In this document: positions 1 through 38,168 of the stretch, piece after piece | Layout of the letters: each line of letters opens with the position of its first letter | Position numbering within the stretch: position 1 is the first letter of the stretch | Origin: Burkholderiaceae bacterium | GTDB lineage: Bacteria; Pseudomonadota; Gammaproteobacteria; Burkholderiales; Burkholderiaceae_B | Assembly (NCBI GenBank): GCA_020851995.1 | Contig: JADZBO010000216.1 | Coordinates: 1 to 38,168 of the forward strand | Length of the DNA stretch: 38,168 bases | Direction: 5' to 3' | Translations under genes and position numbers: made by a program | The notes under the pieces: model-generated | Told to the model about the DNA's origin: nothing | The model's database searches: none | What the model saw: only the letters and a program-made list of their open reading frames with translations

Positions 1-553
1 CAAGTCCCCATTCCAGCGCGGTCGCGGCATCCACGGGCTCGCCGGTAAACGACATTTCAGCCGCACGGGCCATGCCGATCAGGCGAGGCAGGAACCACGC
101 GCCGCCATCACCCGGAACAATGCCGATGCGCACGAAACTCTCCGCGAACGACGCCTGATCAGAGGCGACCCGCATATCGCACATACACGCCAGGTCGCAG
201 CCGGCGCCGATCGCCGGGCCCGTCACGGCGGCGATCGTTGGCACCTCAAGTCCGTGGATGGCAAGCGGCAGGCGCTGGATGCCGTGGCGATACTCCTGGC
301 GCAAGTCAGCGCTGGAATAATCGGAGCCGATCTGGCGCTGCATTTCGTCGATCTTGCCGCCGGAGGAAAAAATGCTGCCGCTGGAAGTGATAATGACGGC
401 ACGCACTACCGGATCGGTTTCGATACGCTGGCAGGCATCAAGCAGTGCCTCCGCCAGACCGGTACCGGTGAGGGCATTACGCGTCTCGGGATGATTCAGT
501 GTCAGCGTCACGACGCCCAGTTCATCCTGCTCATAGTGCAGAATCGATGTCAT
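1..553 (-). CDS. Enoyl-CoA hydratase/isomerase family protein (3' end outside window)
   Basis: The first 184 codons of a crotonase-superfamily enzyme are present; the rest runs off the left edge. Translation from the ATG at 553 gives MTSILHYEQDELG, a typical crotonase N-terminus. An oxyanion-hole-type GPAIGAGCDL segment and the IVPGDGGAWFLPRL segment follow. Two positions that are Glu in true enoyl-CoA hydratases differ: the GGGCE Glu is Asp here, and the PEI-type Glu appears to be Phe. An Asp in PGDGG lies where dienoyl-CoA isomerases carry a catalytic Asp. The enzyme acts on an acyl-CoA in the cytoplasm, but hydration versus isomerisation is unresolved. No promoter is evident, and the tautomerase gene lies upstream on the same strand. 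Confidence 0.85.
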   Translation of the reverse strand, partial: MTSILHYEQDELGVVTLTLNHPETRNALTGTGLAEALLDACQRIETDPVVRAVIITSSGSIFSSGGKIDEMQRQIGSDYSSADLRQEYRHGIQRLPLAIHGLEVPTIAAVTGPAIGAGCDLACMCDMRVASDQASFAESFVRIGIVPGDGGAWFLPRLIGMARAAEMSFTGEPVDAATALEWGL

Positions 554-756
554 TTTTTCCCCTGTATTTTTATTGCGGACATTATGGATACTACTCAAAA
601 ATTCCCGTAAGCCACGCGTTCTGCCTGAAAGAGCGCCCCCTGGTCTCGGGCCACCCACGATATTGTTGAGGATATCGATCTGCGGCGCTGTCGGCCACAG
701 GCGCTCCCGGTCTTCGGGTTGCGAGGCCTCCGCCGCCACGGGAGACGCCTGCCGGC

Positions 757-1131
757 TCAGCGGCCTGCAGCCAGGGCCGTCCTGCCCCCGGCAACGCCAA
801 GGTCTGTCTTGGGAATGTCATACAACACGACGCGCACGTTCTGCGTCGAAATGCCTGTGGCCTGCTCGATCGCATTTGCGAGCGCAGCGATCAGAGCCGC
901 TTTCAGCGCATCGGTGCGCCCCTCAATCAGGTTAGCCGTCACCAGGGCCATTTCCTTGCCGACTTCGCCGGCCACAATAACGTGCTCGGGCGGGACTTCC
1001 TGCAGGACGATGCGAATTGACGCCAGCGGCGCGCCCACGCTGTCGACAACCGCCTGGGTCATCTTCTGCAATAGCGCAGTCTTCTGCAGCGCGCTGCTGC
1101 CCTGCGAAATCTGAACGTTGAGTATCGGCAT
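757..1131 (-). CDS. Fused 4-oxalocrotonate tautomerase-like protein
   Basis: This 124-residue protein has two beta-alpha-beta tautomerase units in tandem, roughly residues 1-56 and 62-115. The first begins MPILNVQIS, so Pro becomes the N-terminal residue once Met is removed; this is the catalytic Pro1 of the tautomerase superfamily. The second unit (VTANLIEGRTDALKAALI) has no N-terminal Pro, which fits a fusion with one active site per polypeptide. Single 4-OT subunits are about 60 residues, so this is double length. Family members isomerise or dehalogenate unsaturated oxo-acids in the cytoplasm; the substrate here is unknown. It is divergent from dgkA, and the 76-bp gap holds a perfect 6-bp inverted repeat at 1159-1173. 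Confidence 0.8.
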   Translation of the reverse strand: MPILNVQISQGSSALQKTALLQKMTQAVVDSVGAPLASIRIVLQEVPPEHVIVAGEVGKEMALVTANLIEGRTDALKAALIAALANAIEQATGISTQNVRVVLYDIPKTDLGVAGGRTALAAGR

Positions 1132-1207
1132 GGTGTGCTATCTTCCAAGGTTAAATAGGCGCCGCACCGGCGCTGAGCGTCAACATTTATAGCCGAAGTT
1201 TTCCAAC

Positions 1208-1603
1208 GTGTCCCAGCATCCTTCTTCATTCAAGAGCAAAGGCGGATTTGAGCGCATCGGTAACGCGATGCGCTATTCGATACAAGGCTTCCGGGCTGCG
1301 ATTCAATACGAAGCCGCGTTCCGTCAGGAACTCATGCTCGCAGTGGTTCTGTTTCCCTGCGCCTTCTGGGTAGGCCAGACGGCAGCGCAGATCGCGCTGC
1401 TTATTGCGTCACTGTTTCTGGTGCTGATCATCGAGTTGCTGAACTCCGCCGTGGAGGCTCTGGCTGACGCCGTATCGCTCGACGCAAATCCCCTGATTGG
1501 CCGGGCGAAGGATCTGGGCAGTGCGGCAGTCATGCTGACCCTGGTCGTTTCGCTCCTTGTGTGGTTGATTTTGCTCGTAAATCGCCTTCATCCGTTCCTC
1601 TGA
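1208..1603 (+). CDS. dgkA: Diacylglycerol kinase
   Basis: This is a 131-residue integral membrane kinase that phosphorylates diacylglycerol to phosphatidic acid at the inner membrane, recycling lipid from membrane-derived glycan synthesis. The family signatures are visible: an EAAFRQE segment near the N-terminus, then IELLNSAVEALAD and IGRAKDLGSAAV. Three hydrophobic stretches match the trimeric DgkA fold, and the length is normal. The start is a GTG at 1208, because the first in-frame ATG (MRYSIQG) lies inside the conserved N-terminal region. The stop codon lies inside an 8-bp tandem repeat (see repeat entry). pyrF follows after 34 bp and is probably co-transcribed. Confidence 0.92.
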   Translation: MSQHPSSFKSKGGFERIGNAMRYSIQGFRAAIQYEAAFRQELMLAVVLFPCAFWVGQTAAQIALLIASLFLVLIIELLNSAVEALADAVSLDANPLIGRAKDLGSAAVMLTLVVSLLVWLILLVNRLHPFL

Positions 1604-1625
1604 TCCTCTGATCCTCTGATCCTGA
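1596..1625 (+). repeat. 8-bp tandem repeat over the dgkA stop codon
   Basis: Three perfect copies of TCCTCTGA occupy 1596-1603, 1604-1611 and 1612-1619. A partial copy, TCCTGA, follows at 1620-1625. The dgkA TGA stop is the last three bases of the first copy. Because the unit is 8 bp, gain or loss of copies changes only the gap to pyrF as long as the first copy is intact. Confidence 0.9.
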
Positions 1626-1637
1626 TTTCAGCACACC

Positions 1638-2453
1638 ATGTCCTTCACAAAAAAACTCTCTGCCGCCTGGGATCAGTCACAATCGCTTTTGATGGTGGGC
1701 CTCGATCCGGACGTCACCCGGCTGCCCGATGAAATCAAGGATCACCCGGACGCGATATTCGAGTTCTGCCGCCGGATTGTCGACGCGACAGCGCCCTATG
1801 TGTGCGGCTTCAAGCCACAGATTGCTTACTTTGCCGCGGCAAGGGCCGAGCACCAGCTCGAAGACCTGTGCGCCTACATGCGGGAAAACTACCCTGCCCT
1901 GCCAATTGTGCTGGACGCCAAGCGCGGCGATATCGGTGCGACGGCAACGCAGTACGCCCAGGAGGTATTCGGCCGTTACGGTGCCGATGCGGTGACGGTC
2001 AGCCCCTATCTCGGTGCCGACTCGGTCGAACCTTACCTGCAATGGGGCGATCGCGGTGTGATCGTGCTGTGCAGGACCTCAAACCCGGGAGGCTCGGATC
2101 TCCAGTTTCTGATCACTGATGGCGTACCGCTTTATCTGCGGGTGGCCGATCTTGTGGCGAACAAATGGAACACCAACGGGCAGTGCGGCCTGGTGGTCGG
2201 CGCGACTTTCCCCAATGAGCTGGCTGCCGTGCGCAAGGCTGTGGGGGATTCAGTACCGCTTCTGGTACCCGGCATCGGCGCCCAGGGCGGCGACATCGCG
2301 GCCACCTGCGCTGCGGGCTGCAACGCGCAAGGCACCGGAATGATGATTAATTCGTCCCGGGCGATCCTTTACGCAGCCGGCCCGGGCCACTGGACGGAAT
2401 CCGCAGCACAGGCGGCGCGTCAAACGCGGGATGCCATCAACGCCCATCGCTGA
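1638..2453 (+). CDS. pyrF: Orotidine 5'-phosphate decarboxylase
   Basis: This 271-residue enzyme decarboxylates OMP to UMP, the last step of de novo pyrimidine synthesis. The catalytic [11 protein letters not shown] motif is present with Lys95. The protein is of the longer type common in betaproteobacteria and actinobacteria (about 270 residues) rather than the 230-residue E. coli type. LLMVGLDPD near the N-terminus and [10 protein letters not shown] near residue 215 are further family marks. The ATG at 1638 starts the family N-terminus MSFTKKL. It follows dgkA closely. Its last 17 bp overlap the end of the convergent deamidase gene. Confidence 0.96.
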
Positions 2454-2943
2454 GCAGGGCGATCGCCGACTCCAGGGCAAATGACACCGCGGCCATGCGC
2501 ACCGCGTGGCGATCCCCGGGAAATACGCGCGACGCAGCACAAACGACCAGTTCATCGTCCACCCGCCGCGCAAATCCGAACCACACCAGACCGACAGGTT
2601 TGGCCTCGGTGCCACCACCGGGGCCAGCGATGCCCGTGGTGGTCAGGGCCAGCGTCGCGCGGGGCGCCTCGGCCAACACACCGGCGGCCATCTGGCGCGC
2701 GACCTCCTCGCTGACCGCACCAAAATGGTCGATGGTCTGGCTGACAACGCCAAGCTCACGCACCTTGGCGTCGTTGCTGTAGGTGATCCAGCCGCGGTCG
2801 TACCACCCGCTGGAGCCCGCGACTGCGGTCATTGCGCCTGCCAGCAGGCCACCGGTGCAGGACTCAGCCGTGGCAAGCCAGCCCGATTGGCGCAAGAGCA
2901 GTTCGCCCAGGCGCCCGGCAAGGGTTTCGATGGTGGAAGGCAT
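2437..2943 (-). CDS. pncC: Nicotinamide-nucleotide amidohydrolase (CinA C-terminal family)
   Basis: This 168-residue stand-alone CinA C-terminal domain protein deamidates NMN to nicotinate mononucleotide and so recycles the pyridine nucleotide released by NAD-dependent reactions. Family motifs are [12 protein letters not shown] near residues 24-35, then [16 protein letters not shown] and [21 protein letters not shown]. The N-terminal MoCF-like domain of full CinA is absent, as in PncC. It lies 129 bp downstream of pgpA on the same strand, and that gap is filled by a tandem repeat array. No clear Shine-Dalgarno sequence is visible before the ATG at 2943. Its 3' end overlaps pyrF by 17 bp. Confidence 0.92.
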
Positions 2944-2962
2944 ACGCTGAGGTCAGGTGAAG

Positions 2963-3079
2963 GCAGAAAAAGTTAAAACGCTGAAAGAGCTGAATCGCAG
3001 AAAGATTTAACGGCAGAAAGATTTAACAGCAGAAAGAGTTAAACGGCAGAAAGATCTTAACGGCGGAAAGCGTCAAATC
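2963..3079 (-). repeat. Seven imperfect 16-17 bp tandem repeats between pgpA and pncC
   Basis: Units begin near 2963, 2980, 2997, 3013, 3029, 3046 and 3063. The plus-strand consensus is GCAGAAAGATTTAACG. Units at 2997 and 3013 are nearly identical, while the outer units are more diverged. The last unit covers the final codons and stop of pgpA. The array fills almost the whole 129-bp gap, so it would be transcribed in any pgpA-pncC mRNA. I recognise no known family. Confidence 0.85.
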
Positions 3080-3615
3080 GGGACGCCCAGCCGAATCAGT
3101 ACGGCCATGACCAGCAAGGTGTAGCCGGCGGCCAGAATATCATCGACCATGATCCCCGTGCCGCTCTTGAGTCGCGCATCGACCTGGCGAATCGGCGGGG
3201 GCTTGGTGGTGTCGAAGAGCCGGAACAGGACAAAGGCGAGCGTCTGGGATGCAAGCGTATCAGGGACCAGCCACAGAACCAGCCAGAAGGCTACCATCTC
3301 GTCCCAGACGATGCCGACGTGATCCTCGACACCCAACTGGCTGCTGACGCGGCCCGCCGCCCAGCAACCGTAGACAAACGCAAACGCGAGGAAGAGCGCG
3401 ATGTCGCGATCACTGACGGAGGACGCCACGGCCGCCCAGATCAACCAGCCCATCAGGGTGCCCCAGGTGCCGGACCCCGGGCGCAGTATGCCGCTGCCCA
3501 TGCCGAACATCAGCAGACGCCCGCCGTCGGCGAACACCCAGGAAGCTTTCGGCCAGGTCGTACGGTGGCGACTGGAGACGGGCACGCTGGAGTCGTTCGG
3601 TGGCTGGCTGGACAT
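3073..3615 (-). CDS. pgpA: Phosphatidylglycerophosphatase A
   Basis: This 180-residue membrane enzyme dephosphorylates phosphatidylglycerophosphate to phosphatidylglycerol at the inner membrane. The family segment FGMGSGILRPGSGTWGTL (near residues 38-55) is followed by several hydrophobic helices, then VWDEMVAF and FDTTKPPPI, which are hallmark PgpA motifs. I place the start at the ATG at 3615 (MSSQPPND), 4 bp after the thiL stop; a longer open frame upstream overlaps thiL and looks unrelated. It is the fifth gene of the ribBX-ribH-nusB-thiL-pgpA run. The stop lies in the tandem repeat array. Confidence 0.93.
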   Translation of the reverse strand: MSSQPPNDSSVPVSSRHRTTWPKASWVFADGGRLLMFGMGSGILRPGSGTWGTLMGWLIWAAVASSVSDRDIALFLAFAFVYGCWAAGRVSSQLGVEDHVGIVWDEMVAFWLVLWLVPDTLASQTLAFVLFRLFDTTKPPPIRQVDARLKSGTGIMVDDILAAGYTLLVMAVLIRLGVPI

Positions 3616-3619
3616 GGGG

Positions 3620-4585
3620 CTACCTGAAGTGATCGAAACCAACTGGAGGAGCACGCAGCGGTGCGCCTGAACGATCAAAGACCCGCAGACCAGGATCGGC
3701 CGCGATACGGCCGATGCGCGTGACCAGCGCACCCGCCGCGCGCGCCGCCTGTGTGACTGCGATGGCGTCCGCGGGATCTGCAGTGAAGCACAGTTCGTAA
3801 AGGTCGCCCCCCGCCAGCGCGGCCTGGCGTACAACTTCTTCAGACAACCCTGCCAGGGCAGGATGCAGCGGCAGCAAGGCCTCGTCGATCTGCGCGCCGA
3901 CACCGCTGGCCTTCAGAACATGACCGAGATCCTGAAGCAGACCATCCGACACATCGATCGCCGCGTGCGCAAGCCCGGCGAGCGCCAGACCCAGTGCAAT
4001 GCGGGGCTCAGGTCGCTCAAGGGCCACGCGGGTTTGAGCAAGCACCTCAGCGTCCATGGCGAGCGTGCCCGCCAGCATGCGGCAGGCCACGTCGGCCGCG
4101 CCGAGTTGTCCGGAAACCCAGATATCGTCGCCCGCCCGGGCCGCATCGCGACGCAGAACCTTAGCTGGATCGACGATGCCAAATACGGTGACGCTCAGGG
4201 TAATGTCGTGAAGACTGCGCGTGGTATCGCCGCCAACCAAGGGACAAGCGTGACGATCCGCCAGTGCGTAGAACCCTTCGGCGAAACGATCCACCCACGG
4301 CATATCGATGCGAGGTAATCCAAGGCCGAGCAGACAGGCGAGCGGCCTGGCGCCCATGGCTGCAAGGTCGGACAGATTGACCGCAAGCGTTTTGTGGCCG
4401 AGCGCTTGCGCATCGACGTCAGAGAAAAAATGACGCCCCTCCAGTAACAGATCGGTGCTGGTTGCAAGCTGCATGCCGGGGGGTACGGCAAAAAGGGCAC
4501 AGTCATCACCTCCACCGGTCATGCCCGTGGGGACGGGGCGCATGAACGCCCGCGCAATCAGCTCGAATTCGGTCAGGTCGGCCAT
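3620..4585 (-). CDS. thiL: Thiamine-monophosphate kinase
   Basis: This 321-residue enzyme phosphorylates thiamine monophosphate to thiamine diphosphate, the ThDP cofactor used by the E1 and decarboxylase genes elsewhere in the window. The start MADLTEFELIARAFM at 4585 is typical of ThiL. It is followed by TGGGDDCALF (Mg-ATP site) and LLEGRHFFSDVDAQALGHKTLAVNLSD. AIDVSDGLLQDLGH lies in the second half and AALAGGDLYELCF near the end. Length is normal. The open frame extends further upstream, but that part overlaps nusB and is not conserved-looking. pgpA follows after 4 bp. Confidence 0.95.
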   Translation of the reverse strand: MADLTEFELIARAFMRPVPTGMTGGGDDCALFAVPPGMQLATSTDLLLEGRHFFSDVDAQALGHKTLAVNLSDLAAMGARPLACLLGLGLPRIDMPWVDRFAEGFYALADRHACPLVGGDTTRSLHDITLSVTVFGIVDPAKVLRRDAARAGDDIWVSGQLGAADVACRMLAGTLAMDAEVLAQTRVALERPEPRIALGLALAGLAHAAIDVSDGLLQDLGHVLKASGVGAQIDEALLPLHPALAGLSEEVVRQAALAGGDLYELCFTADPADAIAVTQAARAAGALVTRIGRIAADPGLRVFDRSGAPLRAPPVGFDHFR

Positions 4586-4622
4586 GCGCGCAACTAAAAG
4601 GGATGCCCGGGACCGCGTGGCG

Positions 4623-5108
4623 CTAACGGCGCGCCGCGCCCGCTCGCACTTCAGTGGACCGGGCCTCGGCGGCCAGCCGGTCGAGGACGCCATTGACGAA
4701 TTTGAACCCGTCAGTGCCGCCAAAGGACTTGGCAAGCTCGACCGCCTCGTTGATGGCGACCCGATAGGGTACCTCGACATGGTGCACGAGTTCGAAGCTG
4801 CCGATCAGCAGGATACCGTGCTCGATGGGGGAAAGCTCCGCCAAAGGACGATCGACGTACGGCATGAATTTTTCGCGCAGCGCTGGTGCTTCCCGCATGA
4901 CGCCGTGAAGAAGCGTCTGGAACCATGCCGCGTCGGCTTGGCCGAACTCCTCTTCTTCGTCGCGCAGATGCGCTTCGATCTCGCCGGCGTCATCCGTGCC
5001 GACGCCACCGCGCAGCAGCCAGGCATAAACGCCTTGCAAGGCAAGCTCACGGGCCCGACGGCGGGCGCTGCGCGCCGGGGGCGCACCGGATGCCGTATTA
5101 GCGTTCAT
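4623..5108 (-). CDS. nusB: Transcription antitermination factor NusB
   Basis: This 161-residue all-helical RNA-binding protein joins the NusA/B/E/G antitermination complex on boxA of rRNA operons. The N-terminal [19 protein letters not shown] and the C-terminal [19 protein letters not shown] and [10 protein letters not shown] segments are diagnostic. The ATG at 5108 lies 11 bp inside the ribH 3' end, suggesting translational coupling. An insert with acidic residues ([11 protein letters not shown]) lies near residues 45-60. The gene sits between ribH and thiL, as is common in proteobacteria. Confidence 0.95.
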
Positions 5109-5604
5109 CGGCTGCGTCCGCTTCGTCATCCTCGTCGTCGGGCTCGGGTTCGAGCGCGGCGACCAGGTTGGCCATTTCAACTGCACACTGGGCGCAGTCG
5201 CGACCCTTGTCGGCAGCACGCGCCTCGGCCTGCTCATCGGTTTCGGTGGTGAGCACACCGTTGGCGACAGGAATACCGGTTTCGAGGGACACGCGCGACA
5301 TCGCCGCAGCGCTTTCGTTGCTGACAACCTCAAAATGGTAGGTTTCGCCACGGATCACTGCGCCCAGAGCGATCAAAGCGTCGAACTCGAAGGTTTCGGC
5401 CATCTTGGCCAGCGTGACGCCCAGTTCCAGGGCCCCCGGAACGGTCACGACCATGATGTCGCGCTCGTCTACACCGAGTTCGGCAAGTTCCTGCAGACAG
5501 GCATCAAGCTCGATCAGCCCGATGTCCTCGTTGAAGCGGGCGCGGACGATGCCGATATGCAGCCCTTCGCCGTTCATGTCTGGTGTTAGCGTATATGGGC
5601 TCAT
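5098..5604 (-). CDS. ribH: 6,7-dimethyl-8-ribityllumazine synthase
   Basis: This 168-residue lumazine synthase condenses DHBP with the ribityl-aminouracil intermediate, the penultimate step of riboflavin synthesis. Family marks are [30 protein letters not shown] and [16 protein letters not shown], with the catalytic His in the last. I choose the ATG at 5604 ([14 protein letters not shown]) because an AGGA lies 8 nt upstream. In-frame ATGs at 5613 and 5643 are less well placed, and the one at 5643 would overlap ribBX. The C-terminal 20 residues are strongly acidic ([17 protein letters not shown]), beyond the conserved fold. It lies 10 bp after ribBX and overlaps nusB. Confidence 0.95.
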
Positions 5605-5614
5605 GGTGGTCATC

Positions 5615-6778
5615 CTAGGTGTTGCGGGTGGTAGGTTCGACATCGTAACCGGTAATATCCAGTCCGAAGCCGGGCATGATGCTCGGCATCTTGAGCGGCC
5701 GCGAAAGCAGGCGCATCTGGCCCACGTTCAGATCGCGCAGTATTTGCGCACCGATTCCGTAGGTGCGCAGATCGACTCGCGAACCGGTGCGCTGGGGTTT
5801 GGTGCCCGGCGGGACAGACCAACTGGCAATCCTGGCCAACAGCGGATCGGTCGACGCCTGGCAGTTGAGCATGACCATAACGCCGGCAGGAGCCGCCTTG
5901 ATGGCCTGCAGCGATCGCCCCACGCCCCAGCTGTGTCCCTCGCCACTGACATCCAGGATGTCCAGAATCGTGGCGGGTTCATGAACACGGACCAGCGTTT
6001 CGCGCGACGGCTCGGGTTCGCCCGAAACCAGCGCCAGATGCGGATAGCCGGCGACCGTATCGCGATAGGCGACGACCTTGAAGACGCCCCAGGGGGTTTC
6101 GAGCTCACGCGTACCGATGCGTTCGACGACCGACTCATGCTCGCTGCGGTACTGGATGAGGTCGGCGATCGTGCCGATCTTGATGCCGTGTTCGCGGCTG
6201 TATTCGATCAGGTCGGGCAAACGGGCCATCGTGCCGTCGGGCTTGAGAATTTCACAGATCACCGCCGCCGGGGTCAGCCCTGCCATGGCGGTCAGATCGC
6301 AGCCGGCTTCAGTGTGGCCGGCGCGCACCAGCACGCCGCCAGGCACAGCGCGCAGCGGGAAGACGTGGCCTGGCTGGACCAGATCAGCGGGCTTGGCGTC
6401 GCGCGCAACTGCGACTTGAATCGTCCTGGCTCGATCAGCCACCGAGATCCCGGTGTCGACCCCTTCGGCGGCCTCAACGGACACCGTGAAATTGGTGCCG
6501 TACTGGGTACCGTTACGGTTGGACATCATCGGCAGTTCGAGCTGCTGGCAGCGGTCTTCTGTCAGGGTGAGACACACCAGTCCGCGCGCATGGGTCACCA
6601 TGAAGTTGATGGCCTCGGGCGTCACGAATTCCGCTGCCATGAGGAGATCGCCTTCGTTTTCGCGATCCTCTTCGTCGACCAGAATCACCATGCGGCCAGC
6701 GCGCAATTCGGAGAGGATGTCGGCGACAGGCGAAATAGCGGAAGCCGGGACCGGCGGATGGGAAGGTTTTGCTGACAT
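5615..6778 (-). CDS. ribBX: DHBP synthase with degenerate GTP cyclohydrolase II-like domain (RibBX type)
   Basis: This 387-residue protein has an N-terminal RibB domain (about residues 15-215) that makes 3,4-dihydroxy-2-butanone 4-phosphate from ribulose 5-phosphate. [17 protein letters not shown] and [17 protein letters not shown] mark its active site. The C-terminal half resembles RibA, but where GTP cyclohydrolase II has three zinc-binding Cys there is [18 protein letters not shown] with no Cys. It is therefore probably inactive as RibA, matching the RibBX variant known in proteobacteria. I start at the ATG at 6778 (MSAKPSHPP), just downstream of a TATAAT. It heads the rib-nusB-thiL-pgpA operon. 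There is no room for an FMN riboswitch in the 68-bp upstream gap. Confidence 0.93.
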
Positions 6779-6809
6779 TGGGTTCACAGTGAGGCGCGGG
6801 TAAACGCGT

Positions 6810-6815
6810 ATTATA
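6810..6815 (-). promoter_or_regulatory. Candidate -10 box for the ribBX operon
   Basis: A perfect TATAAT reads on the minus strand 32 bp upstream of the ribBX ATG. This would put a transcript start about 25 nt before the gene. I see no good -35 hexamer at 16-18 bp spacing, so confidence is limited. The gap to the divergent HAD gene is only 68 bp. Confidence 0.45.
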
Positions 6816-6846
6816 GAATCGTTGTCAGAACAGCCCCACCTGCCCC

Positions 6847-7647
6847 ATGCGCACACTCGACAGCCTCGCTCCGCCCGTCGCCGCAAAGATCCGCTTTGTG
6901 CTGTCGGATATCGACGACACCATCACCACCGAAGGACGCCTGACGGCGGCGGCCTACCTCGCGCTCGAGCGATTGACGGCTGCGGGCATCACCGTCATCC
7001 CGATTACCGGCCGCCCCGCGGGGTGGTGCGACCACATTGCCCGCATGTGGCCCGTCTACGGTGTCGTTGGCGAAAACGGGGCTTTCTACTATCGCTACGA
7101 CCATCTGGCACACAAGATGCTGGGACACTACTGGGCCAGCCCGGATCACCTCGCCAGCAGCCGCAAGCGGCTTGATGCGCTGGCTGGATCGATTTTGCAG
7201 GCGGTTCCCGGTTGCGCGCTGGCGAGCGATCAGGCATACCGCCAGGCGGATCTGGCCATCGACTTTTGCGAAGATGTCGAACCACTTCCCGAGGCCGACG
7301 TGAGACAAATCGTCGCTCTGTTCGAGGCCGCCGGCGCCCATGCCAAGGTCAGTTCCATCCACGTCAATGGCTGGTTCGGCGACTATGACAAGCTTTCCAT
7401 GACACGCACCCTGTTCGCGCGCGAATTCGACATGCGGCTCGAAGACCATCTGGATGAAATCCTGTTTATTGGTGATTCGCCCAACGACGCACCGATGTTC
7501 GGATTTTTCCCGCTTTCGGTCGGCGTGGCCAACGTCAAGTCGCAATTGCACCGGATGACCGCGACACCAGGCTTCGTGACGCCCTCGCCGGGCGGCGCGG
7601 GCTTTGTCGAAATGACCGATCACGTGCTCTCGGCACGCAGGGACTGA
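6847..7647 (+). CDS. HAD-superfamily hydrolase (type IIB, Cof/SPP/MPGP-like)
   Basis: This 266-residue cytoplasmic phosphatase has the four HAD motifs. Motif I is LSDIDDTIT with nucleophile Asp21 and Asp23, motif II is PITGRP, a Lys lies in the cap/core junction YDKLSMT, and motif IV is IGDSPNDAPMF (Asp210, Asp214). The cap lies between motifs II and III (about residues 85-185), as in the C2 cap class that contains sucrose-phosphate and mannosyl-3-phosphoglycerate phosphatases. The substrate cannot be told. The ATG at 6847 gives a normal N-terminus. It is divergent from ribBX. A CG-rich hairpin (7650-7666) follows the stop without a T-tract. Confidence 0.85.
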   Translation: MRTLDSLAPPVAAKIRFVLSDIDDTITTEGRLTAAAYLALERLTAAGITVIPITGRPAGWCDHIARMWPVYGVVGENGAFYYRYDHLAHKMLGHYWASPDHLASSRKRLDALAGSILQAVPGCALASDQAYRQADLAIDFCEDVEPLPEADVRQIVALFEAAGAHAKVSSIHVNGWFGDYDKLSMTRTLFAREFDMRLEDHLDEILFIGDSPNDAPMFGFFPLSVGVANVKSQLHRMTATPGFVTPSPGGAGFVEMTDHVLSARRD

Positions 7648-7676
7648 ACCGCCGGAATCGCCGGCGAATGATGCCT

Positions 7677-7698
7677 CAATTGTGACTTGTCACAATTG
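7677..7698. promoter_or_regulatory. Perfect 9-bp inverted repeat upstream of the CYTH-CHAD gene
   Basis: Arms CAATTGTGA (7677-7685) and TCACAATTG (7690-7698) flank a 4-bp centre. It lies 51 bp before the ATG of the CYTH-CHAD gene, and its right arm runs into TTGACA at 7696-7701, a possible -35 box. No T-tract follows, so a transcription-factor operator is more likely than a terminator. The half-sites resemble the CRP half-site TGTGA, but the spacing is 4 and not 6. Confidence 0.5.
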
Positions 7699-7748
7699 AC
7701 AATCCGTTGTCCGTTAAAATTGGTCCCCAAAGTGCGCGGATTCTTAAA

Positions 7749-9371
7749 ATGGCCGAACAAGAACTAAAGCTGCATGTCCCCCGCGGCGCCCGCCCCGGAG
7801 TCATGCGTGAACTTGCACTCCGGCCAGTCGCGCGGGTTCGCCTGCGCGCCAGTTACTTTGACACGCCATCGCGCGAACTGGCGCAGGCCGGCGTGGCGCT
7901 GCGCCTTCGCCTGGAAGGCCGCAAGTGGGTACAGACGCTGAAAATGCCGGGCGAACACGCCCTGGCGAGGATCGAACTCAATAACGCCCGCCCGAACCGA
8001 TCCCTTGATCTTGGTGCCTACGTCGGTACGCCGGCCGAGGCCATTCTGGCAGCGCTCAGGGAACCCCTGGGTATCTGCTACGAAACCGATGTGCAGCGTG
8101 TCCTTCGCCTGGTGCGCACACGCCATGGCACCGTCGAGATCGCCTACGACACCGGGCGCCTGCGCGCCGGCGCGCTTGAATTGCCGATTTCGGAAATTGA
8201 ATTCGAACTGATCAGCGGTCGCCTTGCCGCCGTGTTTTCGCTTGGACGTCGCTGGCAAAAGGCCCACGGCCTGGTGGTGGACGCCCGCAGTAAATCCGAG
8301 CGTGGAGATCAGCTGGCACAACTCGATCAACGACTGACCGCCATCGCAGGGGACGCCGAAGCCGCTCTTGCGGCGCGGTCGGCGCTCGTTGCGGACTTCT
8401 GGGCGCCAAGTGGCGCTGCGCCGGTTGCCCTGAACGCAGAAATGAGCGCCGCGCAGGCACTCAGAGCAGTCACCTTCGAATGCCTCGAGCAGATCGTGCG
8501 CAACAGCGCCGTGCTTGCAGAGATTGACACCGCCGGGGTCTGCCGCGCGGCAACCTCCGAGCACATTCACCAATTGCGTGTGGGCGTGCGCAGGCTGCGA
8601 TCCGCCTGGGCGTTGTTTGACGGCATCACGGAGTTGCCACCCGAAAATCTGCGTCAGGAGATCCGGCGATATTTTTCCATGCTCGGCGGAGCCCGCGATG
8701 ACGATGTGTTGCGCGAAGCATTGCTCCCCGTGCTGACCAAGGCCGGCCTTCCCCCCATCGATTTGGGCAATACCTCGAGCGAAGGCGATGACGGCGCATC
8801 GGTGGCCGCCGGACGTGAATTTCAGGGCTGGATACTCGACGTGATGGCCTGGGCGCTCGACGCCGAGCACACTGCCGCGCACCACCCACTCATCATCGCA
8901 GCGCCCGTCCAGACCAAGGCGGGTGCTTTGTCCGGCACGGAACCCGGCGAGCCGGCAAGCCAGGAGTTGCCACCCGTGCCCGCCGCACTGCGCGCAGAGT
9001 TGCGCAATCGCCTGCGCCGCTGGCATCGGCGGATTCTGCGCGAAGGCTTGCGCTTTGCCGAGCTTGATGAGGAAACCCGTCACGACCTGCGCAAACGCGT
9101 CAAGCGTTTGCGCTATGGCCTGCAGTTTTCCGAAGCCCTGCTGCCATCTTCACGCCTCAAGCCCTACCGCAAGAAGCTTGCGGTGGTGCAGGATATTCTT
9201 GGCGACATGAACGATCTGGTTGTCGGCTTTGCCCGCTTTGAGCAGATGCGTGACGCGCAACCTTCGGCCTGGTTCGCTTGCGGCTGGATCCGGTCACGGC
9301 TGGAAACGCTCGCGCAAGAGGCGGCCGAGGCTTTCCGCGAGCTCTCGCGTGCAAAGCGCTTCTGGCGCTAG
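7749..9371 (+). CDS. CYTH and CHAD domain protein (inorganic triphosphatase-like)
   Basis: This 540-residue protein joins a CYTH triphosphate tunnel domain (about residues 1-200) to a CHAD domain (about 240-540). The CYTH signature ExExK is at residues 3-7 (EQELK) right after the start, which fixes the ATG at 7749. The frame opens earlier at a TTG, but that adds no conserved residues. The CHAD part shows the paired basic helices with HIHQLRVGVRRLRS and HDLRKRVKRLRYGL, rich in His and Arg, which bind polyphosphate. E. coli YgiF has this architecture and hydrolyses tripolyphosphate. An insert of about 60 residues rich in Ala, Gly and Pro separates the two halves of CHAD. It is convergent with ftsY. 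Confidence 0.88.
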   Translation: MAEQELKLHVPRGARPGVMRELALRPVARVRLRASYFDTPSRELAQAGVALRLRLEGRKWVQTLKMPGEHALARIELNNARPNRSLDLGAYVGTPAEAILAALREPLGICYETDVQRVLRLVRTRHGTVEIAYDTGRLRAGALELPISEIEFELISGRLAAVFSLGRRWQKAHGLVVDARSKSERGDQLAQLDQRLTAIAGDAEAALAARSALVADFWAPSGAAPVALNAEMSAAQALRAVTFECLEQIVRNSAVLAEIDTAGVCRAATSEHIHQLRVGVRRLRSAWALFDGITELPPENLRQEIRRYFSMLGGARDDDVLREALLPVLTKAGLPPIDLGNTSSEGDDGASVAAGREFQGWILDVMAWALDAEHTAAHHPLIIAAPVQTKAGALSGTEPGEPASQELPPVPAALRAELRNRLRRWHRRILREGLRFAELDEETRHDLRKRVKRLRYGLQFSEALLPSSRLKPYRKKLAVVQDILGDMNDLVVGFARFEQMRDAQPSAWFACGWIRSRLETLAQEAAEAFRELSRAKRFWR

Positions 9372-9407
9372 TGCAGAGTTCACCGCTAGCGTAGTGTTTG
9401 ACGCTAG
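9366..9407. repeat. 18-bp spaced CGCTAG repeats with a stem-loop between convergent genes
   Basis: CGCTAG occurs at 9366, 9384 and 9402, exactly 18 bp apart. The first two 18-bp units share about 12 of 18 bases. The first copy contains the TAG stop of the CYTH-CHAD gene. The second and third copies form a perfect 7-bp stem, CTAGCGT (9386-9392) with ACGCTAG (9401-9407), directly abutting the ftsY stop codon. No T-tract is seen on either strand. It may be a weak bidirectional terminator or only repeat drift. Confidence 0.6.
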
Positions 9408-10605
9408 TTACTGACCAACCAGCGCCGCAGCGAAATCCTGCGCCACAAAAGGTTGCAGATCCTCAAGCCGTTCACCGACGCCGATCCAGTACACCGGAAC
9501 CGGTCGCACTCCCTGACTACCCGCAGCAACCGCAGCCAGCGTACCGCCCTTGGCGGTGCCGTCGAGCTTGGTGACAATCAAACCCGTCAACCCGATCGCG
9601 GCGTCAAATGCCCGGATCTGCGACAACACATTCTGACCCGTATTGCCGTCAACCACCAGCAGCACCTCGTGGGGGGCGCTGGCGTCTGCCTTGGCGATGA
9701 CGCGACGAATTTTTTTCAGCTCGTCCATCAGGTTCAATTGCGTGGGCAAGCGTCCTGCCGTGTCAACCATCACGACATCAATGCCACGCGCCTTTCCCGC
9801 ATGCACGGAGTCAAACGCGACCGCAGCGGGATCCGCGCCTTCCTGTGCAATGACCGTCACGTTATTGCGCGCGCCCCACTCCATCAACTGCTGGCGCGCT
9901 GCGGCACGGAAGGTATCGCCCGCGGCCAGCAGCACCTTGGCGCCCTGACGCTGCAGCGAATAAGCCAACTTGCCGATTGATGTCGTTTTGCCAGCACCGT
10001 TGACGCCTGCAATCATGACGACGAGCGGCTTGACACGACCCACCTCAAACGGCTTCTCGAGCACTTTCAGGTGCTCCGTCAAAAGCACGCGCAAGGCTTG
10101 CCTGACGCCTTCGGAATCCTCAATGCGTTCCTTGCGAACCCGCGCGCGCAAGGCAGTGAGCAGTTTCTCCGTGGCTTCGACGCCCGCATCGGCCATAATG
10201 AGCGCGGTTTCAAGCTCGTCAAACAGAGCCTCGTCGACCTTGACACCGACAAAGAGACTGCCGATGCTCTGACCAGTGCGGGAAAGCCCCTTCCGAAGCC
10301 GGGTGAGCCAGGAGACGCGGGCCGCGGTCGGTGGCGGGGTTGGGCTCGCACCGACCTCGCTGGCGGCAGACTCCGGCAGATCGGCGACGCGATCCGCAGC
10401 GGCGGACTCAGCGCCGACTCCGCTGTATTGGCGGGCGGAATCGGTCGCGACAGCAGGCGTTGCGCCTTGTGGAGTCGCCAGCACTTCAGGTTGCGACCCG
10501 GCTTGCGGGGAGGCACTGGGAGCATCAGCGCCGGGCTGGCTCGCCACATCGGCGGGCGCCACCGCGGGTGCCGCGGGGGGTGTTTTTTTCTTGAAGAAGC
10601 TGAAC

Positions 10606-10607
<2 letters not shown>
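9408..10607 (-). CDS. ftsY: Signal recognition particle receptor FtsY
   Basis: This 399-residue SRP receptor GTPase docks ribosome-SRP complexes at the inner membrane. The N-terminus MFSFFKKKTPP is the usual amphipathic start. A linker rich in Ala, Pro and Ser covers about residues 9-95, the N domain follows, then the G domain with IAGVNGAGKTTSIGKLA (P-loop), DTFRAAARQQL, VDTAGRLPTQ and TKLDGTAKGG. The ATG at 10607 is antiparallel to the rsmD start and the two share a CATG. The frame extends upstream, but that is the complement of rsmD. No clear Shine-Dalgarno sequence precedes the ATG. Its promoter must lie within rsmD. Confidence 0.96.
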
Positions 10608-11960
<1,353 letters not shown>

Positions 11961-12029
11961 GCGGCCTCGCGCGGCGCGCGAAACGCGCACAACGCGTTGC
12001 GCACCGCACTCAGGCGTGAAAATCCTGCT

Positions 12030-12416
12030 TCAACTCGGCCAGTTAACCGGCGCGGCCTCGGGGTGCACCTTCACGAGCCTGCAGGGCATGCCAGCCGCAT
12101 TGCAAAACCAGGTTGCGGCGACATCCCCCTCATCGACCACATCGACCACCTGATCACCGACCCGGGCGGTGCGGCGCACGCTGTCGTCGTCCTCGATGAC
12201 GTCCATCGGGATATCCAGGCGCAGCATCCCCGGGGCGCGCAGAACCAGACTGCCCATGCGAATCGCCGTGGTCACCGCGGCGAGCGCGGGGCATCTGGCC
12301 ACTGGAACCCAGTCGCCCTGTTCATCAACAACGAACCAGCGCCGGTCGTACTCAGCCGCATCCGGCAAATCGATGGCGCCGCAACCGGCGATCGGGGTGT
12401 AGGACTTCGCAATCAT
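12030..12416 (-). CDS. Short MOSC N-terminal beta-barrel domain protein, lacking the MOSC domain
   Basis: The 128-residue product from the ATG at 12416 (MIAKSYTPIAGCGAIDLP) matches the MOSC N-terminal barrel pattern. It has a shortened YPIKSC.GI-like start, then EYDRRWFVVDEQGDWVPVARCPALA and later LRLDIPMDV. Full members continue for about 150 residues into a Cys-containing MOSC domain that handles molybdenum cofactor sulfur. Here a TGA ends the frame after NWPS, and only about 70 bp separate it from the ferredoxin gene. The C-terminal domain is therefore absent, not merely shifted. It may be a truncated relic or a free-standing domain. A longer start at 12491 is possible but looks non-conserved. 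Confidence 0.65.
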   Translation of the reverse strand: MIAKSYTPIAGCGAIDLPDAAEYDRRWFVVDEQGDWVPVARCPALAAVTTAIRMGSLVLRAPGMLRLDIPMDVIEDDDSVRRTARVGDQVVDVVDEGDVAATWFCNAAGMPCRLVKVHPEAAPVNWPS

Positions 12417-12478
12417 CTGGTGGCCAATTTCATCGTTCCAAGGTGGCTCCCATTGTAAGCGGGGCTTTGCTATGCTGA

Positions 12479-12889
<411 letters not shown>

Positions 12890-12989
12890 CCGACTGGCGC
12901 CTGGCGTTTCGAATGCGCCTGGCCCGCGACTCCGCCGCCTGCAGTTCGCCTGTACCAAGACACATAGGGTTTTCCTGAGTGCGCCAGCG

Positions 12990-13018
12990 TTGACAGGTCA
13001 GTAGGCGATATTTAAGAT
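12990..13018 (+). promoter_or_regulatory. Sigma70-type promoter of the catabolic operon
   Basis: A perfect -35 hexamer TTGACA (12990-12995) is followed by a 17-bp spacer and TAAGAT (13013-13018), four of six matches to the -10 consensus. The predicted start of transcription is near 13025. That lies inside the left arm of the inverted repeat at 13026-13049 and about 18 nt before the first possible start codon. Confidence 0.7.
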
Positions 13019-13025
13019 GACTCAC

Positions 13026-13049
13026 GGTTCACCAATCATCAAATGAACC
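13026..13049. promoter_or_regulatory. Inverted repeat over the start of the catabolic operon (possible operator)
   Basis: GGTTCA (13026-13031) and TGAACC (13044-13049) are perfect complements separated by 12 bp. The right arm covers the ATG at 13043. The position, just downstream of the promoter -10 box, suits a repressor operator or a translation-affecting hairpin. It does not match the inverted repeat near the TetR gene. Confidence 0.45.
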
Positions 13050-14059
13050 CGTCCCGATCTATTTCAAATTTAAAGAGACACTCCGTGGGCAAACGATCCC
13101 CAGGCGCTGAAGCGCTGTCGCTGCACAAGATGCTGCTGACGATTCGGGCCGTCGAGAGCAGCCTGACCCGGCTCTTTGCCGATGGCGAGGTTCCCGGCTT
13201 CATCCACCTGAGCATCGGCCAGGAGGCCGTTGCCGCGGGCGTTTGTGCCGCGCTGCGAGATCAGGACACGGTGGCGACAACACACCGCGGGCACGGGCAT
13301 GTGCTGGCGCGCGGTCTCTCGCTTGATCATTTTTTCAGGGAAGTGATGGGCCGGGCGGGCGGCGCCTGCGCTGGCCGTGGCGGCTCGATGCATGTGGCCG
13401 ACATGAATATGGGCATTATTGGTGCCAATGGCATCGTCGGCGCCGGCATCCCGATCGCACTGGGCAGTGCGCTGGCGCATCAGGTCCGTCAGACCGACGC
13501 CGTCGCAGTCACCTTCTTCGGGGATGGCGCGATGGCCGAGGGGGTGCTGCATGAGACCATCAACATGGCCGCGCTCTGGGGTCTGCCCTTGCTGCTGGTG
13601 TGTGAAAACAACGGTTGGTCAGAGTTTTCACCGACCAGCCGTCAGTTCGTCGCGTCGCTTGAAAAGCTGGCCGGCGCGTTTGGCATCAAGCACCAGCGCG
13701 TGGATGGCAACGATGTTGCGGCAGTTGCCGAAGCCGCCCGCGACTGTGTCGCCCAACTGCGGGCGGGCAAGGGGCCGCTGGTGCTTGAATGCATCACGCA
13801 GCGCGTGCGGGGACACTACGAGGGTGACCCGCAAAAGTACCGGCCAGCCGCGGAGCTTGCAGCCATGGAGGCCAACGACCCGATCGCGCGCTCCGAACGC
13901 GCCCTGCTGGCTTTGGGTGTCAAACCGGCTGCGATCCGCAAGCTGCGCGACGAGGTCGACGCGGAGGTCTCGCAGGCAATCGACGCAGCAAGGGCGGACC
14001 CGGAACCTGTGTTTGCTGATGCCTTCGCCGATGTCTACGCCAGTGCGGGGAGGCACTGA
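13043..14059 (+). CDS. Acetoin dehydrogenase-like E1 component, alpha subunit
   Basis: This 338-residue protein is the ThDP-binding alpha subunit of a 2-oxoacid or acetoin dehydrogenase E1. The ThDP motif begins at Gly160 (GDGAMAEG) and ends with Asn189-Asn190 (ENNGWSE). RGGSMHVADMNMGIIGANGIVG is especially like AcoA of acetoin dehydrogenase. With the beta subunit and E2 it would cleave or oxidatively decarboxylate a substrate and pass the acyl group to lipoate. The ATG at 13043 has no Shine-Dalgarno sequence. A GTG at 13085 with AAAGAGA upstream could be the true start, since conserved sequence begins near LSLHKML. It is first in the operon, 3 bp before the beta gene. Confidence 0.9.
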   Translation: MNPSRSISNLKRHSVGKRSPGAEALSLHKMLLTIRAVESSLTRLFADGEVPGFIHLSIGQEAVAAGVCAALRDQDTVATTHRGHGHVLARGLSLDHFFREVMGRAGGACAGRGGSMHVADMNMGIIGANGIVGAGIPIALGSALAHQVRQTDAVAVTFFGDGAMAEGVLHETINMAALWGLPLLLVCENNGWSEFSPTSRQFVASLEKLAGAFGIKHQRVDGNDVAAVAEAARDCVAQLRAGKGPLVLECITQRVRGHYEGDPQKYRPAAELAAMEANDPIARSERALLALGVKPAAIRKLRDEVDAEVSQAIDAARADPEPVFADAFADVYASAGRH

Positions 14060-14062
14060 TCC

Positions 14063-15034
14063 ATGGCCGAGATGAAATACACCCAGGCGGTCAACGCAGC
14101 GATCACCGACGCGATGACCGCCGACCAGAGCGTGATCCTGTTTGGCGAAGACGTTGCAGAAGCGGGCGGATCGTTCAAGGCAACCCGCGGGCTGCTGGAG
14201 GCCTTTGGTCCGGCGCGCGTGCGCGACACCCCGATTTCGGAAGCCAGCATCGTATCGATGGCCGTGGGCGCGGCCATGACCGGTCTCAAGCCGATTGTCG
14301 AAATCATGTTCATGGACTTCGTCACGCTGGCCATGGATGCGCTGGTGAATCAGGCCGCAAAGGCGCACTTCATGTTCGGTGGGCGGGCAAGTGTGCCGAT
14401 GGTCCTACGAACGCCGCACGGCGGCGGGCTCAACGCAGGGCCGCAGCATTCGCAATGTCTTGAGGCCTGGATCGCCCATATCCCCGGTCTCAAGGTGGTG
14501 TGCCCGAGCAACCCGCAAGATGTCTATTCGCTGCTGCGCGCCGCGATCAACGATCCCAACCCGGTGGTCTTCATTGAGCACAAAGGGATGTACGGGATCA
14601 AGGGCGACGTCGATCCCGGCCAAACGGTCGACATCGGCTCCGCGCGGATCGCGCGACCAGGCCGTGATGTCACCCTCGTCACCTATGGATCGACGGTTCA
14701 CACGGCAGTCCGGGTTGCGAATGCACTGGCGACGGAAGGCATCGAGACCGAGATCATCGATCTGCGCAGCCTGCAACCCTGGGACGAGGCCGCCGTGCAC
14801 GCCTCGGTGGCACGCACCCACCGCCTGGTCATCGCACACGAGGCGGTCGAAGCGTTCGGCGTTGGCGCCGAAATCGCCGCGCGCATGGCAGACGTGGCGT
14901 TTGACGAACTGGACGCGCCCATTCTGCGTGTGGGAGCACCCTTCATGCCAGTGCCGTTCGCGCGATCTCTTGAAGCACAGTACGCCGTCAGCGACGAACG
15001 CCTGCGCGCCGCCATCCGAAAAATGATCGCCTAG
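14063..15034 (+). CDS. Acetoin dehydrogenase-like E1 component, beta subunit
   Basis: This 323-residue protein is the transketolase-type partner of the E1 alpha subunit. FGEDVAEAGGSFKATRGL, DTPISEASIVSMAVGAAMTGLKP and VLRTPHGGGLNAGPQHSQ mark the pyrimidine-binding domain, including the Glu that activates ThDP. The C-terminal half (about residues 195-323) is the transketolase C domain with EIIDLRSLQPWDEA. Length is standard. It is translated from an ATG 3 bp after E1 alpha and is followed by an enoyl-CoA hydratase gene rather than E2. Confidence 0.93.
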   Translation: MAEMKYTQAVNAAITDAMTADQSVILFGEDVAEAGGSFKATRGLLEAFGPARVRDTPISEASIVSMAVGAAMTGLKPIVEIMFMDFVTLAMDALVNQAAKAHFMFGGRASVPMVLRTPHGGGLNAGPQHSQCLEAWIAHIPGLKVVCPSNPQDVYSLLRAAINDPNPVVFIEHKGMYGIKGDVDPGQTVDIGSARIARPGRDVTLVTYGSTVHTAVRVANALATEGIETEIIDLRSLQPWDEAAVHASVARTHRLVIAHEAVEAFGVGAEIAARMADVAFDELDAPILRVGAPFMPVPFARSLEAQYAVSDERLRAAIRKMIA

Positions 15035-15086
15035 TGATCTGCCAGATCACGAGCAACCTGAACCGAATCCAAGGAGCCAGCCCACC

Positions 15087-15875
15087 ATGAGCGAAGACAA
15101 CGCTATCCTGATCGAACGCCGCGACGCAGTCGGCATCCTGACCATCAACCGGCCAAAGACGCTCAATGCGCTGAACATACCGACGCTGCTCGAGCTTGAA
15201 TCGGCGCTCACTGAACTCGAAAGCGACGCATCGATCCGTGTCATCGTGGTCACAGGCGCCGGCGAACGCGCCTTCGTGGCCGGCGGCGACATCGCGGATC
15301 TGGATAGTCGCCAGGGATTGCCCCACTATCAGGAATTCGCCGAAATCATTCATCGGGTGTTTCGTCGTTTCGAAGATTGCGACAAACCCACGATTGCCGC
15401 CGTCAACGGCTGGGCGCTCGGCGGCGGAACCGAGCTCATTCTGGCCACGGATATCCGGATCGTGTCTGACAAGGCCAGACTGGGCGTGCCGGAAATCACG
15501 CTGGGGCTGTTTCCGGGTGCCGGCGGCTCGCAACGTCTGATCCGCCAGATTCCACTGTGCCGTGCCAAGGAACTGATGTTCACAGGGGATCAGATCACCG
15601 CCACTGAGGCCGTGGCGCTGGGCCTGTGCAACCGCGTCGTGCCGGCCGGGGAACTGATGCAGGAAGTCATGACGACGGCCACGAAGATCGCCGCAAAATC
15701 GCCGCTGGTACTCAAACTGCTCAAGCGCAATCTTCGGTCGGGGCAGGAAATGCCGCTCGGTGCTGCGCTTTCGCATGAACAGGCCATGATCAGCCTGGTG
15801 CTCGACGCCCGCGACGCGCATGAAGGCTGTCAGGCGTTTCTGCAAAAGCGCAGCCCGGACTTCAAGGGAATCTGA
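15087..15875 (+). CDS. Enoyl-CoA hydratase
   Basis: This 262-residue crotonase adds water across an enoyl-CoA double bond. Both catalytic Glu are present: Glu116 in LGGGTEL and Glu136 in VPEITLG, spaced 20 residues apart as in classical hydratase. The oxyanion-hole segments FVAGGDIADL and GWALGGG are intact. A Shine-Dalgarno AAGGAG precedes the ATG at 15087. The gene lies between E1 beta (52 bp upstream) and E2 (1 bp downstream), an unusual insertion into a 2-oxoacid dehydrogenase gene set. This suggests the hydratase and the complex act on the same pathway. Confidence 0.93.
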   Translation: MSEDNAILIERRDAVGILTINRPKTLNALNIPTLLELESALTELESDASIRVIVVTGAGERAFVAGGDIADLDSRQGLPHYQEFAEIIHRVFRRFEDCDKPTIAAVNGWALGGGTELILATDIRIVSDKARLGVPEITLGLFPGAGGSQRLIRQIPLCRAKELMFTGDQITATEAVALGLCNRVVPAGELMQEVMTTATKIAAKSPLVLKLLKRNLRSGQEMPLGAALSHEQAMISLVLDARDAHEGCQAFLQKRSPDFKGI

Positions 15876-15876
15876 C

Positions 15877-17193
15877 GTGAAGCGTGCGCTGCTTATGCCG
15901 AAGCTGGGGCTGACGATGACCGAAGGGTCCATCGCCGACTGGATGGTGGGTGCTTCGCAACGGTTCAAGGCTGGCCAGGGTCTGTTTGTCGTTGAGACCG
16001 ACAAGGTCGCCAATGAAATTTCGGCCGACGGCGACGGCGTGCTTCTCGAAATCGCAGTGCAAATTGGCGAAACCGTTCCCGTCGGCACCGTCATCGGCTA
16101 CTGGGAAGACGCGGCCGACACGGCTGCGACACCTGCAGCGGGATCTGGCCGGGAGGTGGCGGCAACCACGAATCGCACTGCGCCTGTGCCAGCACGCCCA
16201 ACTGCTTCGCCAGCACCGGCCCTATCGGCCAGGACGGGTTCGTCTGATCCCGCCGTGCCGGTGGCGACAGCCGCGTCGACACGCATCATTGCCTCGCCCT
16301 ACGCGCGACGTCTGGCGCGCGAGCGCGGCGTGCCGCTTGACCGCATCACGGGCACGGGGCCGAACGGCCGCATCGTCGCGCGCGACGTTCCGGAGGCCGC
16401 CCCCCAAACCGTCGCAACGGCGAGCGCACGGACGGCACACAATGCCCCGGCGCTTTCGACCGAGTCTCAGCCGGTTGCGCGTGCCGCATCGACAGCACCT
16501 GACACCCACTACGACCTGATCGCCCCGAGCGCCCGACAGGCGACTGCGGCACGCCGTCTTGCACAGGGCAAACAGGAGACGCCGCACTTCTATCTGGCGC
16601 TTGAAGCAGACGTCAGTGCGCTGATTTCCTTGCGCAAGGAGATCAACGACGCCGCGTTGGGCGTACGCCTGACGCTGAATCATTTCATCGTCAAGGCGGT
16701 GATCGACGCGCTGCGCAAGCATCCGAATTTGAACCGGGTCTGGTCCGACCAGGGAATCATGGCGTTCCGGCGGGTGGATGTCGGCATCGCGATCGACACC
16801 CCGGGCGGGCTGCTGGCGCCGGCGCTCACGGATGTGGGCGGTGTCACGATTCGCGAGCTCGCAGCGCGCCTTGCCGATCTCGCCGGGCGCGCGCGCGCCG
16901 GTGCGATCACCGCCGCCGATCAGGGTACCCCCGCCATCACGGTCTCAAACGCCGGCATGCACAACGTGACGTATATGACGTCGATTATCAACCCGGGCCA
17001 GGCCATGATTCTCGGCGTCGGCAGCATCCGGGGCGTCTTTCGGCCCGACGACAAGGGCCAGCCGGTGCTTCGCCAGGAGCTTGGACTCGTGCTTTCCGCG
17101 GATCACCGAGTGATGGATGGCGTCGCTGGACTTGAGTTTCTCAATGCGATCGTTCATTGTCTCGAACGACCCGCGCAGTTGCTGCTTCACTGA
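15877..17193 (+). CDS. Dihydrolipoamide acyltransferase (E2)
   Basis: This 438-residue E2 core protein has an N-terminal lipoyl domain (residues 1-78, lipoyl-Lys43 in ETDKVANEI) and an Ala/Pro/Thr-rich linker. A peripheral subunit-binding domain follows near 136-170 (SPYARRLARERGVPLDRITGTGPNGRI), then a second linker and the acyltransferase domain from about 215. The catalytic motif DHRVMDG starts at Asp409, with His410. The start is the GTG at 15877, 1 bp after the hydratase stop, with AAGGGAA upstream giving a good Shine-Dalgarno. No E3 gene is in the cluster, so a shared lipoamide dehydrogenase must serve it. Confidence 0.94.
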   Translation: MKRALLMPKLGLTMTEGSIADWMVGASQRFKAGQGLFVVETDKVANEISADGDGVLLEIAVQIGETVPVGTVIGYWEDAADTAATPAAGSGREVAATTNRTAPVPARPTASPAPALSARTGSSDPAVPVATAASTRIIASPYARRLARERGVPLDRITGTGPNGRIVARDVPEAAPQTVATASARTAHNAPALSTESQPVARAASTAPDTHYDLIAPSARQATAARRLAQGKQETPHFYLALEADVSALISLRKEINDAALGVRLTLNHFIVKAVIDALRKHPNLNRVWSDQGIMAFRRVDVGIAIDTPGGLLAPALTDVGGVTIRELAARLADLAGRARAGAITAADQGTPAITVSNAGMHNVTYMTSIINPGQAMILGVGSIRGVFRPDDKGQPVLRQELGLVLSADHRVMDGVAGLEFLNAIVHCLERPAQLLLH

Positions 17194-17219
17194 ATCGCAG
17201 ATCCATTTCATAAGGTGCC

Positions 17220-18584
17220 ATGATGACGGTTACCCAGTCTCTCGCAAGGTTCATTGTCGGGCTCAATGCACCCGGCGCCATCCCGCCCGAAGTCCTGGAA
17301 AAAGCCAGGGTCTGCCTGATCAACGGGTACGGCATCGGGCTGGCCTGTTTCGACACGCCCTACGCCTCAGTGGCGTCAGCGGCCGCGCTTGCGATCGACG
17401 GCGAGAGGCCTGATGGCGCCACCATGTTGTGGGACGGACGCAAGACTTCGCTGTTCGGAGCGACGCTTGCCAATGGCGCACTGTTTCACGGCCGGGCACA
17501 GGAAGACGCCTGCGGCGCGGCGCATCTGGGTGCCATCCTGATTCCGGTACTCACTGCTGCGGTCGAAACCGGCCGCATGCCAGTCGACCGGATGCTGACA
17601 GCGCTGATCGCGGGCTACGAAGCCGGCGGTCTGTTCGAGATCAACTACGCCCCCAACACCACGCCAGTCGGCCTGCGCGCCTCGGCGCTTTACGGCGCCA
17701 TCGCGGCCGCGGCAAGCGGCGCCATCGCGCTCGGCCTGGACGAGGCACAGACAGCGGCTGCGCTGGGCAACGCAGCATCTTTCGCCGGCGGATTACTGCA
17801 GTCATTCGAGGACGGCACCGACGAATGGCGCTATCAGCTCGGCGTGGCAGCGCGCAACGGCTGGCTGGCGGCCGAGCTGGCACTCGCGGGATCGGTCTCC
17901 GCGCCGCGGGCCATCGAAGGCGGCAACGGCTTCATTCGCGCGTATGCGCGACGGGATTGCGATGCCGACGCGCTGACCGCCCAAATCGGCAAGACCTGGT
18001 TCATTCACCGCGTCGTCTTCAAGCCCTACCCGGTGTGCGCCTTCAACCAATCGCCGGTGAATGCCGCGCTCAATCTGCGCAAGCATCTGGAAGGCCGTAC
18101 ACCCGATCGCATCACGGTGCGGATGAACCCCTATGAAACCGGGTATGCCGGGATGAATAGCCAGGGGCCATTCTTTTCTGTGTCGGGTACGCTGATGAGC
18201 ATCCCGTTCTGCATCGCCAACACGCTGTTGTATGGCGCGCCCACGATGAAGATGATGATGGCTTTTGACGACCCGGCCGTGCAGAGCCTCGTGAGCCGCA
18301 TTGAACTGGTCGCCGATGCCAGTGTGCAACGCCTGTGTTGCGTCATCGACACGACGTTCGCCGACGGCTCTGCCCCGGTGACTGAGTCGCTGCAGATGTC
18401 AGTCGCCGACTACAACTATGACCGGGCGCAATTGCGCGATCTCATTCTGCGCGTGTGCGCGGAGGTGAACGTCGGACCGGAGTCTTTCGCGATCATCGAA
18501 CGTTTTGCCGACAACCCGGCGGCGACCGGCATCGGCACCGTGATCGAATGTTTTGCTGACGTACGCCGGCGGCGCGCCCAATAA
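17220..18584 (+). CDS. MmgE/PrpD family protein
   Basis: This 454-residue protein belongs to the family of 2-methylcitrate dehydratase (PrpD), MmgE and cis-aconitate decarboxylase. Recognisable segments are LANGALFHGRAQEDACGAAHLGAILIPVL near the N-terminus and LGNAASFAGGLLQSFEDGTDEWRYQLGVAARNG in the middle. FKPYPVCAFNQSPVNAAL is a typical PrpD C-terminal-domain motif. Members dehydrate or decarboxylate polycarboxylic acids, but many have unknown substrates. It follows E2 by 26 bp with AAGGTG before an ATGATG start. No methylcitrate synthase (prpC) or prpB is nearby, so propionate catabolism is unlikely. Confidence 0.88.
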   Translation: MMTVTQSLARFIVGLNAPGAIPPEVLEKARVCLINGYGIGLACFDTPYASVASAAALAIDGERPDGATMLWDGRKTSLFGATLANGALFHGRAQEDACGAAHLGAILIPVLTAAVETGRMPVDRMLTALIAGYEAGGLFEINYAPNTTPVGLRASALYGAIAAAASGAIALGLDEAQTAAALGNAASFAGGLLQSFEDGTDEWRYQLGVAARNGWLAAELALAGSVSAPRAIEGGNGFIRAYARRDCDADALTAQIGKTWFIHRVVFKPYPVCAFNQSPVNAALNLRKHLEGRTPDRITVRMNPYETGYAGMNSQGPFFSVSGTLMSIPFCIANTLLYGAPTMKMMMAFDDPAVQSLVSRIELVADASVQRLCCVIDTTFADGSAPVTESLQMSVADYNYDRAQLRDLILRVCAEVNVGPESFAIIERFADNPAATGIGTVIECFADVRRRRAQ

Positions 18585-18604
18585 CCCCTGACAGGATAGA
18601 GACG

Positions 18605-19777
18605 ATGAACTTTGAACTCACGGAAGAACAGCGGATGATCGCCGCCACCGCGCGCCAGGTCGGCGAGCGGTTCGGGCTGGACTACTGGCGCAAGATCGAC
18701 GCGGAAAAGAAGTTCCCGACCGAAATCTGGCAGGCGATCTGCGACGCCGGCCTCGGCGGGGTCGCCTTGCCGCCGGAGTACGGTGGCTCGGGCCTGGGGA
18801 TGCTGGAAATGGCCCTGATTGTCGAGAATCTGGCAGCCGCGGGCGCCGGCTCCACGATCGGGCAAATGTTCATGGTGAACCCGATTTTCGGCGGCGTATC
18901 GATCAGCAAGTTCGGCACACCTGAAATGAAGCGCGATCTGCTGCCCAAACTCATCTCGGGCGAGATGGGGTGCTGCATGGCGCTGACCGAGCCCGACGCA
19001 GGCACCAATACGCTCGAAATCCGCAGCTTCGCACGGGCCCAGGGTGACAGCTGGATTCTGAACGGGCGCAAAATCTGGATCACCGCGGTCGATGCCGCCG
19101 ACAAGATGCTGGTCATCGCGCGGACCAAAAAGCTCGAAGAGTCGCGCTCCCGCAGTGATGGTCTCACCATGTTCATGATTGACGTCGAGCGCAAGGGATT
19201 GACCTACACGCCGATCGACAAGGTCGGAACCAATACCCTGACCTCCAGCGCAGTGTTCTTTGACGATGTGGAAATCCGTCCGGACGAGCTCATCGGCACG
19301 CTGCACGGTGGCTGGCGTGAACTGCTGGATGTCCTCAATACCGAGCGTATCGTCACGACGGCCGGGCTGGTCGGAACAAGCGAACTGGCGATCAAACTGG
19401 CCGTCAATTACGCCAACGACCGCAAAATCTACGGCGATAAACCAATTTCAAGCTATCAGGGCCTACAGTTCCCGCTGGCCCAGTGCTACGCTGAAAATGA
19501 GGCAGCCCGCCTGCTGAACTACAAGGCGGCGGCAAATTTCGACGCTGGGCTTGCGTTCGGCAGTGAATCCAATGCCGCCAAGCTGCTCGCGGCGCAAGCC
19601 ACCGCCCGCGCCACCGAACGCTCCATGCAAACCATGGGCGGCATGGGGTTTTCAAAGGAATATCATGTCGAGCGGCTCTGGCGCGATTGCCGCTTGTTCC
19701 GGTTTGCCCCTATATCGGAAGAGATGATATTGAATTACATTGCGATGCACGATCTGGGTATGCCCAAGTCCTATTGA
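18605..19777 (+). CDS. Acyl-CoA dehydrogenase
   Basis: This 390-residue flavoenzyme oxidises an acyl-CoA to the 2-enoyl-CoA and passes electrons to ETF. Signatures are CCMALTEPDAGTNT (FAD and substrate site), NGRKIWIT and GGMGFSKEYHVERLWRDCR. The usual catalytic Glu near the C-terminus (YEGT motif) is replaced by RFAPISEEM. Glu247 in LNTERIV falls where isovaleryl-CoA dehydrogenase carries its base. This hints at a branched or unusual substrate. The hydratase 3.5 kb upstream could take the product. It lies 20 bp after the MmgE/PrpD gene. Confidence 0.93.
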   Translation: MNFELTEEQRMIAATARQVGERFGLDYWRKIDAEKKFPTEIWQAICDAGLGGVALPPEYGGSGLGMLEMALIVENLAAAGAGSTIGQMFMVNPIFGGVSISKFGTPEMKRDLLPKLISGEMGCCMALTEPDAGTNTLEIRSFARAQGDSWILNGRKIWITAVDAADKMLVIARTKKLEESRSRSDGLTMFMIDVERKGLTYTPIDKVGTNTLTSSAVFFDDVEIRPDELIGTLHGGWRELLDVLNTERIVTTAGLVGTSELAIKLAVNYANDRKIYGDKPISSYQGLQFPLAQCYAENEAARLLNYKAAANFDAGLAFGSESNAAKLLAAQATARATERSMQTMGGMGFSKEYHVERLWRDCRLFRFAPISEEMILNYIAMHDLGMPKSY

Positions 19778-19865
19778 CGACTTGATTGACTGATCACTGC
19801 CGCCAGAAAGCGGACACTTTTCCGGGGGCAGACGCCCTCAAAAACGATGTGAGGAGACACACAAC

Positions 19866-21137
19866 ATGAATATCCGCGCCAACAAGCCCCTGCAACCCAC
19901 CCGCCGCAAACTGATCAAGGGCGCAGCTGCCATGGCCGGGATGGCAACGGTCAGCATCCCGGGCATTTCGCTCGCACAGAACAAACCCATCAAAATCGGT
20001 ATGCCAACCATCCTGTCCGGCAGGGTCGCGATGCTGGGCATTTCGTCACGCAACGCCGCCATGATGGAAGTCGAGAAGTTCAACGCGGCCGGCGGACTGA
20101 ACGGACGAATGATCGAAATGGTCATTCGCGACTCCAAGGGTGCCCCCCAGGAAGCCGCCCGCGTCGCCCGCGAAATGGTGACCAGCGACGGGTGCGAAAT
20201 CATTTTCGACGGCGAGGCATCCTCGGGCGCCTTCGCGGTTCACGAAGTCGCGCGCGACCTCGGCGTGCTGTGCATCCACAACAACTCCGAAACCTCCTCG
20301 CTCACCGCGGATCCGAAGCTGCGCATCCCCAATGCGTTTCGTTGCGCGCGCCAGGGCATCCAAGACGCCATCGTCGGTGGTGCCTACGCCGGACAGGTCG
20401 CCAAAGACAAGGGGCTCAAGCAATGGATGTCCATCTCGCCCGATTATGCCTACGGCCGGGATACGACAGCGGAATTCTTCGAATATCTGAAGCACTTCAA
20501 TAAAGACATCGAGGTCAGTAACCAGGTCTGGCCAAAACTTTTCCAGGCTGACTACAGCGAATCGATCACCCGCCTGCTCCAGGGTAAACCCCAGGCGATC
20601 TATTCCTGCCTGTGGGGCGGAGATCTGACTTCCTTTATCGATCAGGCCTCGATCTATGCGCTGTTCAAAGATCGCCAGTTCTTTGGTGTGAACATGGCTG
20701 ATTACGCTGTACTGACCACGGTCAAGAGCGTGCCCGCCGGCCTGCATTCAGGCAACCGTTACCTGCGGAGCTTCCCCAACACACCGGCCAACGCCGCCTG
20801 GTGTGACGCCTACTTTGCCAAGTACAAGGAAATGCCCCTGAACTGGGCCTGGCAGAACGCCGCCAGCATGCAGTTCCTGACCGAAGCGATCAAAAAGGCC
20901 AACGGCACGGATACCAAGAAGCTATCGGACGTCCTGCGTGGAATGACCATCAATTCGCCTTTCGGCGCCAATGGCAAACTGACGCTGCGCGCGGAAGATC
21001 AGACATTGGTCGATTACGCGATTGGCTGGGGTTCTCTGAATGCGAAGGAACCCTTCATGGCCAATCCGGTTCCGGGCAACTGGGCTCAAATCTTCGAACT
21101 TGAGTCCGCCTGGAAAAAAGCCAAAGGCTGGGGTTAA
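19866..21137 (+). CDS. Branched-chain amino acid-type ABC transporter substrate-binding protein
   Basis: This 423-residue periplasmic receptor belongs to the HAAT (LivK/AmiC/UrtA-like) group. The N-terminus contains TRRKLIKGAAAMAGMA, a twin-arginine-type signal, with probable cleavage after SLA near residue 37. The mature domain starts KPIKIGMPTILSGRVAMLG and continues with NAAGGLNGRMIEMVIRDSKG and SPDYAYGRD, as in two-lobed type I receptors. The ligand is not predictable. AGGAGA stands before the ATG. It begins the transport section of the operon, 88 bp after the acyl-CoA dehydrogenase. Confidence 0.92.
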   Translation: MNIRANKPLQPTRRKLIKGAAAMAGMATVSIPGISLAQNKPIKIGMPTILSGRVAMLGISSRNAAMMEVEKFNAAGGLNGRMIEMVIRDSKGAPQEAARVAREMVTSDGCEIIFDGEASSGAFAVHEVARDLGVLCIHNNSETSSLTADPKLRIPNAFRCARQGIQDAIVGGAYAGQVAKDKGLKQWMSISPDYAYGRDTTAEFFEYLKHFNKDIEVSNQVWPKLFQADYSESITRLLQGKPQAIYSCLWGGDLTSFIDQASIYALFKDRQFFGVNMADYAVLTTVKSVPAGLHSGNRYLRSFPNTPANAAWCDAYFAKYKEMPLNWAWQNAASMQFLTEAIKKANGTDTKKLSDVLRGMTINSPFGANGKLTLRAEDQTLVDYAIGWGSLNAKEPFMANPVPGNWAQIFELESAWKKAKGWG

Positions 21138-21275
21138 GGCTTTCGGGCCTTCCTGGTAATCGGCGCGGCGGCCTCGACCTTGTCGCGGCGCGCGCCTGAT
21201 TGACCGCGTAACGGGGCATCCGCGCCCGTTGCTGGCGCAGCGTAACGCGCCCACCTGTTTGACTCGGAGACATTC

Positions 21276-22181
21276 TTGGATCCCACCGCGCTCCTCGAAT
21301 GCGTGACATCGCTGTCATGCATCGTGACCCAGGCGAGCACCGGACTCATCGTCGGTGCCCTCCTCTTTCTGGTGGCCGCCGGCCTGACGCTGATCTTTGG
21401 CGTGCTCGGCGTGATCAACTTCGCCCACGGCTCGCTCTACATGCTGGGCGCGTATGTTGCTCTCACCGCCTACCGACTCAGCGACAACTTCTTGTTGTCG
21501 GCGCTGGCATCGGGCCTCGCCATCGCCGTGTTCTCACTCGTCTTCGAACGGCTGTTCATGCGTCGCGTCTATAACGCAGATGTGCTGATGCAATTACTGG
21601 TGTGCTATGCCTTCATCCTGATCCTGGACGATGCGGTCAAGATCATCTGGGGGCCCGAGTTCCAGTCGATGGGAATGCCCGAGGAGTTCCAGGTTCCGCC
21701 CATGTTTATCGGCGGGGGCGTGGTTCCGGTGTTCTACGTGTTTCTGATCTGCGCGGCCTCTGTGATTGCCGCAGTCCTCTGGTGGTCGCTCACCCGCACG
21801 CGCATGGGCAAGATCGTGCGCGCGGCGGCGCACAATCCGACCATGACGTCGGTTTTGGGGTTGAACACCAACCTGATCTACGCCGCCGTGTTTGCCGTGG
21901 GCGGCGGGCTCGCCGGCCTGGCGGGCGCGCTGGCCGCACCGGTGCGTTCGATGTCGCCTGGCATGGGTTTCTCGATTCTGATCGAGTCCTTCATCGTCAC
22001 CGTGATCGGCGGCATGGGTTCCGTGAGTGGTGCGCTAGTCGGCGCACTCCTGATCGGACTGATACGCTCGTTTGGTTCGATCGGGTTTCCGCTGTTCGTC
22101 GAAGGCATCATGTTCGTGGCGATGGCACTGATCCTGATCCTCAGGCCCAGTGGTCTGCTCGGCAAGGAGCCGCGCCCATGA
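21276..22181 (+). CDS. Branched-chain amino acid-type ABC transporter permease, LivH-like
   Basis: This 301-residue inner-membrane permease has about eight hydrophobic helices and the family motif LTLIFGVLGVINFAHGSLYMLGAY near residues 40-63. A conserved GLAGLAGALAAPVRSMSPGMG stretch lies near 215. The start is a TTG at 21276: GGAGA lies 5 nt upstream, and the first conserved helix leaves no later suitable start. It follows the receptor gene after 138 bp with no obvious terminator. Its stop overlaps the livM start (ATGA). Confidence 0.92.
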   Translation: MDPTALLECVTSLSCIVTQASTGLIVGALLFLVAAGLTLIFGVLGVINFAHGSLYMLGAYVALTAYRLSDNFLLSALASGLAIAVFSLVFERLFMRRVYNADVLMQLLVCYAFILILDDAVKIIWGPEFQSMGMPEEFQVPPMFIGGGVVPVFYVFLICAASVIAAVLWWSLTRTRMGKIVRAAAHNPTMTSVLGLNTNLIYAAVFAVGGGLAGLAGALAAPVRSMSPGMGFSILIESFIVTVIGGMGSVSGALVGALLIGLIRSFGSIGFPLFVEGIMFVAMALILILRPSGLLGKEPRP

Positions 22182-23149
22182 CCCGGCAAACCCATTTTGG
22201 CAAGGAACTGTTCTGGGCCGGCGTGGCGCTTGCACTGCTGATTGCCGTCCCCTACCTGACTTCCTCGCGCATCGCGCTGGACTTCGTGATTCGCCTGGCC
22301 GCGTACGGCCTGTTCGCCACCTCCCTGAACATTCTGGTCGGTTACGGCGGCATGGTGTCTTTCGGTCATGCGATGTTCTTCGGGGCGGGCGCATATGCGT
22401 TCGGGCTGATGATGCAAAAAGCCGGTGTGTCGATCCCAGTCGCCATGCTGACCAGCGTCGCCGTCTGCGCCGCGATTGGCGCGGTGATCGGCGCGATCTG
22501 TGTGCGTCTGAAGGAAATTTACTTTTCTTTCCTGACCCTTGCCTTCCAGATGCTGATCTACAGCGTGATCCTGTCCTGGAAATCGCTGACTGGCGGCGAT
22601 CAGGGCCTGATGGGCGGCATCCCCCGCACGCCGTTCTGGGGCATCAACCTGGGCGACCCAACCGTGTTGTACTGGTTCGCCTGCGTGGTGGGCGTGGTCT
22701 GCATGCTGCTGATGCGCTATATCCTGCAATCACCCTACGGGTACACCCTGCGCATGGTGCGCGACAACGCCGATCGCGCCCGGTTCCTCGGCATCGACGT
22801 CTGGCGCGTCAAGCTGTATGCCTTTGTGCTGTCGGCCTGCTTTGCCGGCGTCGGCGGGATCATCATGGCGATGTTCGTCTCGGGCGCGTATCCCGAGTTT
22901 TCTTACTGGACGCAATCCGGCGAAGCGGTTTTCATGATCATGATGGGTGGCCTGCATGCGTTCATCGGCCCGCTCGTGGGAGCCGCACTGCTGCTGCTCT
23001 TCAATGACGTGATTACGCGCACCACCGAATACCATGGACTGGCGCTCGGCATCGTCGTGCTGATCTTCGCCCTAGGATTCAAACGCGGCATTACCGACTT
23101 CGCCATCCAGATCACGCGCTCACTGCGCGGCGAACGGAGACAACCATGA
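22178..23149 (+). CDS. Branched-chain amino acid-type ABC transporter permease, LivM-like
   Basis: This 323-residue second permease of the HAAT importer has multiple membrane helices. SLNILVGYGGMVSFGHAMFFGAGAY is the LivM signature near residues 47-71. RFLGIDVWRVKLYAFVLSACFAGVGG and MMGGLHAFIGPLVGA are further conserved segments. The ATG at 22178 overlaps the livH stop as ATGA; an open frame runs further upstream but is only the shadow of livH. Its own stop overlaps the start of an SDR gene, again as ATGA. Confidence 0.93.
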   Translation: MTRQTHFGKELFWAGVALALLIAVPYLTSSRIALDFVIRLAAYGLFATSLNILVGYGGMVSFGHAMFFGAGAYAFGLMMQKAGVSIPVAMLTSVAVCAAIGAVIGAICVRLKEIYFSFLTLAFQMLIYSVILSWKSLTGGDQGLMGGIPRTPFWGINLGDPTVLYWFACVVGVVCMLLMRYILQSPYGYTLRMVRDNADRARFLGIDVWRVKLYAFVLSACFAGVGGIIMAMFVSGAYPEFSYWTQSGEAVFMIMMGGLHAFIGPLVGAALLLLFNDVITRTTEYHGLALGIVVLIFALGFKRGITDFAIQITRSLRGERRQP

Positions 23150-23940
23150 GTGCAAGCATTACCGTCGTCACTGGCGGGTCCAGCGGCATTGGCGCCGCGT
23201 GCGTCGAGCACCTGGCAAAGCGCGGCGACCAGGTCATCGTACTGGACCTGCCGGGTACCTGGTCAGATGAAGCCATGCGCAGCATCGGTGTGCACGCATA
23301 CGCGTGCGACGTCACCGATGAAGCAGCGCTGCGCCAGTGCGCTGAAATGATCGAATCGCGCCATGGAGCCGTCAGAGGCCTCGTGAATAGTGCCGGGATC
23401 CTGCAGCATCGCCTGCCGCCCGAACAACTGACCATGGCGGAATGGGATCGGGTCATCGCCGTCGACCAGCGCGGCACCTACCTCGCAAGCGCAATCTTCG
23501 GATCGCGCATGGCCGAGCTAGGTCGTGGCGCGATCGTCAACATCGCGTCGATCACCGGATGGCGCTCGGTGCCGCTGCACGCCTATGCACCCGCCAAAGC
23601 GGCGGTCATCTCGATCACGGAATGCATGGCTGCGGAATGGGGCCGATCCGGCGTGCGCGTCAATGCGATATCGCCGGGCTACACGCTAACGCAGGCGCTG
23701 CAAGCCGCAATCGACCGAGGTGACCGCAATCCGGAGGAACTGACCTCGCAGGCGGCAATGGGACGGCTCGTGAAGCCTTCCGAAGTCGCCGATGCAGTGG
23801 CCTTCCTGTTGTCCCCGGCGGCCAGTGCGATTACCGGAATCAACCTGCCGGTCGACGCCGGCTGGCTGGCCGGCTCGACGTGGATGACCTACGGGGGCGT
23901 TCCCCCGGCACGACAGTCGCAATCGCACGGAGTGAAGTGA
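23146..23940 (+). CDS. SDR family oxidoreductase (embedded between transporter genes)
   Basis: This 264-residue classical short-chain dehydrogenase oxidises or reduces an alcohol/ketone with NAD(P). The nucleotide motif TGGSSGIG is at the N-terminus, and the acidic Asp in VLDLPG after the second strand favours NAD. The catalytic triad is Ser135, Tyr147 and Lys151 (YAPAK). It overlaps livM by 4 bp and livG by 1 bp, so it is translated in concert with the importer. That placement implies it acts on the imported substrate or an early product. The C-terminal tail after GWLAGSTWMTYGG is longer than in most SDRs. Confidence 0.93.
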   Translation: MSASITVVTGGSSGIGAACVEHLAKRGDQVIVLDLPGTWSDEAMRSIGVHAYACDVTDEAALRQCAEMIESRHGAVRGLVNSAGILQHRLPPEQLTMAEWDRVIAVDQRGTYLASAIFGSRMAELGRGAIVNIASITGWRSVPLHAYAPAKAAVISITECMAAEWGRSGVRVNAISPGYTLTQALQAAIDRGDRNPEELTSQAAMGRLVKPSEVADAVAFLLSPAASAITGINLPVDAGWLAGSTWMTYGGVPPARQSQSHGVK

Positions 23941-24692
23941 TGCTTCGAATCGAAAATCTCTGCAAATCATTCGGTGGGGTGATCGCGACGTCGGACGTAT
24001 CGATCCACTTCCGCACGGAATCGCTCAGCGCGGTGATCGGGCCCAACGGGGCGGGCAAGACCACGTTCTTCAACCTGATCTCCGGCGCGCTGCAACCCGA
24101 TTCAGGCAAAATTCTGCTCGATGGCGAAAACATCGTCGGAACACCCAGCAGCGAGATCGTGCACAAGGGCATCGGCCGGGCATTCCAGGTCGCCAAGTTG
24201 TTCAAGACCCTGACGGTCGAAGAATCCCTGCGCGGCGCGCTGATGTCACCGCTGGGGCGCTCGTCACAGATGCACGGTCGGTTTCCTCTTGCACAGACGC
24301 GCAACCGCGCCTGGGAAGTGATGGAGCAACTCGGCCTGCACACCAAGGCGAACGTCGTGAGCGGCAATCTGTCCCACGGCGACCAGAAACTGCTCGACAT
24401 GGCGCTGGCGCTGGTGCTCAACCCGAAAGTACTGCTGCTCGACGAGCCCGTGGCCGGTATGGGTCCGGAGGAACGCGAGCAAATGATCGAAACGGTCTAC
24501 GCGCTCTGGAAACGTGGCGGCCTCACCGTCGTGCTGATTGAGCACGACATGGACATCGTTTTCCGAATTTCCCAGCACATCCATGTTCTGTCCTACGGCA
24601 AACTGCTGGCCGAAGGCAATGCCGAAGAAATTCGCAACAATCCGGCCGTGATCGAGGCCTATCTGGGCACACCGCGGGAGGCGCACGCATGA
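23940..24692 (+). CDS. Branched-chain amino acid-type ABC transporter ATPase, LivG-like
   Basis: This 250-residue cytoplasmic ATPase of the importer has Walker A GPNGAGKTT, the signature region LSHGDQKLLDMALAL (a variant of LSGGQ), Walker B KVLLLDEPVAGM and the switch His in IEHDMDIVF. The start MLRIENLCKSFGG at 23940 overlaps the SDR stop by 1 bp (TGATG). The C-terminal YGKLLAEGNAEEIRNNPAVIEAYLG is a typical LivG tail. It overlaps livF by 4 bp. Confidence 0.94.
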   Translation: MLRIENLCKSFGGVIATSDVSIHFRTESLSAVIGPNGAGKTTFFNLISGALQPDSGKILLDGENIVGTPSSEIVHKGIGRAFQVAKLFKTLTVEESLRGALMSPLGRSSQMHGRFPLAQTRNRAWEVMEQLGLHTKANVVSGNLSHGDQKLLDMALALVLNPKVLLLDEPVAGMGPEEREQMIETVYALWKRGGLTVVLIEHDMDIVFRISQHIHVLSYGKLLAEGNAEEIRNNPAVIEAYLGTPREAHA

Positions 24693-25402
24693 GCGCGGAA
24701 GTACTACAGGTCGAGGGCATCGACGTCTACTACGGCACCAGCCAGGTGCTGTTCAACATGTCGCTCGCGGTACGCCAGGGCGAAACTCTGGCCCTGCTTG
24801 GCAGAAACGGGGCGGGCAAAAGCACCACGATGAAGGCGATTGCGGGTGTGCTCACGCCGCGGCGCGGTCAAGTCAAACTGCGCGGCAAAGACATCACCAG
24901 CAAGCCCCCCCATGTCATCTCGCGCGCCGGCATCAGCTTTGTCCCTGAAGACCGTCAGATCTTCCCGGATCTTTCGGTCGAGGACAATCTGCTGATTGCG
25001 ATCAAACCGAATACCGGCGGCAAGAAGGACTGGAGCCTCGAGCGCGTCTACGACATGCTGCCGTTACTCGCGCCGCTCAAGGCGCGGCTGGGAGGACAAC
25101 TGTCCGGCGGCGAGCAGCAGATGCTGACCGTAGGGCGGGCGCTGATGGGCAACCCGGATGTTCTGCTGCTCGATGAGCCCAGCGAGGGCCTCGCCCCCAT
25201 CATGGTGCAGAAGATCGGTGATCTGATCGAAACGCTGCGCGGCGTGGGCACCACGATCGTGCTGGCCGAACAGAACCTGCATTTCTGTCTCGGGCTCGCC
25301 GACCGCGCGGTCGTGATCGACAAGGGCGCCGACGTCTTTGTCGGAACCATTGACGAGCTCAATGCCGACGCCGAGATCAAGCAACGCTATCTGTCCGTTT
25401 GA
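24689..25402 (+). CDS. Branched-chain amino acid-type ABC transporter ATPase, LivF-like
   Basis: This 237-residue second ATPase subunit of the importer has Walker A LLGRNGAGKSTTMKAI, the LivF-specific SFVPEDRQIFPDLSVEDNLL, signature LSGGEQQM, Walker B DVLLLDEPSEGL and switch VLAEQNLHF. The ATG overlaps the livG stop as ATGA. A second SDR gene starts 13 bp after its stop. Confidence 0.95.
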   Translation: MSAEVLQVEGIDVYYGTSQVLFNMSLAVRQGETLALLGRNGAGKSTTMKAIAGVLTPRRGQVKLRGKDITSKPPHVISRAGISFVPEDRQIFPDLSVEDNLLIAIKPNTGGKKDWSLERVYDMLPLLAPLKARLGGQLSGGEQQMLTVGRALMGNPDVLLLDEPSEGLAPIMVQKIGDLIETLRGVGTTIVLAEQNLHFCLGLADRAVVIDKGADVFVGTIDELNADAEIKQRYLSV

Positions 25403-25415
25403 GGAATCCGTCGCC

Positions 25416-26168
25416 ATGACATCCCCATTGCTGTCCGCGGCCCGCAGTTTCGACCTGTCGGGCACCCGCATCCTGATCACCGGGGCAGCGGGCGGCATTG
25501 GCGCGGCGACCGCACGGCTCTGCGCCGAACTCGGCGCCACGATGGTACTGACCGACATCGACTCGTTCAAGCTGGAATCCCTGGCGCATGGGCTGCAGGG
25601 TGTCGCAGCGGCACACCGTTGCGATGTCAGCGACCGCGCGGCCGTCGAGCATCTGGTGGCCCAGCATGGGCCCTTCGACGCGCTGGCGGATACCGCCGGC
25701 ATTTGTCCGTACGACGAAGACTGGATGGCGCCAGACTGGAACGAGGTGGCGTTCATGCGCGTGATGCGGGTGAACCTGCTCGGGCCGATCAACCTGGTAC
25801 GGGCAATCCTGCCCGGCATGATCGAACGACGGCGCGGCCGCATCGCCCTGTGTGGATCGATCGCGGGCTGGACTGGCGGCGTGCTGGCCGCGCCGCATTA
25901 TTCGGCATCCAAGGGCGGCGTTCATGCGCTGATCCGCTGGTTTGCTCAGCGCGCGACGCCCCATGGTGTCAACGTCAATGGCGTAGCACCCGGACCGATC
26001 GCTACCGGGATGACGCAAGGCGCTGACTACCGTCCGGAGGCCTATCCGATGAAGCGCATGGGGGAACCAGAGGAAGTCGCTGCCGCACTCGCGTTTCTGT
26101 GCTCGCCCGGTACCGCGTTTCTGGCCGGCACGATCATCGACGTCAATGGCGGCACACTGATGCGCTAG
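25416..26168 (+). CDS. SDR family oxidoreductase
   Basis: This 250-residue short-chain dehydrogenase has nucleotide motif TGAAGGIG and the NAD-favouring Asp in LTDID. The catalytic residues are Ser148, Tyr162 and Lys166 (YSASK). GAGGAA stands upstream of the ATG at 25416, 13 bp after livF. The C-terminal FLAGTIIDVNGG is the usual SDR end. It is distinct from the SDR between livM and livG (for example VADTAGICPYDEDW in place of the NNAG motif, with Thr-Ala-Gly), so two sequential or stereospecific oxidations are plausible. Confidence 0.92.
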   Translation: MTSPLLSAARSFDLSGTRILITGAAGGIGAATARLCAELGATMVLTDIDSFKLESLAHGLQGVAAAHRCDVSDRAAVEHLVAQHGPFDALADTAGICPYDEDWMAPDWNEVAFMRVMRVNLLGPINLVRAILPGMIERRRGRIALCGSIAGWTGGVLAAPHYSASKGGVHALIRWFAQRATPHGVNVNGVAPGPIATGMTQGADYRPEAYPMKRMGEPEEVAAALAFLCSPGTAFLAGTIIDVNGGTLMR

Positions 26169-26251
26169 TGGAGCGTTCAACGCTTGAAGGCACAGGTAAA
26201 ACCGGTGGATTTTGGTTCGTGGCCAGGCGCAAACCACTAAGGAAAGGCAGG

Positions 26252-26929
26252 ATGTATAAAGTCGTCACCGTCTACAAACGCAAACCCGGAATGGATGTCG
26301 AGGTTTTTCAGCGCCGTTGGCTGGAAGGCCACGCGCCGCTTGTCGCGATGCTCCCCGGATTGCGGCGTTATGTTCAATCGCACAGCCTCGTGCAAGGGTA
26401 TCGCAAAGGGGATCTGCCCTGCGACGGAATCAGCGAAATGTGGTTCGATTCGCGCGAGGCCTGGCAACGGGCCATGGCAGATCCGGCCGCCGCGACGGTT
26501 CAGTCCGATGAAACAGCCTTCATCGATCCGTTGCGCAAAGTGGTCATGCCGGTCGAGGCGCTTGTGATCAAGGACGGGGAAATTCCCCTGAACGCCGTGA
26601 AAAACATCGAATTCGTCAATCGGCGCCCGGGCATGGAGCTGAATGCATTCCGCACCTACTGGCGCGCGGTGCACGGCCCGCTCGCCTCGCAGATCGCACC
26701 GTTGCGCCGGTACGAGCAAAATCACCTGCAATTGCATGAATATGCCGAGGGCAGGCCGGCACCCGCCTTTGACGGCCTTGCCATCACCTGGTTTGACTCC
26801 ACGGCGGCGATGAAAGACGGTGCGACGACGCCGATCTACGCGCAGACCCGGGCAGATGAAGCCAACTTCCTGCCCGACGGGCACCTGCCCTTCATTGTCA
26901 CGCGCGAACGCGAGATCCGGCTGGGGTAG
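26252..26929 (+). CDS. Tandem EthD-domain protein
   Basis: This 225-residue protein is made of two dimeric alpha-beta barrel (EthD-like) repeats. VVTVYKRKPGMDVEVFQRRWLEGHAPLV (about residues 4-31) is echoed by IEFVNRRPGMELNAFRTYWRAVHGPLA (about 114-140). Each is followed by a LRRY segment and a later WFDS segment. EthD domains occur in ETBE degradation clusters and in small lyase, isomerase or monooxygenase-like proteins; the activity here is unknown. AGGAAAGG gives a strong Shine-Dalgarno sequence. It is the last gene of the operon, and its end overlaps the convergent TetR gene by 32 bp. Confidence 0.82.
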   Translation: MYKVVTVYKRKPGMDVEVFQRRWLEGHAPLVAMLPGLRRYVQSHSLVQGYRKGDLPCDGISEMWFDSREAWQRAMADPAAATVQSDETAFIDPLRKVVMPVEALVIKDGEIPLNAVKNIEFVNRRPGMELNAFRTYWRAVHGPLASQIAPLRRYEQNHLQLHEYAEGRPAPAFDGLAITWFDSTAAMKDGATTPIYAQTRADEANFLPDGHLPFIVTREREIRLG

Positions 26930-27599
26930 ACTCCGCGGCCCCCTCCAGCCCGCCGGAAATCAGGCGACGATAGGCGGTCACGACCCAATCGGGGATGTCG
27001 TCGTGCTGCTCTTCGCCATAAACGTACCGCCAGGCGAGGTAGCTGCGCGCAGCCATCAGCACGAAGGCGACGACTTCGAGTTCGCGATCCTCGAATCCGC
27101 GCAACTCGCCGGCCTGCGCTGCTCTGCGGAAAAAGCTGACATATCCGGCGGCCACAAGATCCAGGTGCGCCCGGTAGGCGTTGGGCGCAAAGCTTTCGGC
27201 TTCGTTCAGAATCCGGAAGAAGTGCGGATTCTCACGCAGGAACGAAAAGAAAGCCCGGAAACCAAGCTCCTCGCGCTCGATGAGGGTTTTGCCCTCACGC
27301 GCACAACGTCCGACGTGTTCGAGCATATCCTTGCCCAGGGTCGGAAGCAGTTGATCAAGGAGATCCTGCCGCGACTTGAAATGGTTATAAAAGGTGCCCT
27401 GCGCCACGCCTGCCCGTTGCGTGATCAGCGAAATCGAGGCCTCCTGATAGCCGCGTTCGCCGACCACTGCGGACGCGGCGCGAAACAGCCCCTCGCGGAT
27501 CAGCCTGCCGCGTTCATCGCGTGTGGGCGCGTCGCGCCAGCCGGGGGGATCGGGCGGGACGGTAGCGGACGAACGTGTTGCTGCGGTCTTGCGAGCCAT
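26898..27599 (-). CDS. TetR/AcrR family transcriptional regulator
   Basis: This 233-residue repressor has an N-terminal helix-turn-helix near residues 30-75 (RLIREGLFRAASAVVGERGY, then ISLITQRAGVAQGTFYNHF) with the usual YNHFKSRQDLL. The rest is a helical ligand-binding domain. I prefer the ATG at 27599 (MARKTAATR); an ATG at 27632 and a TTG at 27659 are alternatives, and none has a clear Shine-Dalgarno sequence. It is convergent with the catabolic operon and divergent from nadC. It is a candidate repressor for the catabolic unit, itself or nadC. A GC-rich, basic N-terminal arm precedes the HTH. Confidence 0.92.
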   Translation of the reverse strand: MARKTAATRSSATVPPDPPGWRDAPTRDERGRLIREGLFRAASAVVGERGYQEASISLITQRAGVAQGTFYNHFKSRQDLLDQLLPTLGKDMLEHVGRCAREGKTLIEREELGFRAFFSFLRENPHFFRILNEAESFAPNAYRAHLDLVAAGYVSFFRRAAQAGELRGFEDRELEVVAFVLMAARSYLAWRYVYGEEQHDDIPDWVVTAYRRLISGGLEGAAESTPAGSRVRA

Positions 27600-27712
27600 G
27601 AAGAGTCGGTTGTCGAACGATTCGGTCTCCATTCTCTCATACGGAACGCGCCCCTCCAAGGGCGCGGGACGGTCACTATTGCAGAACGCGCCAGATTCCT
27701 ATAGCATTAAAA

Positions 27713-27730
27713 ATGTAGGGAACGCTACAT
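27713..27730. promoter_or_regulatory. Inverted repeat between the TetR gene and nadC (possible operator)
   Basis: ATGTAG (27713-27718) and CTACAT (27725-27730) are perfect complements separated by 6 bp. It lies 66 bp before the nadC ATG and 114 bp before the TetR start. This size and symmetry are usual for TetR-family operators. Which promoter it controls cannot be told. Confidence 0.5.
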
Positions 27731-27795
27731 AAACCAAACGCACCGATTGACCGTGCTGCGCATAGAGCGCAGCAACTGCCCCGAGGTCTCATTTC

Positions 27796-28626
27796 ATGTA
27801 CGACATTTTCCAGATTGACCGTCTGATCGACCTTTGGCTGACCGAGGATATCGGCACCTGCGACCTGACCGCACAGCTCATGATTGACGAAGATGCGAAG
27901 AGCACCTTCCACATGAATGCCCGTGAACCCATGGTAATCGCCGGCATTGACGTCGCGGCGCGGCTTTTCGCCCGCTACGACCCGACCCTGACCGTCACAC
28001 GCCTGGCTCGCGACGGCGAGCGCGTCGAAAAGGGCGCGCGCATCCTGACCGTCAGTGGACCGGCGCGCAGCATCCTCACCGCCGAGCGACCGGCACTCAA
28101 TATCCTGCAGCGGCTTTGTGGCATCGCCACTGAAACCGCACGCTTCAACGCCGAACTGGCCGGTACGGGCGCACGCCTGATTGACACCCGCAAGACCACA
28201 CCCGGGCTGCGCATGCTTGAAAAGCACGCCGTCTCGTGTGGTGGCGGGCTCAACCACCGGCTTGGCCTGGACAATGGCGTAATGCTCAAGGACAACCACA
28301 TCGCGGTGGCGGGCAGCATTGCCGGCGCGGTGGAGCGCGTCAGGCAAAAGCTGCCGGTACTCACCAAGATCGAGGTGGAGTGCGACCGGCTGGAGCAGGT
28401 CGAGGAAGCGCTCGCCGCCCGCGCCGACGTAATCATGCTGGACAACATGTCAATCGAGGACATGACGACTGCAGTCAAACTGGTGAACGGCCGCGCCAAG
28501 ATCGAAGCGTCGGGCGGCATCCGCATCGACACGATCCGCAACGTTGCCCTCACCGGCGTGGACTACATCTCCACAAGCAAGATCACGCAAGCCGCGCCCG
28601 CGGTCGACATCGGCCTGGACGAATAA
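27796..28626 (+). CDS. nadC: Nicotinate-nucleotide pyrophosphorylase (carboxylating)
   Basis: This 276-residue quinolinate phosphoribosyltransferase converts quinolinate and PRPP to nicotinate mononucleotide, CO2 and PPi. IDTRKTTPGLRMLEKHAV, CGGGLNHRLGLDNGVMLKDNH and KIEVECDRLEQVEEAL are the expected active-site segments. MLKDNH argues for NadC rather than the ModD paralog. No nadA or nadB is adjacent, whereas nadC often sits with them. Instead the PhnN-phosphorylase fusion follows after 14 bp on the same strand. That partner could make PRPP, the co-substrate of NadC. Confidence 0.93.
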   Translation: MYDIFQIDRLIDLWLTEDIGTCDLTAQLMIDEDAKSTFHMNAREPMVIAGIDVAARLFARYDPTLTVTRLARDGERVEKGARILTVSGPARSILTAERPALNILQRLCGIATETARFNAELAGTGARLIDTRKTTPGLRMLEKHAVSCGGGLNHRLGLDNGVMLKDNHIAVAGSIAGAVERVRQKLPVLTKIEVECDRLEQVEEALAARADVIMLDNMSIEDMTTAVKLVNGRAKIEASGGIRIDTIRNVALTGVDYISTSKITQAAPAVDIGLDE

Positions 28627-28640
28627 CCGGAGCCCGGTCC

Positions 28641-30416
28641 GTGCAGGGCAGCTTTATTTACGTCGTCGGCCCAAGCGGCGCCGGCAAGGACAGTCTGATC
28701 AGCGGCGCCCGCGAAAGGCTCTCGCCCGAGTCTTTCGTGTTCGCGCGGCGCACGATCACCCGGCAAGCGGGTGCGCCAGGCGAGGATCACGACTCCTGTA
28801 CCCCGGAAGAATTCGCGAGGCGTGAGGCCAAGGGCGATTTCCTCATCACGTGGCACGCCCATTCACTCCATTACGGCCTGTCCTCCAGTCTGCTTGATGA
28901 CCTTGCCGCCGGCAGAAGCGTCATTGCCAACGGCTCGCGCAACATGATTGCCGCGCTCGCCGAACGCGTCCCATCGCTGCTGGTTGTCGAAGTCACGGCG
29001 CCCGCACACATTCTGCACGAACGGCTGCACGGGCGTGGGCGTGAAACCGCCGATGACGTCGCCAAGCGCCTGCAGCGCCAGGTCAAACCCTACCCCGAAG
29101 GCGTTCAGGTCGTGCAAGTGGTCAATGACCAGTCTCTCGAGGTTGGCATCACGCGATTCATGGACACACTGGTCGACCACCTCGGGCTTGCCCCGGTCGA
29201 AAAGCGCGCCCTGCTGCACAAGATTGCGGGAAAAAAACTCACCGAACCAGAATATCGCCATGTGCTGGGGGCCATCGCCGAGCAGACGGTGACGGGTGCC
29301 GAACTGGACGCCTTTTTGATTGCCTGCACCGAAAGCCTGGATGACGAGGAACTGATCGCGGTCGCGCGGTGCCGCTGCGAACGCATGCCGCGCATTGACT
29401 GGGGCCGTCAAGTCGTGGTTGACAAACACTCCTTGGGTGGAACTCCGGGTAGCCGGGTCACCATGGTCGTCATCCCGATCATCGCCGCCCATGGGCTACT
29501 GATTCCGAAGACCTCATCGCGCGCCATTACATCCGCCGCTGGCACAGCCGATGCCATGGAGGTGCTTGCCCGCGTCGATCTGACGCCCGACGAGCTCCGG
29601 CGCGTCGTGCTTGAGACCAACGCCTGCATCGCCTGGAACGGCAGGCTCAACCACTCGGCGCTTGACGACTCCATGAACGCGATCACGCGCCCCCTCGGAC
29701 TCGATACCCGCCGCTGGTCGGTTGCTTCGATACTGTCCAAGAAGTATTCGGCTGGGGCCACGCATGTGGTCATCGACATCCCCTATTCGCCCACCGGCAA
29801 GGTGAAATCACGTAAGGATGGTGAGGAGCTGGCCCGCTTGTTTGAAATGGTCGGCGAACGTCTCGGTCTGGTGGTCAGAGCCTTTGCCACCCGGGGCGAT
29901 GCGCCGATCGGACGCGGGATTGGCCCTGCGCTGGAAACACGCGACGTCCTGATGGTGCTGGACAACCATCAGGATGCGCCACAAGATCTGCTCGACAAGT
30001 CGCTTTTCTTCGCCAGTCAGATTCTCGCGCTCGCCGGTGCTGTCGGCAGCCTTGAGGCCGGGCGCGCGCGGGCGCTGGCGCTGCTTGCATCGGGCGCGGC
30101 ACGCAAGGCGTTTGACCGCATCGTAAGCGCCCAGGGCGCTCAGCCACGCGCGGATCTCTCAGGCCTGCATACGCATGAAATCGTGTCTGCGCAGGGTGGC
30201 GTCGTTCAGGGGGTCGACGGCTACGTCATCTCCGGAATCGCTCGCACTGCCGGCGCGCCGCGTGATGCCTGGGCCGGCGTGGATCTTGTCAGGACAATCG
30301 GCGCCCAAGTCCTGCCGGGTGACACGCTCTACCGGATTCAATCACGCGACGCACAGTCACTGGCGGCCGCTGTCGCGCTGGCCCGTGCGAGCCATGGATT
30401 CACCCTTCAGGATTAG
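28641..30416 (+). CDS. Fusion of PhnN-type ribose 1,5-bisphosphate phosphokinase and AMP/thymidine phosphorylase-family core
   Basis: This is a 591-residue two-domain protein. Residues 1-185 match PhnN: Walker A VVGPSGAGKDS (Gly10-Lys16), FARRTITR, GEDHDS, WHAHSLHYGL and RLHGRGRE. PhnN phosphorylates ribose 1,5-bisphosphate to PRPP. Residues about 190-591 match the type-2 thymidine phosphorylase/archaeal AMP phosphorylase core, with DKHSLGGTPGSRVT (Asp261-Thr274), KTSSRAITSAAGTADAMEVL (from Lys290) and RGDAPIGRGIGPALE. AMP phosphorylases turn NMP and phosphate into base and ribose 1,5-bisphosphate, which is PhnN's substrate. The N-terminal domain of about 80 residues usual in these phosphorylases is absent. 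The start is a GTG at 28641 with GGAG 8 nt upstream. No C-P lyase genes are near. Domain identities are firm; the combined reaction is inference. Confidence 0.88.
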   Translation: MQGSFIYVVGPSGAGKDSLISGARERLSPESFVFARRTITRQAGAPGEDHDSCTPEEFARREAKGDFLITWHAHSLHYGLSSSLLDDLAAGRSVIANGSRNMIAALAERVPSLLVVEVTAPAHILHERLHGRGRETADDVAKRLQRQVKPYPEGVQVVQVVNDQSLEVGITRFMDTLVDHLGLAPVEKRALLHKIAGKKLTEPEYRHVLGAIAEQTVTGAELDAFLIACTESLDDEELIAVARCRCERMPRIDWGRQVVVDKHSLGGTPGSRVTMVVIPIIAAHGLLIPKTSSRAITSAAGTADAMEVLARVDLTPDELRRVVLETNACIAWNGRLNHSALDDSMNAITRPLGLDTRRWSVASILSKKYSAGATHVVIDIPYSPTGKVKSRKDGEELARLFEMVGERLGLVVRAFATRGDAPIGRGIGPALETRDVLMVLDNHQDAPQDLLDKSLFFASQILALAGAVGSLEAGRARALALLASGAARKAFDRIVSAQGAQPRADLSGLHTHEIVSAQGGVVQGVDGYVISGIARTAGAPRDAWAGVDLVRTIGAQVLPGDTLYRIQSRDAQSLAAAVALARASHGFTLQD

Positions 30417-32083
30417 TGGCCGAATCCGTCCGCGACAACCACTTCCACCAAATTCGGACGGCCGCTGGCGAGGGCTTCCTGCAGCACGCCAGCCAGATCT
30501 GCTGGCTCGGTCACGCAGCGGGATTCAACCCCCATGCTGCGCGCGACACCGGCAAAATCGATCGGCGGATCGCTCATATCCATGGCGACAAACTGGTCGG
30601 TGCCACGCATCGCCATCAACCGCTCCTTGATGATGCGATAGCTGCGATTGTTGATGATCACATAGGTAATGGGCAACCTCAGGTGTGCGGCCGTCCAGAG
30701 TGCCTGAATGCTGTACATTGCGCTGCCGTCGCCAATCGTCGCCACGACCGGCCGATCGGGTTGAGCGAGCGCCACACCCACCGCTCCGGCCATGCCGAAT
30801 CCCAGACCCCCACTGGCCAAGCCGAAAAAACTCTTCGCCTCGTCCATGGGGATCATCGCCGCGATGGCAGGCGATGCGGTCAGCGTCTCATCGACGACAA
30901 CCACATCCTTGGGCAGTGCATCAACCAATTGCGTGATGAGGTAGCGCTGGTCAATCGGTTTCGCCGCGGCAGCGGCGAGGAACTCCGTACGCCGCTGGTC
31001 GCGATTCGCGCTCCAGTTGTGGGCAGCCAGCGCCTGCAGGCGCGCGCGGGCGCGATCGGCCTGATCCGCGCTGCGCGAGCGACGCAAGATGGGCAGCAAC
31101 GCCCGCAAGGTCTCGCGGACGTCGGCGCGCACGGCATGCTCGACCGGATAATTCTTGCCAAGCTCCCAGTCGCGCTCGCTGATGTGCATGACGGGAAGCC
31201 CGTCCGGCATCGGATCGACGGCTCCGAGAGGCGACATACGCAACAGATCCGCGCCCAGGCACAACAGGAAGTCATGTTGCTCCAGGGTCTTCCGAACGCG
31301 CACCTGGTTGCGGGTCAGATCGCCCATGCAGGCAGGATGCGATGAGGGAAACCGCGCGTTGTAGGGTACGGATTCCTGATACACAGCCGCCCCCAGCAGT
31401 TCCGCGAGCTCGCACGCCTCAGCCAGTACGTCACGCTGCGCCAGTTCCCGCCCCGCCACAATCACGGGCCGCTCGGCCGACAGCATGCGGGCGGCCAACA
31501 GCGCCAGCATCTCATCGCTGGGCCGTGTGGCCGCATCAACGCGCGTGGGGAAGCCAAATTCGATCTGCGCCTCGTCATCCAGAATTGACCCAGGCAAGCT
31601 CAGGAACACAGGCCCCATCGGGGGCGTCATCGCAATCTTCGCCGCGCGGCGCACAATGCGCGGCAAATCCTCGATGCGGGTCACTTCAAAGGCCCACTTC
31701 ACCAGCGGCTTGGCAATCTCCACGAGGGGCTCGTACAGCAGAGGCTCCTGCAACCCGTAGCCGATCTCGTACTGTCCGGCAGTAATCAGCAGCGGGGAAC
31801 CGGAAAACTTCGCGCTGTAGATCGCTCCCATGGCATGCCCCAGTCCGGGTGCACAATGCAGGTTCACCGCGGTCAGCCTGCCGCTGGCACGCGCGAAACC
31901 GTCCGCCATGCCCACGACAACCGACTCCTGCAGGCCAAGCACATAGGTCAGTTCAGGAAACTGCGGCACAGCTTCCATGATGGCGAGTTCAGTGGTGCCG
32001 GGATTGCCAAAAAGGTGGGTGACGCCCTCGTCGAGCAGTAGCTTGATGAAGGCCGCCCGGCCGGTCAGTTTTTGAATGGACAT
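30413..32083 (-). CDS. Benzoylformate decarboxylase-like ThDP enzyme
   Basis: This 556-residue ThDP enzyme has the three-domain layout of the acetolactate synthase/benzoylformate decarboxylase group. It has LFGNPGTTELA at the N-terminus, Glu53 in LGLQES (ThDP activation) and His76 in NLHCAPG, which matches the catalytic His70 of P. putida benzoylformate decarboxylase. The ThDP motif IGDGSAMYSIQALWTAAHLRLPITYVIINN lies near the C-terminus. The Ser26 equivalent is Thr30. Activity is probably decarboxylation of a 2-oxoacid to an aldehyde. I choose the ATG at 32083 (MSIQKLTGRAAF); an upstream extension is not conserved-looking. The stop interlocks with that of the PhnN fusion (4-bp overlap). Confidence 0.85.
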   Translation of the reverse strand: MSIQKLTGRAAFIKLLLDEGVTHLFGNPGTTELAIMEAVPQFPELTYVLGLQESVVVGMADGFARASGRLTAVNLHCAPGLGHAMGAIYSAKFSGSPLLITAGQYEIGYGLQEPLLYEPLVEIAKPLVKWAFEVTRIEDLPRIVRRAAKIAMTPPMGPVFLSLPGSILDDEAQIEFGFPTRVDAATRPSDEMLALLAARMLSAERPVIVAGRELAQRDVLAEACELAELLGAAVYQESVPYNARFPSSHPACMGDLTRNQVRVRKTLEQHDFLLCLGADLLRMSPLGAVDPMPDGLPVMHISERDWELGKNYPVEHAVRADVRETLRALLPILRRSRSADQADRARARLQALAAHNWSANRDQRRTEFLAAAAAKPIDQRYLITQLVDALPKDVVVVDETLTASPAIAAMIPMDEAKSFFGLASGGLGFGMAGAVGVALAQPDRPVVATIGDGSAMYSIQALWTAAHLRLPITYVIINNRSYRIIKERLMAMRGTDQFVAMDMSDPPIDFAGVARSMGVESRCVTEPADLAGVLQEALASGRPNLVEVVVADGFGH

Positions 32084-32184
32084 GATGGTTCCGTGTGCTT
32101 CGCGTGAGTGCCCTGTCGCTATCGCTGCGCGGGCCAGAATGATTCGGACGGACGCGCGGGTGAATCCCGCGTCGTCCATTGTGA

Positions 32185-33264
32185 CTAGACGACGCCGGCC
32201 TTGCGTGCAAACTCTGCGCGGTCCAGGTTCAACTGGTCGCAGGTCGACAGTAATTCCTTCCAGGTGTTTTCGTCGACTGGCACACCATCGGCCAGTCGCT
32301 TCGCACGGTATTCGCGCTCCGGCTCGCCGGCGACGCGAACACGGTCATGTCCGTGCTGGCGGGGCGAATCCGTCACCCACGCCAGAAACCCTTTCATTTC
32401 GCGCTCGAACACCGATTCATCGGCAAGACGCGACGGATCGAAAATGATCGACAGCATGCCGTTGACGACTCGACGGCGCCCGTCGGCAGGCTGCCGCTGG
32501 GTCATGCCGCCGGCGAGCGCGCCGCCCAGGATTTCGCACACCAGAGCGAGTCCGTAGCCTTTGTGCTCGCCAAACGCGCGCAGCGCCCCGTAAGGCGGAT
32601 GCACTGCGTAGGCGGGATCGGTGCTCGGGCGGCCCTCATGGTCGATCAGCTGACCCTCGGCGAGCGGCTCGCGCTTGTTGTGGGCCACCCGTGCCTTGCC
32701 CTGCGCGATCACGCTGGTCGCGAAGTCCAGCAGAATCGGATTCTCTCCCTTCACGGGTATCCCCACGCAAAAGGGATTGGTACCAAAACGCGCGTCGCCA
32801 CCCGCCCACGGCGCCACGATCGGGCGCGACAGCACGTTCACGAAATGAATCGAAACAAGACCCTGCGCAACCGCCATTTCGGCCCAGGCGCCGATACGGC
32901 ACAGGTGGTGCGAATTGGCGACGCCGATGATGCAACTGCCGTGTTCGCGCGCGCGCTCAATGCCGAGTTCCATGACCTCGTGGCCGATGACCTGACCGAA
33001 GCCCGACTGCCCGTCCAGGCCAATCATGGCGCCAGAATCCATTCGCATTTCAATGTGCGCGTTGGGCTTGAGCCCGCCTTCGCGCAGCGATTCGGCATAG
33101 CGCGGGAGCATCCCCACCCCGTGCGAATCGTGGCCGGTCAGGTTGGCCTGCACCAGGTTTTCCGTGACCAGCTCGATTTCGCGTGGTTCACTGCCGAACC
33201 CCGCGACAAGGTATCGAATCGCTGCCCTCAAACGATCCGCATCAATGAAATGCATGTGCGCCAT
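32185..33264 (-). CDS. Malate/L-lactate (LDH2) family NAD(P)-dependent dehydrogenase
   Basis: This 359-residue protein of the LDH2/MDH2 family oxidises 2-hydroxyacids such as malate, lactate, sulfolactate or ureidoglycolate. Characteristic segments are NLTGHDSHGVGMLPRYAESL, GQSGFGQVIGHEVMELGIERA, GVANSHHLCRIGAWAEMA and FGTNPFCVGIPVKGENPILLDFATS. GALRAFGEHKGYGLALVCEILGGAL lies in the second half. The His in SHH is probably catalytic. GGGGGA lies 4 nt before the ATG at 33264; an ATG at 33255 is an alternative. It lies 101 bp upstream of the decarboxylase-like gene on the same strand, consistent with sequential steps. Confidence 0.9.
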   Translation of the reverse strand: MAHMHFIDADRLRAAIRYLVAGFGSEPREIELVTENLVQANLTGHDSHGVGMLPRYAESLREGGLKPNAHIEMRMDSGAMIGLDGQSGFGQVIGHEVMELGIERAREHGSCIIGVANSHHLCRIGAWAEMAVAQGLVSIHFVNVLSRPIVAPWAGGDARFGTNPFCVGIPVKGENPILLDFATSVIAQGKARVAHNKREPLAEGQLIDHEGRPSTDPAYAVHPPYGALRAFGEHKGYGLALVCEILGGALAGGMTQRQPADGRRRVVNGMLSIIFDPSRLADESVFEREMKGFLAWVTDSPRQHGHDRVRVAGEPEREYRAKRLADGVPVDENTWKELLSTCDQLNLDRAEFARKAGVV

Positions 33265-33395
33265 GCTGTCCCCCAGCTGGTTTTATTTGTTGTCATGGCC
33301 GTGACGCTGTGCGGTCGCGCGGCCACCCAGCGAAAGCATACTACGGCAACGGAATGGAAAAGATTGCCTTGATCGTCCAGTGATCCGACGATTGC

Positions 33396-33470
33396 GACAG
33401 GCCTCTGCCGACCCCGGCCTGAGCCGGGAGGGATCCCCCTCCCAGCAGGCCGTCAGAAATACCGTCTGAC
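33396..33470. other. Dense cluster of inverted repeats in the gap between ald and the LDH2 gene
   Basis: Within the 252-bp gap there are several perfect stems: CCCGGC/GCCGGG (33413-33428, 4-nt loop), GGGAGGG/CCCTCCC (33426-33443, 4-nt loop) and GTCAGA/TCTGAC (33452-33470, 7-nt loop). An outer, bulged pairing joins 33396-33408 with 33445-33454. The first two stems share three G residues and exclude each other, as do the outer and last stems. No T-tract follows on the minus strand, so it is not a plain intrinsic terminator. Confidence 0.6.
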
Positions 33471-33516
33471 CCGTGTTCTGGTCATTGATGGGCTGATTCA
33501 GCACACCGACATTTGA

Positions 33517-34629
33517 CTAGAGCGCCTGCTCCGCTGGCAAGGACTCCAGCGACTGGGCCTCGGCGACCGCCGCGCAGTAAAGCTTGCCGGCATGCACATT
33601 CAGACCCGCACGCAGGTGGGGATCTCGTCGGCAGGCCTCCTTCCAGCCAAGGTTTGCAAGCGCCAGCGCAAAAGGCAGGGTCGCATTGTTCAGCGCGAAA
33701 GTCGAGGTACGTGGAACAGCGCCGGGCATATTCGCAACGCAGTAGTGCACCACACCATCGACGACATAGGTCGGATCCTGGTGCGTGGTTGCGCGCGAAG
33801 TTTCAAAACACCCGCCCTGGTCGATCGAAATATCCACCAGGACCGACCCCGGCCGCATTTTCGCAAGGTGTTCCCGCCGCACCAGCTTGGGCGCAGCAGC
33901 ACCTGGCACCAGCACCGCGCCGATGACCAGATCCGATCGCAGCACCGCCTCTTCGATCGCCGAGCGTGTCGCGTATATCGTGCGCAGGTTCGCCCCGAAA
34001 ATATCCACCAGATGCCGCAATCGCGGCAGGGACTTGTCCAGGACGGTCACCTCGGCACCCATGCCAACGGCAATTTGGGCTGCGTTGTAGCCGGCGACGC
34101 CGCCGCCAATCACGGTGACCCTGGCAGGGGCCACACCCGGCACGCCGCCAATCAGTATCCCGATCCCGCCGGAGGGCTTTTGCAGCGCGTGTGCACCAAC
34201 CTGAATCGACATGCGACCCGCCACTTCGCTCATCGGCGCAAGCAGCGGCAAGCCGCCCGCGACGTCCGTGACAGTCTCATAGGCAATCGCCGTGCAACCC
34301 GACTGCAACAGCAGCTCGGTCTGGCGGGGATCAGGCGCCAGGTGCAGATAAGTAAAGAGCAATTGCCCGGGCCGCAACATGGCGCATTCCCCGGGTTGCG
34401 GCTCCTTCACCTTGATGATCATCTCGGCCCTGGCAAAGACCTCGGGGGCCGTGGCGACGATTTCGGCGCCGGCCGCGAGATATTCGGCATCACCGCAGCC
34501 AATCCCTTCGCCCGCGCCAGCCTGCACCAGAACCGCGTGACCATGGGTCACGGCCTCGCCCACCGAGGCTGGAGTCATTCCGACACGGTACTCGTGGACC
34601 TTGATTTCCCTGGGTACACCAATAATCAT
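33517..34629 (-). CDS. ald: Alanine dehydrogenase
   Basis: This 370-residue NAD-dependent enzyme interconverts L-alanine and pyruvate plus ammonia. The N-terminus [17 protein letters not shown] is diagnostic. The catalytic residues Lys75 (KVKEP) and His96 (TYLHLAPD) sit at exactly the family positions. The Rossmann segment is [28 protein letters not shown]. The C-terminal [25 protein letters not shown] is conserved. AGGGAG stands before the ATG at 34629. It follows the CoA transferase gene by 15 bp on the same strand, so both are probably co-transcribed. Confidence 0.96.
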
Positions 34630-34644
34630 TTCATGCTCCCTGTG

Positions 34645-36645
34645 TTAATTTCCAAGCATTCCGCGCGCCTCGCTTTCACTGCGGTAGAAAAGGTGCGGGG
34701 TCGTTTCATCGCGCCTCAGCGCCTCGCCCAGTTTCATCCGCAGAAACGTGCTGGATGTATACCGGGTCACTCGCAGGTAATGGCGATGCATGAGTACCTT
34801 GACCATAGCGACGTAGTCGTCGACCAGATCCGGGCGGATCGACAGACGATCATAGTTGACGATGGCGTAGACCTTGCGACCTACGGGCTCCATTGCGCGC
34901 TCGACTGTCTCGCGCAAATGTTCGATATCCTCGAGTCCGTGGATGGATAGTCCGGCCAGGTCAATGTAGAGGACATTGTTGACTGCATCATAGACCAGCC
35001 GTTCGTTCATGGGGCGACCAAGAAGCGCGTGTCGCAACTGCATGGGTTCATCCCGGAAGATGCGGGGATCCATGAGTTTCGGCGTGTGTCTGATGACGGG
35101 TCTGAAGGCCATGTGCCGCAGGATATCGTTCTGAACGTCGATGCCGGGCGCCACTTCGATCAGTTCCAGCCCCTGCTCGCAAAGCCGGAACACACAGCGC
35201 TCGGTCACGTAAAGCACAGGCTGGCCGCGCCCGGCAGCATCGATGCCACTGAACGTCCGGTGCTCGACCCCATCGATGAACTTCATCGACTTGCCCTCGG
35301 CCACGATCTTCAACTGGCCTTCGTGCACTCTGACCTCCAGGCCTGCGGCCGTGAAAGTGCCAACGAAGACGACCTTCTTGGCACTTTGCGAAATATTGAT
35401 AAAGCCGCCAGCACCAGCCAGACGCGGACCAAACCTGGAGACATTGAGGTTGCCACGGTGATCCGCCTGAGCAAGCCCCAGAATCGCCAGATCCAGGCCA
35501 CCACCATCGTAGAAATCAAACTGGCTCGGCTGATCGATGATGGCCTGGGTGTTGGACGCGGCGCCAAAATTCAGACCTCCCGCCGGTACGCCGCCAATCA
35601 CGCCCGGCTCGGTGGTCATCGTGAACAGATCGAGAATACGCTCTTCGGTTGCAATGGAGGCAACACCCTCGGGCATACCAATCCCGAGGTTGACGACGGC
35701 GTTCGGTGATAGCTCAAGGGCTGCGCGGCGCGCGATGATCTTGCGTTCAGACATCGTCATATCCGGGATCGCTGAAAGCGGCACGCGGATTTCCCCGGAG
35801 AAGGCAGCACTGTAGGGCTCGATGAAGGTCTGCATGTGATGTTCCGGCTTTTCCGCCACCACGACACAGTCGACCAGCACACCCGGGATCTTGACCTGCC
35901 GCGCCGGCAGCGAGCCGCGGTCGGCGATCCGCTCGACCTGCACGATCACAATACCGCCCGAGTTGTGGGCCGCCATGGCAATCGCCTGCGCCTCGAGCGT
36001 CAGCGCCTCGCGCTCCATGGTGACGTTGCCATCGGGGTCTGCAGTCGTCCCGCGCACGATCCCTACGTTGATCGGGAACGCCTTGTAGAAAAGGAACTCC
36101 TCGCCGTCGATATCGATGACGCGCACCAGATCCTTCCGCGTCTTGTCGTTGAGCTTTCCGCCGCCATGGCGCGGGTCGACAAACGTCCCAAGCCCGATGC
36201 GAGTCAGCGTGCCGGGTTTGCCGGCGGCAATGTCCCGATAGAGATGCGTAATCACGCCTTGCGGCAGGTTATAGGCTTCGATCCGGTTGTCGACAGCCAG
36301 TTGTTGCAGGCGCGGCACCAGACCCCAGTGCCCGCCGATGACCCGCGCAACCAGACCTTCATGCCCCCAGTGGTTCAGACCGCGCGCCTTGCCATCGCCC
36401 TGGCCGGCCGCGTAGACCAGCGTCAGGTCGCGCGGGTGGCCTCGCAGTTGCGGATCGGCGGCCTGCGCCTCCAGAAAAAGATCCTCGAGGGCCACGGCGA
36501 CCCCCTCGGGGAATCCGATACCGACGAAGCCACCGGTCGCGATCGTATCGCCAGTGTGAATCAGCCGCGCAGCATCGCGGGCAGAGACTATTTTCCCAGT
36601 GTTGGACGCGTGAGTCGTGCCTGACGGCCGCTCGTGCCTGTGCAT
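34645..36645 (-). CDS. Acyl-CoA:acetate/3-ketoacid CoA transferase (YdiF-like) with C-terminal extension
   Basis: This 666-residue family I CoA transferase has alpha and beta halves fused. The N-terminal half starts near residue 18 ([31 protein letters not shown]). The second half starts near 300 and contains [11 protein letters not shown] and the catalytic Glu346 in [12 protein letters not shown]. coli YdiF has about 530 residues. Here about 130 more follow the usual [20 protein letters not shown] end; the extra part ([22 protein letters not shown]) alternates beta and alpha in a way that recalls a STAS-like fold. AGGAG before the ATG supports the start. The acyl substrate is unknown. Confidence 0.92.
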
Positions 36646-36888
36646 CGCAGTCTCCTGAATCGTTCGATTTCTATTTATTCAGAAACAGTCTAATCCAGCC
36701 AGACCCGATAGACGTCCGCACGACGCAGCGAACGCACCTGAAACACATCACGAACCCAGGTTTCACGCGCCGCACCGTGTGCGCAACAGGCGAGTTGTCT
36801 CAAACAGGACAGAACGCGCAGCAGGCGAATCGACGACGGTGGGCAGTGCCAGCAGCCAGCGCCAGGCCATTGCCAGTATCAGGGTCTC

Positions 36889-37788
36889 TTAGCGCCCCCG
36901 GCCATCCCAGGAACGGAATTCGCGATTGCGCGCCAGCAAACGGCGGGCGGTGTGACAATCAGGTCCCTGGGGCGGCGCCGATCCATCGGCCTGTCCGCGG
37001 CGAAATGCTTCGAAGCGGGCGACAAGCTCCTCTGCCGCACTCACCTGAGCCTCCGATGGCGTGAGCGCCGCATGAATGGCGGCAACCTGCGCCGGATAGA
37101 CCGCGCATTTGGCCCTGAGGCCGATGCGCCTGGCCCAGACAAGATCAGCATCCTGTGCGACAGGATCCTGATAATTGAACGGGCAGTCGATCGCGATCCG
37201 GTTGGCCGCGCGGCATTCGACCAGGAAACGACTGCGCAGATGGTTCAGCTCAAGGCTGTCAGGGCCGCGCTCCGCTCCAAGGTCGGCCGTGAGATCTTCC
37301 GCCGCCAGCAAACAGGCGGTGATCCGGTCGCTCGCCGTGAGGATGCTCTGAATCCGCACGAAACCCAGGGCCGACTCAATCGTCGGAACGATTTCCGTCG
37401 AACCCGCTGCAATCTCAAACCGGGCTTCCAGCGCGCTGATCGCCTCGGCAAGCGCCAGAATTTGCTCCGCACTTTCGACATACGGCAGAAACACCACATC
37501 GGGACTACCGGCCATGACGCCCTGCAGGTCGTCCAGGCCATCATGGGCAAGGCGATTGACTCGAACCGCGCCGACGATCTCATGATCCCTGCAGCGTTGC
37601 ATCAGCGCCGCCACCCGTGGCCGGGCCTCGGGGCGCTCGGCGAGTGCGGTGAATTCCTCAAGATCGGCCACCACAACATCGGGCCTGCAGTCGATGGCGG
37701 CCTGCTGCGCACCGGCATCAAGGCCCGCGGTGAACAACCAGCTGCGCCGCAGACCCAAGGGTCGTCGCTGTGACGGGATAGAAATCAT
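36889..37788 (-). CDS. HpcH/HpaI aldolase or citrate lyase beta-like protein
   Basis: This 299-residue TIM-barrel protein is of the CitE/HpcH superfamily. RRSWLFTAGLDAGAQQAAIDCRPDVVVADLEEFT at the N-terminus matches the CitE pattern (RS.LF.P.. then DLED). Later marks are IVGAVRVNRL, VFLPYVESAEQI and EIVPTIESALGFVRI, with the metal-binding Glu, and AEDLTADLG. Activity is C-C bond cleavage or formation on a 3-hydroxyacyl-CoA or hydroxy-oxoacid. The ATG at 37788 overlaps the stop of the TRAP permease gene (ATGA), so it is coupled to uptake of an organic acid. A 243-bp gap with no clear gene separates it from the CoA transferase. Confidence 0.85.
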   Translation of the reverse strand: MISIPSQRRPLGLRRSWLFTAGLDAGAQQAAIDCRPDVVVADLEEFTALAERPEARPRVAALMQRCRDHEIVGAVRVNRLAHDGLDDLQGVMAGSPDVVFLPYVESAEQILALAEAISALEARFEIAAGSTEIVPTIESALGFVRIQSILTASDRITACLLAAEDLTADLGAERGPDSLELNHLRSRFLVECRAANRIAIDCPFNYQDPVAQDADLVWARRIGLRAKCAVYPAQVAAIHAALTPSEAQVSAAEELVARFEAFRRGQADGSAPPQGPDCHTARRLLARNREFRSWDGRGR

Positions 37789-38168
37789 TTGATTCGCCCA
37801 GGCAGATACATCACTAACTCCGGCACAAACGTGACAAGAACGAGCACGCCGACCATCGCAGCCATCATCCAGGTCAGCGGACGCCAGGTTTGCATCATGG
37901 TGATGCCGCCAACCCGGCACGCGGCCATGAGATCAACCCCCACCGGCGGTGAAACCGCACCGATCGCCATGTTGATTGTCAGCAAAATGCCGAAATGCAC
38001 CGGATCGATGTTGTAGATCGCGAGCACCGGCATGACGACCGGTGCGACGATGATGATGATCGGAATCGCTTCCATGAAAGTACCGAGTACCAGCAACACG
38101 ACTGTCAGCAAGACCAGCACGGTATTGCGGCTTTCAGTCCAGTTCGCCAATAGCGAGGCCAGCGCCTG
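37785..38168 (-). CDS. TRAP transporter large permease, DctM-like (5' end outside window)
   Basis: The last 127 residues of a DctM/TRAP-T large membrane subunit are present; the start lies beyond the right edge. Several hydrophobic helices are seen, including FMEAIPIIIIVAPVVMPVL, followed by HFGILLTINMAIGAVSPPVGVDLM, the conserved DctM C-terminal motif. The protein imports organic acids using a sodium or proton gradient together with DctP and DctQ. The stop overlaps the start of the HpcH-like gene, which suggests that gene acts on the imported acid. Confidence 0.92.
   Translation of the reverse strand, partial: QALASLLANWTESRNTVLVLLTVVLLVLGTFMEAIPIIIIVAPVVMPVLAIYNIDPVHFGILLTINMAIGAVSPPVGVDLMAACRVGGITMMQTWRPLTWMMAAMVGVLVLVTFVPELVMYLPGRIK

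Follow-up and report, generated by a model that had tools for sequence, protein, structure and literature searches.

A PhnN-phosphorylase fusion encoded beside nadC and its possible role in turning quinolinate into nicotinate

The window analysed here, a 38,168-nucleotide stretch of DNA from a Burkholderiaceae bacterium, contains a gene in which a PhnN-type ribose 1,5-bisphosphokinase domain is joined to a nucleotide phosphorylase core. This gene raises the question of which nucleotide the joined enzyme would act on, and in which pathway. A preliminary description made from the sequence had suggested a one-protein route from NMP to PRPP; it overlooked nadC, which lies directly upstream, and three residues that are specific to the fusion. 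With moderate confidence, we propose that the window protein is a bifunctional NaMN phosphorylase and ribose 1,5-bisphosphokinase, which together with NadC would turn quinolinate into nicotinate.

Architecture of the fusion and its specific residues

Profile searches bore out the preliminary description of one intact open reading frame composed of a PhnN-type domain and an AMP-phosphorylase-family core, as TIGR02322 and NF003338 both scored above their cut-offs (Table 1). In particular, the NF003338/PRK04350 'thymidine phosphorylase' subfamily profile matched residues 187-588 with 525.3 bits (cut-off 434), and the AMP phosphorylase profile TIGR03327 (376 bits, cut-off 535) and TIGR02645 (415.8 bits, cut-off 434.6) revealed homology below their cut-offs. 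The NF003338 match began at profile position 92; the N-terminal domain of the family was absent, and PhnN was found instead. The motifs were located as first described, with Walker A from residue 10, DKHSLGGTPGSRVT at residues 261-274 and KTSSRAITS from residue 290. The GKD within Walker A is typical of PhnN.

The nearest solved relatives by sequence were 4ga4/4ga5 (E 9.4e-74), in which the molecule is named putative thymidine phosphorylase and the entry title reads AMP phosphorylase. The same entries were again ranked first by Foldseek when the AF2 model of the window protein (mean pLDDT 75.4) was used. As had been anticipated for the C-terminal half, the phosphorylase core grouped with the NMP phosphorylases, away from classical thymidine phosphorylase, which was represented by a single DeoA outgroup on a very long branch. 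A true thymidine phosphorylase was ruled out by this tree with its one DeoA and by the TIGR02643 (DeoA) score of 107.7 bits against a cut-off of 570.7 bits. A role in phosphonate metabolism, which the preliminary description had also discounted, was rejected, since no phn gene was present among the 20 window proteins scanned and the upstream gene is nadC.

Table 1. Features of the fusion gene and its surroundings in the window.
Feature	Position	Strand	Remarks
Liv-type ABC transporter genes and SDR, upstream	19866..25402	+	context
TetR-family regulator, divergent from nadC	26898..27659	-	PF00440; context
nadC, quinolinate phosphoribosyltransferase (PRPP user)	27796..28626	+	TIGR00078 325.4 bits, cut-off 198.4
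PhnN::NMP-phosphorylase fusion gene	28641..30416	+	GTG start, 591 aa, single ORF, 0 internal stops
PhnN-type ribose 1,5-bisphosphokinase domain (residues 3-177)	28647..29171	+	TIGR02322 181.5 bits, cut-off 156
Walker A GPSGAGKD (residues 10-17)	28668..28691	+	G10, G13, G15, K16, D17 in 43/43 fusions
NMP-phosphorylase core (residues 187-588)	29199..30404	+	NF003338, TIGR03327, 4ga4/4ga5
Arg245	29373..29375	+	Arg in 43/43 fusions; Met in 14/14 unfused relatives
DKHSLGGTPGSRVT (residues 261-274)	29421..29462	+	D261, K262, H263, S264 in 43/43 fusions
KTSSRAITS (residues 290-298)	29508..29534	+	common to fusions and unfused bacterial/archaeal NMP phosphorylases; differs in DeoA
His338	29652..29654	+	His in 43/43 fusions; Leu in 14/14 unfused relatives
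Asn346	29676..29678	+	Asn in 43/43 fusions; Ile (once Val) in 14 unfused relatives

We compared 43 PhnN::phosphorylase fusions from Beta- and Alphaproteobacteria, not counting the incomplete L003/L022, the incomplete pieces from G010, G015 and G025, or L023 and L025, whose genomes are already represented by L006 and L018. Because 43 fusions from two classes could be compared, the fusion is neither a product of chance nor an assembly artefact. Three positions of the core set the fusions apart from their unfused relatives: Arg245, His338 and Asn346. Asn346 was aligned with a tyrosine of the E. coli thymidine phosphorylase DeoA, presumably Tyr168 of the base pocket. All three may be base-site residues, the structural argument from the DeoA alignment applying to Asn346 alone, and a polar or cationic environment next to the base would accommodate the nicotinate carboxylate well.

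The main rival of NaMN as the substrate is a broad NMP phosphorylase joined to PhnN, which would convert AMP, CMP or UMP to PRPP, the nadC pair serving to salvage exogenous quinolinate into NAD with PRPP that stems from nucleotides. We regard this as possible but rather unlikely. The assignment to the NMP phosphorylase family and the KTSSRAITS motif are what such an enzyme would display; Arg245, His338 and Asn346, however, are unlike the residues of every unfused relative compared, and the genome G567, which contains one fusion plus one unfused family member, also argues against it.

Pairing with nadC and spread of the fusion

Of the 43 fusions, 35 were immediately preceded by a nadC gene of the same orientation, and these span Beta- and Alphaproteobacteria and three plasmids. 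In the window, 14 bases separate the nadC stop from the GTG start of the fusion, and this nadC is the only one in the genome. Of the eight fusions that had no adjacent nadC, two lay at contig edges, with the end of the contig no more than 20 bases away, and the other six were behind cytochrome bc1 genes. In all six of the latter, the cytochrome b and cytochrome c1 genes were immediately upstream, and no NadC-like match was present in the 2.8-9.7 kb upstream. These six fusions keep Arg245, His338 and Asn346, so the three residues go with the fusion and not with nadC.

The pairing itself could be accommodated by NMP salvage, in which nadC would adjoin the fusion because NadC uses PRPP, and the existence of nadC-less fusions behind bc1 genes is in keeping with it. 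A published interpretation also points that way. According to the available text of PMC11452294, Bordetella Bug27 binds quinolinate in vitro, and in Variovorax and Jezberella its orthologues are encoded next to nadC and phnN; the paper reads the bug27/nadC/phnN neighbourhood as quinolinate uptake for NAD synthesis. The quinolinate binding itself also speaks for the NaMN cycle proposed below.

The distribution of genes within the window's genus gave a different picture. We found nadA in 0/32 genomes and pncB in 31/32 (G002 had no match), and nadC was present in 21 of the 23 fusion-bearing genomes and 0 of the 9 others; in the two fusion genomes that had no nadC (G018 and G025), the fusion sits at the contig start. 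Therefore, in this genus nadC tracks the fusion rather than the need for NAD. A de novo NAD operon was ruled out by the lack of nadA in all 32 genus genomes. NAD synthesis has a small demand for PRPP. This low demand, the presence of pncB in nearly all genus members and the lack of nadC in genomes without the fusion all argue against NMP salvage. Outside the genus, eight whole fusion genomes each contained a single nadC, and nadA was found in Rhizobiales 2SD only; for the seven others, imported quinolinate could supply NAD, as NMP salvage would have it. NadC may also feed NAD synthesis under the NaMN reading, with both roles side by side.

The same observations bear on the reverse reaction, in which the protein would join nicotinate to ribose 1,5-bisphosphate to give NaMN or would recover ribose from the breakdown of NaMN or NAD. 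Phosphorylases are reversible in principle, and nadC is not beside six of the fusions. We nevertheless consider this reading very improbable, as nicotinate salvage is already possible via pncB in 31/32 genus members and the kinase domain would be a rival consumer of ribose 1,5-bisphosphate.

In the tree of NadC proteins, 15 fusion-linked NadCs formed one long-stemmed clade (100/99). Across classes, these 15 showed 63-88% identity to the window's NadC (58-89% for all 34 linked NadCs), and 12 other NadCs from the window's family and order showed 41-47%. The clade was set apart by only five conservative positions under the criterion used, and R98, R132, K133, R139, R155, K165 and H168 were the same in all 18 fusion-linked NadCs and all 12 others compared. 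A NadC of 59% identity was also present in Paracoccus zhejiangensis, with no fusion beside it. The ten unfused bacterial family members with known surroundings had no adjoining nadC (0/10). A ribose-phosphate-diphosphokinase-like gene adjoined six of them (L053, L055, L058, L073, L075 and L076), and L056, L057, L072 and L074 had no such neighbour.

The transporter genes near the fusion varied, and those of acid-transporting type lend support to the NaMN reading. A TTT binding protein gene followed the fusion in Variovorax, and another was found near the fusion in Jezberella (L025). TRAP genes adjoined the fusion in Pacificitalea and, as identified with Pfam, in L144, and the same gene clusters were present in L140-L143 and L150. 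In the window, the Liv-type ABC transporter was rejected as a nicotinate transporter, showing only 28-46% identity to the nicotinate-operon transporter; because of this low identity, it is perhaps specific for another substrate. The differing transporters (TTT, TRAP and Liv-type ABC) and the distinct, long-stemmed NadC clade would both be consistent with a core that acts on some other pyridine or aromatic-acid ribotide, which this NadC clade would form from another dicarboxylate, PRPP being regenerated as in the NaMN cycle. We find this improbable: the canonical NadC residues checked are unchanged, the positions that separate the clade are few and conservative, and the recurrent partner of the fusion is the nicotinate operon described below.

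The 61 genomes of relatives searched included 32 from the window's genus, of which 23 carried the fusion, whole or fragmentary, Jezberella montanilacus (G013) among them; G010, G015, G016 and G025 were counted from fragments. Among 399 Burkholderiales genomes, the family was present at E <= 1e-60 in 31, three of which carried fusions (G000, G163 and G360), and the remaining 28, judged by match range, matched only from residue 167 on. The order of Bosea lupini (397 genomes) had the family in 35 genomes, 13 of them with fusions by match range, and the 11 new ones among these were confirmed at their loci. Additionally, we found plasmid-borne fusions in Variovorax SRS16, Paraburkholderia 22B1P and Pacificitalea manganoxidans, and others came from a Rhodoferax MAG and from assemblies of Bosea, Rhizobiales and Methylobacterium. 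The annotation of two plasmid-borne fusions reads simply PhnN; proteins with this annotation may be more than PhnN.

The preliminary description had proposed a search for further fusions of this type and a tree of the C-terminal half. In two core trees, with 14 and 23 fusions, respectively, the fusions formed a single long-stemmed clade (100/100), separate from 11 unfused bacterial and three archaeal relatives; a single DeoA served as a very distant outgroup. By eye, the sequence that links PhnN to the core in the Bosea, Variovorax and Pacificitalea fusions resembled the N-terminal domain of the family, and in the L147 fusion the family profile matched from position 5. This stretch was missing in the window's genus, Rhodoferax and Paraburkholderia. 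It is therefore likely that PhnN was joined to a full-length phosphorylase and that the middle domain was lost later. Three members of the window's genus (G001, G002 and G007) have a solo PhnN in the same gene cluster, which lacks both nadC and the phosphorylase part. These solo PhnNs fell among the fusion PhnNs in a poorly resolved tree and seem to have lost the phosphorylase part at a later stage. The unit of fusion and nadC would have moved between Beta- and Alphaproteobacteria.

Nicotinate catabolism genes in fusion loci and genomes

The gene beside the fusion in Jezberella-type loci showed 60-74% identity to plasmid genes, and 15 of the 26 plasmid records listed for it were annotated as 6-hydroxynicotinate reductase (Hnr). 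In the reference operon, Hnr is accompanied by amidohydrolase, TetR, ferredoxin reductase, UPF0280 and AA_synth genes, a Liv-type ABC transporter and molybdenum hydroxylase. Of 41 distinct fusion loci, 13 contained Hnr in the stretch retrieved (15 loci with Hnr minus the copies L035 and L047); the other 28, the window included, had no Hnr and were each longer than 6 kb. Three gene orders were observed: Hnr lay beyond the fusion in L023, L025, L042, L050 and L063, upstream of nadC in divergent orientation in L026-L032, and upstream in L140, which belongs to another Burkholderiales family. An ORF cluster of the Bosea loci (c19), considered as a gene of unknown function, proved to be the antisense of hnr. 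The genome of the window carries an entire nicotinate operon on another contig (C179, L082), with molybdenum hydroxylase, a 2Fe-2S protein, an ABC transporter, UPF0280, Hnr, ferredoxin reductase and amidohydrolase. The nicotinate catabolic operon near 13/41 fusion loci is left unexplained by NMP salvage.

Overall, Hnr was present in 38 of 44 fusion-bearing genomes, G069 being G013 again and counted once. These included 21 of the 23 fusion genomes in the window's genus, all eight genomes behind L024 and L026-L032, 8 of 11 further fusion genomes from the order of Bosea and one of two further Burkholderiales. The six fusion-bearing genomes that had no Hnr were G020, G026, G163, G789, G513 and G624. 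The Hnr of G010 and G012 was scored from pieces, and the Hnr match of G541 contained an internal TGA. Hnr was also absent on three fusion-bearing plasmid records, of which the plasmid sequences alone were searched. Among the genus members without the fusion, Hnr was clearly present in 0/9, an 83-residue match in G007 being scored as absent.

A search of 60 genomes for Hnr covered 13 with the fusion, all 22 Bosea-order genomes that have only the unfused relative, 18 of the 362 Bosea-order genomes with neither and seven Burkholderiales with the unfused relative. Hnr was found in 11/22 of the Bosea-order genomes having only the unfused relative and in 0/7 of the Burkholderiales. In the window's genus, the fusion and Hnr were associated with a Fisher p of 6e-6 over 31 genomes (G002 was left out of the genus tree and the 2x2 tables), a value that reflects about three fusion changes on the tree, and a comparison of independent pairs could not become significant. 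Within the Bosea order, Hnr was present in 10/13 fusion genomes versus 15/40 others (p 0.02). Since the association rests on about three changes on the tree and Hnr also occurs with unfused relatives, the nearness of the Hnr gene to the fusion is a stronger argument than the co-occurrence statistics.

Proposed cycle and comparison with known systems

In the cycle that we propose, NadC would convert quinolinate and PRPP to NaMN, CO2 and PPi; the C-terminal core would cleave NaMN with Pi to nicotinate and ribose 1,5-bisphosphate; and the PhnN domain would use ATP to convert ribose 1,5-bisphosphate to PRPP, with release of ADP. The net reaction would be quinolinate + Pi + ATP -> nicotinate + CO2 + PPi + ADP, in which PRPP is merely cycled and the phosphoribosyl group would act as a reusable handle that makes the decarboxylation of quinolinate possible. 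Nicotinate would then enter the hydroxylase and 6-hydroxynicotinate reductase pathway. This proposal builds on what was observed: the architecture, the pairing with nadC, the clades, the three residues that mark the fusions, and a nicotinate operon that is present and recurs close to the fusion. The catalytic steps, base specificity, direction of flux and channelling are predictions made from these observations. We consider about as likely as not the wider notion of a catabolism in which PRPP is a catalyst and not a currency, with the fused enzyme returning the phosphoribosyl group as PRPP and perhaps channelling ribose 1,5-bisphosphate.

As for the one-protein route from NMP to PRPP, the course from a nucleotide through ribose 1,5-bisphosphate to PRPP is backed by the sequence, and the identification of the NMP as AMP, CMP or UMP finds no support in the nadC pairing (35/43) or the three residues. 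NaMN would fit the nadC neighbour and these residues better. Pyridinium N-glycosidic bonds are high-energy; for this reason, phosphorolysis of NaMN should be favourable, unlike that of AMP. Several observations tell against the NaMN cycle, namely the bc1-linked fusions, the solo PhnNs, the six genomes without Hnr, the 28 fusion loci with no Hnr nearby, the lone NadC of Paracoccus zhejiangensis and the non-nicotinate ABC transporter of the window.

To our knowledge, no genes have been assigned to the step from quinolinate to nicotinate in bacterial catabolism. If our proposal is true, it would supply them, add a new activity, NaMN phosphorolysis, to a family annotated as thymidine phosphorylase, and reveal an enzyme of NAD biosynthesis redirected to catabolism. 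The presence of nadC in such genomes need not imply NAD synthesis.

Upon comparison with known systems, the window protein was similar to the archaeal AMP (NMP) phosphorylase TK0352 of T. kodakarensis, which we take to be the protein in PDB 4ga4-4ga6, in core fold, sequence, KTSSRAITS and related motifs. In contrast to TK0352, it has PhnN in place of the N-terminal domain and R245/H338/N346 in place of Met/Leu/Ile, and its TIGR03327 score is below the cut-off. It resembles PhnN ribose 1,5-bisphosphokinase in its TIGR02322 score above the cut-off and its intact Walker A, and differs in the phosphorylase fusion, the nadC neighbour and the lack of phn genes among the 20 window proteins scanned. 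The unfused bacterial 'thymidine phosphorylase family proteins' (PRK04350) match the same model, NF003338, but are free-standing, retain the N-terminal domain and fall outside the fusion clade.

Judged by title and abstract, none of the literature matches listed dealt with a fusion of PhnN to a phosphorylase or with the phosphorolysis of NaMN during the breakdown of quinolinate; subscription journals were mostly outside the coverage of the search. The bug27/nadC/phnN neighbourhood of Variovorax and Jezberella (PMC11452294) contains the same genes as here. In the main text of that paper, as available, the terms 'phosphorylase', 'thymidine', 'catabol' and 'hydroxynicotinate' occur 0 times, and the second domain and a catabolic role seemingly are not discussed there. 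Nicotinate catabolism via 6-hydroxynicotinate reductase has been described for Eubacterium barkeri and Azorhizobium (PMC3511419, available text), and its operon is present in the genome of the window. The known pathway begins at nicotinate, whereas our proposed module would supply this pathway with nicotinate made from quinolinate.

Genes surrounding the fusion in the window

On the minus strand, a benzoylformate-decarboxylase-like TPP enzyme and an Ldh_2-type dehydrogenase adjoin the PhnN-phosphorylase fusion (30413-33264 region), and a single protein at 26279-26929 contains two EthD-domain stretches. Positions 13043-19777 hold genes for 2-oxoacid dehydrogenase E1 alpha/beta and E2, together with an enoyl-CoA-hydratase-like gene, MmgE/PrpD and an acyl-CoA dehydrogenase, and are followed by a Liv-type ABC transporter; these genes and the transporter form a candidate catabolic cluster. 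The two Liv-type permease matches lie in different reading frames. A listed 515-aa ORF starting at 21602 overlaps the first of them, so translation of the ORF's N-terminal portion is unlikely.

Coordinates of the permease matches and of the compared loci
Feature	Locus	Position	Remark
Liv-type permease match	window	21309-22178	within 21276-23149
Liv-type permease match	window	22235-23128	within 21276-23149
Solo PhnN	L051	3644-4210	
Solo PhnN	L052	7030-7596	
Solo PhnN	L054	7988-8554	
Fusion	L143 (G567)	8443-10755	
Unfused family member	L143 (G567)	16342-17883	
Fusion	L145	8771-10801	directly behind cytochrome bc1 genes
Fusion	L147	9160-11466	directly behind cytochrome bc1 genes
nadC	L152	9998-10834	Paracoccus zhejiangensis plasmid

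PhnN and nadC apart from the fusion

The solo PhnN proteins of the window's genus (188 aa) share 58-61% identity with the PhnN part of the window's fusion, and all three are found within the same ABC-transporter/TPP-enzyme cluster. The genomes carrying them lack nadC; one (G007) has an unfused phosphorylase elsewhere. The Paracoccus plasmid nadC, which is 59% identical to that of the window, has cobalamin genes nearby and no adjoining fusion.

Fusions in other settings

Cytochrome bc1 genes also immediately precede the fusion at L146, L148, L149 and L151, and nadC does not adjoin any of the six bc1-linked fusions. In genome G567, the fusion and the unfused family member lie approximately 6 kb apart, providing a natural pair for comparing specificities.
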